Shown in pieces: positions 1 through 57,018 of a DNA stretch of 57,018 bases. The stretch is from a virus: positions 1 to 57,018 of the IMG/VR virus record IMGVR_UViG_3300033996_001518; one strand, written 5' to 3'. Within the stretch, counting starts at the first letter, position 1. Every line of letters begins with the position of its first letter. A program made the translations under genes and the position numbers. The notes beneath the pieces were generated by a model, which did not search any database, was not told where the DNA came from, and saw only the letters and a list, made by a program, of their open reading frames with translations.

Positions 1-165
1 TTTCTTTGAGAAATATTGTTTTGCCGACTTAATCCTCTCTTGAGTAAAGTTTTCCGGTGTGTCCTCCCAAACGACTTGAATGTACGGGTTATCTAATGTC
101 TCCACATCTAAATTGTGTTGCATTTCTTTTAAATTAAAAATTGGTGGCGGATTGAATAAATCCAT
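1..165 (-). CDS. Hypothetical protein, N-terminal part (cut by window edge)
   Basis: A minus-strand reading frame opens with ATG at 163-165 and runs without a stop to the window edge, giving 55 residues that begin MDLFNPPPIFNLKEM. The visible part is hydrophilic with no membrane segment and no motif I recognise. It lies 6 bases downstream of the stop of the next small basic gene and has the same direction, so it is probably in the same transcription unit as the recombination genes further upstream. Too little is visible to assign a function. Confidence 0.7.
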   Translation of the reverse strand, partial: MDLFNPPPIFNLKEMQHNLDVETLDNPYIQVVWEDTPENFTQERIKSAKQYFSKK

Positions 166-171
166 AGTTTA

Positions 172-366
172 TTATTGTGATACTACCTCAACATTTTGAG
201 TGTTTCCGCTTTGAGCTTGCTCCTCAGCATATTTTCTTTTTAACTCTTCCATTTGTTGAGTCATAACTTTTTGAAAAGCGTTTTTCTGACTTTTAATAGT
301 CTGATTTCTTTCTTGAACTTTCTTTGCGTGAGTTTTAGTTCCTCCTCTTTTTTTAGATGTTGGCAT
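172..366 (-). CDS. Small basic hypothetical protein (64 aa)
   Basis: A 64-residue protein with an ATG start. The N-terminal third is Lys/Arg-rich (MPTSKKRGGTKTHAKK), followed by a predicted charged helix (about residues 20-50) and a Gln/Ser/Val tail. The basic N-terminus could contact nucleic acid, but no known fold is recognisable. It sits 27 bases after the stop of the 176-residue gene and in the same direction. Function unknown. Confidence 0.6.
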   Translation of the reverse strand: MPTSKKRGGTKTHAKKVQERNQTIKSQKNAFQKVMTQQMEELKRKYAEEQAQSGNTQNVEVVSQ

Positions 367-393
367 AATTGTATTTATTTAATTGTTATTTAT

Positions 394-924
394 TTAAAAT
401 CCTTCTCCGGTTATATCACCTGTGTTATTTTCACCGTCAATTTGTTGTTGTAATTCTTCAATTGTTGGTGTTGGTTCAGAATTAACTCTATCTTCAAGTT
501 CTTTCCTTAACATATCTCCAATTCGTTGTAATTGATTGGTAACATCTTCATTAACTACCGGATTTGAATTAGGTTCCTCTTCATCATCCATATAATATTG
601 TAACCAATTTGGTCTTTCAGGAACACTAATTGAATCTACTTTTTCCATCATCAGTTGAACTTCAGTCTTACTTCCCCTCAACATTTTCCCCATTTTAACC
701 TTATTTTCAAGTCTAATAAAATCTTTATAAAATTGGTCTCCTCCACTGAAATTAATATCAATTTCGTTGTTCTCCAAATATTCAATGATATCAATCATAA
801 GTTCATCATCGCCAAGAATCCCCATATTATTACATAATGCAAATAAATCAGTCGCCTTAATAATCCATCTTTGAGCTTTCTTATCGTTAAGTTGTTTAAT
901 GATAAATTCATTTAATTTTTCCAT
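394..924 (-). CDS. Hypothetical protein (176 aa), acidic C-terminus
   Basis: A 176-residue soluble protein. The first half looks mostly helical. The second half is acidic and Glu/Asn/Pro-rich (DDEEEPNSNP around residues 112-121), with a probable short coiled coil at about 128-145, and looks partly disordered. It starts 1 base after the stop codon of the upstream membrane-protein gene, so the two are likely translated together. I do not recognise a family. The position in a replication and recombination block suggests an accessory role, but this is only context. Confidence 0.6.
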   Translation of the reverse strand: MEKLNEFIIKQLNDKKAQRWIIKATDLFALCNNMGILGDDELMIDIIEYLENNEIDINFSGGDQFYKDFIRLENKVKMGKMLRGSKTEVQLMMEKVDSISVPERPNWLQYYMDDEEEPNSNPVVNEDVTNQLQRIGDMLRKELEDRVNSEPTPTIEELQQQIDGENNTGDITGEGF

Positions 925-925
925 C

Positions 926-1273
926 TTACTTTATTCGGTTTTCTTCGAAAAACTCTACGACAGCATTTATCGCCCATACCGCTCCAGATGCTAACATACC
1001 ATCAAAGAACCATGAACCCCAACTTGAAATCCCTAACATCTCATGTACCGGAGAATATACAAAAAATCCAAGAAAGAATCCAACCCAAGTTGAACAACAC
1101 ATCATACAGATTAATATTCCTGAGACGAAATTAAAAAATCCGTTAAAGGGCATTACTTTATCATCCCCCATTTCTTTTATAAATTTTCGAGTACCGTTAA
1201 AGATACTTCCGTAAACAAGGATGTTGGTCATTCCATAAGCCATTACCATCCAAAGTAATAATTGTGTTATCAT
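926..1273 (-). CDS. Small integral membrane protein (115 aa)
   Basis: The sequence has three hydrophobic stretches able to span a membrane, at about residues 3-22, 44-70 and 85-105, with Trp and Gly at their edges. A short basic loop (RKFIKEMGDDK) separates the first two. There is no obvious signal-peptide cleavage site, so it is probably an inner-membrane protein made in the infected cell. It lies 3 bases from the upstream repeat-rich gene and 1 base from the downstream gene. No family is recognised; a holin-like or superinfection-exclusion role is possible but unsupported. Confidence 0.6.
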   Translation of the reverse strand: MITQLLLWMVMAYGMTNILVYGSIFNGTRKFIKEMGDDKVMPFNGFFNFVSGILICMMCCSTWVGFFLGFFVYSPVHEMLGISSWGSWFFDGMLASGAVWAINAVVEFFEENRIK

Positions 1274-1276
1274 ATT

Positions 1277-2092
1277 TTATTTATTATAAAGTTTATCGTC
1301 CAAATTTGAACCTTTTAAGTACATTGCTTTAGTCCCTTCATTAAACTTTTGTATATCTTGGATAGTCTTCTCGTATTCCTTAATCAACTTATCTTTTTCG
1401 ATATTATCAAGTTTCAATTTTTGAACTGTGTTTTGGAGAGCATCTAACTTAGGTTTTAATTTATTGTCGGATGTCTCTTTTTCAACAATAACCTCTTTAA
1501 TCACTTCAATTTCTTTAATTACTTCAACTTCTTTGATTATCTCAACCGGAACTTCTTTAATCACTTCCTTAATTGTTTCGACTATTTTGGGTGGTTGATT
1601 TTCCAACTGTTGTATTTTTAACAACAATTCATTAACTTGAGTATCATCTGAGACTTTAACAATCTTTTCAACAACTTTCTCAACTGGCACTTCTTTGATG
1701 ACTTCTTGAATCACCACTCTCTCAACGGGAACCTCTTTGGTCACCTCAACAATCTTCTCAACCACCCTGTCAACGGGAACTTCTTTAATTACCTCAACTA
1801 TCTTTTCTACCGGAATCTCTTTTACCACTTCAACAAGTTTCTCAACATCAACATATTCGATTTTGACAACTTCTTTTTCTTCAACAACAGGAACCTCAAC
1901 GTATTTGATAACTTCTTTGATAACTTCTTTCTCAATAACATTCCCTGAACCTGACAATAGTCCATACTTTTCAATTTTGAACCCCTCCAAATAAGAACTC
2001 TTCAATATCGTTTCAGGTTCGAAATTGTTGAGTTTACAATAACTTAATAAGTCCTTGTGTTCTTTGGAAGTTAGTTCAAGATTGATATTCAT
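1277..2092 (-). CDS. Val/Glu/Lys repeat protein (271 aa), elongated
   Basis: After a 50-residue N-terminal domain (MNINLELTSKEHKDLL...), residues about 52-205 consist of imperfect repeats of the type KEVPVEKVVEKIVEV, alternating acidic, basic and branched hydrophobic residues. Residues 210-250 look like a coiled coil. Such repeats suggest an elongated beta-rich or helical rod rather than an enzyme. The ATG overlaps the stop of the upstream 100-residue gene as ATGA, indicating coupled translation. The underlying DNA repeats are degenerate, so the amino-acid pattern seems to be selected. Function unknown; it could be a scaffold or structural spacer. Confidence 0.65.
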   Translation of the reverse strand: MNINLELTSKEHKDLLSYCKLNNFEPETILKSSYLEGFKIEKYGLLSGSGNVIEKEVIKEVIKYVEVPVVEEKEVVKIEYVDVEKLVEVVKEIPVEKIVEVIKEVPVDRVVEKIVEVTKEVPVERVVIQEVIKEVPVEKVVEKIVKVSDDTQVNELLLKIQQLENQPPKIVETIKEVIKEVPVEIIKEVEVIKEIEVIKEVIVEKETSDNKLKPKLDALQNTVQKLKLDNIEKDKLIKEYEKTIQDIQKFNEGTKAMYLKGSNLDDKLYNK

Positions 2093-2391
2093 TTTAATTT
2101 TCTTTTTGGTGTTGGTTCGTAATAATCATTATCAAAGTCCGGAACGATTTCAGGGTTATATTCAATACCCGTCTCATAGTTGTTTCCAATCCAAATATTA
2201 TATCTCTCAATATAAGTTAATTCTTCACAACAATCTTCACCCCACCTTTGATAGAACTCGTCATCAGTTAACAATTTCTTTACGAACTCACCTCTTGTAG
2301 GTGGTAAATTGTCTTTATCAACGACATTATTTTCATAAAACCATTTGGTATACCTTTGACCCGCCTGTTCAATACAATTATTTTCCACCAT
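2089..2391 (-). CDS. Hypothetical protein (100 aa)
   Basis: A 100-residue acidic, Tyr/Trp-rich protein starting MVENNCIEQAGQRYTKWFYE. Two motif-like segments (YIERYNIWIGNNYETG and PDFDNDYYEPTPKRKL) give it a compact look, but I recognise no domain. It overlaps the end of the gp47-like nuclease gene by 14 bases and its stop overlaps the next start as ATGA, so it is translationally coupled on both sides. This may indicate a partner or accessory protein for the recombination nuclease, which is inference from position only. Confidence 0.6.
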   Translation of the reverse strand: MVENNCIEQAGQRYTKWFYENNVVDKDNLPPTRGEFVKKLLTDDEFYQRWGEDCCEELTYIERYNIWIGNNYETGIEYNPEIVPDFDNDYYEPTPKRKLK

Positions 2392-3163
2392 TTACTAGTT
2401 TTTCCGTTCCCTTTTCAATACAATCAAATGAGTCCATACGGAACGATAAGAATGGTTTTGGGTTAGGTAAATCAACAAAGTCATATTGGTCTTTATCAAT
2501 CTCATAAACTCCGTACCCATGTTTATTTACGGTCTCACCAAAGTTTTGTTGAATGGTTGAACCAATCATATACGCTTTCTTTCCACCCGGAATATCAAAC
2601 ACTTGTCTCTTGTGGATATCACCACATAATACAAGGTCACACCCATCAAACTTACTTACCTCAAACCCATCTTCAAATTTAAACCCGATGTCGGTGTATA
2701 ACCCTTGAATAGGTCCATGAAATAATCCAATGTTCTTGTTCTCTGATTTGTTAATGTCCGGTGGAATGTTATGTTCCATTAAAGAATAAACACACCAATT
2801 CACGTTATCATCAGGATAAACCCCACGATTCTTTAAATAGACAATATTGTCGTTCTTTAGTGAATCAATGATTGGTGTTAACGCATCCAATCTCGCATTA
2901 TTGTTCTCAAGGAAATCATGATTCCCAATAATAACAATAGTTTTGGCTATCTTGGAACATTCCGTTAATATCCAAGCGACGAACTCAACCAATTCAGGTG
3001 TCATTTGGTTCTTGGAATGAACCAAGTCACCAGTGAACACAATTCGGTCCGGTTGTAATGTTTTCCATTCACTTAAGGCAGATTCAAGGATTCCACGATA
3101 TAAATCGTGGTCCTTGAATAACCTGACGTGTAAATCAGAAAAATGTACTAATCTGTTTATCAT
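2378..3163 (-). CDS. 47: SbcD/Mre11-like recombination nuclease subunit (T4 gp47-like)
   Basis: A calcineurin-like metallophosphoesterase. The metal-binding motifs appear in the expected order: DLH (Asp10, His12), GD (45-46), GNHD (80-83), an isolated His149 in LFHG, and GDIH (181-184). This pattern and the DNA-metabolism neighbours match the SbcD/Mre11/T4 gp47 nuclease, which works with an SbcC/Rad50/gp46 ATPase to process double-strand ends in recombination-dependent replication. At 261 residues it is shorter than T4 gp47 (about 340), lacking much of the C-terminal capping region. No gp46-like ATPase is in this window; it may lie beyond the left edge. The start overlaps the previous stop as TAATG. 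A generic phosphodiesterase is the alternative. Confidence 0.85.
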   Translation of the reverse strand: MINRLVHFSDLHVRLFKDHDLYRGILESALSEWKTLQPDRIVFTGDLVHSKNQMTPELVEFVAWILTECSKIAKTIVIIGNHDFLENNNARLDALTPIIDSLKNDNIVYLKNRGVYPDDNVNWCVYSLMEHNIPPDINKSENKNIGLFHGPIQGLYTDIGFKFEDGFEVSKFDGCDLVLCGDIHKRQVFDIPGGKKAYMIGSTIQQNFGETVNKHGYGVYEIDKDQYDFVDLPNPKPFLSFRMDSFDCIEKGTEKLVNGGK

Positions 3164-3399
3164 TAGTCTTTAATTAAAGTTTTTTCTTGTTCTTCAAATG
3201 GGTTAAACCCTTTGTTTACGTGTCCACAAGATTCACATTTGTAAATCGGGAATGGTACGGTTGTGTCTTCAGGTGACCCGGTCATTAGTTTAGGGACTCT
3301 CTTTAGATAGATAACCTCTCTAAAGTAAATTCCATCACATGAGTCACATTTTATCGTAGGACACTCTTTTAAATTAATCTTTGGTTGTTGTAATTCCAT
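3163..3399 (-). CDS. Zinc-ribbon protein (78 aa)
   Basis: Two CxxC knuckles (KCDSCD at about 18-21 and KCESCG at about 53-56) separated by roughly 30 residues form a typical zinc ribbon. I chose the ATG at 3399 (MELQQPKIN) because the longer reading requires a TTG at 3435 and adds residues that overlap more of the upstream gene. The gene still overlaps the end of that gene by 26 bases and its stop overlaps the gp47-like start. Phage zinc ribbons of this size often contact nucleic acid or RNA polymerase, but a specific job cannot be read here. Confidence 0.65.
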   Translation of the reverse strand: MELQQPKINLKECPTIKCDSCDGIYFREVIYLKRVPKLMTGSPEDTTVPFPIYKCESCGHVNKGFNPFEEQEKTLIKD

Positions 3400-4261
3400 A
3401 TTGTTTTGTATTAAGTTTTTCAAGGAAAATATCAATGTTCTCCTTTAGATTAGAAATATACGAAGGTTCTACCGATTGTTCAAGTTTTTCCAAGCTATCT
3501 TTTAATAAATCAAAATCTAATTTTTTTAATGTACCACTAAATGAATTGATATTATCAATTGATTGTTTTATTTTTTTATAAGTAACAAACTTTAACCTAT
3601 AAATGGTTACCATTTTAAGAAGTGTCTCATCACTCCAACCACCACTCGTAATTAACTTATCTTGACAAGTACTATCTGATGTATTATAAATTTCAATTGC
3701 ACTTGTTATCCCGACGTTATTCCAATTAGAATAAAACGCCAACTTTCGATATTGAGGAGTCGTTTTATCTGTTTTATCAATTAAATAAGCAAGTAAGGCG
3801 TTTCTAGTATAATTGTTAAACGTCGCAGGATTGTTTTTTGAGGCAGTACACCATCTCGTATTGGAACCATATTTTAACGAACCTTTATGAGTTTTTGGGA
3901 TAACGAAAAGAGTTTCATCATCTTCATATAAAACTTCAATATGGTCCACCCTATCAAATGTCTTTGAGTCTTTTTCTTCTTCGGCAACATTTACAACATT
4001 TTTTAACACGTTAATGTTAAAATAACTTTTATGGTAAATGTCTTTCTCAATAATATATGGTAAAAGACTATCGAATTTCTTAACCAAGTCAATCAAATTA
4101 TCTATTGTTCTAACACACGCGTTATTGGCTCTATTACTCCAAGTTTTTAATAAAAATTCCGCATATTTTTTTGTCGGAGTTTCGTCTCCGTTAACTAATC
4201 GGTTAAAGCTATCAGGTTTTAAACTGGAATACTTAACTCTTAAATCATCAATTTTTGACAT
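3374..4261 (-). CDS. Hypothetical protein with YGxNTRWCTA motif (295 aa)
   Basis: A 295-residue soluble protein. Its most distinctive feature is YGSNTRWCTA at residues 131-140, followed by an Asn/Tyr-rich stretch and a beta-rich segment with Lys/Leu/Ala (RKLAFY near 172-177). From memory, YGxxT(K/R)WC(T/I)A motifs recur in uncharacterised proteins of many large tailed phages, with the invariant Trp-Cys pair possibly catalytic or structural. The C-terminal third is helical. A perfect Bacteroidetes-type promoter (TTTG-N20-TACCTTTG) ends 22 bases upstream of its ATG, so this gene begins a transcription unit running through the zinc-ribbon and nuclease genes. Function unknown. Confidence 0.6.
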   Translation of the reverse strand: MSKIDDLRVKYSSLKPDSFNRLVNGDETPTKKYAEFLLKTWSNRANNACVRTIDNLIDLVKKFDSLLPYIIEKDIYHKSYFNINVLKNVVNVAEEEKDSKTFDRVDHIEVLYEDDETLFVIPKTHKGSLKYGSNTRWCTASKNNPATFNNYTRNALLAYLIDKTDKTTPQYRKLAFYSNWNNVGITSAIEIYNTSDSTCQDKLITSGGWSDETLLKMVTIYRLKFVTYKKIKQSIDNINSFSGTLKKLDFDLLKDSLEKLEQSVEPSYISNLKENIDIFLEKLNTKQYGITTTKD

Positions 4262-4283
4262 ATTGTTTGGTTTATATTGACGA

Positions 4284-4315
4284 CAAAGGTAAATAAAGTT
4301 TTTTACTTGGCCAAA
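4284..4315 (-). promoter_or_regulatory. Bacteroidetes-type promoter upstream of the 295-aa gene
   Basis: On the minus strand TTTG (4312-4315) is followed after exactly 20 bases by TACCTTTG (4284-4291). This matches the Bacteroidetes housekeeping promoter TTTG-N19-21-TAnnTTTG. The start codon follows 22 bases later. The site overlaps the last codons of the upstream nuclease gene. Confidence 0.65.
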
Positions 4316-5148
4316 TATTTTTTCATATCCATTTCCAAAGTCGTTGTAATAACCTCTTTTGGTACTCGGTATTCATCAAACTCGGCAGTCTCTTTCAAGT
4401 GTGTTACAATACAACCATACAATTTAATGTTTTCATATTTGGTCCCTTGTAACATTTTGATAAGTAATTTCCCATATAAAGGTAATTGGACGAAGTAGTG
4501 ACCTAATGCAATATCAGGTTGTTTTTGATATGGTTCCAACATTCTTTTGGTATACCTTGTTTCCAAGAAGTTCTTTGGTTTGTTCGTTTTCCAATCGGTA
4601 ATTACCAAACCAAACTCATTTTGATGAATGTTCATAATCAACCATACCTTATCGGGTTGTCCGGTGTATCCAAGTTCCGGGTCACCCAATACCATCTCAG
4701 TATCAAGTAGAACCGCACCTCGTTGTTCCATTAAGTTAAGGAAGTTTTTACCGGCAGTAATCATATTATCCCCCTTGAATATCTGTGTATTATCACATTC
4801 AAAAACTGGTTGTCTAACTTCTTTGTAAGACCCATTTCGGTCAATAACTTCTTTTTCAAGGACAAAGTGAACTCTACTACCCATATTGGTTGAGTAGGTT
4901 CCGGCTGCCGCCCACTCCTCAATCAATTCTTGTTGTTTTTGTGGGTCACCCTTAGCTTTATTATACGCTGCTTGTTCCGTCGGGAACTCCGTATAAAATT
5001 TCTTTAGTACTTTAGACACAGAAGGATAATCCGTCTTACCATTCATGGTATAGATGTGATTATCCTCTTCAAAAGTAAGACCTAATTCTTGTTGTCTTTG
5101 ACTAATTAGTTCTCGTATTTCTTGTGCAATAGTTTTTAATTCTATCAT
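4303..5148 (-). CDS. PD-(D/E)XK nuclease (RecB/Cas4-like exonuclease fold)
   Basis: Residues about 85-230 carry the ordered motifs of the PD-(D/E)XK superfamily: GSRVH (His94), an acidic residue in DTEMVLGD (Glu151), GYTGQPDKVW (Asp166), the core TDWKTNK (Asp185, Lys187), and the QLPLY helix motif (Gln221, Tyr225) characteristic of RecB/Cas4-like enzymes. It probably cleaves or resects DNA ends in replication and recombination. It follows the primase gene by 10 bases and precedes the gp47-like cluster, consistent with DNA metabolism. The N-terminal 80 residues are helical and may be an accessory domain. No four-cysteine Fe-S cluster is visible, so it is not a classical Cas4. Confidence 0.8.
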   Translation of the reverse strand: MIELKTIAQEIRELISQRQQELGLTFEEDNHIYTMNGKTDYPSVSKVLKKFYTEFPTEQAAYNKAKGDPQKQQELIEEWAAAGTYSTNMGSRVHFVLEKEVIDRNGSYKEVRQPVFECDNTQIFKGDNMITAGKNFLNLMEQRGAVLLDTEMVLGDPELGYTGQPDKVWLIMNIHQNEFGLVITDWKTNKPKNFLETRYTKRMLEPYQKQPDIALGHYFVQLPLYGKLLIKMLQGTKYENIKLYGCIVTHLKETAEFDEYRVPKEVITTTLEMDMKKYLAK

Positions 5149-5158
5149 ATTTTTTTTA

Positions 5159-6073
5159 TTATTTTATTTCGTAATAGTATTCGTCAATCTGACCTTTTAA
5201 GTCCGCAACGTCCATATCTTTAGGTGGTTTAATTATTTTAATCTTATTGTATAATCTTCCCCCATTTAATTCATGATATAATTTGAAAGCATCATCCCAA
5301 GCGTCCTCATCTAAACAAATAATAATCTTACCTAACGCATTTTCATATAGAGTCTCGAATAATAATGAACTCATTTTCTTACCTAACATAGCAATTGAAT
5401 TATCTAAAAAGAACCCATCAAACGCTCCTTCAACCAAATAAACATCTTTAAACCAATCTATCCTACTTTCGTTGAATATGATTTCATCTTTAGCGGCAGT
5501 AGGGTTTTTATACTTCATCTTATTTGGAACCCATGAACGAGCAATAAAATAGTTTAACCTATTGTTTTTATCAAATGATGGTACGATAACTCTATAAGCA
5601 AATTCACCACTCACGGTATATCCTATTTGGTATTTCTCAATAATCTCATCCGTAATACCTCGAGATTTCAAATATCGATAAGCTTCAGCGTGTGGTATAA
5701 ATCTTGGATTGGAGTCTTTAAATTGAGTGTACCCCTCCGGAAGTTTTAATTGAGTTTTCTTGGCCTCTTGAACTTTTAACTCCTCAGGTTTTATTAAGTT
5801 ATAAACCTTTTTCTGTTCTTTTGTTCCATGTTTATCAAACAGTCGGCCTAATGGACCTTGGGTACCTTCTGATTCACCACAAACCCAACATTTATAAACG
5901 TGTTTACTATAGTTGATTTCCAAGTTTCCTTTACCATCACCCTTATCTAAACCTTTCTCATTCGCACAGACAGGACAGTCAAAAGAAATTTGTGCTTTTG
6001 ACTCATAATGATTTTTGGCTTTACCTAACACATCGGTTAGTAAATCAACTAATACCTCAACTTCTTCATCCAT
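5159..6073 (-). CDS. 61: DNA primase (DnaG/T4 gp61-like)
   Basis: The N-terminus carries a primase-type zinc finger (CPVC at 33-36 and CWVC at 62-65). The middle contains a DnaG-like RNA-polymerase core, and residues about 211-260 form a TOPRIM domain: VEGAFDG with Glu215, then LDED with Asp255 and Asp257 as metal ligands. This arrangement synthesises RNA primers at the replication fork and normally partners a gp41/DnaB-type helicase, which is not in this window. At 304 residues it is a compact primase, close to T4 gp61 in size (about 340). Start MDEEVEV is an ATG. It lies 17 bases after a small membrane-protein gene and just before the nuclease gene. Confidence 0.85.
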   Translation of the reverse strand: MDEEVEVLVDLLTDVLGKAKNHYESKAQISFDCPVCANEKGLDKGDGKGNLEINYSKHVYKCWVCGESEGTQGPLGRLFDKHGTKEQKKVYNLIKPEELKVQEAKKTQLKLPEGYTQFKDSNPRFIPHAEAYRYLKSRGITDEIIEKYQIGYTVSGEFAYRVIVPSFDKNNRLNYFIARSWVPNKMKYKNPTAAKDEIIFNESRIDWFKDVYLVEGAFDGFFLDNSIAMLGKKMSSLLFETLYENALGKIIICLDEDAWDDAFKLYHELNGGRLYNKIKIIKPPKDMDVADLKGQIDEYYYEIK

Positions 6074-6090
6074 TCTCTAAGTATAAGAAA

Positions 6091-6252
6091 TTATTTTGAT
6101 TTATCATAAAAGTCCCAATCCGCAATATGTTTTTTCCACCATTGTTTCAAACGACTACTATCATCAAGTTTTTCAATTTTATTACCGATTGGTATTATTA
6201 AAATACACCATAGGGTTGCAATACCCCAAATTATAAAAAAAGCTATATCCAT
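6091..6252 (-). CDS. Small single-span membrane protein (53 aa)
   Basis: ATG at 6250-6252 opens a 53-codon frame ending with TAA at 6091. The protein begins MDIAFFIIWGIATLWCILII, a single membrane span at about residues 3-24, followed by a charged, Trp-rich cytoplasmic-type tail (KQWWKKHIADWDFYDKSK). It overlaps the end of the upstream 125-residue gene by 10 bases and fills the gap before the primase gene, which supports it being real. Function unknown; small single-span proteins are common in phage early regions. Confidence 0.55.
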   Translation of the reverse strand: MDIAFFIIWGIATLWCILIIPIGNKIEKLDDSSRLKQWWKKHIADWDFYDKSK

Positions 6253-6620
6253 TTTATTGTTTTTATTGAGTTCACATATTTAATTTTAACATCAAAATAT
6301 ACCATGTGGTTATTAATATCTTTAAGTAACTGACTTCTTAAGAATCTACCAAGTCTAACCCGTGAAATATGATACCGGTCACTATTTTTAACATCTGCAG
6401 TAAACCATTCATCAGGACGAATGGAAGAAAGACCCGCCTCTATCTCACCTTTAAATACCACATCAACCTCAACATAACCGGTACTTGGTGGACTATTATA
6501 AACCCTATACCCTGTAATAGAAAAGACACCCCTATGTCGTTCACCAACTGTAGGAATGTCTTTTGAAAACTTTAAAATTGTTTTTCGAAGATTTTTAGTG
6601 TCAATGTCCTTTCTAATCAT
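6243..6620 (-). CDS. Hypothetical protein (125 aa)
   Basis: A 125-residue basic protein, apparently alpha/beta, starting MIRKDIDTKNLRKTILKFSKD. The C-terminal half is beta-rich with a basic helix (RVRLGRFLRSQLLKDI near residues 86-101). No domain is recognised. A perfect TTTG-N20-TATCTTTG promoter lies just upstream, so it probably begins the primase transcription unit. A DNA-associated role is plausible from charge and context only. Confidence 0.55.
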   Translation of the reverse strand: MIRKDIDTKNLRKTILKFSKDIPTVGERHRGVFSITGYRVYNSPPSTGYVEVDVVFKGEIEAGLSSIRPDEWFTADVKNSDRYHISRVRLGRFLRSQLLKDINNHMVYFDVKIKYVNSIKTIKWI

Positions 6621-6643
6621 TACCTTAACTTTAATTTGTCAAG

Positions 6644-6675
6644 CAAAGATATAACATTTTTTCTAATCTACCAAA
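6644..6675 (-). promoter_or_regulatory. Bacteroidetes-type promoter upstream of the 125-aa gene and primase unit
   Basis: On the minus strand TTTG (6672-6675) and TATCTTTG (6644-6651) are separated by exactly 20 bases, matching the Bacteroidetes -33/-7 consensus. The -7 box lies 23 bases before the ATG at 6620. The -33 box lies in the last codons of the resolvase gene. Confidence 0.65.
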
Positions 6676-7270
6676 TTTCTTTCATTTTCATATAACCTAA
6701 AGCACAAGCGTAGGCGTCGGTCATATCAAAATTTTCTTTCTTTAATGTACTATTTCTAGTGTATTGCCACGTAATCTGTGGTTCTTTTTTGGCAACTAAG
6801 TCCCATATAATATTTTTCTTATCAATAGTTTTTGGTAATCCACCGAAAAGAACAAACTTACCTTTATCGTTCTCTTGAACCAATTCAGGGAATGCAAATT
6901 TTCTTGAATTATATGTTGAAATAAATTGTGGTATAACTCCAAGGATATCATACACTTCTTTGCAAACTAATGTATTGAACCTCATTAAAGTACCCACAGT
7001 GTATACGTTATTTGAGTTTAACAATGGTTCTTCAATAACCACATATTTAATTCCCATACCCGCATATTCCTCTAACTTTTGTCTAAAGATATTACTCTTA
7101 AGAATTAACTCCTCAATCTTATCCTCAACTTTTGGTTTTGGAACTGGTGATATGTGGGTTAATTCCAATAATTCTTTACTTTGAATATCAAATAACGACC
7201 AACCAATTGTTTTGGTTGATACGTCAAGCCCCAATACTTTCGGGGAATCCTTCCTCATGTTTTTTGCCAT
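6668..7270 (-). CDS. RuvC-like Holliday junction resolvase
   Basis: RNase H-fold nuclease signatures of the RuvC type: VLGLDVSTKTIGWS at residues 12-25 with the first catalytic Asp16, VVIEEP at 77-82 with Glu80 or Glu81, and DMTDAYA near 182-188 with the third acidic pair (Asp182, Asp185). At 200 residues it is slightly longer than bacterial RuvC (about 170). It probably cuts Holliday junctions or branched replication intermediates before packaging, the role filled in T4 by gp49 from a different fold. It starts 2 bases after the tail-protein gene's stop, linking the structural and DNA-metabolism regions. It ends with TAG, which supports the standard genetic code. Confidence 0.8.
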   Translation of the reverse strand: MAKNMRKDSPKVLGLDVSTKTIGWSLFDIQSKELLELTHISPVPKPKVEDKIEELILKSNIFRQKLEEYAGMGIKYVVIEEPLLNSNNVYTVGTLMRFNTLVCKEVYDILGVIPQFISTYNSRKFAFPELVQENDKGKFVLFGGLPKTIDKKNIIWDLVAKKEPQITWQYTRNSTLKKENFDMTDAYACALGYMKMKEIW

Positions 7271-7272
7271 AT

Positions 7273-9540
7273 TTAGAAATCTAATTTAACCACAAACTGT
7301 TGAATACCTTGTCGTAATTCAGGTGATTGTAGTTTAGATATAACCATAAGGTCTTTTTGGGCATTGTAAAGACCAATCTCCGTTACATACGAAGTTGTTC
7401 CTGACATCCATGTTGGATTTGAGGTATTTGTAAATTGATTTCTACCAAGATTCACAAGATATTTCATCTCATAAATTGTTGCTGATATATCGGTTTCTAA
7501 ATTACCATAGAAATAATATTCATCACCAAAATTCAAATAATCTGTTTGGCCATTTTCAGGAAGGTCAATATAATCAGCTAAATTATAAATTGGTGCATTA
7601 TCATAAATTACTTCGTCAATTTGGAATGTAGTTCCCGTAATACCACTCATTGTAATATAACCATTAATTGAACTACCGCTAATTTCAGAAGTAACATCAA
7701 TTTCTTTCCAAGCAGTAGGTATTGGTTTTTCATTTTGATTTGTAACCTGAACCAATAATTTCATTGAGTTAGCGGAATAACCACTTAAATCGGCACTTGT
7801 ATATGTATTAAGAGGTTGATTTAAAAATTTAAACTCAGAACCAAATTGAACTGCAAGATTTTTAGGGTTTGTTATTACATCTGCGTTACCATCAATTCTT
7901 GAATAATAATTACAATGTAATGAATCTGTAAATCCTGTTGAATCAAATCTATATGTTACCCAAACACTTTGAAGTTCACTTGTAACTAAACATTGAGCAG
8001 ATGTTGGTGTTGGAGAACAACTATTTGGAGTTAATAATGATAATTTAGGTGCCGGTAATGTCCAGTTTCTATTTGACTTATACGACATTGCAGCAATAAC
8101 TTCTTCATCATCAATAACAACAATTTCTTGGTCAGGAAACACTTTACCAATTCTGTTTAAGTTCCCATTATCATCCGGATTAGTATCCCATAAATGGAAA
8201 TATCTAATACCAGGGTCATTCATATCAACATTTTTTGTTGACTTAACATAATATGGTGTACATACATCATAATCACCAGGTGGGTCAATCCAAAATGTTT
8301 GACCAACTGTATCACCTGAAGATTTGTGCCACATTAAGGTTGGAATTGTCAATCTAAAATGTCTCGCCAAACCTGTATTATCAGTAGGATTTTGAGGGTC
8401 ATATGGTGTTGTTGCAAATTTTTCACCATAAACATTATCAATATCTTGATTTGTATAATGAATAATTGCAATCGCTTTTTGGTCTTGAGGTGTGACCATA
8501 ACTTTCTCATCGTATGAATTATAATAGAATGTGTCAGTAATTTCAGCAGGTTTAGTTGAACTTACATAGAAAGTCTGCCCACTTGGTTCATTATACCCTA
8601 AGTATTCTTTAGTCCCAATGTAACTAGCAGAACCATATTTAGTAAAATCTTCATATTGATTACTATTTAGTCCAGCAGGGCTTTCAGTCCATGGAATATT
8701 CATATTCCAAATTGGAGTATTTTCTCTTTGAGAGACATCACACGGAGTTTCAAAGTTAAACGCATCTGTCTCCCAATAAGGTGCCGGTGTTATGGTATCA
8801 TAAATAACAGTCATCCCTGAAGGATAAATTAAAACACGACCCTTCTCAGCTCCTAAAACTTTACCTGTATAATCAGGTACTGACCTATCTAATGTTAATG
8901 TCCAAGTTGTAGTACCTGTTGTTCCTATTGTTGGGCTTAAATCTTGAATCTTATATGTTAAAACAGAATAAGTTCCAACATCAGTACAACTACCATTACC
9001 ATCATAAATAATTGTAACAAAATCTCCAATAGACGGAGTACCTGTAGTTGGTGAACAGATTACATTATCTAACGTAATATCAATAACTGATTGACCAACT
9101 AATGTTGTCATATCAACTTGATAGTTAGATGTGACAGTATAGGCAGAACTTGTTTGAACTTCCCAATTTCCGGGAGTTCCTCCTGTCATAAAAAACCCTT
9201 TCACACCTGCAGAATTATAAATTGGTTGTACAATACTATCCATATATGGAATACCATAAGTACCACCAGCATTCCCTTGAACATAATAAGGATATTTAAT
9301 ATTCTGTTTGTTTGTTTGAGGAGAAGCCGTATCATTTTGAGCATTAAATGCTGGCATCAAAATGTTATTATTTGTTTGGTTATACGCAGGTGAAGCGGTT
9401 TTTAGTGCGGTATAATTTACCTCACTATCACCAATTTGAAAGTAAGCAATATCAAAATTACCCTGTGATAGGTATCTTCTACCAACATCAGTTAATCTTG
9501 TGTTAATCAGTCCCGCAGTATTTTTAATTATGTATGACAT
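7273..9540 (-). CDS. Tail/appendage structural protein (755 aa)
   Basis: The N-terminus (MSYIIKNTAGLINTRLTDVG, then RRYLSQGNFDIAYFQIGDSE) resembles the conserved attachment end of tail-fibre or baseplate-appendage proteins in T4-like marine phages. The C-terminus (VTEIGLYNAQKDLMVISKL at about 721-739) resembles the matching conserved end. Between them are beta-rich, Asn/Asp/Tyr-rich domains. Unlike its neighbours it has no TPT stalk and no collagen repeats, so it may be a compact adaptor to which fibres bind. A TATTTATA box ends 4 bases from the start codon. The structural assignment is by composition, ends and location rather than a precise family hit. Confidence 0.65.
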   Translation of the reverse strand: MSYIIKNTAGLINTRLTDVGRRYLSQGNFDIAYFQIGDSEVNYTALKTASPAYNQTNNNILMPAFNAQNDTASPQTNKQNIKYPYYVQGNAGGTYGIPYMDSIVQPIYNSAGVKGFFMTGGTPGNWEVQTSSAYTVTSNYQVDMTTLVGQSVIDITLDNVICSPTTGTPSIGDFVTIIYDGNGSCTDVGTYSVLTYKIQDLSPTIGTTGTTTWTLTLDRSVPDYTGKVLGAEKGRVLIYPSGMTVIYDTITPAPYWETDAFNFETPCDVSQRENTPIWNMNIPWTESPAGLNSNQYEDFTKYGSASYIGTKEYLGYNEPSGQTFYVSSTKPAEITDTFYYNSYDEKVMVTPQDQKAIAIIHYTNQDIDNVYGEKFATTPYDPQNPTDNTGLARHFRLTIPTLMWHKSSGDTVGQTFWIDPPGDYDVCTPYYVKSTKNVDMNDPGIRYFHLWDTNPDDNGNLNRIGKVFPDQEIVVIDDEEVIAAMSYKSNRNWTLPAPKLSLLTPNSCSPTPTSAQCLVTSELQSVWVTYRFDSTGFTDSLHCNYYSRIDGNADVITNPKNLAVQFGSEFKFLNQPLNTYTSADLSGYSANSMKLLVQVTNQNEKPIPTAWKEIDVTSEISGSSINGYITMSGITGTTFQIDEVIYDNAPIYNLADYIDLPENGQTDYLNFGDEYYFYGNLETDISATIYEMKYLVNLGRNQFTNTSNPTWMSGTTSYVTEIGLYNAQKDLMVISKLQSPELRQGIQQFVVKLDF

Positions 9541-9544
9541 TATC

Positions 9545-9552
9545 TATAAATA
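9545..9552 (-). promoter_or_regulatory. TATTTATA box before the 755-aa tail gene
   Basis: TATTTATA on the minus strand ends 4 bases before ATG 9540 and is preceded by AAAAAC and a long A/T tract. The same octamer, in the same direction relative to the gene, precedes four other minus-strand structural genes and one plus-strand gene. At this distance the transcript would be nearly leaderless. Confidence 0.45.
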
Positions 9553-9576
9553 GTTTTTATTTTTTTTTTATTAAAT

Positions 9577-12500
9577 TTAACAATCAATACAATTACAAAC
9601 CAATAATTGACCTGTCGGACTTAAAGTCGCAAAACGTAGAGCATTGTTGTTTCCATTATATCCTGTGAATACACCACCCACCGCAATATTACCGTCTGAT
9701 TTAACGTAGATATCAAACACCGCACTACTAAAACTATTATTAATAATAAATGTTGTGTCTAACGAACCGTCAGTATTTAATCGAGCTATGTATTTTTGCG
9801 ATAGTCCTTTGTATGTTGTAAAACCTCCTCCTACAAGAATTTTACCATCTGATTGAACAAAAATTGACTCAACAGAATTATCAAAACCTGAACCTATATT
9901 AAAACTAGAATCTAATGAACCGTCAGTGTTTAATCGAGTTATAAATCTTTGACTAACACCAAAATATGTCGTAAATAAACCACCTACGAGAATTTTACCA
10001 TCAGGTTGAATTGCAATTGATTTAACTTGTCCATTAAGACCTGTGGAAGATAAATTTGAACCCACATTAAATGTTGTGTCTTTAGAACCATCAGTATTTA
10101 ATCTAATTAAATATCTTTGAGTTAGACTCTTGTACGTCGTATAACCGCCACCAACTAAAATTTTACCATCAGATTGTATTTTAATAACATTAACAGCATC
10201 TCCAAATCCACTTCCAATTACAAATGATGGGTCTTTACTACCATTAGTAGAATTTAATCTAACAATTCTATTTTGTTGATTTGGATTTATAGAATTACTT
10301 TCAAAATCAGTAAAATCCCCACCAACAAGTATTTGTCCATCATTTTGAATTGCAATTGTATTAACAAAACCATTAAATTGTGTTATACCCGGACCAAAAT
10401 TAAACGAAGTATCACGAGCACCATCCGTATTTAATCGTACTAAATACTTCTGTGCAAAACCGTTATACGAAACAAAACTACCTCCAGCAATAATTTTACC
10501 ATTCGATTGAATTGCCACATCATTTACTAAACCACTGGTAAAACCTGGAGACGGAGTAAAAGCCGCGTCCAAAGAACCATTTGTATTTAATCGAGCTAAG
10601 TCAGCAACCGCTTGGTTTACATTATACGAGGTAAAAGCCCCACCTGCTAATATTTTTCCATCACTTTGTTGATTGATAACGAGAACCCCTCCATTAAATC
10701 CAGGGTCAACACAAGTTGGTGGTGTTGTACAAACAACAGAGATAGATTTAGATAATATGGTACCGGTAGAATCTTTAACCGCAACCCAATATAGATTATT
10801 CGAATTCACCTCATATGAAATAGTACTATTATTAACCCATGATGTATTTGCCAAGGCAGCTGCTTGACTCGTAAAAGTTGTTGAACCTACTTGATATGGT
10901 GTATTACCTCCAACTATATTAGTTATTGAAACATTAGCGGTAGTTGGATTACTATTACAAGTATAATTAACATCAAAGTTTAATGGTGTCACCATCACTA
11001 CAGGGACATATGTAAACTCATTTGTTTGAATTTGTGTTGAACTACCAACAACAGAACTGCAATTACTACCGTTAATCGTTGGTGTTAGTATTGCCGCAGA
11101 TATTTCTGTTTTAATATTTGTTGTACAATTTGTTTGAGAAGATACTTGCCCATTTGTAATTGTATTGACAGTATTTGACATTATACTAATAACATCTCCA
11201 TTAGTAATTGTTATTGAATTAGTATAATCTGTCGTATTAATTAACTGAGTATCATTAACTGAACAAAATGGTCGAGTACCTTGAGATACAATAGTCGTTG
11301 GCCCTACAACTGTATTAACAGGTTGTCCGTTTTTAGTAACCGACCAAGTAACCGATGAATTAGCAACACCAGGACTATTAATAGTTCTTAACGCTGTCGA
11401 TGTTAGATTAAACGTTATACTCACTCCAACCGGCAAAGGTGGATTAACCGATAAAATTACAACTCGATTTATCGTTTTAGAAACATTATCAATTGTACTT
11501 GTCGTAAAACCTCCAGCAGATAATGTTAATTGATATGTTACCGGCAGTGAATCATAATCAATTGATACACCTGATGAATAAACGTTATTAAACGAATCTA
11601 CAACGTTAACCAAATAATCATTTGCACATAAATTATTGTATACGTAATTTTCAGAATAAGTCAAACCACCATCAATACTATACAAATAAGGTGGATACCC
11701 ATCTTCCGCTAATATTGTTAAACTACCATTACAGTTTGTAAGGTCCTGACAAGAAGTATTTGTAATATCAACGCTAACCTGTAATGGTATAACAAATGGA
11801 CATTCTCCTCTTGTCATTGTTATTGAATAGTCGATATCACCACCAAATACTTGCCAAGCAGAATCAGGAATTAAATCAAATGTAGTACTAGCAACAATAC
11901 CACCACCTAAAGTATATGGTACTAGTGGTGTTATGTACTTTTGATAAATTTCCCATCGGTTATTAATTGGATTCCAAATAATATCAAGTCTTGCATCGCT
12001 GGTCCATCTAAATCTACCGTTTTGAGTACCATCACAAACAAATTGTATTGGACCTTCATTTTGAATTCCAAACGGAGCAATTCCAATAAAACATAAATCA
12101 ACACATTGAACAGGTTTTGTTTGAGTCGGTGTTGGTGTCATTGTTGGTGTTGATGTAGGTACTGGACCTGCTAATACACAAATTGTTGTGGCAGTATAGT
12201 CAGACACCCCATTAGGTCCACCGTCAGGCCAAGCATAATCTGTTACAACCACTTCATAACTTCCAGCAGGTATTCCAAATAAAGTTTGGTTATGACCTCC
12301 ATTACCGTTCCAAGTAAAAGTATATGGTGCAGTACCACCTGTTACATTTACGGATAAAATACCACCTTCCGGATTACTTTCCGTTGGTGATTGAATTACG
12401 TTACAACTAACACCCAAATCAAATAATGTAATAACATCACAATCGTTTTGTAATCTAGTTACCGGGCGATTTGATGGGGTAACGGATGGTGTAACTGACT

Positions 12501-14109
12501 GTGTAGGTGTTATAGTATTTGTTGGAGTTATTGTTGGAGTTGCAGTATTGGTTGGAGTTATTGTTGGAGTTGGAGTTGGCGTTGGAGACAAACATAAAGT
12601 TGTTACCGGTACATTTAATTTACCCACACCACTTCTTGGTAAGTTATAATTAAAACTTACTTGTAATCCATCACCGGTATTGTTAAAACCTGAAATAAAA
12701 TTACCACAACAATCAGTGTAATAATACTCACTATTTGTTTTAATTAATCCAAACCCACAACTAATTGGAGTAGTTGAAGGTGTTTGTGTTGGTGTCAAAG
12801 TATTAGTCGGTGTTTGTGTCTGTGTTTGGGTATTAGTCGGTGTTTGTGTCTGTGTTTGGGTATTTGTTGGTGTTTGGGTATTTGTTAGTGTTGGGGTATT
12901 TGTTGGTGTTGGAGTAGGCGTTGAGGTAGGTCCCATAATTGTGATATCCGCACATATTGGTGGTTGTGAGGCACCCCCGATAGTATTCGAAACGGTTTTA
13001 GTATATGTTAAATTATATGGAGGAGTTAATCCAAAATTATACAACTGACCACCACCATTACAAACATATAAGTCACCTGAATTCATAAACATACCATAAG
13101 GGGCAGGTATTGTTGGAGAAACGATGACATCAACTTCAACAACACCTGTACTATAATCGTGTTGGGTGATGTATGTAGTATCAGTATTATCAACATATGA
13201 ACAAATTAACTTATGTGGTGCAGAGTATGTATAAACCATATCACCAGAAATATCCCTTCCTGAAGGCATCGGGAATTGGGTTGTTACTGTCGCAGAAGGT
13301 CCTGAGATATCAATTTGAACAATATTAGTCAAATATGAACTTATTAATGTAGTATCATCTATCACTGCTAAACCAGGACCTAAGGGATGGGGTAAGGTAA
13401 TATTTCTATTAAATGTCGCGAAAAATGGACATAGGGTTATGTCATACTCCATTATCATAGAACTATCATATACCCATAATTTAGTGATGGTATGTGCAAT
13501 ATCAGAACCACCAATAGGTGCAATATCAAAATACGGATTTAAATTCGTAGAAATATTCGAAGTATAATCATATCCGTAAATTACATCAAAATCATTAAAC
13601 AAAATACTACAAGTATCTAAACACGGTATATCACAATTAACACCATCACTGCATGTGTCACCAATAGTAAATTTCATAAACTTTGGAGCACTTGTTGAAG
13701 GATTACTACCGCAAATATTGAATACAGATGGGTTCGGTGGTGATGTGGTAGATATTATAAGACCTGAACAATCAGTGTATTGATAAGGAGTAGACCCTCC
13801 AAAGTCCACAACTGTTATACATTGGCATAGAGGTGGTGTCGGTGTACAAATTCCATCTTGAGTATCAAAACTATTAGTTGCAACTAAACCTAAATCCGCT
13901 CTATAATAAATAAAGGTAATTTTGACCTGGTCATTAGCACAAAATGCGTTATTATATGTACCAGCAGCATTATAACTAATGGTTAATGAATTACCATAAC
14001 AATCAGTATATCCGACAAATACCCTACCATTTAAAAAAGTATCCATATTACCTGTTGCAGCAGCAATATCAATAGGACTTATCGTTATGTCATAATTTTT
14101 ACACGCCAT
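9577..14109 (-). CDS. Giant modular fibre with Thr/Pro stalks, SprB-like domains and delta-60 propeller (1510 aa)
   Basis: Residues 1-95 form a Cys-containing N-terminal domain (MACKNYDITISPIDIAAATG) shared with the 1204-residue fibre. Residues about 165-395 look like a beta-propeller homologous to one in the 1442-residue fibre. Thr/Pro stalks lie at about 393-446, 503-543 and 648-665. SprB-type domains (GGTAPYTFTWNG) lie at about 560-646 and 776-846. Residues about 1140-1503 hold seven repeats of the pattern SDGKILVGGGFTTY followed by RLNTDGSLDTTF, the delta-60 repeat family; seven units suggest a seven-bladed propeller at the tip. The C-terminus is Cys-rich (CNCIDC). It is probably a receptor-binding appendage; no enzymatic motif is visible. 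Confidence 0.8.
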   Translation of the reverse strand: MACKNYDITISPIDIAAATGNMDTFLNGRVFVGYTDCYGNSLTISYNAAGTYNNAFCANDQVKITFIYYRADLGLVATNSFDTQDGICTPTPPLCQCITVVDFGGSTPYQYTDCSGLIISTTSPPNPSVFNICGSNPSTSAPKFMKFTIGDTCSDGVNCDIPCLDTCSILFNDFDVIYGYDYTSNISTNLNPYFDIAPIGGSDIAHTITKLWVYDSSMIMEYDITLCPFFATFNRNITLPHPLGPGLAVIDDTTLISSYLTNIVQIDISGPSATVTTQFPMPSGRDISGDMVYTYSAPHKLICSYVDNTDTTYITQHDYSTGVVEVDVIVSPTIPAPYGMFMNSGDLYVCNGGGQLYNFGLTPPYNLTYTKTVSNTIGGASQPPICADITIMGPTSTPTPTPTNTPTLTNTQTPTNTQTQTQTPTNTQTQTQTPTNTLTPTQTPSTTPISCGFGLIKTNSEYYYTDCCGNFISGFNNTGDGLQVSFNYNLPRSGVGKLNVPVTTLCLSPTPTPTPTITPTNTATPTITPTNTITPTQSVTPSVTPSNRPVTRLQNDCDVITLFDLGVSCNVIQSPTESNPEGGILSVNVTGGTAPYTFTWNGNGGHNQTLFGIPAGSYEVVVTDYAWPDGGPNGVSDYTATTICVLAGPVPTSTPTMTPTPTQTKPVQCVDLCFIGIAPFGIQNEGPIQFVCDGTQNGRFRWTSDARLDIIWNPINNRWEIYQKYITPLVPYTLGGGIVASTTFDLIPDSAWQVFGGDIDYSITMTRGECPFVIPLQVSVDITNTSCQDLTNCNGSLTILAEDGYPPYLYSIDGGLTYSENYVYNNLCANDYLVNVVDSFNNVYSSGVSIDYDSLPVTYQLTLSAGGFTTSTIDNVSKTINRVVILSVNPPLPVGVSITFNLTSTALRTINSPGVANSSVTWSVTKNGQPVNTVVGPTTIVSQGTRPFCSVNDTQLINTTDYTNSITITNGDVISIMSNTVNTITNGQVSSQTNCTTNIKTEISAAILTPTINGSNCSSVVGSSTQIQTNEFTYVPVVMVTPLNFDVNYTCNSNPTTANVSITNIVGGNTPYQVGSTTFTSQAAALANTSWVNNSTISYEVNSNNLYWVAVKDSTGTILSKSISVVCTTPPTCVDPGFNGGVLVINQQSDGKILAGGAFTSYNVNQAVADLARLNTNGSLDAAFTPSPGFTSGLVNDVAIQSNGKIIAGGSFVSYNGFAQKYLVRLNTDGARDTSFNFGPGITQFNGFVNTIAIQNDGQILVGGDFTDFESNSINPNQQNRIVRLNSTNGSKDPSFVIGSGFGDAVNVIKIQSDGKILVGGGYTTYKSLTQRYLIRLNTDGSKDTTFNVGSNLSSTGLNGQVKSIAIQPDGKILVGGLFTTYFGVSQRFITRLNTDGSLDSSFNIGSGFDNSVESIFVQSDGKILVGGGFTTYKGLSQKYIARLNTDGSLDTTFIINNSFSSAVFDIYVKSDGNIAVGGVFTGYNGNNNALRFATLSPTGQLLVCNCIDC
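9600..10690 (-). repeat. Seven delta-60 (propeller-type) repeats
   Basis: Seven protein repeats of about 42-55 residues, each with a GGxFTxY core and an RLNTDGSxDxxF end, are encoded here. DNA identity between units is only partial, so the repeats are old or diversified. Confidence 0.75.
12470..12930 (-). repeat. Thr/Pro stalk segments of the 1510-aa fibre
   Basis: Low-complexity DNA encoding TPTNTQTQTPT-type protein at about 12765-12930 and 12470-12600, separated by a Cys-containing domain. A third, short piece is at about 12115-12165. The plus strand reads as repeats of GTTGGTGTT-like units. Confidence 0.75.
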
Positions 14110-14149
14110 TATTCTTTATTCTATAATTATATTTTTATTTGTTTTTAGT

Positions 14150-16024
14150 TTACACAATCGTAACAGTATCTGAACCCCAATTCGCAACATATATTTTTCC
14201 ACTATTTGAATACAATAATTGAAATGGAGCTGATTGTGTTGACCCAAAAATAGTACTAACCCCTAATTGCGTTGTTTGATATATTTTTTGATTACTTGTA
14301 TTAGTTGTATAGATATTACCCTGAGGGTCCAATACTATTCCTTCCCCTTTATTTGTTGTAGTACCTAAATAACTAACAACTCCTAATGGTGTAATTTTTA
14401 CAACTCCCACATCATTACGATTAACATAAAGATTATTGGAAGAGTCTATTGCAATATCTGCAGCAGCCCCTATAAATGTTGCAAAAACAGAAGGAGTACC
14501 TCCGGTTGTAATTTTAACAACTAATGGATTTAGAGGGTTATCATTTACTGCAAATAAATTACCAAAACTATCCACAACCATAGTTCTTAAATCAACAACT
14601 CCCCCAACAACACCACTAACATTCGCAAATGTTGTTAAAACCCCTAAATTATCAATTTTAACAACATATTCATTATAACAAGTATAAAAATTTCCTATAC
14701 CATCCAATATTAACGCTCGAATATTAGTTTGGCTAGGAGGAAAAGTTCCAACAATAGTTGTTGTCCCGTTAGGTTCAACTTTATAAAGATTTCCTGACCC
14801 ACCGGTATCAGGAACATAAAGATTATCAGAAGAATCCATTGCCAAAACGCGTGAAGTTATACCCGCTTTAAATATCGATGAAACCCCTGATGGTGTTATT
14901 TTACTAATATTATCACTATTAATATTTCCAACATACACATTACCCAAAGAGTCCTCAGTTAACGAATATGGTGATTGTCCCACCCCAACAGTTATAGGTA
15001 ACGCTCTGGTTGGTGTTGGGGTTGGAGTATTAGTGGGTGTCCCTGTATTTGTTGGCGTGTTGGTTGGTGTATTAGTTGGTGTCCCTGTATTTGTTGGTGT
15101 TTGTGTTGGAGTTTCAGTATTTGTTGGCGTTTGTGTGTTAGTTGGAGTTTGTGTAGGTGTTTCTGTTTGTGTAGGTGTTTGTGTTGGTGTATTACTTGAA
15201 GTTGCGCTAGGAGTTAATCCTATAGTAACTGAAGGTGTTGGAGTATTAGTCGGAGTTTGAGTGTTAGTTGGTGTTTGTGTAGATGTTTGAGTATTAGTTG
15301 GTGTTTGAGTAGTTGTTGGCGTTTGAGTATTTGTAGGAGTTACAGTTGAAGTAATAGTTGGAGTTGGAGTAACTGAATTTTGACAAATTCCAAAACTAAG
15401 AATTTGCCCATTAACATCAACTTGAACCCAATAATAATATAAACCAAAACTCATTTTATAGAATTTACCACCACCAATTAGAGGATTGTATAAAACCCCA
15501 TTCGCAAATGTTTGATAAACTGTTGCGCCTATCACAGGAATTGTATTAGCCTCACTAAGATAAGTGTAGTAAGGTAATATTGTCATAGTATCATTACAAA
15601 CATTATCTGAAGTTGTAAATGTGTTTTGACCAACATAATGAATTGCAACTACCGGTGTTTGAGTTGGAGTTGACGTATTTGTTGGTGTCATTGTTGGTGT
15701 ACCTGTTTGCGTTGGTGTAGTGGTTGGTGTACCTGTTTGTGTTGGTGTTTGAGTTAAAGTTTGTGTTGGTGTTTGAGTAACTGTTGGCGTCACATTACTA
15801 GTTGGTGTTGGAGTAATAAGTACCGTATCACCAACATTACATCCCTGCGTATCAATAATTTTAACCACAAAATTCGTCTCATCATATGGTGATGGAACAT
15901 CAAATTCAAATGGAAATACCGATACTGTAGAAACAAATACGCAATTCGCACTAAACGAATCACAATAGTATATGTCGACCGGTGTATTAGCAGTTACTGA
16001 TGTTATTGTTACTAATTGACTCAT
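14150..16024 (-). CDS. Modular fibre with Thr/Pro stalks and NHL-type propeller tip (624 aa)
   Basis: Residues 1-70 ([20 protein letters not shown]) form a small beta domain that is a paralogue of the entire 72-residue protein encoded just upstream. A stalk at about 71-121 leads to a middle domain (122-217), then a longer stalk (218-341). Residues 345-624 carry seven units of the type [20 protein letters not shown], an NHL/SMP-30-like pattern that should fold as a seven-bladed beta-propeller. NHL propellers bind proteins or glycans, so this is a plausible receptor-binding tip. The start overlaps the previous stop as ATGA, indicating translational coupling. Confidence 0.8.
15005..15376 (-). 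repeat. Thr/Pro stalk of the 624-aa fibre
   Basis: About 120 codons of [11 protein letters not shown]-type sequence immediately before the propeller; a shorter stalk of about 50 codons is encoded near 15650-15820. A Ser/Ala-containing break interrupts the long one near 15190-15230. Confidence 0.75.
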
Positions 16025-16239
16025 ATTACGTTTTCTATTCCACTTATTGTACAGTTATTCGCATCAACCACCTTTAATAGATAGGACGATGATGTATCGT
16101 ATGGTGCTGGTATATCAAACACATACGGTGTTGTTGTTATTGTCGATACGTAGAAACATCCACTACCATTACTTTGACATATGTAAACGTCATAAGGTGA
16201 TTGTCCTGTTATACTACTAATTGTTACTTGTACTGCCAT
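16021..16239 (-). CDS. Stand-alone fibre N-terminal-domain protein (72 aa)
   Basis: All 72 residues (starting MAVQVTISSITGQSPYDVYI) align by eye with residues 1-70 of the downstream 624-residue fibre: the same VTI-S-T, PYDVYIC/PVDIYYC, CxFVST, FDxPxPYD and Cys-containing end. It is therefore a single free copy of the domain that caps the fibre, ending where a stalk would begin. It may be a minor fibre subunit, an adaptor that fills the same docking site, or a remnant of a fibre whose stalk and tip were lost. Its TGA overlaps the next ATG (ATGA). The start lies 15 bases after the stop of the 1204-residue fibre. Confidence 0.65.
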   Translation of the reverse strand: MAVQVTISSITGQSPYDVYICQSNGSGCFYVSTITTTPYVFDIPAPYDTSSSYLLKVVDANNCTISGIENVI

Positions 16240-16253
16240 TTTTTATTTAGTTA

Positions 16254-19200
16254 TTATAAAGGGGGAGGACAAGTTAGGTTAGTAATTCTCCACCCAGTAC
16301 CTCCATTAACACCGATGGCAACTATTCTAATTGTCCCAGGTTCAGCCAATGTCTTATTAAACGTTAATTTAACATCCCCATCAGAGCTTTTAGCGCTAGG
16401 AGATGGAATATTAGCAACAACACCTATTTGGTTTCCAACACTTCCACTTGCTCTTGTTGAGGTATTTGGTGCAATATCCGCATTTGTATATGATACTGAA
16501 ATAGTACCATTAGTACTCCAAGCAAAATTTGGGATACCATTAAATACTGCATTTCCTCCGGTACCAACATATATGTATTTAGTTAATGTACTAGCATTAA
16601 GTATCTCATTAACATAAGTTGTTCTTGTAGGACTATTTGTGTTAAGGTCATCTCCCACAAATAATGAATCCGCAACTAATGTATTGTTCCAATATATTTG
16701 AAATCTATCAGGAACAGACAGAGCGTTAAATGTTATTGTTACATTTCCTGTATTAGAACCAATATTATTTATTATTTCATAATACCCCGCCTCCCCGGTA
16801 GTAGTTAATGACCCATTACAAGGTATTGCCGGTGGAGTTGAACAAGCTGCACAATTACTAAATGTTGTTGTGATATTACTAAATTTATCCCCTTGGAATG
16901 TACTCCAAATTACATTCGATGGATATGCATAGTTAGTCTCATATCTTCCAAGATATTCCCAACAAACATTAGATGAATCTTTAATTACTTGACCAACTAC
17001 TAATAAACCATGAGGTAATGATTGACCAACCATTGATTTTACCGTTTGAGGAGAAACAGGTTGACAAGATTGGAATACATAATAATAATTTGGTGTTGGT
17101 GTTGGCGTTTTTGTTAATGTTGGTGTTGGTGTTTGTGTTCGGGTATTTGTAGGTGTTTGAGTTAGAGTTCCAGCCGGTGTTGATGCTGGGGTTCCACCCG
17201 GTGTTCTTGTTGGGGTTTGTGTTAATGTCTGAGTCGGAGTATTTGTTGGAGTCCTTGTTAATGTTTGTGTCGGAGTTTGTGTTTGTGTTGTAGTTAAAGT
17301 TGGTGTAACCGTTGGTGTCGGAGTTTGTGTCGTTAATACCGAACAAGAACCACAGTTACCATAAACATTGTAAATAGCCGCGATAGTTGAGTCAGATGAG
17401 AAATTAAAGTCATCTCTGACATATGTAACACATTCTTGAACATTATTCCCATTAGGATAACTCATTAACGCCAAGAATGTAGTACCGGTAGTTATTGGAA
17501 TACCTAAATAAGTTAAACTATCATTAGTATAAATTTCCGTATTCGTTCCACATAATTTCAATACCTTAACCGATACACAACTAAACACTTCATTTAACAT
17601 ATTAAATGTCACTTGACCTCCAACAGGAATATCAGGAGTTGGCATTTGTGTTGGTGTAGAAGTAACGGTTGGTCCAACAGGTGTATAACCACTTAAACTA
17701 AATAAAATTGCAGTATTCTCACATAAATCAACCGGTGTTGGTGGTGTAGGAGTCACAGTATTATTTGTGAAATCAAAATCTACATCCCCACAAGGTATAA
17801 TCGGTATTGGCGTTGGTGTTGGTTCCCAATCACAATCAAAATAGGCGTTAAAATCAAAGGTGGTACAATCAACAGGTAATGGTGTTGGTGAAGGACACAC
17901 ACCAATAGTAAAATCGTTTGCCGAAATATCCGGACATACTGATTTACAAGGTGTTGCCCCTTGTAGTACACAACTACCACCTAAACTATTACTTAAACAC
18001 CAATATGAACCAGTGTAATAAATAAATGAAGTTGTGGTAGAATTACCTGAATAATATTGTAAAGTATTATAATTACCGGCAACCGTATAATTACCCGTGT
18101 ATCCTGTTAATGAAGACAATGTTGTACTGAAACAATATACACTATTAGTACAAGGTAATGGAGTTGTTGAAGGTGTTGGAGTAAAAGTAGGTGTTGGGAG
18201 TGGTGTTGCAGTCGGTGTTTGGCTTGGAATACAATAAAGACAATCCGAAAAATCAGGTTCCCCTAAATCAGGTCCACCCTCTCCCGAAAATTCAATAAAT
18301 GAATAACAAGCCCCTTCATAATAGTAAGTTGCACCAACAAACGCTGTGTCTTGTTGGACATTAGCATATAAAATATTACCATTACCACAATTAGTAAGGA
18401 TTGCGGGAATACTACCAACATTAGGACATAAAATATCCCCACATCCCGAAGAAACTTGGGTCATTACACTACCATTACCATTGTATATTGGACCTGAACC
18501 ATCATAAGTAATAACGGTTGCACATCCATTAAAAGATTCATCACTAATTAAATAAGTTTCCCCTACAATTAAAGTTGATGGTAAATTAATAAATCTAAAA
18601 GTGTTTAATGAATTTGTACAACTTTGAAATTGAACAATATATCCACCAGTTACACTTGGTGTCGGTGTTTGAGTTGTTGTTGGTGTTGAGGTATTTGTTG
18701 GAGTTTGAGTATTTGTTGGCGTTTGCGTTGGAGTTTCGGTATTTGTTGGCGTTTGTGTTTGAGTTGGAGTAGAAGTTTGAGTGTTTGTTGGTGTTTGAGT
18801 TGGAGTTTCTGTATTTGTAGGCGTTTGTGTTTGAGTATTAGTTGGTGTTTGTGTTTGAGTAGTAGTTGGTGTCGGCGTTGGCGTTGGACAAATAGAATAT
18901 GAACTTATTACACCACTACCACCATTAACTGTATAACAACCTAAATTACTTGGCCCCGCAGTTGAAACTAATGAATAATAACCGTCTACAACAGTTGTAA
19001 CACAACTATCCGAATATAAGACCACTCCCGGTACAATTGGCTCGAAATTTGAATATAAATCAACTTGTAAAGTTGTTGAACAGGCCGTACCACAATCAAT
19101 AGCACTGTATAGAGCTTTACCAATATAATAACAACCAGGTGTTTGAGTTGGAGTAGAAGTTTGAGTATTTGTTGGCGTTTGTGTTGGAGTTCCTGTGTTT

Positions 19201-19868
19201 GTTGGTGTTTGAGTTGGTGTTTCTGTATTTGTTGGTGTTTGTGTTGGTGTAGAAGTCTGAGTATTTGTTGGAGTTTGTGTTGGTGTAGATGTATTTGTTG
19301 GTGTTGGAGTTGGGGTCGGAGTTAACGGAACACAAATAGTATAATTATTAATTAAACTACTTAAAATTGTGTAATTAATGACATCGTTTTTATAATATAT
19401 CGCAAATGTACTTGTTATACCTGAAATACATTCTGCATCAGGGAAAAATCCTGCGGTTCCATACCCATCACTTGTTTGACCATTACCATCACAATCAACG
19501 TATTGGAAGAAAACTTTGTTATTCTTACTAACATCAGTATTTCCGGTAGCGTCAGCTAAGTCAGTTGAACTAACTGTCGCATCCGCATTATAACAAACTG
19601 TTGCACATGCACTTTGTTGATTCTCATAACTATTACTCGCAATAGTTCCTATATTATTATTATAATAAGAAAAGACAAAAGGAATTGAATCGTCACCACA
19701 GACTGCACTACTATAAGTACCTGCACTACTATATGATAGTTGAAACGGTGTACCATAACAATCAGTGTAATCAACAAACACAGTACCATTCTGAGCAGGA
19801 TTACTATTACCTGTTGCATTCGCAATATCAAGAGCACTTATTATTATGTCATAATCTTTACAAGCCAT
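16254..19868 (-). CDS. Giant modular Cys-rich fibre with Thr/Pro stalks (1204 aa)
   Basis: Residues 1-90 (MACKDYDIIISALDIANATG) are a paralogue of the N-terminus of the 1510-residue fibre; a second, diverged copy follows at about 92-180. Thr/Pro stalks at about 180-243, 325-405 and 843-930 separate small Cys-rich beta domains (SDSCVTTVVDGYYSL, CATVITYDGSGP and similar). The C-terminal 270 residues form a beta-rich domain without stalk that is probably the tip. No enzyme signature is seen. A promoter-like element and 66-bp repeat lie directly upstream. The role is inferred as a receptor-binding or decorative appendage. Confidence 0.75.
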   Translation of the reverse strand: MACKDYDIIISALDIANATGNSNPAQNGTVFVDYTDCYGTPFQLSYSSAGTYSSAVCGDDSIPFVFSYYNNNIGTIASNSYENQQSACATVCYNADATVSSTDLADATGNTDVSKNNKVFFQYVDCDGNGQTSDGYGTAGFFPDAECISGITSTFAIYYKNDVINYTILSSLINNYTICVPLTPTPTPTPTNTSTPTQTPTNTQTSTPTQTPTNTETPTQTPTNTGTPTQTPTNTQTSTPTQTPGCYYIGKALYSAIDCGTACSTTLQVDLYSNFEPIVPGVVLYSDSCVTTVVDGYYSLVSTAGPSNLGCYTVNGGSGVISSYSICPTPTPTPTTTQTQTPTNTQTQTPTNTETPTQTPTNTQTSTPTQTQTPTNTETPTQTPTNTQTPTNTSTPTTTQTPTPSVTGGYIVQFQSCTNSLNTFRFINLPSTLIVGETYLISDESFNGCATVITYDGSGPIYNGNGSVMTQVSSGCGDILCPNVGSIPAILTNCGNGNILYANVQQDTAFVGATYYYEGACYSFIEFSGEGGPDLGEPDFSDCLYCIPSQTPTATPLPTPTFTPTPSTTPLPCTNSVYCFSTTLSSLTGYTGNYTVAGNYNTLQYYSGNSTTTSFIYYTGSYWCLSNSLGGSCVLQGATPCKSVCPDISANDFTIGVCPSPTPLPVDCTTFDFNAYFDCDWEPTPTPIPIIPCGDVDFDFTNNTVTPTPPTPVDLCENTAILFSLSGYTPVGPTVTSTPTQMPTPDIPVGGQVTFNMLNEVFSCVSVKVLKLCGTNTEIYTNDSLTYLGIPITTGTTFLALMSYPNGNNVQECVTYVRDDFNFSSDSTIAAIYNVYGNCGSCSVLTTQTPTPTVTPTLTTTQTQTPTQTLTRTPTNTPTQTLTQTPTRTPGGTPASTPAGTLTQTPTNTRTQTPTPTLTKTPTPTPNYYYVFQSCQPVSPQTVKSMVGQSLPHGLLVVGQVIKDSSNVCWEYLGRYETNYAYPSNVIWSTFQGDKFSNITTTFSNCAACSTPPAIPCNGSLTTTGEAGYYEIINNIGSNTGNVTITFNALSVPDRFQIYWNNTLVADSLFVGDDLNTNSPTRTTYVNEILNASTLTKYIYVGTGGNAVFNGIPNFAWSTNGTISVSYTNADIAPNTSTRASGSVGNQIGVVANIPSPSAKSSDGDVKLTFNKTLAEPGTIRIVAIGVNGGTGWRITNLTCPPPL
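17085..17335 (-). repeat. Thr/Pro stalk 3 of the 1204-aa fibre
   Basis: Low-complexity codons for [20 protein letters not shown]-type protein, with a Gly/Ala variant (GGTPASTPAGT) in the middle. Confidence 0.7.
18655..19330 (-). repeat. Thr/Pro stalks 1 and 2 of the 1204-aa fibre
   Basis: Two low-complexity stalk segments at about 19140-19330 and 18655-18895 encode [20 protein letters not shown]-type protein. They flank a Cys-containing domain encoded between them. Confidence 0.7.
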
Positions 19869-19883
19869 TCAAATTTGTTTTAC

Positions 19884-19915
19884 TATAAATAACCCAATAG
19901 TGGGTTTTATACAAA
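19884..19915 (-). promoter_or_regulatory. Candidate fibre promoter with operator-like inverted repeat
   Basis: TTTG and TATTTATA are separated by exactly 20 bases, the usual Bacteroidetes spacing, but the -7 box is TATTTATA instead of TAnnTTTG. The spacer contains a 6-bp inverted repeat with a 4-base loop that could be an operator. Confidence 0.5.
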
Positions 19916-19949
19916 AAGAAATATAGTTTTATTAAAAAACAAATAAAGA
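19884..19949 (-). repeat. 66-bp direct repeat, copy A (promoter region of the 1204-aa fibre)
   Basis: This segment matches 24336-24401 at 64 of 66 positions. On the minus strand it contains TTTG (19912-19915), a 20-base spacer with the inverted repeat AACCCA-CTAT-TGGGTT, then TATTTATA (19884-19891). The octamer ends 15 bases before ATG 19868. The repeat lies between the Hint-bearing fibre gene and this fibre gene. Confidence 0.85.
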
Positions 19950-19961
19950 CGATAAGGTCGT
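19935..19961 (-). terminator. Weak terminator candidate after the Hint-bearing fibre gene
   Basis: On the minus strand a 4-bp stem (ACGA/TCGT, loop CCTTA) 16 bases after the stop codon is followed by a T-rich tract (CTTTATTTGTTTTTT). The stem is short, so termination would be inefficient. Confidence 0.25.
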
Positions 19962-19977
19962 AGAAAAGATAAATACT

Positions 19978-20433
19978 TTATTTGTTATGTGTTAAGACAT
20001 TATTCGCAAAATACAAGTTACTATTATTAACGTCAACATCATAAACCGTTGTTGGTTCTGTAATTACCACTAATGAAGTAATTTCAAATTCAGTATTATC
20101 AATATCCAATAATACATCACCAACGTTTAATTCTGATGTTGTTCTGATATACCAAACACCATTTTGTTTAACAACGTGGTTATGAGAATCGGTTGCAATT
20201 AATCTACCATTATTAATGTTAACAACTGAATCAAATTCGTATGTTGTAAAATTAATAACCGTTGATGTTGAACTAACATAATTCAATGTATCACTACTCC
20301 AAGAGTACCACTCATTCGCAGGTTGAGGCATTCCTGATACATCAATAGATTTAAGTACATCATTCACTTGAATATCTTGTATTAATTTGGTTGACCCATC
20401 CGATAATGTTATTAAGGTATCGGAAACTAAACA
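19978..20433 (-). other. Hint (intein/hedgehog-type) autoprocessing domain at the fibre C-terminus
   Basis: The 151 codons from Cys1292 to the stop encode a Hint fold. Block A is [20 protein letters not shown]. Block B is ATDSHNHVV with the Thr-x-x-His signature. The last block, [15 protein letters not shown], is followed by VLTHN. The usual nucleophile after HN is replaced by Lys and then the stop codon. Confidence 0.75.
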
Positions 20434-23400
20434 TCCAGTACACAAAGAACAAACTCCAAAAGATGTACCGTCCCAATATCTTCGATTTGTTCCATCACTA
20501 TACCACCCCGCCGTTGCAGGAGATAAATAACAATTACCCTCTCCGTCACCCGAATTTAAAATTGTTGCTGAACACAAATCACAACTATCGGCACAATTAA
20601 AATCAAGCAATGGGTTATTACAAGCATTAGAAGCGCTTAAACCATATTGAAAGTCTGTTAAACATAAAGATGGTGGTGTTGTTGGTGTTGGGGTTGGTGT
20701 TGGTGGAGGTAAACAACAATCATTTACCGCTATTTCCCAATAACCATCACCATCACCACCGGTTTTTACAACACTATCTTGTTGAGCACAAACATCTAAT
20801 GGCGAGTCAAATTCACCTACACCTACATTTGTTACGGTTCCATTACAAGCAGTATATTGATAATTTGTATACCCAATGTAAGGGGTAAATGGTGGACTAC
20901 TAGTATAAAATAATGTATAACATACACAAACTATTGGTAGTGTTTCGGTTGGTGTTGGTGTTAAGGTTGGAGTTACTGTTGGAGTTTGAGTTCTTGTTGG
21001 TGTATTAGTAGGTGTTTTTGTTAGTGTATTAGTTGGTGTATTTGTTGGTGTTTTAGTTTGAGTTGGCGTTTGAGTTGGAGCTAAATAAAATAAAACGTTA
21101 GAAAATGAACTTGTAGTCGGTGAAGTATTACATCCTTGATAAACTTTATAATAAGTAGCAACTAAAGGTTTTGAGAAAGTATAAGAACTTCCACAAGCAC
21201 ATGCCGTACAAATTATTGTATAATTTATTCCATCAGTTGATGAATACCAAAATAAAGCTCCACAAGAACCTCCACCAGCAGGTAATGAATAGTTAATTGT
21301 TAAAGTTGAACCATTATCAACGATATTATTTAAAACAGGTGCCAAACATTCAGGTGTTGTTGTTGGAGTTATTGTGTTTGTAGGGGTATTTGTTGGGGTT
21401 TTAGTTATAGTATTTGTTGGTGTTATTGTGTTTGTAGGGGTATTTGTTGGGGTTTTAGTTATAGTATTTGTTGGCGTTTGAGTCATTGTTTTTGTAGGTG
21501 TTGGAGTAGGGGTTTGTGTAAATTCACTTGTAATACAACTTGGTGATTGTGCCGCTCCTGAAATACCTGGAACACCAGCAACTGTTTGTACGAATGTTGC
21601 TGCTAAGGTTGTAGGGTTAATTGACCATACTTGACGGGTACCCTGTACAACATATAATGTGGTACCAACAATGTACATACCCCAAGCATTAGTAAACGGT
21701 AATTGGGTGGAGTTCCAAACTGTACCATCACTTAAGAATTCACCAATAAAACTATTAGACCCATTCGAATATGTTACAAAATAGTGTGTTGTTGTTGGAT
21801 TATAAACTATGTCTCCATCAACAAATGTACCGGATGGTAAATTAAATAATAAAGTACTTGTTGCAGTTGTTGTTGTAATATTTAACGAATATATTGAAGA
21901 ACCACCCATTAATAATGTAGTATTATTAATTGCCCCTAATCCTGCCCCATACGCTCCTGCCGGATAAGATATTATTCTATTAGGCGTTTGAGATACACTA
22001 AACGGACTCAATGTTAAATCATATTCATAAATATCAGTAGTATTGTATAACCATAATTTATTACTTGTCATAGCAATATCAGGGGAACCAATCCCAGTTG
22101 ATAATACTAACTCTGAAGTATTAAGAGTTGGATTATAATGATATACATTTCCTGAATTATTAAATGCAACATCACAACTGTTAAAAATTATCGGAGTTGC
22201 AGTTGGTGTTGGAGTTTGAGTTGATGTTCTTGTAGGTGTTTGAGTTTGAGTTGCGGTGTTAGTAGGAGTTTGAGTTATTGTGTTAGTTGGTGTTATTGTA
22301 TTGGTAGGGGTATTTGTTGGAGTTTGAGTTATTGTGTTAGTTGGTGTTATTGTATTGGTAGGGGTATTTGTTGGAGTTTGAGTTATTGTGTTAGTTGGCG
22401 TTTGAGTTTGACTTGCAGTGTTAGTAGGTGTTTGAGTTATTGTGTTCGTTGGCGTTTGAGTTTGACTTGCAGTGTTAGTAGGTGTTTGAGTTATTGTGTT
22501 AGTTGGCGTGTTTGTTGGCGTTTGAGTTTGAGTAGCAGTGTTAGTCGGAGTACTAGTCTCTGTGTTAGTTGGCGTGTTTGTTGGCGTTTGAGTTTGAGTA
22601 GCAGTGTTAGTCGGAGTACTAGTCTCTGTGTTTGTTGGCGTGTTTGTTGGCGTTTGAGTTTGAGTAGCAGTGTTAGTCGGAGTACTAGTCTCTGTGTTTG
22701 TTGGCGTGTTTGTTGGTGTCTCAGTATTTGTCGGAGTCGGAGTATTAGTCGGAGTTTCTGTATTTGCAGGTGTTGGTGTTTGAGTCGGAGTTTCTGTATT
22801 AGTTGGCGTATTAGTCGGAGTACTAGTCTCTGTGTTTGTTGGAGTGTTAGTTGGAGTTTCTGTATTAGTTGGCGTTATAGTTTGTGTTGGTGTTTCAGTA
22901 TTAGTCGGAGTTGGAGTCTGAGTAGCAGTATTAGTCGGAGTACTAGTCTCTGTGTTTGTCGGAGTTGGAGTCTGAGTAGCAGTATTAGTCGGAGTACTAG
23001 TCTCTGTGTTTGTTGGCGTGTTTGTAGGTGTTATAGTTTGTGTTGGTGTTTCAGTATTAGTCGGAGTCGGAGTATTAGTCGGAGTTTCTGTATTTGTTGG
23101 CGTGTTTGTTGGCGTCTCAGTATTAGTTTGAGTTGGAGTATTAGTCGGAGTTTCTGTATTTGTAGGTGTTGGAGTGTTAGTTGAAGTTTGGGTTGGAGTT
23201 TGAGTTGGTTGGGCATCTGTTGGTGTTACAGTGTTAGTTGGTGTTGGTGTTTGAGTTAACACAGGACAATAAGTTGGCGTTACACAAATATTTGTATCTG
23301 ACCCGTTATATCTTGTTACTAACGCATTATAGTTATTTACAATCTCATTCGACGTTAATCCTCTATTAAAAATTTGAACTTCTCCGATATTACCATCAAA

Positions 23401-24306
23401 ATATTCAGTTATATTTGTTAATCCTATTGTAAGGTTATTAGCATTAGGAACATTATGCCCGGTAGGAGTGTCAGAACCAATTAAAACACCATTAACCCAA
23501 ATACTTCTTGTAGTACCATCAAAAGTAGCAACCGCATTATACCAAAGTCCCGGTGTTATTGTTGTTGTAACACTTAAATCGTTTGCCCACCAATAATTTA
23601 CCAATCCTGAAGAAGTAAGTCGGAAAGCATTTACTTGATTTGTTGCACCATAATTACCCCACCCAACAAGACCTTTTTCCCCAAGAGTATCAGTATTAAA
23701 CCAAACACTTATAGTGTAATTTGAATTACCGATTGGTATATTTGTTGGTGTTGTAAAAGAAACATATTGATTGGCACCATTAAAACCCAAATAACCCTTT
23801 AAACCTGAGTTATAAGTAACACCATTAACCAATGTTCCGTTATTGTTGGGATTATTAGTTAAGTCATACCATACAGTACCTGTTTTTGGGTATGAAGATG
23901 GTAATCCTGCGTCAAGATTTAAGGTATTACCACTTGTAACAATTGGTGGGTAATTTTGATTGGTTACAAATATTCCATTTGTAATCGCCCAATCCATCGC
24001 GGTTAATAAAGTTAGAAATGGACCTTCGGATTTTGCTATCGCAATTCTATTAATAAGATTAATTAAACTCTCATCCGTTAAATCATTAGTACAATAACAT
24101 AACATAAATGCAGACTCTTCATCTGTCTTATTCATAAAATAAGAATCAATTAGAAGATTATAATTATCACATACCCCACAAGTCGAGCACCAATCCAAAT
24201 TAGTTAAATTAACAGAACTATTTACAGCAACTGAAACCCTACTGGTATTTAACGCCCAATCTTGATTACTACCTGCGTTATACGCCATCAAACTAACATT
24301 TGCCAT
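19978..24306 (-). CDS. Giant fibre with LamG-like domain, long Thr/Pro stalk, propeller and C-terminal Hint domain (1442 aa)
   Basis: Residues 1-120 are a Cys-containing head domain. Residues about 122-335 resemble LamG/concanavalin-like lectin domains ([32 protein letters not shown]). A roughly 355-residue Thr/Pro/Glu stalk follows at 348-704. Residues 705-930 form a propeller-like domain homologous to one in the 1510-residue fibre. Short stalks then separate an Fn3-like and two Cys-rich domains. Residues 1292-1442 are a Hint domain: Cys1292 in [14 protein letters not shown], a TDSH block B motif, [15 protein letters not shown], and a terminal His1440-Asn1441 followed by Lys1442. Hint domains cleave their own backbone. 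With Lys instead of Cys/Ser/Thr after Asn, protein splicing is unlikely, but N-terminal cleavage remains possible. Confidence 0.8.
22274..22435 (-). repeat. 54-bp tandem repeat within the stalk
   Basis: GTTATTGTGTTAGTTGG on the plus strand recurs at 22274 and 22328, with a diverging third copy from 22382. The period is 54 bp (18 codons), encoding [18 protein letters not shown]-like units. Confidence 0.65.
22534..22731 (-). repeat. 66-bp tandem repeat (3 copies) within the stalk
   Basis: The segment beginning AGCAGTGTTAGTCGG on the plus strand recurs at 22534, 22600 and 22666, a period of 66 bp or 22 codons, with near-identical DNA. It encodes [20 protein letters not shown]-type units. High identity suggests recent expansion. 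Confidence 0.75.
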
Positions 24307-24335
24307 CTATATTATTTTTTGTTTTTTAACACTAT

Positions 24336-24367
24336 TATAAATAACCCCATAGTGGGTTTTATACAAA
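24336..24367 (-). promoter_or_regulatory. Candidate fibre promoter with operator-like inverted repeat
   Basis: TTTG (24364-24367), a 20-base spacer and TATTTATA (24336-24343) on the minus strand, ending 29 bases before ATG 24306. Organisation is identical to the promoter of the next fibre gene. Confidence 0.5.
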
Positions 24368-24401
24368 AAGAAATATACTTTTATTAAAAAACAAATAAAG
24401 A
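24336..24401 (-). repeat. 66-bp direct repeat, copy B (promoter region of the Hint-bearing fibre)
   Basis: This is the partner of copy A at 19884-19949, with only two mismatches. The two copies bracket the 1442-residue fibre gene. In this copy the spacer inverted repeat is AACCC-ACTATG-GGGTT, so the stem is one base pair shorter. Confidence 0.85.
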
Positions 24402-24414
24402 TAGGGGTTGGGAA

Positions 24415-24422
24415 TATTTATA
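24415..24422 (+). promoter_or_regulatory. TATTTATA box before the first plus-strand island gene
   Basis: TATTTATA lies 4 bases before ATG 24427, the same arrangement as at the 755-residue tail gene but on the other strand. This shows that the octamer's direction follows the gene, not the genome strand. Confidence 0.45.
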
Positions 24423-24426
24423 AGAT

Positions 24427-24612
24427 ATGAAACTTCTTTCAACCATAGAAAAAATTATCCAAGAAGCCGAAGATAATTACAATAACGCCTGTGAAGGTGC
24501 AACATCCATTGATGAATTAGATAGACTTGAAAAACAATATAACGATTCATTAAAATTATTAACATTTTATAAGTTTAATGAACACAAAAACCCTCCAAGT
24601 GAGGACATTTAG
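24427..24612 (+). CDS. Small acidic helical protein (61 aa)
   Basis: A 61-residue protein, MKLLSTIEKIIQEAEDNYNN at the start, predicted to form two charged helices (about 3-22 and 27-45) that could pair as a coiled coil. It is acidic and has no membrane segment. It is the first gene of the plus-strand island, followed by a strong hairpin terminator, so it may be transcribed separately from the glycosyltransferase genes. The TATTTATA box just upstream supports its being a real gene. Function unknown. Confidence 0.55.
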   Translation: MKLLSTIEKIIQEAEDNYNNACEGATSIDELDRLEKQYNDSLKLLTFYKFNEHKNPPSEDI

Positions 24613-24638
24613 GACCGTTATCAGTAATGGTAACATAT

Positions 24639-24673
24639 AAAAAGGGAAAGTTCGCTACTATTCCCTTTTTTTT
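24639..24673 (+). terminator. Rho-independent terminator after the 61-aa gene
   Basis: A perfect 10-bp stem (AAAAAGGGAA/TTCCCTTTTT) with a 12-base loop is followed by a T run. The symmetric A/T tracts mean it could also stop transcription in the other direction. Confidence 0.75.
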
Positions 24674-24687
24674 ATTCTTAATTTTTG

Positions 24688-24695
24688 TATATTTT
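24688..24695 (+). promoter_or_regulatory. Possible -7 box before the methyltransferase-glycosyltransferase gene
   Basis: TATATTTT differs from TAnnTTTG only at the last base and lies 16 bases before ATG 24712. No TTTG is found 19-21 bases upstream, because the terminator occupies that position. It is included because transcription must restart after the terminator. Confidence 0.25.
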
Positions 24696-24711
24696 AAACA
24701 AAATTTAACTT

Positions 24712-26274
24712 ATGAAACATAAAGAAATATCTCGTATTGATTTAATAAACGAAATTGGGAAAGAGTTTCCAAAAGGAAAAGGTGTAGAAGTAGGAACATT
24801 TAAAGGTGAGTTCTCAAAAGAAATTATGGAAAATTGGGAAGGTTCATTGTATATGGTTGATGTTTGGAGACCTCTATCAAATGAAGAATACTTAGATGCA
24901 AGTAACCACGGTAATCATGAAACTCAAATTTATGGTGAAGCGATGAATAACATTAAAGGATTTGAAGATAGAGCAGTAATGGTTAGAGCAACCTCAGAAA
25001 TCGCCTCTAATATGTTTGAAGACAATTCTTTAGATTTTGTCTACATTGATGCAAATCACGCTTACGATTATGTTGTTCAAGATATTGAATTATGGTATCC
25101 TAAAGTAAAAGAAGGCGGTTATTTATGTGGTCACGATTATATCAACATGGATTGGAATAAAGACCCTAATTTTACCCAAAATGGAAAAGATAAACACATT
25201 TATAGTAATAATTTCTATCACGGAGTATTTGGAGTTAATCCGGCTGTTGATGAATTTTGTGAGAAAAATGGGTATGATTCTCAAGTAACTAAAGAATGGT
25301 TTGGAACTTGGTGGTTAAAAAAAAAAGTAGATACTAAAAAAATTGCGGTCTTAGTTGTTTATGACGACAACTACGAAGAAATGAAAAAAATAACCGTTGA
25401 TGATAACATTCAACAATATTGTGAATTACACAATTACACATTAATAAAACATAAAGTTGAAGAGACTGATAGACACGCGTCGTGGTACAAAATATCAAAA
25501 TCAATTGAACTATTAAAATCAAATGAATTTGATTGGGTGTTTTTTATTGATTTGGATTGTTTAATAATGAATCCAACTATCAAATTGGAAACCATTATTG
25601 ACGAAAAATATTCATTTATCGTCCCCTCACATAATATACCCGCAATTGACACTCCAACCATCACCCCATTCAATACTGATAATACAATAACAAGTCAATT
25701 TTTAGTTAAAAATGACGAAATGGGTATTAAAATATTAGAAGACATATGGGAGGCCAATGGATGGCCGGAAAATATGGATATTAATACTTTTGACTACGAG
25801 GGTAGACAGGCAAGAATAACCATTATAAAACCGGAATTTTCAAATCACATTAAAATTATTGATGAAAAAATACTGAATCGATTTTGGTATATGAATTCAC
25901 CATTTATGGTTTTCCATAATTTTGATGTGAATAATTTGGTATGGAATCCGGGAGACTTCATTGTACACGTAACCGGTTATAAAAAAGAGGACCGAATTAA
26001 ATTACTAAGTGATTTAAATTATTTCTCAGGTGGTAAGGTAGTTAATGTTAAATTAAAAAACGGTACCCTATCATTTAAACCACTACTTGATTTACCTTAT
26101 CTAAAACTACAAATTTTAGATGACCAAAATAATATAATTTTAGAACAAGAATACATGGACATGAGTTCAAAACAACCGTATTCACTAAACTTATCAAACT
26201 TCAAAAATACCAATAATTTTATAATTAAAGGTTATAATAAAATCAACAATTTAATATCATTACATAAAGTTTAA
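24712..26274 (+). CDS. Methyltransferase-glycosyltransferase fusion (520 aa)
   Basis: Residues 1-205 are a class I SAM-dependent methyltransferase of the Methyltransf_24 kind: motif I VEVGTFKG (25-32), then DFVYIDANHAYDYVVQDIEL (108-127), EGGYLCGHDY and a Trp-rich end. Residues about 207-420 are a GT-A glycosyltransferase resembling GT34 (galactosyl/mannosyltransferases): IAVLVVYDDNYEE, a DWVFFIDLDCLIMN segment with the DxD metal motif at Asp280-Asp282, and SQFLVKND. The last 100 residues are beta-rich and may bind the acceptor. Together they could transfer a sugar and methylate it. The gene is followed 2 bases later by the multi-glycosyltransferase gene, so the two are probably co-translated. 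The sugar and acceptor cannot be read from sequence. Confidence 0.8.
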   Translation: MKHKEISRIDLINEIGKEFPKGKGVEVGTFKGEFSKEIMENWEGSLYMVDVWRPLSNEEYLDASNHGNHETQIYGEAMNNIKGFEDRAVMVRATSEIASNMFEDNSLDFVYIDANHAYDYVVQDIELWYPKVKEGGYLCGHDYINMDWNKDPNFTQNGKDKHIYSNNFYHGVFGVNPAVDEFCEKNGYDSQVTKEWFGTWWLKKKVDTKKIAVLVVYDDNYEEMKKITVDDNIQQYCELHNYTLIKHKVEETDRHASWYKISKSIELLKSNEFDWVFFIDLDCLIMNPTIKLETIIDEKYSFIVPSHNIPAIDTPTITPFNTDNTITSQFLVKNDEMGIKILEDIWEANGWPENMDINTFDYEGRQARITIIKPEFSNHIKIIDEKILNRFWYMNSPFMVFHNFDVNNLVWNPGDFIVHVTGYKKEDRIKLLSDLNYFSGGKVVNVKLKNGTLSFKPLLDLPYLKLQILDDQNNIILEQEYMDMSSKQPYSLNLSNFKNTNNFIIKGYNKINNLISLHKV

Positions 26275-26276
26275 AT

Positions 26277-29200
26277 ATGAGAGCATTTATAACTCACACA
26301 ACTGAAAATTATGAACACATTACACTAAATTTAGTTAAAAGTATTCAAAAATATTCTAAATATAAAATTTTTGTTTATACCATAGATTATGATGGTTCAA
26401 GTGATTTACAAAAAGAAACAACTTGTATTAGATTAAACCTAAATCTACCTGAGATTGATGAATCAAGTTTTATTTCAAACGTTAATGGTAATTCATATGT
26501 TAACAGACAACAAATTAGAACATACCTAACATTAGGAGCTAAAGTTGATGTGATGTTAGACGCATCCTCAATTATAGATGAATGGGTTTATCTTGATTCA
26601 GATAGTATTGCAAATAAAAATATTGACGAACTATTTGATTATTGCGAAAAAGTAAAAGATTTTCCATTAGCGACTTTAGGTCCTTACGAATATGTTTTAT
26701 TAGTTAACCCTGACGGTTCTTTAGTTGGGAATCCATTTTGGAAAGAAAACAACACAATTGATTATGAAAACACTTTAGAGTGGCCATTAATGAAATTCAT
26801 GGGATTACAACCAAATCAAAGAAGTTATTATAAGACCACAAATCTTTTGGTCGGTAATTCTAACACAAAAGATTTCTTAAGAACATGGAAAGATACTAAA
26901 GATATTTTACCAAAATTAGTTTCATTAAAAGAGATTGCTCCATATCATGAAGAAACAATTTACAATGTACTAACATGGAAAATAAATCCAAATCATGAAG
27001 GATTACCAATTTCATACATTAATGTTACAGGAGCTGACACACTAAAACACTTCTTCAAATTTAACGGAAACAAACGTACAACAGTTAGAGAATTTTACAC
27101 AATACCTGAAGACAAAAATAACATAAAAGTTTTCCACGGAGAAAAACGTCAATCAGAAATTGATAAAATGTTTGAAATAATTGATGGTAATGACAAAATG
27201 AAAGTATTGTTTTTAGCTCCTCATTTATCAACCGGAGGTATGCCATCATTCCTATTAAAACGAATTGAATCGTTATTGAAATATTATCAAGATAAGATGG
27301 AGTTATTTGTTGTGGAGTATTCAAACCATAGTGACCATTATGTTGTTCAAAAAAACAGAATTAAAGAGTTAATACCATCAACCCATTTTTGGACATTAGG
27401 TGAAGATAAAAACGAATTAAAGAAAATTATTGAGGAAAATTATTTTGATGTAATCCATTTGGATGAAATGATTGAATCGTTTGATTATTATAATAAATTG
27501 TCAAATGAATTAATGAACTTCATTTACAAAAATGACCGAACTTGGAGAGTTGTTGAAACTTGTCATAATGTTGTATTCCAACCGGATAATGAAAAAATAT
27601 TCCACCCTGACTCGTATTCATTTTGTTCACCATTCCATAAGGAAGTAACCTTTACGAATATGCCATCACATGGTGAAGTAATTGAATTCCCTTATAACCC
27701 AACAATTGTATTATCAAAAGAAAGTGCAAAAAATAAATTAGGTTTAGACCCAAACAAAACACATATAATAAATGTTGGATTATGGACATCAGGTAAAAAT
27801 CAAGAAGAGGGTGTTGAAATTGCACGATTAGTTGAAAATTTTTACCCTGAGTTAGAATTTCATTTCATCGGAAACCAAGCCCCAAACTTCCAAAATTATT
27901 GGGAACCAATAATGAAAAATTTACCATCTAACGTTAGAGTGTGGGGTGAGAAAGACAATGTTAGTGATTTTATGGCCGCTGCTGATGTGTTAATGTTTAA
28001 TTCAACTTGGGAATGTAATCCATTAGTATTACGAGAAGGTATTTCTTACGGATTAAAAATATTAGCAAGAAACCTACCACAATATATGGATATGTTTACG
28101 CCTTACATTAAACAAATGTCAGGTGATATTTTTGATATGAAAAATCAACTTTTAGATTTAATCAAAGATGAAAAAGTTTACGAGTTTCCTTTATACACCG
28201 CAAAAGAATTTGCTGAAAAAAATTATGAATTATATCAACGAATATTAAATCAACCAATAAAGAAACAAATTATTATTGATGAAGAAGTTCAAATATTTCA
28301 ACATTTTGTTAAAGAACCATTTTTAGAAATAAAAGGAACAGGTGATAAAGACTATAATATTAAATTCTTTGACGAAGAAGGTGTTTGTCATTATGAAAAC
28401 ACAATAAAACCAAATCATTGGATTAAACTAAGTAGAAATTATTACACCAAATGGAGAACGACTGTAACTCGTGATAATGTTATTATCTATGATAATACCT
28501 TAGACTTTACAAACAAGAGAGTTTATATCGCATTTGATAGTAAATCATTAGGTGATTCAATTGCATGGATTCCTTATGTTATGGAGTTCAAAAAGAAACA
28601 CAATTGTAAAGTTATTGTGTCAACGTTTTGGAATCATTTATTTGAAAGTGAGTATCCGGAAATCGAATTTGTAACACCAGGCATACCTGTACCCAATTTA
28701 ATTGCAATGTATTCTATTGGATGGTTCTACGATAAAAATAAAGAACCAATTCAACCTAATTTAATACCATTACAACAAACAATAACTAACATATTAGGTT
28801 TAGATTATGTTGAAATACAACCAAAAATACATAACCCTACTAATCCAAGACCTTATCAGAAGAAATATGTCACCATTGCAACTAATTCAACGGCAGGATG
28901 TAAATTTTGGACAAGAGAAGCGTGGCAAACATTAATTAATCATCTTCATAGTTTAGGTTATAAAATAATAAATGTTTCAAAAGAGGATAACCCATTTGAG
29001 AACGTAAATAAAATTAAAAACACATCTATGTCTCACACCATAAGTGTTATTAATCACAGTGAGTTCTTTATAGGTTTATCAAGTGGTTTATCTTGGTTAG
29101 CTTGGGGATTAGGTAAAGAAGTTGTTATGATTAGTAATTTTACCCAACATGACCACGAATTTACAATAAATTGTACTCGAATTACAAATAAAAAAGTATG

Positions 29201-29351
29201 TAATGGATGTTGGAATAATCCTGAATTTACCTTCGATAAAGGAGATTGGAATTGGTGCCCCGTACATAAAGGAACTGAAAGACAATTCGAATGTCATACC
29301 TCAATCACACCAAAAATGGTTATAGACCAAATACAACATTTAATTAAATAA
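26277..29351 (+). CDS. Three-module glycosyltransferase with C-terminal BAHT-type heptosyltransferase (1024 aa)
   Basis: Residues 1-300 are a GT-A-like domain with a DSDS metal motif (107-110). Residues about 305-660 are a GT-B, GT4-type domain (LFLAPHLSTGGMPSFLLKR, NVGLWTSGKNQEEGVEIARL, ADVLMFNSTWECNPLVLREG). Residues about 670-1024 match the bacterial autotransporter heptosyltransferase family (TibC/AAH): SLGDSIAWIPYV, VSTFWNHLFESEYPEIEFV, then a four-cysteine finger at Cys975, Cys978, Cys994 and Cys1006 (CNGCW, WCPVH, FECHTSI). BAHT enzymes add heptose from ADP-heptose to Ser residues of repetitive adhesins. Here the likely acceptors are the Ser/Thr-rich fibres encoded on both sides, which is an inference. 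Modification of host surface sugars is the alternative. Confidence 0.85.
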   Translation: MRAFITHTTENYEHITLNLVKSIQKYSKYKIFVYTIDYDGSSDLQKETTCIRLNLNLPEIDESSFISNVNGNSYVNRQQIRTYLTLGAKVDVMLDASSIIDEWVYLDSDSIANKNIDELFDYCEKVKDFPLATLGPYEYVLLVNPDGSLVGNPFWKENNTIDYENTLEWPLMKFMGLQPNQRSYYKTTNLLVGNSNTKDFLRTWKDTKDILPKLVSLKEIAPYHEETIYNVLTWKINPNHEGLPISYINVTGADTLKHFFKFNGNKRTTVREFYTIPEDKNNIKVFHGEKRQSEIDKMFEIIDGNDKMKVLFLAPHLSTGGMPSFLLKRIESLLKYYQDKMELFVVEYSNHSDHYVVQKNRIKELIPSTHFWTLGEDKNELKKIIEENYFDVIHLDEMIESFDYYNKLSNELMNFIYKNDRTWRVVETCHNVVFQPDNEKIFHPDSYSFCSPFHKEVTFTNMPSHGEVIEFPYNPTIVLSKESAKNKLGLDPNKTHIINVGLWTSGKNQEEGVEIARLVENFYPELEFHFIGNQAPNFQNYWEPIMKNLPSNVRVWGEKDNVSDFMAAADVLMFNSTWECNPLVLREGISYGLKILARNLPQYMDMFTPYIKQMSGDIFDMKNQLLDLIKDEKVYEFPLYTAKEFAEKNYELYQRILNQPIKKQIIIDEEVQIFQHFVKEPFLEIKGTGDKDYNIKFFDEEGVCHYENTIKPNHWIKLSRNYYTKWRTTVTRDNVIIYDNTLDFTNKRVYIAFDSKSLGDSIAWIPYVMEFKKKHNCKVIVSTFWNHLFESEYPEIEFVTPGIPVPNLIAMYSIGWFYDKNKEPIQPNLIPLQQTITNILGLDYVEIQPKIHNPTNPRPYQKKYVTIATNSTAGCKFWTREAWQTLINHLHSLGYKIINVSKEDNPFENVNKIKNTSMSHTISVINHSEFFIGLSSGLSWLAWGLGKEVVMISNFTQHDHEFTINCTRITNKKVCNGCWNNPEFTFDKGDWNWCPVHKGTERQFECHTSITPKMVIDQIQHLIK

Positions 29352-29378
29352 AAAAAGGGACTTAATGTCCCTTTTTTT
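29350..29378. terminator. Bidirectional terminator between convergent genes
   Basis: An 11-bp perfect stem (AAAAAAGGGAC/GTCCCTTTTTT) with loop TTAAT lies between the ends of the plus-strand glycosyltransferase gene and the minus-strand collagen-like gene. A and T tracts on both sides let it work in both directions. Confidence 0.85.
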
Positions 29379-29382
29379 ATTA

Positions 29383-32300
29383 TTATTTTATTGGTTTATA
29401 TTCCAATAAAACTTTCTCAACGTCTTTTCGTTCTGCGTATATTAAATAAAATACATTAATATCGTCACAACCACTATCTATAAAGACTTTGTTATCTTTA
29501 ATCTCAACAATGTAGTTTTCACAAGGTTTACCAATTGAGGTTAGATTCACTGTAAAACTATCTTCATGAACTAATCCAACCCAATAATCCGGTAATTCAA
29601 TTACTTTTTGTGTTGTACTACCTCTAAAGTAAACTCCATGTTCTGGTCCCTCTAAGACACCATATCTTAAACGATAACCTTCTTTAGTTGGATGAGGGAT
29701 ATCGAATGATTTGGATGCTGCGGTTAATGAACCTGTCATTACAGTATCACCAGTAATTCTTAATGTTGAACCATCAAATGTCGCATTTGTTTCAGCTTGT
29801 AATTCACCTGAGTTACCAGTTGCGGTGGTTAATCTATTATTAGCATTGTTCAGTATATTAGCAATACCACTAGTACCTGAAGTTCCACTAGTACCTGTTG
29901 TTCCTGATGTTCCATTAACACCTGAAGTTCCACTCGTACCTGTTGTTCCACTTGTTCCTGTCGTACCGCTAGTTCCCGAAGTACCTGTTGTTCCTGATGT
30001 TCCATTAACACCCGAAGTTCCTGATGTACCTGTTGTACCGCTAGTTCCTGTAGTTCCACTAGTTCCTGATGTACCTGTTGTTCCGCTAGTTCCTGTTGTT
30101 CCTGAAGTACCTGATGTACCATTTACACCCGAAGTACCTGATGTACCGTTAACACCTGAAGTACCACTCGTTCCTGTTGTACCACTTGTACCTGTAGTTC
30201 CTGAAGTACCTGAAGTTCCTGTTGTTCCTGATGTACCTGTTGTTCCTGATGTACCTGTTGTTCCACTAGTTCCTGATGTACCATTTACACCCGAAGTTCC
30301 ACTTGTTCCTGTAGTACCCGAAGTACCTGATGTACCTGTAGTTCCACTTGTTCCTGTAGTACCCGAAGTACCTGATGTTCCATTTACTCCCGAAGTTCCA
30401 CTTGTTCCTGTTGTTCCTGATGTACCTGAAGTTCCGTTAATACCTGAGGTTCCGCTAGTTCCTGTAGTACCTGATGTACCACTTGTACCTGTAGTTCCTG
30501 AAGTACCTGTTGTACCACTAGTCCCTGTTGTTCCTGAAGTTCCATTAACACCCGAAGTTCCACTTGTACCTGTCGTACCACTAGTCCCTGTTGTTCCTGA
30601 AGTTCCATTAACACCCGAAGTTCCACTTGTACCTGTCGTACCGCTAGTTCCACTTGTTCCTGTCGTACCGCTAGTTCCCGAAGTTCCACTAGTCCCTGTT
30701 GTTCCTGATGTACCATTAACACCCGAAGTTCCTGATGTTCCATCAATACCTGAAGTTCCACTTGTTCCTGATGTTCCATTTACTCCTGATGTCCCACTTG
30801 TGCCTGAGGTACCTGTTGTTCCTGAAGTACCACTAGTTCCTGATGTACCTGTCGTACCACTTGTTCCTGTAGTTCCTGATGTACCTGATGTACCATTAAC
30901 ACCTGAGGTTCCACTTGTACCTGATGTACCACTTGTACCTGTTGTTCCACTAGTTCCTGAAGTACCTGTAGTTCCTGATGTACCTGTTGTTCCTGAAGTT
31001 CCATTTACACCTGAAGTTCCACTAGTTCCTGTAGTTCCTGATGTACCTGAAGTTCCATTAACACCCGAAGTTCCACTTGTACCTGTTGTTCCTGATGTAC
31101 CTGTTGTTCCTGAAGTTCCATTTACACCTGAAGTTCCACTAGTTCCTGTAGTTCCTGATGTACCTGAAGTTCCATTAACACCCGAAGTTCCACTTGTACC
31201 TGTTGTTCCTGAAGTACCTGAAGTTCCATTAACACCAGAAGTTCCACTTGTACCTGTTGTACCACTAGTTCCTGATGTACCATCTATACCCGAAGTACCA
31301 CTTGTTCCTGACGTACCACTTGTACCTGTAGTACCTGAAGTACCGCTAGTTCCTGTCGTTCCTGATGTTCCACTTGTACCTGTCGTTCCTGAAGTACCTG
31401 ATGTACCATCCGTTCCCGAAGTACCGCTAGTTCCGTCAATGCCTGAGGTTCCACTAGTACCTGTTGTCCCACTTGTACCTGAAGTTCCACTAGTACCTGT
31501 TGTCCCTGATGTTCCGCTTGTACCTGTGGTTCCACTTGTACCTGTAGTTCCTGAAGTACCACTAGTTCCTGATGTACCATCTATACCCGAAGTACCACTT
31601 GTTCCTGACGTACCACTTGTACCTGTAGTACCTGAAGTACCGCTAGTTCCACTTGTTCCTGACGTACCTGTAGTTCCTGAAGTACCGCTAGTACCTGATG
31701 TTCCATCTATACCTGAAGTTCCTGAGGTACCTGTTGTACCGCTAGTCCCTGATGTACCTGTTGTACCGCTAGTTCCTGACGTACCTGTCGTACCGCTAGT
31801 TCCTGATGTTCCATCTATTCCTGAAGTACCACTTGTACCTGTTGTTCCTGACGTACCTGTCGTACCGCTAGTTCCTGATGTTCCATCTATTCCTGAAGTA
31901 CCACTTGTACCTGTTGTTCCTGACGTACCTGTCGTACCGCTAGTTCCTGAAGTTCCATCTATCCCACTTGTACCTGAAGTACCTGAGGTACCTGTTGTAC
32001 CACTTGTTCCTGAAGTTCCATCTGTTCCACTTGTACCTGAAGTTCCATCTATCCCACTTGTACCTGAAGTACCTGAAGTACCTGAGGTACCTGTTGTACC
32101 ACTTGTTCCTGAAGTTCCATCTATCCCACTTGTACCTGAAGTACCTGAAGTACCATCTGTTCCGCTAGTACCTGAAGTACCATCTGTTCCACTAGTACCT
32201 GACGTACCTGTTGTACCGCTAGTTCCTGATGTACCTGTTGTACCGCTAGTTCCTGACGTACCTGTCGTACCGCTAGTTCCTGAAGTTCCATCTGTTCCAC

Positions 32301-35300
32301 TTGTACCTGATGTACCATCTGTTCCACTAGTACCTGACGTTCCGTCAACACCACTTGTTCCTGAAGTTCCATCTGTTCCACTTGTACCTGAAGTACCTGA
32401 AGTACCATCTGTTCCACTAGTACCTGACGTTCCGTCAACACCACTTGTTCCTGATGTACCTGTTGTACCGCTAGTTCCTGAAGTTCCGTCTATTCCCGAA
32501 GTTCCACTTGTTCCTGAGGTTCCATCAATACCCGAAGTACCACTAGTTCCTGTTGTTCCACTTGTACCCGAAGTACCATCAATACCTGAAGTACCACTTG
32601 TTCCTGATGTTCCATCTATCCCAGATGTACCACTAGTACCTGATGTACCACTTGTTCCTGATGTGCCCGAAGTACCATCAATTCCCGATGTTCCGCTTGT
32701 ACCTGAAGTACCATCTGTACCACTAGTTCCTGAAGTTCCATCAATACCGCTAGTTCCTGAAGTTCCATCTGTACCGCTTGTACCTGAAGTACCATCTGTA
32801 CCGCTCGTTCCTGAAGTACCATCAATACCCGAAGTACCGCTAGTTCCGTTAATACCTGATGTCCCTGATGTCCCTGATGTTCCAGCAATTGCCCCAACTG
32901 ATGTTAATACAAATGAATAATATGAATTACCTTCAGTATAATATACCACTGACCTCGAACTTGAATCATTATTACTCAAATATAACCTAACAATCATTCT
33001 ATTTGTTGGGTCAATTGTTGTTGTCGGTAAAACAATATCGACATTAACCTCAACAGGTACCACAGAACTAACCCACCCAATTAAGGCAACGTTAGACGTT
33101 ATTGTTGGACCTATTGGTGTTCCCGACGAAGTTGCTAATTGAATTTCAACATAAGCATCGATATCATCATTTGATGCCGGTTTTAGATAATGTAAATGAA
33201 ATCTTTGTACACCACCAGGAATTACTGCAAAACCTAATTGTGGCGTTATGTAATCGGAAACCAAAACATTTTGTTGACTTCCTGTTAAATTTGTTGTTAA
33301 AGTTTGTGTTGTAGCCGTTGATGGGTCTGTTGATAATACTTTATAACCCGAAACATCACTATTCTGACTTTCATTGAAGTAAAATACCTGACCTGCGGAA
33401 ATACCATTTTCTCCACTTGTCCCTGAAGTACCTGTCGTTCCTGAAGTTCCACTTGTTCCTGTTGTACCACTAGTACCGGTTGTTCCTGAAGTACCACTTG
33501 TTCCTGTTGTTCCGCTAGTACCTGAAGTACCGTCAGTTCCACTAGTACCTGTAGTTCCACTAGTACCTGATGTACCATCTATTCCACTTGTACCCGATGT
33601 TCCACTTGTACCACTAGTTCCTGATGTACCATCTGTTCCGCTAGTCCCTGATGTACCATCTGTTCCGCTAGTCCCTGAAGTTCCATCGGTTCCGCTAGTC
33701 CCTGATGTTCCATCAATTCCTGAAGTACCACTAGTTCCCGTTGTACCACTTGTTCCTGATGTACCATCCGTTCCTGAAGTACCTGTAGTACCACTAGTTC
33801 CTGAAGTACCCGTAGTTCCACTAGTTCCTGATGTACCTGATGTACCTGTCGTACCACTAGTCCCTGAAGTTCCCGAAGTTCCGTCCGTTCCACTTGTTCC
33901 TGAAGTCCCGGTTGTTCCCGAAGTACCACTTGTACCTGATGTTCCGTCAATTCCTGAAGTACCACTAGTTCCCGTTGTACCTGAAGTACCTGAAGTGCCA
34001 TCTGTTCCGCTAGTTCCTGATGTACCATCAATACCTGAAGTACCTGAAGTACCATCAATACCTGATGTTCCACTTGTTCCCGAAGTACCTGAAGTACCAT
34101 CAATACCACTAGTTCCTGACGTACCTGAAGTTCCATCTATTCCTGAAGTACCTGATGTTCCGTCAACACCACTTGTTCCTGATGTACCATCAATTCCTGA
34201 AGTCCCTGAAGTTCCATCAATACCTGATGTACCTGAGGTCCCTGAAGTTCCACTTGTTCCTGATGTCCCATCAATTCCTGAAGTTCCACTAGTCCCTGAT
34301 GTACCATCTATTCCACTTGTACCTGAAGTTCCACTTGTACCGGTTGTTCCTGAAGTACCGCTAGTACCTGAAGTACCGTCAATACCTGAAGTTCCACTTG
34401 TTCCTGTTGTTCCTGAAGTTCCACTTGTACCTGAAGTCCCATCAATACCTGAAGTTCCACTAGTACCTGAAGTACCATCAATTCCTGAAGTACCTGACGT
34501 TCCGTCAATACCACTTGTTCCTGAAGTACCGTCAATACCTGATGTTCCTGAGGTACCTGATGTTCCATCAATTCCTGAAGTACCTGAAGTACCATCAATT
34601 CCTGAAGTTCCACTTGTTCCTGAAGTACCGTCAATACCTGAAGTTCCACTTGTACCTGATGTTCCATCTATTCCGCTAGTACCTGAAGTACCATCTGTAC
34701 CTGAGGTTCCACTAGTCCCTGATGTACCTGACGTTCCGTCAATACCGCTAGTTCCACTTGTTCCCGAAGTTCCATCTATTCCTGAAGTCCCACTTGTTCC
34801 CGAAGTTCCATCTATTCCTGAAGTACCACTTGTACCTGATGTTCCATCAATTCCTGAAGTACCTGATGTACCATCTATTCCTGAAGTACCACTTGTACCT
34901 GATGTACCATCTATTCCTGAAGTACCACTTGTACCTGATGTACCATCTATTCCTGAAGTTCCACTAGTTCCTGATGTACCATCAATTCCTGAAGTTCCTG
35001 AAGTTCCGTCAATACCACTTGTTCCTGATGTACCATCAATTCCTGAAGTACCTGACGTTCCGTCAATACCACTAGTTCCTGAAGTTCCGTCAATACCACT
35101 AGTTCCTGAAGTTCCGTCAATACCACTAGTTCCTGAGGTACCTGATGTACCGTCTGTCCCACTTGTTCCTGATGTTCCTGATGTACCATCTATCCCTGAA
35201 GTTCCACTTGTACCTGAAGTACCTGACGTTCCATCTATTCCTGAAGTACCACTTGTTCCTGAAGTTCCTGATGTACCTGAAGTTCCGTCTATTCCTGATG

Positions 35301-37584
35301 TACCGCTAGTCCCTGATGTTCCATCAATACCACTAGTCCCTGATGTTCCATCAATACCACTAGTCCCTGATGTACCTGAAGTACCATCTGTTCCACTAGT
35401 TCCTGAAGTTCCGCTAGTACCATCAATACCGCTAGTCCCTGAAGTTCCATCAATTCCCGAAGTTCCTGAAGTTCCATCAATTCCTGAAGTACCTGAAGTT
35501 CCATCTGTACCGTTAATACCTGAAGTACCTGATGTACCATCTGTACCGTCAATACCCGAACAACCTGTCACACCTGATGTACCTGAAGTACCATCTATTC
35601 CACTTGTACCTGAAGTACCGTCTATTCCACTTGTACCTGAAGTACCGTCTATTCCACTTGTACCTGAAGTACCGTCTGTACCACTAGTACCTGATGTACC
35701 ATCAATTCCCGAAGTTCCTGATGTACCGTCTACTCCACTAGTTCCTGAAGTACCTGACGTTCCGTCAATACCACTAGTTCCTGAAGTTCCATCTGTTCCC
35801 GAAGTTCCTGATGTTCCATCAATACCACTAGTACCTGAAGTTCCGTCTATTCCACTTGTACCTGATGTCCCGTCTGTACCACTAGTACCCGATGTTCCGT
35901 CTATTCCTGAAGTTCCACTTGTTCCTGAAGTTCCATCTGTTCCCGAAGTTCCTGATGTTCCATCAATACCACTAGTACCTGAAGTTCCGTCTATTCCACT
36001 TGTACCTGATGTCCCGTCTGTACCACTAGTACCCGATGTTCCGTCTATTCCTGAAGTTCCACTTGTTCCTGAAGTTCCATCAATACCACTAGTTCCTGAA
36101 GTTCCATCTGTTCCCGAAGTTCCTGATGTTCCATCAATACCGCTTGTACCTGATGTACCATCTGTCCCACTAGTACCTGAAGTTCCGTCAATGCCACTAG
36201 TTCCTGAAGTACCTGACGTTCCGTCAATACCACTAGTTCCTGAAGTACCGTCTGTTCCCGAAGTACCTGACGTTCCGTCAATACCACTTGTTCCTGAAGT
36301 TCCATCTGTTCCCGAAGTTCCTGATGTTCCATCAATACCACTAGTACCTGATGTACCGTCTATTCCACTTGTACCTGATGTACCTGATGTACCTGATGTA
36401 CCATCTATACCGCTTGTACCTGATGTACCATCTATACCGCTTGTACCTGATGTCCCGTCTATCCCTGAAGTTCCACTTGTTCCTGAAGTTCCATCAATAC
36501 CACTAGTCCCTGATGTTCCATCTGTACCACTTGTACCTGATGTACCATCTATACCGCTTGTACCTGATGTACCATCTGTCCCACTAGTACCTGAAGTTCC
36601 GTCAATACCACTAGTACCTGAAGTTCCATCTGTACCACTAGTACCTGATGTCCCATCAATTCCTGAAGTCCCTGATGTTCCATCAATACCGCTAGTACCT
36701 GAAGTTCCACTAGTTCCTCCTGTAAAATTAATTGTTACATTACCTCCGCCATCATTAATAACTGAAGCCCCTGAAAATGTCATACCTGTAACATTAGTTA
36801 CTGTTACACCTGACGTGGCATCATAAACTGTAAGAGGACTACCTCCACCTGATGTGAATCCTGAAACATTTACTAAAGAACCATCACTATTATTAAGGGT
36901 TAACGTTTCAGTACCACTGTTATATGTTCCACCTGTTATAGCCCCATTAAAACCTGATATTGATATTGTACCTCCGGTACTATTGAATAAGTCTAAAGTT
37001 GTTGTCGCAGAATAATATGTACCTCCTGTTATTTGAATATCAGTAGCACTTACAATTCTCCATCTGGCATTATCTCTTGTAACTCCATTAACCCCTTCAA
37101 TTGTTGAACCTGTCCAAGCACTAATAAAATTTTTACCCGCTTGTGAACGGTTATTAACTACCGTTGTATAATCTGTTTGGGTAATTGCAGAATTACCAGT
37201 TAAACCCGATAAATTATTCCAAAGAGTTTCATAATTAGGAATAACATATTGGTAGGAAGTATTTGTTTCTTGAACCCACACTTCCATACCCAATCTTCTT
37301 CTACCTGATGATATATTATCCGAATTTAAACTAATACTGTCCGGTGAAAATGCACTTCCCGTTCCTTTAGTAAAATTAATCGGTATCGTATTTGCAGATA
37401 ACTGAATCTGCGCAGGATAAGTAGAAGCTGTTAAAATTAACTCTAAATCGTTTAATTCCCAAACCTCCATATACCCCCCAATATTCAAAACCGAGAATGT
37501 ATTACCAAACGTAACCGTCCTACCTACAGTATCGGTCCCTGAACTTTGAGTTAATGAAATCGGATTCTTATATTGAAATGCCAT
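29383..37584 (-). CDS. Collagen-like giant fibre (2733 aa)
   Basis: Residues 1-288 are a beta-rich N-terminal domain (MAFQYKNPISLTQSSGTDTV). Residues about 288-1391 and 1565-2573 are unbroken Gly-X-Y collagen-like repeats built from GTSGTSG plus spacers GID, GTD, GTT or GVN. A folded beta domain interrupts at about 1390-1562 (FYFNESQNSDVSGYKVLSTD). Residues 2574-2733 are a tip domain with FDIPHPTKEGYRLRYGVLEG and VIELPDYWVGLVHEDSFTVN, a module I recall from tail-fibre-like proteins of marine T4-like phages. It probably forms a very long trimeric fibre; Thr and Ser at X and Y offer thousands of hydroxyl sites per trimer. It converges on the glycosyltransferase gene across a shared terminator. 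Assembly around the copy-number-variable repeats should be checked. Confidence 0.85.
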   Translation of the reverse strand: MAFQYKNPISLTQSSGTDTVGRTVTFGNTFSVLNIGGYMEVWELNDLELILTASTYPAQIQLSANTIPINFTKGTGSAFSPDSISLNSDNISSGRRRLGMEVWVQETNTSYQYVIPNYETLWNNLSGLTGNSAITQTDYTTVVNNRSQAGKNFISAWTGSTIEGVNGVTRDNARWRIVSATDIQITGGTYYSATTTLDLFNSTGGTISISGFNGAITGGTYNSGTETLTLNNSDGSLVNVSGFTSGGGSPLTVYDATSGVTVTNVTGMTFSGASVINDGGGNVTINFTGGTSGTSGTSGIDGTSGTSGIDGTSGTSGTDGTSGTSGIDGTSGTSGTDGTSGTSGIDGTSGTSGTDGTSGTSGIDGTSGTSGTSGIDGTSGTSGIDGTSGTSGIDGTSGTSGTSGTSGIDGTSGTSGIDGTSGTSGTDGTSGTSGIDGTSGTSGTDGTSGTSGIDGTSGTSGTSGIDGTSGTSGTDGTSGTSGIDGTSGTSGTDGTSGTSGIDGTSGTSGTSGIDGTSGTSGTDGTSGTSGIDGTSGTSGIDGTSGTSGTDGTSGTSGTSGIDGTSGTSGTDGTSGTSGIDGTSGTSGIDGTSGTSGTDGTSGTSGIDGTSGTSGTSGVDGTSGTSGIDGTSGTSGTDGTSGTSGIDGTSGTSGIDGTSGTSGIDGTSGTSGVTGCSGIDGTDGTSGTSGINGTDGTSGTSGIDGTSGTSGIDGTSGTSGIDGTSGTSGTSGTDGTSGTSGTSGIDGTSGTSGIDGTSGTSGTSGIDGTSGTSGTSGTSGTSGIDGTSGTSGTSGTSGIDGTSGTSGTSGTDGTSGTSGTSGIDGTSGTSGIDGTSGTSGIDGTSGTSGIDGTSGTSGIDGTSGTSGIDGTSGTSGTSGIDGTSGTSGTSGIDGTSGTSGTSGIDGTSGTSGIDGTSGTSGTSGIDGTSGTSGTSGIDGTSGTSGTSGIDGTSGTSGTSGTSGTDGTSGTSGIDGTSGTSGTSGIDGTSGTSGTSGIDGTSGTSGIDGTSGTSGTSGIDGTSGTSGIDGTSGTSGIDGTSGTSGTSGIDGTSGTSGTSGTTGTSGTSGIDGTSGTSGTSGTTGTSGTSGTSGIDGTSGTSGTSGIDGTSGTSGTSGTSGTSGIDGTSGTSGIDGTSGTSGVDGTSGTSGIDGTSGTSGTSGIDGTSGTSGTSGTSGIDGTSGTSGIDGTSGTSGTDGTSGTSGTTGTSGTSGIDGTSGTSGTSGTTGTSGTSGTDGTSGTSGTSGTTGTSGTSGTSGTTGTSGTSGTTGTSGTDGTSGTSGTTGTSGTSGIDGTSGTSGTDGTSGTSGTDGTSGTSGTDGTSGTSGTSGTSGTSGIDGTSGTSGTTGTSGTDGTSGTSGTTGTSGTSGTTGTSGTTGTSGTSGTTGTSGTSGENGISAGQVFYFNESQNSDVSGYKVLSTDPSTATTQTLTTNLTGSQQNVLVSDYITPQLGFAVIPGGVQRFHLHYLKPASNDDIDAYVEIQLATSSGTPIGPTITSNVALIGWVSSVVPVEVNVDIVLPTTTIDPTNRMIVRLYLSNNDSSSRSVVYYTEGNSYYSFVLTSVGAIAGTSGTSGTSGINGTSGTSGIDGTSGTSGTDGTSGTSGTDGTSGTSGIDGTSGTSGTDGTSGTSGTSGIDGTSGTSGTSGTSGTSGTSGIDGTSGTSGTSGIDGTSGTSGTTGTSGTSGIDGTSGTSGTSGIDGTSGTSGTTGTSGTSGVDGTSGTSGTDGTSGTSGTSGTDGTSGTSGVDGTSGTSGTDGTSGTSGTDGTSGTSGTTGTSGTSGTTGTSGTSGTTGTSGTSGTDGTSGTSGTDGTSGTSGTSGIDGTSGTSGTTGTSGTSGTSGTSGIDGTSGTSGTDGTSGTSGTTGTSGTSGTSGIDGTSGTSGTTGTSGTTGTSGTSGIDGTSGTSGTTGTSGTTGTSGTSGIDGTSGTSGTTGTSGTSGTTGTSGTSGTTGTSGTSGIDGTSGTSGTSGTTGTSGTSGTSGTSGTTGTSGTSGTSGTSGIDGTSGTSGTSGTTGTSGTTGTSGTSGTTGTSGTSGTSGTTGTSGTSGIDGTSGTSGTDGTSGTSGTTGTSGTSGTTGTSGTSGTTGTSGTSGTSGTSGIDGTSGTSGTTGTSGTSGVNGTSGTSGTTGTSGTSGVNGTSGTSGTTGTSGTSGVNGTSGTTGTSGTTGTSGTSGVNGTSGTSGTTGTSGTSGVNGTSGTTGTSGTTGTSGTSGTTGTSGTSGTSGTSGVNGTSGTSGTTGTSGTTGTSGTSGTSGTTGTSGTSGTSGVNGTSGTSGTSGIDGTSGTSGVNGTSGTTGTSGTSGTSGTTGTSGTSGTTGTSGTSGVNGTSGTTGTSGTTGTSGTSGVNGTSGTTGTSGTTGTSGTTGTSGTSGTTGTSGTSGINGTSGTSGTTGTSGTSGVNGTSGTSGTTGTSGTTGTSGTSGTTGTSGTSGVNGTSGTSGTTGTSGTTGTSGTTGTSGTSGTTGTSGTTGTSGTSGVNGTSGTSGVNGTSGTSGTTGTSGTTGTSGTSGTTGTSGTTGTSGTSGVNGTSGTTGTSGTSGTTGTSGTTGTSGTSGVNGTSGTTGTSGTSGTSGIANILNNANNRLTTATGNSGELQAETNATFDGSTLRITGDTVMTGSLTAASKSFDIPHPTKEGYRLRYGVLEGPEHGVYFRGSTTQKVIELPDYWVGLVHEDSFTVNLTSIGKPCENYIVEIKDNKVFIDSGCDDINVFYLIYAERKDVEKVLLEYKPIK
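29866..32890 (-). repeat. Collagen-like repeat array 2 (C-terminal part of the fibre)
   Basis: About 1000 codons of Gly-X-Y triplets. The right part, up to about 31250, is rich in GID, GTD and GTT spacers. The left part, about 29866-31250, is rich in GTT and GVN and nearly lacks Asp. Confidence 0.85.
33410..36720 (-). repeat. Collagen-like repeat array 1 (N-terminal part of the fibre)
   Basis: About 1100 codons of Gly-X-Y triplets, mostly GTSGTSGID and GTSGTSGTD nonapeptides (27-bp DNA units). The only Cys is in a GVTGCSG variant near 35560, at about residue 675. Confidence 0.85.
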
Positions 37585-37623
37585 ATTATATTATATTATA
37601 TTATTGTTTTATATTATTGAATA

Positions 37624-39207
37624 TTATGTTTTTGTATCACCTTTAAAATATATTGTTGCTCCTAATGGAAGTGTTGCCGGTACTACAAAATTCCAAAGAA
37701 CTCTATATGTCCCTGCAGGTAATATTGACCCTATCGGAACATCCACATCGATTGCAGCATTACCTAAATCCGGAATACCATCTGAGAATATATTACTAGT
37801 ACAAGGACTTGATGACCCAACATCGACCGTCATATTAGTTAATGTATTTCCAACCCCTGCGAGTGGAATCCAAATACTGTAATCATATTGTACATTAGGA
37901 TTAACATTACTTGTTGTAACCTCAATAGTTCCAAACGTATATTGATTTTGAGAACATCCAAACGTATCGGTACCTGAACCCGAACTCTGTCTAATATTTC
38001 CTGTTAAATTAGTTACACTAGTAATAAAATTACCCGAACTTCCGGTCCATCCCGGATATTCAATGTAAGTCAACATATTTGACTCGTAATTACTACTTCC
38101 CGGTATACCTCCACTATTTAAGAATCCATACCAATCAGCACCATTGTCAAACATAAATTGACCTAAACTATCTTGAGACGTTGAATCTAATGCCTCAGGG
38201 AATAGATACGCCTTAAATAAACTAGTTGTTTGTGACGGTGTTTGAGTCAGTGTCGGAGTATTTGTTGGAGTCTGAGTAGGAGTTTCCGTATTAGTTGGAG
38301 TTTGAGTTTGAGTTGGTGTTTGAGTCGGAGTTTCAGTAGTTGTTGGAGTTGGAGTGTTTGTAGGAGTTTCCGTATTAGTTGGTGTTGGCGTATTTGTAGG
38401 CGTCTCGGTATTAGTAGGCGTCTGAGTCGGAGTTTCCGTATTAGTTGGTGTTGGCGTATTTGTAGGAGTTTCCGTAGTTGTTGGAGTTGGAGTGTTTGTA
38501 GGTGTTTCTGTATTAGTTGGTGTTGGCGTGTTTGTAGGCGTCTCTGTATTAGTTTGAGTTGGGGTCTGAGTTGGTGTTTCTGTATTAGTAGGTGTGTTTG
38601 TATTAGTTGGAGTCGGAGTTTGTGTTGAAGTTTCTGTATTAGTTGGTGTTGGCGTGTTTGTAGGCGTCTCTGTATTAGTAGGCGTGTTTGTAGGCGTCTC
38701 TGTATTAGTTGGAGTCGGAGTTTGAGTTGGAGTCTCTGTATTAGTTGGAGTTGGTGTTTGAGTAGGTGTTTCTGTATTAGTTGGCGTTTGAGTTGGAGTT
38801 TCCGTATTTGTTGGTGTTTGAGTAGGTGTTTCTGTATTTGTAGGCGTTTGAGTAGGAGTGGTAGTATTAGTTGGAGTATTTGTCGGTGTTTGAGTTGTTG
38901 TTGCCGTCGGTGTCGGAGTAACCGCAGCAGCATTAGTAGGCGTATTTGTTGGAGTTTGTGTTGGACTTGGAGTATTAGTTGGAGTACCACATTGAATTGT
39001 AATAATAACACCGTCTAATAATTCATTACGGGTAACATCAGAGTAATATATTATATCGTCTAAATATACATTAAATGGTCCTATTGAATTTGAGTTTGGT
39101 GTTAACTTAACAATATACTGAGAACATCCAACAACCGATAATTGTTGTTCGATTTCAGCGGTACACCCAGGTGCATTATTGGTAACAAGAATAGAATATA
39201 TTGACAT
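37624..39207 (-). CDS. Fibre with long Thr/Pro stalk and beta tip (527 aa)
   Basis: Residues 1-72 ([20 protein letters not shown]) are a small Cys-containing N-terminal domain comparable in size and layout to the caps of the other stalked fibres. Residues about 73-326 are a Thr/Pro/Glu stalk ([13 protein letters not shown]). Residues 327-527 are a compact beta-rich tip ([20 protein letters not shown]) containing few Cys. It lacks propellers and Hint. The gene follows an 88-bp gap with a near-match to the TATTTATA box, and the collagen-like fibre gene follows 39 bases later. It is probably a short receptor-binding fibre. Confidence 0.75.
38240..38997 (-). repeat. Thr/Pro/Glu stalk of the 527-aa fibre
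   Basis: About 250 codons of [11 protein letters not shown]-type repeats with variable Gln, Asn, Glu and Leu at the third positions; DNA units of 18-60 bp are recognisable but imperfect. Confidence 0.8.
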
Positions 39208-39295
39208 TCGATGTTTTTATTAAATAAATACCACAACAATTCTATTTCAGTTACAATTAAAGTAAAAATGAAAATTTTATTATTAAGTATTGTAA

Positions 39296-39601
39296 TTATT
39301 GCTCTGTAATGGTAATATTAACAATACATGACACCAAGTTAATAGTGATTTCAAACGCACAACCAAAAGTACAATCAAGTATTTTAAAAATCTCACAATC
39401 GTTATCATCCACTAACAATAACATAATTTCAGGAGCGGTATTAAATATTGTTGGTATTACAGTATTATAGTTAACTGTTGGAGGTACAGGACCTGTTCCA
39501 ATAACTCCTAATAAACTACGATTATTACCATATACATCAGCTATGTATACACTAATTGGGTAAGTCCCCCCCGATATTTCATCAATTCTAATTTGTGTCA
39601 T
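39296..39601 (-). CDS. Small fibre-cap-like protein (101 aa)
   Basis: I place the start at ATG 39601 (MTQIRIDEISGGTYPISVYI) because the longer reading uses a TTG at 39613, and the ATG overlaps the upstream stop as TAATG. The protein shows the same pattern as the 72-residue protein and the N-terminus of the 624-residue fibre: I-I-S-G-TYPISVYI, a central turn, then LLLVDDNDCEIF. It ends in a beta-rich Cys-containing segment without a stalk. It is likely another stand-alone member of the fibre-cap family. An 88-bp non-coding gap follows. Confidence 0.6.
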   Translation of the reverse strand: MTQIRIDEISGGTYPISVYIADVYGNNRSLLGVIGTGPVPPTVNYNTVIPTIFNTAPEIMLLLVDDNDCEIFKILDCTFGCAFEITINLVSCIVNITITEQ

Positions 39602-41733
39602 TATGTTAAGCAAATTATATCATATTCTATTATCAAATCAATAACAATTTCTTGACCTATTAATGTGTCATTACCTCTTGCCGTTTCAATCGTTATTATA
39701 TTATTTGAAGGATTAACAACAACACTACCAATACCCGGAATACTTAATAATAACTGAGTTATTGTATCATAATATAAGTTATCATCAGGAACATTACCTA
39801 ATGATGTAGATGTATAAAATGTCTCACTCGTCGTTAAATCTAATGGAGTTACCGAAACTTTAGCAGTAAACGTGGCACTAACTAAATCACAACCTGTATT
39901 ATCAATAGTTAAATCATAAAACCCTTCATTTAACATTTGTAATATTCCAAATTTAGTTGGCGATTCAATGTTAAACACCTCAGCTCCCATAACATATGTT
40001 TGATAAGACGTTAAACTAACATTACAACTAATAGTTGTTGTACGAGCTAATGAACATCCATCATTTCCAACAACAGTTAAACTGTATGTACCTCCGGTTA
40101 ATCCTGATACTTGGATTTGTTGTGGGTTATTTGGAACATTATCAGACCAATAAAAACTGAATGGTGTTACTCCTTGATTAATAAATGCAGTAATTTTACC
40201 CGAATTACCGGTACCACAAGATGTACTATACAAAGAAAAATCTAATGGACTACTTCCAAGAATTAAAATGTTTGCGGTTTGGATACAGTCATCCGCATCC
40301 GACACACTAACAACGTGATTACCCGCAGTTAAATTATTAAAAGTCACTGAAGTTAATGTAGTGTCAATAATATCATACACACCATTATCAATTGAATAAT
40401 CTAACGGTAATGTAGAACCCGGAGTGGTGAAGATAGTAACAGCACCGTTTGTCCCTCCACAAGTAGTCCCCGATACCTGAGTAGAAATTGTATATTTGTT
40501 TTCGGCAATAATTGTAACCTCTTCAAGGTAGGCACATCCTGAACTATCAGCGACAGCAACACTATATGTACCTGAAGACAAATTAGAAAATAATTGAGCG
40601 GTTTGAGTACCACTTATACTTGAGGTTGACCCACCCGGAGAAACTAATGTATAAGTATACGGTGTTACACCACCAACAACTGAAATTAATATCTCACCAT
40701 TAACACTAGAACAAGTTGAATTTGTTGTATTAACACTAACAGAAGATATTGAATTTACCGAAGTAATTGAAGTAGTAACATTTAATTGACATAGTCCAGC
40801 ATCTGTAACTGAAAATCCATACTCACCTGACGATAAACCTGAAATTGTATATGTTTGAGAATAAGATATTAAAACATCCCCGGTAGACGCAGAATAATAA
40901 TAAGGTGCAGTTCCACCTGTGACAGTTAAACTTATTGTTCCGTCCGCGTCAAAACAATTTGGTGGTGTTGAAGTAAAAGTCCCAAAACCTAATTGACTAA
41001 CATTAACTACGGTCGCACTCTTACTTAATTGACAACCATATCCATCAGTAACAGTTACAGAATATCCACCGGCAGTTAAACCCGTTATTGTATTCCCACT
41101 TGCGCCAGTATCCCATAAATAAGTAAATGGTGGTTGACCTGTAAGACCTGTAATAGTAATTTTACCTATTGGAGTACCTCCACAAGCAGAATTTGGAACC
41201 ATGTATAACCCATAGTTTAATGGTTCTGACTCTTCGACTATAAAATTTTGGCTTCTACCCGTACAACCTCCAAGGTCCAATACAGTCATGTAATATGTTC
41301 CGGCAGTTAAACTACCAAAAACCACATTATCTTGATTTGTTGTGGCAGATTGACTAAAAACCCCATCACCGTGATAAAGATAATAATTAGTTGATGAATA
41401 TTGTGTTGTTGAAGTTCCTGTAACCGAACCGTTATCTAACGAACAAGTTGTGTTACCAACATTTAAAATACTAGAACAAACACCACTTGAAACCGGAATA
41501 TTAATAAATTCTACTTGGTTTGTAGGTAATGTACTATCATTAACCCTAATACTATAAGTCCCACTTACTAAATTTGTTTTAGTTACTGATGATATATTAT
41601 AATCAGTTGATAATTCAGGTGTAATCCACTGTACTGTATATGGGTCAGAACCACCAGATATGATAAGGTTAATTATCCCAGCTGAGGTATTATTACAATC
41701 TCCTGTTACATTTATGTTATAATTAAATGCCAT
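39601..41733 (-). CDS. SprB-repeat appendage protein (710 aa)
   Basis: Residues about 1-575 consist of seven Ig-like repeats of 70-85 residues. Each opens with a Cys followed by NGxIxxxVxGGxxPYxYxW, continues with a GLxxGxYxVxVTDxxGC ending, and so matches the SprB repeat of Flavobacterium gliding adhesins. An example is TGLTAGGYSVTVTDGYGCQL near the third repeat. The last 130 residues form a different, probably capping, beta domain. In Bacteroidetes SprB is a long mobile surface adhesin, so a phage version could mimic or bind host surface structures. The start overlaps the stop of the 1002-residue gene (TAATG), so it is coupled to the baseplate genes. Confidence 0.8.
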   Translation of the reverse strand: MAFNYNINVTGDCNNTSAGIINLIISGGSDPYTVQWITPELSTDYNISSVTKTNLVSGTYSIRVNDSTLPTNQVEFINIPVSSGVCSSILNVGNTTCSLDNGSVTGTSTTQYSSTNYYLYHGDGVFSQSATTNQDNVVFGSLTAGTYYMTVLDLGGCTGRSQNFIVEESEPLNYGLYMVPNSACGGTPIGKITITGLTGQPPFTYLWDTGASGNTITGLTAGGYSVTVTDGYGCQLSKSATVVNVSQLGFGTFTSTPPNCFDADGTISLTVTGGTAPYYYSASTGDVLISYSQTYTISGLSSGEYGFSVTDAGLCQLNVTTSITSVNSISSVSVNTTNSTCSSVNGEILISVVGGVTPYTYTLVSPGGSTSSISGTQTAQLFSNLSSGTYSVAVADSSGCAYLEEVTIIAENKYTISTQVSGTTCGGTNGAVTIFTTPGSTLPLDYSIDNGVYDIIDTTLTSVTFNNLTAGNHVVSVSDADDCIQTANILILGSSPLDFSLYSTSCGTGNSGKITAFINQGVTPFSFYWSDNVPNNPQQIQVSGLTGGTYSLTVVGNDGCSLARTTTISCNVSLTSYQTYVMGAEVFNIESPTKFGILQMLNEGFYDLTIDNTGCDLVSATFTAKVSVTPLDLTTSETFYTSTSLGNVPDDNLYYDTITQLLLSIPGIGSVVVNPSNNIITIETARGNDTLIGQEIVIDLIIEYDIICLT

Positions 41734-44700
41734 TAGTTACTATTACAATTTATATTTATTTGTATCCCTGCATATAAGGTAAGGGTTTCATTTATGTTTC
41801 TTTCAGTACAAGTTAAACTTGTCACTATTAAATCATTCCCTCTTATTTCACCTTGAAACCCATAGTCATATAACAATGGTAGATACTCATATACAGAATT
41901 TTTCCACATCTCATTTGTTGGAACATCCGTATATCCATAACCAACATAATTTGTGCCATCCGGATTCAAAACCGGTTCTTTAATTAATACCTCATTTTCA
42001 ATTCTTAAATCAACGTACCACTCGGTTTGAACTGAATTTTGAATACAATCATTTAATGTATATCCACTTTGGGATAACATATTATTAATCCTATTCGCCA
42101 AAATACTGTTAAAGTTCCCAACATCAGGGTCTCCATTTAACCAAGGAAATAACTTATAATTAGTTCGCTCAGTAGTACAAGTGTAATCAAATATGTTTGA
42201 AATAATAAAACATGGTGTGACAGGTACAGGAACAAATTGGCAGCCTCTTTGTCTTCTATAAACAAATTTTTGTTTATGTAAGATTGAGTTTTCCATCTTA
42301 ACCCCTGAATTCCAAATTGTTGTTGCCGGCACCATTTGTTCTGCCAACTTCATCCAATAAGGACCAATACCATTAACATAATCAATTAACTTTTGATATG
42401 TATATTTGTTATTAGGTAAACCAACAGTTTGTTCGGATTCAATATATTTCCACCAAATTGATTGGAGTACCGGATATCCCCCTGTTTTACCATCACTGAT
42501 GTATTGTCTATTCCTAACATTAATCATATTCTCCCAAAATGTTTGCGAGAATTCAAAGAATGTTTTCTTTTTAGGCTCAGGATTAATATAAGTCCAATCC
42601 ACTCCACCCGGAACCGGATAACCAACGGTTAAACCTGATTCAGGAAATGGGTAATCATACTCTACCGATTCTTTCCAAACATCATATAACAATCCTTGTG
42701 ATGGATTTAAAAATAAGTCGACATTCTTAACATTCAATACTAATCTTTCATCGTCAACAAAATAATAAGCATTATAATCAGCACTTGTTGAAACTCTTAT
42801 TTTAGTATCCTCCTCTAACCATGACTTATTGTTATCAACTACTTTTTGTAATTTAAACCCTTCAGTCATATAAGGGAAATCCCTGAAACGGTCTAAATAT
42901 GGTTGACCATAAGTAAACGGTTGTAATTGAGTTTGAATATTATAGTTTTGTCCGGTATAAACCGCACCTGTAATAACAACCTTATCAGGACTTCTGTGTT
43001 GTGGTGTTGATTCATACCATCCGGAACCAACTTGGAAGAAATAACTTTCAGTATTTACCGGTGCTTTTGGATATCCAAAGACATCAATAGGGTATTCTGA
43101 TAAACGAATTGAAACGTCTTCGTAAGTCGCACTTGATGTATATCCCGAATAAACTCCACCTTTAATTCTATAGGTATCACCAGGCAAATATGAAGGAACT
43201 TTATTAACATAAGTACCTCCTGATATCGAAGCCCATTGAACATAGAATTGGTCTAAATTAATTTTTTGGTCAGCCAAATAGATATGCTCATTAAACTCAA
43301 TTAAAGAATCCGGAGCACCAATTAATCTTAACATAAACTCAACTGACCTTCTCGTACCTTTTGATTTAAAAAGGTAAGCAGCATTCAGAATTAAATTACG
43401 GTAAAAAGCGTAATTTATCTCAGTTGGAGTAAGGGCTCTTGCATAACCAGGGTAGGTTGGAGTTGCAGTATTACCAAACACAGAACTTAAAAAATCCTCA
43501 TCTGTAATTGGTGAAAAATTAGATGTCCACCCTAAGGTTTGTGCCAAGTTTACCAATAATTGAGATGGTATGTCGTTTGACGGATTGTAGTTAACCGAAT
43601 TCATATATGCCAATGCATCAATGAACTGTTTTATTTGGTCAAAACTTCTTCCGTAAATTTGAAATATTTTTTCAACCTTTTGACCTAAGGTATCAAATTC
43701 TTTTAACGAATCTGTAACTAAAAATCTTGAGATTAAATTTGTTTTAAACGAATCTAAATTAACAGCAATTTCATCTAATTGGGTTAAGTAATCATCAAAC
43801 AAAAATGAACGAATGTCTAAATTCCACACTCCATCTTTAGGCCAAGTTACTTGTTGATAATTCGTATAGAACTCACCATTTTCAGTTTGGGCAGGAACTT
43901 GGAAAACCGCAGTATATTCCGGTCTTATTAATCTATTCAATAAGAATTTTTCAACCTCATCAAAACTTTCAGCAAAAATTCTATCAACAACTAAGTCATT
44001 AGGTCTAATTTGAAAATCCTCATTTATCGTACTTGCAGTAGTACCAAATGGTGCCCCTGAAACATAAAATGAAATGTATCCTGTACTTAATGTTGGTGAT
44101 GGTTGGAATGATACAATCTTAAAGATGTCATCATTAATACTAACACAATAATCTAAATAAGTGTTATACAAATTTCGATAAGGTGATGTAGTTATTTCCC
44201 TTAAGTTTAAGTTAGTAGCCGCACTAACTGAGTAATCAATATCAAAAGGATTATTAATCCTATCGACATTCACTTCAAAATATGTTTCATCATTAACCGA
44301 ATCGTAAGAAATGTTAACCGCGGTTGCTCCGGTAACAAACTCTAAGTTATTAAATATAACATCTAATGAAGCAGGAAAATAATGAATTACTTTAGTCGCC
44401 GATACTTGAAATCTCTTACGTAATGAACCATACATTGAGAAATTAAGAACTTGAGAAACATCATAATTAGGATAAACCCTAAATTGAGTCGCAATAATTC
44501 TTCTACTTTCAGCAACATCCTCAATGTTTAATGATTGTAAACTTAACGGTTCAGAAAATGCCCCTACATTAAAGTTTCTACTAACTTTTTCAGTAACCGA
44601 TGTAGTAAACTCAAAATTACCTTGCGTTAAACCTCCTCCCTCAACAGTCTGTAAACCTACAATGTTGTCGGAGAAAGTCGCAGCCCCACTTCCGGGTCTC

Positions 44701-44741
44701 GGCGGATAGAAATATTTTGTCGTATTCGTAGTTACTGCCAT
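41733..44741 (-). CDS. Baseplate/tail protein with P2 gpI-like segment (1002 aa)
   Basis: A large structural protein starting MAVTTNTTKYFYPPRPGSGA. The stretch at about 430-490 (INYAFYRNLILNAAYLFKSK, then GTRRSVEFMLRLIGAPDSLI) resembles the core of P2 gpI-type baseplate wedge proteins, which link the baseplate to tail fibres. The N-terminal 330 residues and the C-terminal half are beta-rich. It sits between baseplate genes and the first appendage protein, fitting a fibre-attachment role. It is much longer than P2 gpI (about 175 residues), so the gpI relation applies at most to one domain. Coupled by TAATG overlaps on both sides. Confidence 0.6.
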   Translation of the reverse strand: MAVTTNTTKYFYPPRPGSGAATFSDNIVGLQTVEGGGLTQGNFEFTTSVTEKVSRNFNVGAFSEPLSLQSLNIEDVAESRRIIATQFRVYPNYDVSQVLNFSMYGSLRKRFQVSATKVIHYFPASLDVIFNNLEFVTGATAVNISYDSVNDETYFEVNVDRINNPFDIDYSVSAATNLNLREITTSPYRNLYNTYLDYCVSINDDIFKIVSFQPSPTLSTGYISFYVSGAPFGTTASTINEDFQIRPNDLVVDRIFAESFDEVEKFLLNRLIRPEYTAVFQVPAQTENGEFYTNYQQVTWPKDGVWNLDIRSFLFDDYLTQLDEIAVNLDSFKTNLISRFLVTDSLKEFDTLGQKVEKIFQIYGRSFDQIKQFIDALAYMNSVNYNPSNDIPSQLLVNLAQTLGWTSNFSPITDEDFLSSVFGNTATPTYPGYARALTPTEINYAFYRNLILNAAYLFKSKGTRRSVEFMLRLIGAPDSLIEFNEHIYLADQKINLDQFYVQWASISGGTYVNKVPSYLPGDTYRIKGGVYSGYTSSATYEDVSIRLSEYPIDVFGYPKAPVNTESYFFQVGSGWYESTPQHRSPDKVVITGAVYTGQNYNIQTQLQPFTYGQPYLDRFRDFPYMTEGFKLQKVVDNNKSWLEEDTKIRVSTSADYNAYYFVDDERLVLNVKNVDLFLNPSQGLLYDVWKESVEYDYPFPESGLTVGYPVPGGVDWTYINPEPKKKTFFEFSQTFWENMINVRNRQYISDGKTGGYPVLQSIWWKYIESEQTVGLPNNKYTYQKLIDYVNGIGPYWMKLAEQMVPATTIWNSGVKMENSILHKQKFVYRRQRGCQFVPVPVTPCFIISNIFDYTCTTERTNYKLFPWLNGDPDVGNFNSILANRINNMLSQSGYTLNDCIQNSVQTEWYVDLRIENEVLIKEPVLNPDGTNYVGYGYTDVPTNEMWKNSVYEYLPLLYDYGFQGEIRGNDLIVTSLTCTERNINETLTLYAGIQININCNSN

Positions 44742-45649
44742 TAAGTTGTTATATTTGTGAAGTTTTTACTAAAATCAATATTATTACCTCTATTCTGTCT
44801 AACTTCATATAACAACGCATTAAATTGGTCTCTAACCTCGTATAAGTTGTATTGTCTGTAAATGTTATTAGCAGAGTCGTAGATTGTGTAGATACCATCA
44901 TCAATTGATTTGGTTTGATTACCATAAAGAGCAATTGCAAGAGATGATATGTCGTATTCAACCATTTCTATTTCCAATGTAATTGGATTAAAAAATGTAT
45001 TTGAAATTATAATATCTTGGCTAGGTTGACCAATAAACGGTGTTGCGTTTGGTTTGTTTGTTGGTGAAGATGACGGTGATAAAGTCAAGAAAAGTAAATT
45101 TGATGAACCGTCAACATATCTATATCTAATCGCCTTTTGTTGAGTATTAACTTCGTTTGTTACAACAGGTTCACAATAGAAACTTGAAGTAACTACTCTA
45201 AAGAAATTTGGAATTTTTGACCCGTCCGGATTTAAGTATTCGATTCTAAAACCAACTAACCCTTGAGGAACAAATTTATTTTGATATTGTGTTGGTACAT
45301 TTGCCAAATCAATTACCAACCCTTTAACATTTGGAAGAGCACTTAAAACTCCACAATCAGTAATTACAGTTCTAATTTGAGCAGGTCTTAAATAAAGGGT
45401 ATAAAATCCTAAAGCATTAAACTGACTTGCAGGTAATGTTAAATTATACAACCCACCTAAAACCTCAACACCGGCATTACCACCTGTTTCCGAATTCTCA
45501 AAATAAGGTCGTAAAATAGTTTGAGCATCTAATTTTGTTAGGACAAAGGCATCCGTAACGTCCCTACTTGGGGTGTAATTCATTATGATTTCAACATCCG
45601 CTGGTGAAACATCTGACGGTCTTATAGTACCATAGCTTCCAATTGCCAT
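44741..45649 (-). CDS. Structural protein (302 aa), probably tail/baseplate
   Basis: A 302-residue beta-rich protein (MAIGSYGTIRPSDVSPADVE) with no membrane segment, lone enzyme motif or repeats. A Ser/Pro-rich turn (LSPSSSPTNKPNATP) lies near 192-206. Its C-terminus is helical. The start is preceded by a TATTTATA box, and the end overlaps the next gene as TAATG, so it starts a sub-operon running into the 1002- and 710-residue genes. It is assigned as structural from its neighbours. Confidence 0.55.
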   Translation of the reverse strand: MAIGSYGTIRPSDVSPADVEIIMNYTPSRDVTDAFVLTKLDAQTILRPYFENSETGGNAGVEVLGGLYNLTLPASQFNALGFYTLYLRPAQIRTVITDCGVLSALPNVKGLVIDLANVPTQYQNKFVPQGLVGFRIEYLNPDGSKIPNFFRVVTSSFYCEPVVTNEVNTQQKAIRYRYVDGSSNLLFLTLSPSSSPTNKPNATPFIGQPSQDIIISNTFFNPITLEIEMVEYDISSLAIALYGNQTKSIDDGIYTIYDSANNIYRQYNLYEVRDQFNALLYEVRQNRGNNIDFSKNFTNITT

Positions 45650-45665
45650 ATCTTCTTATTTAATT

Positions 45666-45673
45666 TATAAATA
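45666..45673 (-). promoter_or_regulatory. TATTTATA box before the 302-aa structural gene
   Basis: TATTTATA on the minus strand, preceded by AAAC and followed by AATTAAA, ending 16 bases before ATG 45649. The context AAACTATTTATAAATTAAA is identical to that before the 1799-residue gene. Confidence 0.5.
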
Positions 45674-45693
45674 GTTTAGTTCTTTTTTTCATT

Positions 45694-46785
45694 TTAGTTT
45701 TCTTTGTTAATCACATTAAAAAAACCATATCCGTAATTAATCATATCCCCCAAGTTATCTACCTCCCCAAGTCTTTGTATTCTTTCGTAAGCACTATTCT
45801 TACCTCTTTCAACAAAAACGTTAGTTTGAACTTGAGCTTGGTCAATTACTTTTAATAATACCTCATCTTTTGTTATTGGAACCGCAGTTAAATTATTGTC
45901 AGTTAATCCTGACGATTGTTCAAAATAAATGGTGGTCCCATCAATATAATCATAGTAATTAACTGTATTAACTGTATAGGCGGTGTAAATTGAAGTGACA
46001 TCTGTAATTGCCCCCCATATTTGACCGTTACTAATAACCGGAAGTCCAATTCTATCATTAATACTTAATGTTCCATACGTCTTTAATTCATTAATTCTCG
46101 ATTTTGTAATACCTGAAATTGTGAATGGTATTGAGACGTAATTATTTGATGTTTGAGCACTAACCTCATTTATCGCATCTCCCGAAAATATGTAATTATA
46201 CGATACAGAAGTACCAATCCAATTACCTGATGACGGAGCAAAAAATGCCTCTCCCTCAGGATTATAGATAACAACATCACTAAAAGGAACCGTAATTGTT
46301 TTTGAAACTGTTGTAATTCCCCATGGATTTGTTTGTTCTAATTTAATCGTATATTGTTTAGGTAACTGAGGATATGTATGATTAATTGAATTAGGTGCGT
46401 AAGTTGTTATTGTTTGTTTTGGTGAACCATCACCCCAATCAATAATATAAGCAGATAACTCTAAAAATTTTTGGAACTCGTCAGAAGTGTTATAAACATT
46501 AAAAACATAAGGACTTGACGTTGTTGATGAAAATATAAAATTAGCAACTACATTTTTTTGTAATACCGCACCATCAAATGGACTATAATATCCCGCATCA
46601 ACCGCACTTTGTCTTATCAAAATAGGAATTGTCAATCCTGTTAGTAATGAACTACCGTTAACTCCTGAACTAACAACTTGTGTCATTGCAGAATAAACCC
46701 CAACCGGAGTCCCATCATAATCAACAACTGATAAGTCACGAAGAATTGTTTCGGGTGATATTTTAATATTATAAAAATCTTCCAT
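45694..46785 (-). CDS. Structural protein with PKD-like domain (363 aa)
   Basis: Residues about 80-170 contain a PKD-type beta-sandwich signature: IIDWGDGSPK (114-123) followed by NHTYPQLPKQYTIKLEQTNP (135-154) and a TVSKTITVP strand. PKD domains are common protein-protein or carbohydrate contact modules in surface and phage tail proteins. The remainder is beta-rich without recognisable motifs. The start overlaps the preceding gene as TAATG. It is probably a baseplate or neck-proximal tail component. Confidence 0.65.
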   Translation of the reverse strand: MEDFYNIKISPETILRDLSVVDYDGTPVGVYSAMTQVVSSGVNGSSLLTGLTIPILIRQSAVDAGYYSPFDGAVLQKNVVANFIFSSTTSSPYVFNVYNTSDEFQKFLELSAYIIDWGDGSPKQTITTYAPNSINHTYPQLPKQYTIKLEQTNPWGITTVSKTITVPFSDVVIYNPEGEAFFAPSSGNWIGTSVSYNYIFSGDAINEVSAQTSNNYVSIPFTISGITKSRINELKTYGTLSINDRIGLPVISNGQIWGAITDVTSIYTAYTVNTVNYYDYIDGTTIYFEQSSGLTDNNLTAVPITKDEVLLKVIDQAQVQTNVFVERGKNSAYERIQRLGEVDNLGDMINYGYGFFNVINKEN

Positions 46786-47615
46786 TATACAGGTGGATTA
46801 AGGTATTCATACCATTTTATGGGAACTGTTGTCCCGATTCTTTGTCCTAGACTATTAATTACCTGATATGTTTGGTTTTTATAATCCAAATTTACGGTAT
46901 AATAAAATAGCGTATTATTATCAAAAAGATATTGATTAGAGTTCAACGCAAAATTCGCTTGAGGTCCTATTTTTATTGGTGGGGTAGTTGTTTGATTATT
47001 TGTCATCAATTTAGTGAATTGCCCTGTCTTAGCATTATAAAACTTAGCCGACATATAAAAGGTGTCAATATCTAAAAAGTTCCTTTTCTTTAACCAATAA
47101 AGGAAAAACCCTTCTTTATCACCAACATAATCTAAAACAAATTTTGGTTTTCTAACATCCACAATAATTCTTTGCATTGGAGTTGTCATTTTAAGACCCT
47201 GTTGTGTCGGAATAATAACCGTTAAATAATTTGTTTGTTTTTTCTCATCCGTATTATCGTAAAAATCCAACTTAAAAAACGAGTTAGAAAAATTGTTCGT
47301 ATAATAATACAAGTCTTGAGGTGTAAATCCTTCACCTAAATAATTTATCTTCCAATTATTAATATCATAAGTTGAACCCCCTGAATAAAAGTAAAACTCA
47401 TAATTAATTTCAGTGTTATTTGTTGTTACATCCGGAGCATGAGCAAATCGACTGATTTCAAAGTCACGCCCAACACCAATCGCTTCGGTAATAACTTCAG
47501 TTTCATATTCTTCAACTGCCATGTCCAACCCTAAATAATCCCAAGTTAGTCTTACCGGTATATTGATTTGTTTATCCAAACCATCAGGCACTATTGTTAC
47601 TTTATTCACACTCAT
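46785..47615 (-). CDS. Structural protein (276 aa), unknown family
   Basis: I use ATG 47615 (MSVNKVTIVPDGLDKQ); a TTG one codon upstream is also possible. The protein is beta-rich with many aromatic residues (FYFYSGGSTYDINNWK; DFYDNTDEKKQTNYL). No domain is recognised. It overlaps the end of the 566-residue gene by 14 bases and its stop overlaps the next start (TAATG), so it is part of a tightly coupled structural operon. Probably a baseplate or tail-tube-end protein. Confidence 0.55.
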   Translation of the reverse strand: MSVNKVTIVPDGLDKQINIPVRLTWDYLGLDMAVEEYETEVITEAIGVGRDFEISRFAHAPDVTTNNTEINYEFYFYSGGSTYDINNWKINYLGEGFTPQDLYYYTNNFSNSFFKLDFYDNTDEKKQTNYLTVIIPTQQGLKMTTPMQRIIVDVRKPKFVLDYVGDKEGFFLYWLKKRNFLDIDTFYMSAKFYNAKTGQFTKLMTNNQTTTPPIKIGPQANFALNSNQYLFDNNTLFYYTVNLDYKNQTYQVINSLGQRIGTTVPIKWYEYLNPPV

Positions 47616-49302
47616 CAATCAATGGTTTTACAGCAAAATCAACGCCATATAGGCTCTCATTATAGTTTATTCCTTCCGGTATCAATCTAAATGTAATATC
47701 TTCAAATGGGTAATGAGCGGTGTTTAAAAACGGATAATCAACCCCTCTCTCCAAATTATCTGTAAAACCATAAGTATACAAATCCCTCCATCTAAATTGT
47801 TGGTCGGCACTTGAATAAAACGAATAACTTGGTACTTGGTCAATAAAATTAACATCTCCCGTTTCAATATAATCCGAGAAAACTCTCAAAGTCATTTTAT
47901 TATGAGGTTGATAATAAAATCCAAATGAATTAGTGTCCGGATTATTCATTGTTTGGAAAACTGTTTGATTATAATTTATTTTATGATAATATGTTGAAAT
48001 AACTCTCTCAATTTGTTCATAATCATTCCACTCACAAAAATCACCATCCATTACATCACCCTTCATTAAATCACCATTGTAATAAAAAGTTTTGGTGGCA
48101 CCACTAGTTTGAGTGTATGAAGATAATGGAACAGTAGTATTTGATTCATTATTCATTAAATCCCAATATTCATTAACCTCTTTTGTTAAGTTAAATTCCC
48201 AACCTTGTTTTAATCCCACTCCAAATGAAGGTTCATTAAAATATCCGGAATATCCTTTATTAACTATTGTTAGAAAAATCTCACTTAATGGTCGTTTTTG
48301 ATTATCAATATAACCCGCAAAATCTAAATCATATGCCGATGTCATATTGTAAGCATTACTACTTGTCTTTTGTGACACCCTAGAAATTTTATTAGGAGTT
48401 ATTGAACTATATTCAAATTGTTTATCTTCTCTAAACACATTTTTTTCAAAACCAATTTTAGTAACAATAAGGTCATCTAAATTAGTAATCACTTTATGCT
48501 CTCTAACATAATATTTTGATTTAGTTTCCGTTAAATTATCAGGGTTAATCACTCTCTTAAAAGTACCCATAACATTATCTGCAAATGTATTACCTGTGTA
48601 TCCAATGTTTAAAACATTAAACACATATTCATCACTATCCACTAACCCATTACCTAATGAGTAAACTTGAAATATGTTCGAATTTCTATAAGTTAAAGAC
48701 AATTCAACATATTCATTTGGAGTTAATCCATGAGACCCAATACATTTAAAGGATATTAAACCATTACCATTAATTTCAATATTTTCAATAATAAATGGAA
48801 TTCCCTCTTCCGCTAACCAATTCATATCTCCATTAGGTATATCGGAATAATACGCCAAATTCTTTTTATAGTTATTAGCGTGAGGATATGTTAAATAGTA
48901 CATCCAATTATATGTGTAAGCACTTTTTGACTTATAAGGGAAATGTTGGTTATCAACAATTGGTCTAAAAAAATCAAACTCATAATACTGAGGAAATCCT
49001 TTCCACGTACCACTGACAAATGATTGTTCAGCATTCACATAATATAAATTATATTGAAATGGTAAAAATGTTGTTGTTCCCGTGTATGTGTTATCATACA
49101 AATACCTAACCTTAAAAGTTGGTCTAAAAACAGTACAACCCTGTCTCTCATCATCATAAACTTGAGCAAGACTTATAGTGGCACTCCTATCGTATTCCGT
49201 TATCTCATGACTTGTTTGGTCTAAAGATATTGAAACCTTTTCATCTACAGAAGGAGCACCTTTATATTTAAGGTTACTTGGTATTATTGTGTAATTATTC
49301 AT
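47602..49302 (-). CDS. Structural protein (566 aa), unknown family
   Basis: A 566-residue Tyr/Asn/Phe-rich, beta-rich protein beginning MNNYTIIPSNLKYKGAPSVD. No membrane segment, signal peptide or catalytic motif is visible. Its start overlaps the end of the 1799-residue gene by 8 bases and it ends inside the next gene. The composition and the location among baseplate genes support a virion structural role. A specific T4 counterpart cannot be named. Confidence 0.55.
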   Translation of the reverse strand: MNNYTIIPSNLKYKGAPSVDEKVSISLDQTSHEITEYDRSATISLAQVYDDERQGCTVFRPTFKVRYLYDNTYTGTTTFLPFQYNLYYVNAEQSFVSGTWKGFPQYYEFDFFRPIVDNQHFPYKSKSAYTYNWMYYLTYPHANNYKKNLAYYSDIPNGDMNWLAEEGIPFIIENIEINGNGLISFKCIGSHGLTPNEYVELSLTYRNSNIFQVYSLGNGLVDSDEYVFNVLNIGYTGNTFADNVMGTFKRVINPDNLTETKSKYYVREHKVITNLDDLIVTKIGFEKNVFREDKQFEYSSITPNKISRVSQKTSSNAYNMTSAYDLDFAGYIDNQKRPLSEIFLTIVNKGYSGYFNEPSFGVGLKQGWEFNLTKEVNEYWDLMNNESNTTVPLSSYTQTSGATKTFYYNGDLMKGDVMDGDFCEWNDYEQIERVISTYYHKINYNQTVFQTMNNPDTNSFGFYYQPHNKMTLRVFSDYIETGDVNFIDQVPSYSFYSSADQQFRWRDLYTYGFTDNLERGVDYPFLNTAHYPFEDITFRLIPEGINYNESLYGVDFAVKPLIDECE

Positions 49303-52300
49303 CTATCGAATATAGTTCTTTAAATTTATCTAATGCCGTCTCACCTTTAATCAAACCAAAATAGAAATGATTTGGAGCACCAACTAAAAATTTAGTAGTT
49401 GGGTTAGACCAATTACCCGCAGTAGCCACATAAGTAAAATTATTAACCGTAGTTGCATTACCATTAAATAAATATCCACGAGCAAATTGGTCACTAATAC
49501 TATAAATTGACGGTATCATATAACTTGGTGTAATAATTGCCCTTCTATCAAGAGACTGATATCGTCTTGAAAAAATATCGTTTGTGTTTGTTGCCCAATT
49601 ATTCCCTTGTTCCCCAAAAACTCCTGCGGTTGCCGTAGATTTGATGTTCCACTGATAATAAGGTACTTCTTGGGATTTAATCCCATAAGGATATGTAATA
49701 GCATTTGCATTATTTGATGGTCTAAAATCTATCACCCCGGGAGTTAAATAATCTTTATTTTGTATATCTTGAGTTGTTGACGAAAAAAACACCGCCATTG
49801 TCGGTTTTGATAAATCACCAAGTATTTGTACCGGGTCATCAACAGCTCCTGTTACACTATAAAATTGAGGTGAAAATGGTATCACCCCATATTCAGAATT
49901 AATAGACATTGATTGTGCTAAATCCGCATCAATTCTTCTTGAACTACCGTCTCTACTAAATAATTGTTGTAATGCGTTATCCCCAAAAGCAAAAATTTGA
50001 CGTAAAAATCCTTCATCAGTGATTCTCGAAATCACAAATAAATTAACTAAATCTGAAGTATCCGAATAACTTGTCGGTACAAGACTTTTCATAATATATC
50101 CTTTAGCAGATGGGTCAAAAATTATTTCTTTATAAAAATCATCTTTAATCCCTAAATTAATAATTGTTGTAGGGAATAATAAATTTCTTCTGTTTACCGG
50201 AGCACTTAATCCCGCCACCGGTCTACCAATAAACACACCCTCACCTGAAGTACCACCTGTTAGTCTAAAAGGAGAACTTCTATAATAAAAATTATTTGTA
50301 TCTTTTTCATAATACACAACTTGTTTAGCAAATTTTGGTGATTCAGGTTGATTTAATTTATTAAAATAAGTGTCAACTTGTATTGGAAAGGCATATAAAC
50401 TACCATTAACCCAATTATTCATAAATGATTGTGATAATACTCCTCGACATAATCCATAGAAGAATCTAAATCTAAAACCCCATTCAGCAAATGTTCCTAA
50501 ATCTTGTCCTAAAGAAAACAATGGGTCATTAACCATTATGTAACATCCATTCTCAACAACATCACCTGCTTGACACCCTAATTGAACACCGAAATTTACA
50601 CCATTACCACTATAACAATCTAAACCAACCATGTCTTCACAACTTCCTAAAGTGGTAAGTACATTAGTTGCAGCCAATTGACCTTCAATATCCGCAGTGA
50701 CTAAATCAGCACCTAATGAAATTGATGGGTTGTTAAATGTGTATCCACCCCCACCAACAGGGTAAACCGCGAATCCGGCATTTTGCTGTAATAAACTGAC
50801 ACTACCTGTTAAAATTTCTTTATCATCAATATAATCAGAAGATGGTAATCTATCGGTTCTCATAATAATTTGAGATGAGTTAGACATATTTACCTCACTA
50901 GTTCCGGTAGATGTTGGATATAAAATAGGACTAAAATAAGTCGGTGCGGAATTCGGTAAAAACCCCCATATTGCATAGTCACAATATTCCCTAACACACA
51001 GACAACTCAAATCAAAAGTATTAGCAAAATTAATACAAATCCTTGTTATAACATAATTTCCTTTTGTCATAATCGCACCCCCTGACAAATCTTCAGCACC
51101 GTCATAATAATTGTCAGCAATACTCGCAGAATAAAATCGATTATTTGTTTTTGACGCAACTCCGGTTATAGGAGGAGGTGAAGTATTAACTGATATGTTT
51201 TGAACATAATCAGTTGAGAGTAATGGTGGTGAGTTGGTATAGACTTTTGATAATGATGAATCTAACGCACCATAAAAACCAAAATTTGGTGTCGTATATG
51301 CAGAATAATTAAGACCCGGACTTGTTTGTCCAACAATTCCCGGAGTATAAAAATAAGATGAATAACATATATTGTTTTGGTTATCGTGTTTTTGTACTGA
51401 AATTCCATTATTAGGTGGTAATGCCTGAATTGGTATATTCATTCTTGTCATCGCGGTAAAAGTCACAGCATCTTCATCTAAATAACCTAATATACGTCCA
51501 ATACCATACTTATTTATCATTAACGGAGAATACGGGTCAACCCCTCTTTGTAATATTAGAACTTTTTGATTTTCATAGTCCGCAAAATTTGATGTTGCTG
51601 CCGAATAGATTGCATTAGGTATTTGAGTACTTGAAAAACCATTATCACTATTAGTCAATCTAGTGTAATTTGGGTAACTTAACGGGACAAGACCACATTC
51701 TCTACCCCCCTCACCACAAACATATTCAAAAGTTGCCAATTTATTTTCAGCATTTAACGTTTTCCAAAAACTTGGATTGGTTGTACCAACAGAACCCGGA
51801 AATGAATACTCTGGTTTTCCATTTACAATTTTTTTAGTAATAGTAATAGCAGTCAATACTTGATAATATTCAATATCCGATGGATAAATATAATTTTGAC
51901 AACCTACTCCGTAAGTCACCGCGGAATACTCAGCAGTTCCTCCTGTATTTGTTAAATCAATACAATCAACATTTGTAATACCTGTAATTAATGGAAATTC
52001 AGGAGTAATTAACCCCTCAGGATTAGTAGTCCCTGTCGTTTGACCTGTAAACAATAATGTTACTTTTGAACCCGGACAAGTTCGATAAGTCACGGTCCCA
52101 GGTTCTGTTATTGAAATAACCATACTTTTCACACAATCGGAAGGATATGCCGGAATATCATAAGTAACAATAGTATCAGAAGTTTGACTGGTCGCATAAC
52201 GTACATCAGCAGTAAAAGCACTTGTTTTAATAATACCATTAATACCATTAACTTTATAACCCCCATTCGCTGTAGTTGCAGAATATAAATAATTTGTATC

Positions 52301-54694
52301 TTTAGTTTTTCTTGGGTCAACAAATGATAATAATGTACCCGGGTCTAAGTCCAAAACACTTAATACTGTCAATGTATTATCAAAATGACTTTTTGTACCG
52401 TTTGTTGGCAATGAAAAAGTAACTTTAATCTTATTTACATTATCAAAGAATTTTTTTCGGGTATTGTAAATATTAACTCTTTCACCAGGAGGAATCGTAA
52501 AACCATCTACTAATAAATCCCCTACCCCCGGAAATGAATAAATTCTAGAACTATTAATTTTAAAAATTGTTGGTTTATTTGGTCTTGATAAACTACCTCC
52601 AAGTCCTTGACCTTGCATAAGTGATTCCATCTGAAAATATGTGTCATAATTCTCATCATCAGCAGCAACAGGTGGCCAAGTTCGATTTGGTATTGTCGAA
52701 GCATTGGTTTGTAAATTTTCAGCGTACTGACCTCCATTAGAAAGTTGACTTAATAGACCAGCAGCAGGTGCTTGTTCTGTATCATCATCAGGATTTGGTT
52801 CAGTTGTTTCAGAGTCACATTCACAAGATTGACAATCGGGATAAGTTATCATCGGTAATTTAATCCTACCAAATTTATAAGCAACAATTTCTTCAAATTT
52901 AATTAAAATGAATATAATCGCCGCCGCATATAACGCAGCTAACAATGAATGTCCAATTATCAGACCTGCCGTCGCACCAAACGAGGCACTACCCGCAATT
53001 GCACCGGCAACTAATGAACCCTGAGCAATAACTTCTTTTCCTAACTCATAAAGTATGTAAGCTATTATTGCAACTGCAAAATTATTCCATAAAAAAGCTA
53101 AAAAGTGATAGATAATTAATAAAGGTAATCCAATTAATTGAATTACTTGTAATATTATTGAAAATATGAAAAAGAATAAATCAAAGTTCCTAAACCCTTC
53201 ATTAACCGGGAATTTATTAATTGTAGTCGCGCATTCATTACTATCAATTTCTTTAATACCAATAAACCTACCTTTAGCACCATTCTTAAATTGGTCAATA
53301 AAACCTGAAACAGTATAAACTTTATTAAATTCAAACTGATAAAAAGTATCTTCACAATTTATTTTTTGATTTAATATATTATTACGTAATGCAATATCAT
53401 TAGCAGTTGTTCCATAAAATCCTTCCGTATATCCTGACCAATCAAGACCAAAATAATATGAACTTTTTTGTCTCTCCTCATTGAGACCTCCTGAGTCTGT
53501 AGGGTCAGTATTACCCCAACCATATTCTTTAACATTTGGTACTAAGAAATAGGCCCGTCTTGTTTGTTCCGATAAACTAGGTGATTGAGACCACTTAATT
53601 TTAAATCGATATCTCCCTTTAGTAGGGATTCCTACTGTAGGGTCGTTTGATAAAACTTTTTCACCAAATTCATTAGTAATAAAGTAATCCAAATTCATTG
53701 GTAATTCAGTCATCCATACACCATTACCATCAATAATATTACCCGATTTTTCTAATTGAAATAACTCAAGTATTGGATTACCGTCAGCATCATAATTAAT
53801 TGTTTGTCGTATCGCTAAAATAGACCCAGGACCTGTAGATAATTGACATAAATTACCCATATCATCCAATGGTTTAGCATTTCGTCTAAGTCTTTGCGAA
53901 TCTGCGGTTGAGTAAATAGACCCCATGAACACTGAAGTTGGTTGTATATCAATATTGGCATCATCTCTAAGGTCAAAGTCAACACGGTTAACCGCAATTT
54001 GGCATATTTCAGGGTCACCCCATAATGGAGCAACTGATAATGTTCTTGTTAAACTAACAATTTGAGGTAGTGATGATAAATCATTTGAAGTTTTAAATCG
54101 GTTACCGGCAACTTGAGCTTCAGAGGCCAAACCCATTCTAATCAAATCTTGAGGTGTTAAAGAAAACTCCCCAATATCTGATAAGTCAATATCCATTACT
54201 AAAGTTTGCGGCCCTAATGGAACACCCATTATCATATAGTCACCACTCTCGTTTGTTTTAGTTGTGTATTTGTAGTATTTGTCGTAAATTTCAACCGCAA
54301 TTCCATCGGTTAATACATCATCTCTTGTAGGTAAAGTACCTGTCGCCGCGTGAGTAGAATACGACTTTTCATAAGGTAAAAGATTGTACCTAAAACCATC
54401 TTCATTTTTATCCGTTGGAGACTTGTAAGGATAAATACTTGTTATCAGTGGGTTGGATTCATCTACCGATGATATTGGGATGAATACAGATACTCTGGCA
54501 TTTGGAACACCAAATCCGTTATTCGCAGTAACCCTTCCAACAACAACACCGTATTCAGAACAACTTCTACTATAAACGTCAGTTTGTTGTATTTTTAACG
54601 ATAAGATTTCTAAGAACTCAAAATCTTGGTCTAACTGAACATTGATTGTTTTGTTAATACCTAATTCGGTTCTAATTCTATATGACTGACCCAT
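49295..54694 (-). CDS. Giant baseplate-region protein with hydrophobic core (1799 aa)
   Basis: Residues about 45-180 resemble a carboxypeptidase-regulatory/transthyretin-like beta domain (VVGRVTANNGFGVPNARVSV, then TNESGDYMIMGVPLGPQTLV). Residues about 498-620 contain at least three long hydrophobic stretches (DLFFFIFSIILQVIQLIGLP; FAVAIIAYILYELGKE; a Gly/Ala-rich segment; ALYAAAIIFILIKF). A Cys-rich (CQSCECDSE) and acidic, Pro-rich linker follows. The remaining roughly 1150 residues are beta-rich. Membrane-type helices inside a structural protein suggest tape-measure-like or membrane-penetrating function, yet the position next to gp6 suggests baseplate. Preceded by a TATTTATA box. Confidence 0.65.
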   Translation of the reverse strand: MGQSYRIRTELGINKTINVQLDQDFEFLEILSLKIQQTDVYSRSCSEYGVVVGRVTANNGFGVPNARVSVFIPISSVDESNPLITSIYPYKSPTDKNEDGFRYNLLPYEKSYSTHAATGTLPTRDDVLTDGIAVEIYDKYYKYTTKTNESGDYMIMGVPLGPQTLVMDIDLSDIGEFSLTPQDLIRMGLASEAQVAGNRFKTSNDLSSLPQIVSLTRTLSVAPLWGDPEICQIAVNRVDFDLRDDANIDIQPTSVFMGSIYSTADSQRLRRNAKPLDDMGNLCQLSTGPGSILAIRQTINYDADGNPILELFQLEKSGNIIDGNGVWMTELPMNLDYFITNEFGEKVLSNDPTVGIPTKGRYRFKIKWSQSPSLSEQTRRAYFLVPNVKEYGWGNTDPTDSGGLNEERQKSSYYFGLDWSGYTEGFYGTTANDIALRNNILNQKINCEDTFYQFEFNKVYTVSGFIDQFKNGAKGRFIGIKEIDSNECATTINKFPVNEGFRNFDLFFFIFSIILQVIQLIGLPLLIIYHFLAFLWNNFAVAIIAYILYELGKEVIAQGSLVAGAIAGSASFGATAGLIIGHSLLAALYAAAIIFILIKFEEIVAYKFGRIKLPMITYPDCQSCECDSETTEPNPDDDTEQAPAAGLLSQLSNGGQYAENLQTNASTIPNRTWPPVAADDENYDTYFQMESLMQGQGLGGSLSRPNKPTIFKINSSRIYSFPGVGDLLVDGFTIPPGERVNIYNTRKKFFDNVNKIKVTFSLPTNGTKSHFDNTLTVLSVLDLDPGTLLSFVDPRKTKDTNYLYSATTANGGYKVNGINGIIKTSAFTADVRYATSQTSDTIVTYDIPAYPSDCVKSMVISITEPGTVTYRTCPGSKVTLLFTGQTTGTTNPEGLITPEFPLITGITNVDCIDLTNTGGTAEYSAVTYGVGCQNYIYPSDIEYYQVLTAITITKKIVNGKPEYSFPGSVGTTNPSFWKTLNAENKLATFEYVCGEGGRECGLVPLSYPNYTRLTNSDNGFSSTQIPNAIYSAATSNFADYENQKVLILQRGVDPYSPLMINKYGIGRILGYLDEDAVTFTAMTRMNIPIQALPPNNGISVQKHDNQNNICYSSYFYTPGIVGQTSPGLNYSAYTTPNFGFYGALDSSLSKVYTNSPPLLSTDYVQNISVNTSPPPITGVASKTNNRFYSASIADNYYDGAEDLSGGAIMTKGNYVITRICINFANTFDLSCLCVREYCDYAIWGFLPNSAPTYFSPILYPTSTGTSEVNMSNSSQIIMRTDRLPSSDYIDDKEILTGSVSLLQQNAGFAVYPVGGGGYTFNNPSISLGADLVTADIEGQLAATNVLTTLGSCEDMVGLDCYSGNGVNFGVQLGCQAGDVVENGCYIMVNDPLFSLGQDLGTFAEWGFRFRFFYGLCRGVLSQSFMNNWVNGSLYAFPIQVDTYFNKLNQPESPKFAKQVVYYEKDTNNFYYRSSPFRLTGGTSGEGVFIGRPVAGLSAPVNRRNLLFPTTIINLGIKDDFYKEIIFDPSAKGYIMKSLVPTSYSDTSDLVNLFVISRITDEGFLRQIFAFGDNALQQLFSRDGSSRRIDADLAQSMSINSEYGVIPFSPQFYSVTGAVDDPVQILGDLSKPTMAVFFSSTTQDIQNKDYLTPGVIDFRPSNNANAITYPYGIKSQEVPYYQWNIKSTATAGVFGEQGNNWATNTNDIFSRRYQSLDRRAIITPSYMIPSIYSISDQFARGYLFNGNATTVNNFTYVATAGNWSNPTTKFLVGAPNHFYFGLIKGETALDKFKELYSIDE

Positions 54695-54709
54695 TCAATT
54701 CTTTTAATT

Positions 54710-54717
54710 TATAAATA
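54710..54717 (-). promoter_or_regulatory. TATTTATA box before the 1799-aa structural gene
   Basis: TATTTATA on the minus strand ends 15 bases before ATG 54694, within AAACTATTTATAAATTAAA. A TTGAAA-like element lies about 17-20 bases upstream, but no TTTG at the usual spacing. Confidence 0.5.
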
Positions 54718-54789
54718 GTTTATGTGTGATTTTTCAAGTTAACACACACCATATTTAATTATAAACTAGTTAAGCCAGAAATAAACCTG

Positions 54790-56628
54790 TTAAGAGAAGG
54801 TAACTGATTGGAAATTTTTAACAGATACTCTAATATCTTTGTTAGGGTATCTAACTTGATACACTTGGGATGGTTGTGCGAAGATTGTATCATCAACAGT
54901 TGCAATTTCTTTAGTCTCAGCATCCGAATATTCCATAGATGTTTCAGCGGATGAATATTGACCCCCAACATTATTATAAACGTTTAATCCCGCAACAGTT
55001 AATACACCGTTTTGATTTTGAACAATACTTTTTAACTCAGATAAATAAACATTTTGACCTAACTCCCTTGTTTGAGGATTGAAGTAAGTTGAAATTCTAT
55101 CAACAACATCCGCAATAACTTGTCCTGAATTTTGAGCAGAATCTAAAACAATCTGAACATCAATACTCAAGTCAATAACCTCAGCAGTTAATATTGAAAT
55201 ATAGTCATTCATCATTCTATAGTTCGATAGATAATTTGCAACATTCTGTCTTAAAGTGTCTGATACAATACTTGTTAATTTTCCTGAAGTATCATAAGAT
55301 AATAATTGAATTAATATTTTATTATTATTTTCCGTAATTGAAACTTTTGCAGGCGCTCCGAACTCAGCCGGCATATTTCTAATAATTGACTCGTAGTCTT
55401 GAACCGTAACCGCTCTTTTTTGTGCGGAGAAGTTAAATGATACGTAGTTTCTAATTTCCTCTAATGATGGTACACCTGAACCTCCAATAGCTGCAGTCAC
55501 GTTGTTACATCTTAATGAATTAACCACTGATGAGTTTGTTGTTTCAGATGGTCCGTTTACAAAGAAGTTTACAGTACCAATTTGATTAATAACATTTGTC
55601 CCTAAATTTGTTGCCAATCCACCACCAACTCGATATTGAATGAATAGTGTTGAGTTAGGAGTTAACGCAGACCCTAATGAGAAATTGTTTGAATATCTTT
55701 GTAAATCAATTGTTGCACCAACTGTTGTAAATTGGTCTAATGAATCTTGAGCGGTATTTGTACCACCACCAAATGTCATTTTTTTAAATCCTTCTGGGGT
55801 ATATTCCGTTATAAATCTATTAGATGTTTGGATATACTTTCCAACCTTAATACCCGGTTGGTCTGATACTTTTGTTGGGTCTTCGATGAATACTCGGTCT
55901 TCCGCAAGTGCGTCAACCTCATACCATTTATTAGATGCCCCTAAAAATTCCGCAGTAGATGGAACATTGGTATATTCGGTACCACTTTTCAGTAATACAC
56001 TTGTAATACCTAACACATTTTTTTCAGGTAAGAATAATTCAAAGAATGGTTTAACATCATTTGGAGTAATAACTCTTTTGAATACTTTGGTAATACCATT
56101 AACAACTAATTCTCTTTTAGTGATTGTATAGTTAATTAAGACATTATTGGCATTGAAGTTAGGTATTTTTAATCTATTAGGGAATCCTTGTGCATTATAT
56201 GGTGAAGTAAAATCAACATCATAAATGTTTTCAAACACAATACCCGCACCAACTACTTGAGACCCTCTTGTTAACACCCCTAAATATCTTTCATCTTCTT
56301 TGTCCCCAAACGCAGGAACCGTTATTGAAAAATCAACCAAAGACACCGATGGTCTTTGTCCCGGTAATTTTAAACCATAAGTTCTTGCGATATTATAGAT
56401 AGACGACCTTTGTTGAGCATATTGTAAAACGGTCTCTTGAATACTTCTATCTATATGGTAGTGTAAGTTATCCGCAACCGCAGCGTTCAAGTCTAAGAAC
56501 ACAGAGAACACAGAAGCGTCGTTGAAGTCCTGTATTAATTCAGGGTAGTAAGTTCTTACATAGTTTAATAACTCAGTTCTTATTCCCTGATAATCTCTTG
56601 TAGTATATGATATATTACGATTTGCCAT
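54790..56628 (-). CDS. 6: Baseplate wedge protein, gp6/baseplate-J-like (612 aa)
   Basis: The N-terminus (ISYTTRDYQGIRTELLNYVR) and the following ELIQDFNDASVFSVFLDLNA segment are typical of T4 gp6/baseplate-J wedge proteins. So is the middle region VPSLEEIRNYVSFNFSAQKR with AVTVQDYESIIRNMPAEFGA at about 389-428, in which gp6-like proteins carry a conserved TxxDYE motif. Gp6 forms the inner ring of the contractile-tail baseplate with gp25 and gp53. At 612 residues it is close to T4 gp6 (660). It follows the gp25-like gene by 6 bases, as in many T4-like phages. A 95-bp gap after its stop holds the promoter of the 1799-residue gene. Confidence 0.85.
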   Translation of the reverse strand: MANRNISYTTRDYQGIRTELLNYVRTYYPELIQDFNDASVFSVFLDLNAAVADNLHYHIDRSIQETVLQYAQQRSSIYNIARTYGLKLPGQRPSVSLVDFSITVPAFGDKEDERYLGVLTRGSQVVGAGIVFENIYDVDFTSPYNAQGFPNRLKIPNFNANNVLINYTITKRELVVNGITKVFKRVITPNDVKPFFELFLPEKNVLGITSVLLKSGTEYTNVPSTAEFLGASNKWYEVDALAEDRVFIEDPTKVSDQPGIKVGKYIQTSNRFITEYTPEGFKKMTFGGGTNTAQDSLDQFTTVGATIDLQRYSNNFSLGSALTPNSTLFIQYRVGGGLATNLGTNVINQIGTVNFFVNGPSETTNSSVVNSLRCNNVTAAIGGSGVPSLEEIRNYVSFNFSAQKRAVTVQDYESIIRNMPAEFGAPAKVSITENNNKILIQLLSYDTSGKLTSIVSDTLRQNVANYLSNYRMMNDYISILTAEVIDLSIDVQIVLDSAQNSGQVIADVVDRISTYFNPQTRELGQNVYLSELKSIVQNQNGVLTVAGLNVYNNVGGQYSSAETSMEYSDAETKEIATVDDTIFAQPSQVYQVRYPNKDIRVSVKNFQSVTFS

Positions 56629-56634
56629 ACAATA

Positions 56635-57018
56635 TTAAATATTAATGATAACGAAATCACTCGGACCAAAAGTTGATTTATCGGTTGAGTAATCTATTTT
56701 TATTTTTGCGGTATATTCTGAAGTTCCCTTACCCGGGAATCTATAAATTGACGATTCACTACTACCCACTATTGCAGTACCTGTTGCAATATCAACTTCT
56801 TCTTGAGGGTCAGCAGGACTTATTGTAATTTGGTTTAATAATAAACCCGGCATAAAGGTACCAACAGCCTCTCGAATGTCAGATTCAATAGCATCAAATG
56901 TTAAACCATCAAATGGTTCGAACAAAAATTCATAAAGTCTTGTACCAAATGTTGGTAAATAATATCTTGAACCTTTTCGAGTCAAAAGTAAGTGGATTAA
57001 ATCCGCTTTAATTTCTTG
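56635..57018 (-). CDS. 25: gp25-like baseplate wedge protein, 5' end outside the window
   Basis: The reading frame is open to the right window edge, giving 127 residues. The visible start (QEIKADLIHLLLTRKGSRYY) and LPTFGTRLYEFLFEPFDG match the core of the GPW/gp25 family, in which a helix is followed by LLLTxxGxRxxxPxFG and then the FEP motif. A TTG at 56985 could be read as a start but lies inside the conserved helix, so the true start is beyond the window. Gp25 connects baseplate wedges to the tail sheath; its presence indicates a contractile tail. Typical family length is about 130 residues, so only a few are missing. Confidence 0.85.
   Translation of the reverse strand, partial: QEIKADLIHLLLTRKGSRYYLPTFGTRLYEFLFEPFDGLTFDAIESDIREAVGTFMPGLLLNQITISPADPQEEVDIATGTAIVGSSESSIYRFPGKGTSEYTAKIKIDYSTDKSTFGPSDFVIINI

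What the first reader, a model, noticed from the sequence alone, without database searches (positions are those of the whole stretch)
24712..29351. Candidate phage-encoded glycosylation system for the phage's own Ser/Thr-rich fibres
Two adjacent plus-strand genes encode a methyltransferase-GT34 fusion and a three-module glycosyltransferase. They lie inside a minus-strand cluster encoding Thr/Pro stalks and a GTSGTSG collagen-like fibre, which together offer an exceptional density of hydroxyl sites. The last module belongs to a family that O-glycosylates repetitive surface adhesins. An analogy from known biology is the O-glycosylated collagen-like GPT repeat of Bacillus BclA. The acceptor assignment is inference; host glycan modification is the main alternative.
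Basis: partly seen in the sequence, partly recalled or inferred. Interest (0 to 1): 0.92.

Follow-up and report, generated by a model that had tools for sequence, protein, structure and literature searches.

The report
Phage sugar-coating cassette for collagen-like fibre
Two genes in a freshwater phage, probably of Bacteroidota, encode a set of sugar-attaching enzymes whose key part resembles a bacterial enzyme that coats surface adhesins with sugar; across many phages they go together with a giant Gly-Thr-Ser repeat fibre, so the phage probably sugar-coats its own tail fibre.

Summary
Both genes are real and at the stated coordinates: 24712-26274(+) is a methyltransferase-GT34 fusion, 26277-29351(+) a GT-A / GT4 / TibC-like three-module enzyme. 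The last module matches the protein O-heptosyltransferase TibC (E 1e-50; predicted fold TM 0.82-0.84). Phage modules form a separate clade from bacterial ones: they keep the catalytic Asp and four metal-binding Cys (47/47) but lost the adenine-contact Arg (34/35) and shortened the ring-forming thumb (34/35), so neither heptose nor the TibC ring can be assumed.

Contigs found only by GTSG-repeat DNA carry the module in 22/40 cases, against 3/41 for Thr-Pro stalks and 0/24 for GPX collagen repeats. In 12 long contigs the module lies 0.4-4.2 kb from a GTS/GSS repeat gene (combined p about 1.6e-7). A colinear relative lacks both the enzyme pair and the GTS stalk but keeps its Thr-Pro stalks; a 309-kb relative lacks both module and repeat.

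Best reading: a cytosolic, modular O-glycosylation cassette for Ser in the phage's own Gly-Thr-Ser fibre. The Thr/Pro-stalk and heptose parts of the claim are not supported. True exceptions exist; no chemistry is shown.

The parts
24712..26274 (+). Gene 1, 520 aa: Methyltransf_24 (about 24784-25140) fused to GT34 with DLD motif (about 25357-25989)
   Evidence: Pfam 2.5e-15 and 1.7e-11; the two halves are separate genes near the module gene in other phages
26277..29351 (+). Gene 2, 1024 aa: three glycosyltransferase modules in one chain
26277..27176 (+). GT-A-like module with DSD motif (residues 1-300), swapped between phages
   Evidence: Motif and predicted fold; 26-33% or 75-79% identity, or absent, in relatives
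27177..28256 (+). GT4 module (residues 301-660) with EX7E motif
   Evidence: PF00534; GT4 in 46 of 47 relatives
28257..29348 (+). TibC-like module (residues 661-1024): D760 = TibC Asp110, K876, W940, Cys975/978/994/1006; T921 in place of Arg286
   Evidence: phmmer 1.4e-50; fold TM 0.82-0.84; residues
29383..37584 (-). Proposed acceptor: 2733-aa fibre
   Evidence: 705 Gly-X-Y triplets, 483 GTS, 497 Ser-Gly dipeptides
29866..36717 (-). Gly-Thr-Ser repeat stalk of the fibre, with one non-repetitive interruption
   Evidence: only 9 Pro in 2284 residues
36946..37584 (-). N-terminal fibre domain, also carried by fibres without Gly-X-Y stalks
   Evidence: Alignment A3 and scans
24427..24612 (+). Conserved 61-aa ORF of unknown function just ahead of the pair
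   Evidence: 93% identical in L009, 68% over 38 aa in L016

Best explanation
The pair is a phage-encoded, cytosolic O-glycosylation cassette for the phage's own fibre. The TibC-like module of gene 2 puts the first sugar on hydroxyls of the Gly-Thr-Ser repeat, most likely on Ser before Gly, before or during virion assembly. The fused GT4 and GT-A modules extend the glycan; GT34 and the methyltransferase of gene 1 add and methylate an outer sugar. The TibC-like and GT4 modules form the conserved core, and the outer enzymes (methyl-, pyruvyl-, other glycosyltransferases) are swapped between phages. Shown here: gene content, homology and fold, catalytic residues, module swapping, co-occurrence and joint absence with the GTS fibre. 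Inferred: the acceptor, the order of addition, the identity of the sugars, and the purpose (stiffening or protecting a proline-poor repeat fibre, or masking and varying its surface).
For: TibC homology and fold with catalytic Asp, Lys, Trp and four Cys invariant in 47 phage modules. TibC modifies Ser, not Thr, at sites within NSGG and NTSA (PMC4358343), and the fibre has 497 Ser-Gly dipeptides. GTSG-found contigs carry the module in 22/40 cases, TP-found in 3/41, GPX-found in 0/24 (Fisher p 2.8e-6 and 1.6e-6). In 12 long contigs the module lies 0.4-4.2 kb from a GTS/GSS repeat gene (combined p 1.6e-7). The colinear relative G036 lacks both the pair and the GTS stalk and keeps TP stalks; a 309-kb relative lacks both module and GTSG repeat. 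The pairing recurs in Microcystis phage Mel-JY01 at 37% identity and in the huge phage LR756501 at 46%. Bacterial relatives often lie beside very large ORFs, as expected for enzymes paired with adhesins. No strongly hydrophobic membrane-like segment in either protein. Module swapping and separate MT and GT34 genes.
Against: No biochemistry. The huge phage LR756504 has the module without any GTSG repeat. G114 has a complete GTS fibre and no module in 63 kb. In G005 module and fibre are tens of kb apart, and four module-bearing fragments gave no match to a stricter GTSG pattern. The p-values treat related records as independent. Most records are fragments, many broken inside the repeat.
Confidence: 0.7

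Rival explanations
1. Host surface modification: the cassette decorates host LPS, capsule or host surface glycoproteins during infection, for example to block superinfection, and lies in the host-recognition region because such genes gather there.
For: This is the usual reading of glycosyltransferases in phage host-recognition clusters (PMC7029224). Pyruvyl- and FkbM-type methyltransferase modules also occur in polysaccharide pathways (established knowledge of these families; modules found).
Against: The conserved module is of a protein-glycosylating type. Linkage is to one fibre chemistry and not to TP or GPX fibres. Pair and GTS stalk are jointly absent in a colinear relative. No membrane-like segment in either protein.
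Confidence: 0.15
2. The cassette glycosylates other virion proteins, such as Thr/Pro stalks or the SprB-repeat protein, and the link with the GTS fibre reflects joint exchange of a tail-fibre island.
For: Five Thr/Pro-rich proteins lie in the same cluster. Fibre stalks behind one N-terminal domain are clearly exchanged.
Against: TP stalks occur without the module in 38 of 41 contigs and stay behind in G036. TibC acts on Ser, not Thr (PMC4358343). The pairing with GTS/GSS repeats recurs in distant phages.
Confidence: 0.1
3. DNA modification: the enzymes glycosylate or methylate hypermodified phage DNA.
For: Protection of phage DNA is a proposed role of phage glycosyltransferases (PMC10202952, PMC12619734), and PHROGs labels the methyltransferase family 'DNA methyltransferase'.
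Against: Pfam places the methyltransferase in Methyltransf_24, fused to GT34. The conserved module is TibC-like, and the cassette tracks a fibre type.
Confidence: 0.02

Closest known systems
TibC / AAH, bacterial autotransporter heptosyltransferase (BAHT) family
   Same: Fold, catalytic Asp110, Lys230, Trp305 and four-Cys iron finger; a Ser-rich repetitive partner protein
   Different: Phage modules have lost Arg286 and shortened the thumb, are fused to GT4 and other modules, form a separate clade, and pair with a fibre instead of an autotransporter
Virion glycosylation in mycobacteriophages (Freeman et al. 2023, known here only as cited in PMC12619734)
   Same: Phage glycosyltransferases that modify the phage's own virion proteins
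   Different: There glycans sit at C-termini of capsid and tail tube subunits; here the proposed acceptor is a long GTS repeat fibre and the enzyme is TibC-like
BclA of Bacillus spores (from own knowledge, not tested)
   Same: O-glycosylated collagen-like repeat on a particle surface
   Different: BclA repeats are proline-rich GPT; this repeat has almost no proline, and no relation of the enzymes was tested
Moraphages (PMC12619734)
   Same: Comparable genome size (309-326 kb records among the relatives here), freshwater habitat and probable host phylum; four glycosyltransferase families in their core genome
   Different: That paper assigns no acceptor and mentions no collagen-like fibre; identity of the two groups was not tested here

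Membership tests
BAHT (TibC/AAH) family | Overall TibC fold (beta-barrel plus GT-B catalytic domain) | tested here: met
   Predicted model aligns with the TibC chain over 350-382 columns, TMt 0.81-0.84
BAHT (TibC/AAH) family | Catalytic Asp110 with Lys230 and Trp305 | tested here: met
   Invariant in 35/35 phage and 78/78 bacterial modules; D760, K876, W940 in the window
BAHT (TibC/AAH) family | Four-Cys iron finger | tested here: met
   47/47 phage modules keep all four Cys; bound metal not testable
BAHT (TibC/AAH) family | Arg286, the adenine contact for ADP-heptose, essential in TibC | tested here: not met
   Kept in 77/78 bacterial modules, replaced in 34/35 phage modules; Thr921 in the window
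BAHT (TibC/AAH) family | Beta-hairpin thumb needed for the dodecamer | tested here: not met
   33 residues in 76/78 bacterial modules, 22-29 in 34/35 phage modules; oligomeric state itself not testable
BAHT (TibC/AAH) family | Heptosyltransferase activity with an ADP-heptose donor | not testable with these tools
   Needs an enzyme assay
BAHT (TibC/AAH) family | Partner is an autotransporter adhesin | tested here: not met
   The neighbouring partner is a phage Gly-X-Y fibre beside baseplate genes
Phage virion self-glycosylation systems | Phage-encoded glycosyltransferases | tested here: met
Phage virion self-glycosylation systems | Glycan shown on virion proteins | not testable with these tools
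   Needs glycoproteomics; only genomic linkage is available
Collagen-like proteins | Long run of Gly-X-Y triplets | tested here: met
   705 triplets
Collagen-like proteins | Proline in the triplets, which usually stabilises the triple helix | tested here: not met
   9 Pro in the 2284-residue repeat region; whether a triple helix forms is not testable here

The most novel reading that the evidence does not exclude
A phage-specific sister family of the BAHT adhesin glycosyltransferases, fused to GT4 and to interchangeable capping enzymes, works as a single-chain assembly line that builds methyl- or pyruvyl-capped O-glycans on Ser of proline-poor Gly-Thr-Ser fibres, with a donor other than ADP-heptose. 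It has travelled with that fibre type through phages of different host phyla, and the glycan is what makes the proline-poor repeat usable as a fibre.
Probability: 0.4. Interest if true: 0.85.

Novelty: new variant of a known kind. Interest (0 to 1): 0.72.

Why it matters
Sugar on phage virions is known from few systems. Here one enzyme family is tied to one fibre chemistry in abundant freshwater large phages, a Microcystis phage and a 735-kb huge phage. If true, it explains what a group of orphan phage glycosyltransferases does, offers a new class of Ser O-glycosyltransferases, and adds glycan variation to the factors behind phage adsorption. It is directly testable, because an isolated phage (Microcystis phage Mel-JY01) carries both parts.

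Tried and rejected
Thr/Pro stalks as the main partner: rejected (3/41; G036). GPX collagen fibres: no association (0/24). Splitting the TP-chosen set by GTSG presence was uninformative (7 GTSG-positive records, one with the module). Several module-negative GTSG contigs end inside the repeat, where the cassette would lie, which is an assembly break and not evidence of absence; G114 and G122 are not explained that way. In G055 GT4 and GT2 genes flank a GTS gene instead. The structure model of the N-terminal fibre domain was poor (pLDDT 56) and was not searched. The PHROG label 'DNA methyltransferase' for gene 1 was not followed, since Pfam gives Methyltransf_24. Literature searches found no earlier report that links TibC-like enzymes with phage fibres (open-licence papers only). 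Searches failed on input limits or frames and were rerun in changed form; one paper was not held; one search was a rejected report format.

Full report
WHAT IS THERE. The window is an IMG/VR virus record of 57,018 bases. It encodes part of a contractile-tailed phage: baseplate J-like protein and gp25-like wedge, RuvC-like resolvase, primase, SbcD-like nuclease. Four SprB repeats in 39601-41733 point to a Bacteroidota host, by inference. Almost all genes are on the minus strand. The pair 24712-26274 and 26277-29351 is on the plus strand, two bases apart, convergent with the giant fibre gene 29383-37584. Gene 1 is a Methyltransf_24-GT34 fusion; gene 2 is GT-A-like, GT4 and TibC-like.

THE KEY MODULE. 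Residues 714-1016 of gene 2 match TibC (4rap, 4rb4) at 1.4e-50, and the full-length model (pLDDT 87) aligns to TibC with TMt 0.82-0.84. TibC glycosylates serines, not threonines, of adhesin passenger domains (sites within NSGG and NTSA), depends on Asp110, Arg286, Trp305 and Lys230, and forms a ring through a hairpin thumb (PMC4358343). In 47 phage modules below 90% identity the Asp, Lys, Trp and four Cys are invariant. Across 78 bacterial and 35 phage modules the bacterial ones keep Arg286 (77/78) and a 33-residue thumb region (76/78); 34 of 35 phage modules have lost Arg286 and 34 of 35 have a thumb region of 22-29 residues. On the tree the phage modules lie on one side of a branch with support 99/95. 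The phage enzymes are therefore a sister subfamily: the chemistry is kept, while donor recognition and ring assembly have probably changed. The heptose prediction should be set aside until tested.

A MODULAR CASSETTE. Among 47 non-redundant relatives the GT9/TibC part is found in 47 and GT4 in 46; methyltransferases of several Pfam families, Gly_transf_sug, pyruvyltransferase and GT2 occur in some. Compared with the window, L022 has GT4 86% and TibC 83% but GT-A 29%, whereas L018 has GT-A 79% but GT4 55% and TibC 66%, which is the mark of recombination between modules. Gene 1 is a fusion of two genes that stand separately near the module gene in other phages (MT 59-85%, GT34 52-55%), so gene 1 and gene 2 belong to one system. 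A conserved inner pair with variable outer enzymes fits a glycan whose root on the protein is fixed and whose tip varies; the order of addition is inferred.

THE PARTNER TEST. Relatives were first found by the module (181 encoding stretches in IMG/VR, 80 kept). Of 38 non-redundant loci with at least 5 kb of 3' flank, 28 show a Gly-X-Y repeat gene within the fetched flanks, always on the opposite strand. In 12 long contigs fetched whole, Mel-JY01 included, the nearest such gene lies 0.4-4.2 kb from the module gene. A rank test against all other genes gives a combined p of 1.6e-7, and the triplets are mostly GTS, GSS and GTT. The test was then turned round. Contigs of at least 40 kb found only by GTSG-repeat DNA carry the module in 22/40 cases, those found by a TPTNTPT stalk in 3/41, those found by GPX repeats in 0/24; Fisher p 2.8e-6 and 1.6e-6. 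These p-values treat related records as independent and are therefore too small. The 22 do include distant modules, and the pairing extends to Microcystis phage Mel-JY01 (37% identity) and the huge phage LR756501 (46%; 965 GTSG matches).

A NATURAL EXPERIMENT. Contig G036 is colinear with the window from the baseplate through RuvC, primase and exonuclease, with most proteins 55-97% identical. At the place of the fibre and the pair it has a 556-aa protein with the same N-terminal domain (62%) but no Gly-X-Y repeat, and both enzyme genes are missing; Thr/Pro stalks remain. Five further records carry this 556-aa protein, among them a 309-kb one without module or GTSG repeat; these six are one lineage. 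When fibres are sought by the N-terminal domain alone, most contigs break inside the repeat. Among the few separate lineages with a complete fibre and enough flank or record, the module accompanies 5 of 7 GTS-stalked and 0 of 7 other fibres (p about 0.02; lineages counted by hand). This separates the GTS fibre from the Thr/Pro stalks as the partner.

EXCEPTIONS. LR756504 carries a stand-alone module and no GTSG repeat. G114 has a complete GTS fibre and no module in 63 kb. In G005 the two co-occur tens of kb apart, and four module-bearing fragments (G006, G007, G008, G019) gave no match to a stricter GTSG pattern. G055 has GT4 and GT2 genes around a GTS gene without a TibC-like module, possibly an independent solution.

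RIVALS. Host-surface modification is the usual reading of such genes (PMC7029224) and cannot be excluded. It does not explain the tie to one fibre chemistry, the joint absence in G036, or the protein-glycosylating type of the conserved module. Other virion proteins remain possible as additional acceptors. DNA modification is unlikely.

NOVELTY. Phage self-glycosylation is known (mycobacteriophages, as cited in PMC12619734) and BAHTs are known. No paper found here links the two or describes the phage subfamily, within an open-licence library only. It is rated a new variant of a known kind.

Noticed in passing
window 19978-24306 (-), C-terminal 130 residues: A Hint/intein-like end ([13 protein letters not shown] ... 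VLTHNK; PT-HINT only at E 0.042) on a Thr/Pro-stalk fibre that also has a LamG-type domain (2.8e-18): possible self-cleaving fibre tip.
   Followed up: no
window 39601-41733 (-): Four SprB repeats (9.7e-21), a repeat known from Bacteroidota gliding adhesins, in a phage fibre cluster.
   Followed up: no
window 36946-37584 (-); loci L775-L854: The same N-terminal fibre domain carries Gly-Thr-Ser, Thr/Pro or other stalks in different phages, which suggests exchange of whole stalks.
   Followed up: partly
L240 1-3049 (Microcystis phage Mel-JY01, PP395634.1): The GTS/GSS repeat ORF on the plus strand overlaps two CDS annotated on the minus strand (1-651, 739-2298), so the deposited annotation probably misses a fibre gene at the end of the record.
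   Followed up: no
LR756501.1 (735 kb; L241): 965 matches to the GTSGTSGTSG DNA pattern: an extreme load of Gly-Thr-Ser repeats in one huge phage.
   Followed up: no
L748 7545-14341 (contig G055, 67.5-74.3 kb): A GTS repeat gene flanked by GT4 and two GT2 genes without a TibC-like module: possibly a second kind of fibre glycosylation cassette.
   Followed up: partly
L148 (uncultured bacterium contig CAJQGZ010000080.1): A 4.4-kb contig filed as bacterial holds a GTS/GSS repeat gene 7 bases from a TibC-like fusion that lacks Arg286: probably phage DNA binned with a bacterium.
   Followed up: partly
window 24427-24612 (+): A 61-aa ORF of unknown function ahead of the cassette, 93% identical in L009.
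   Followed up: no
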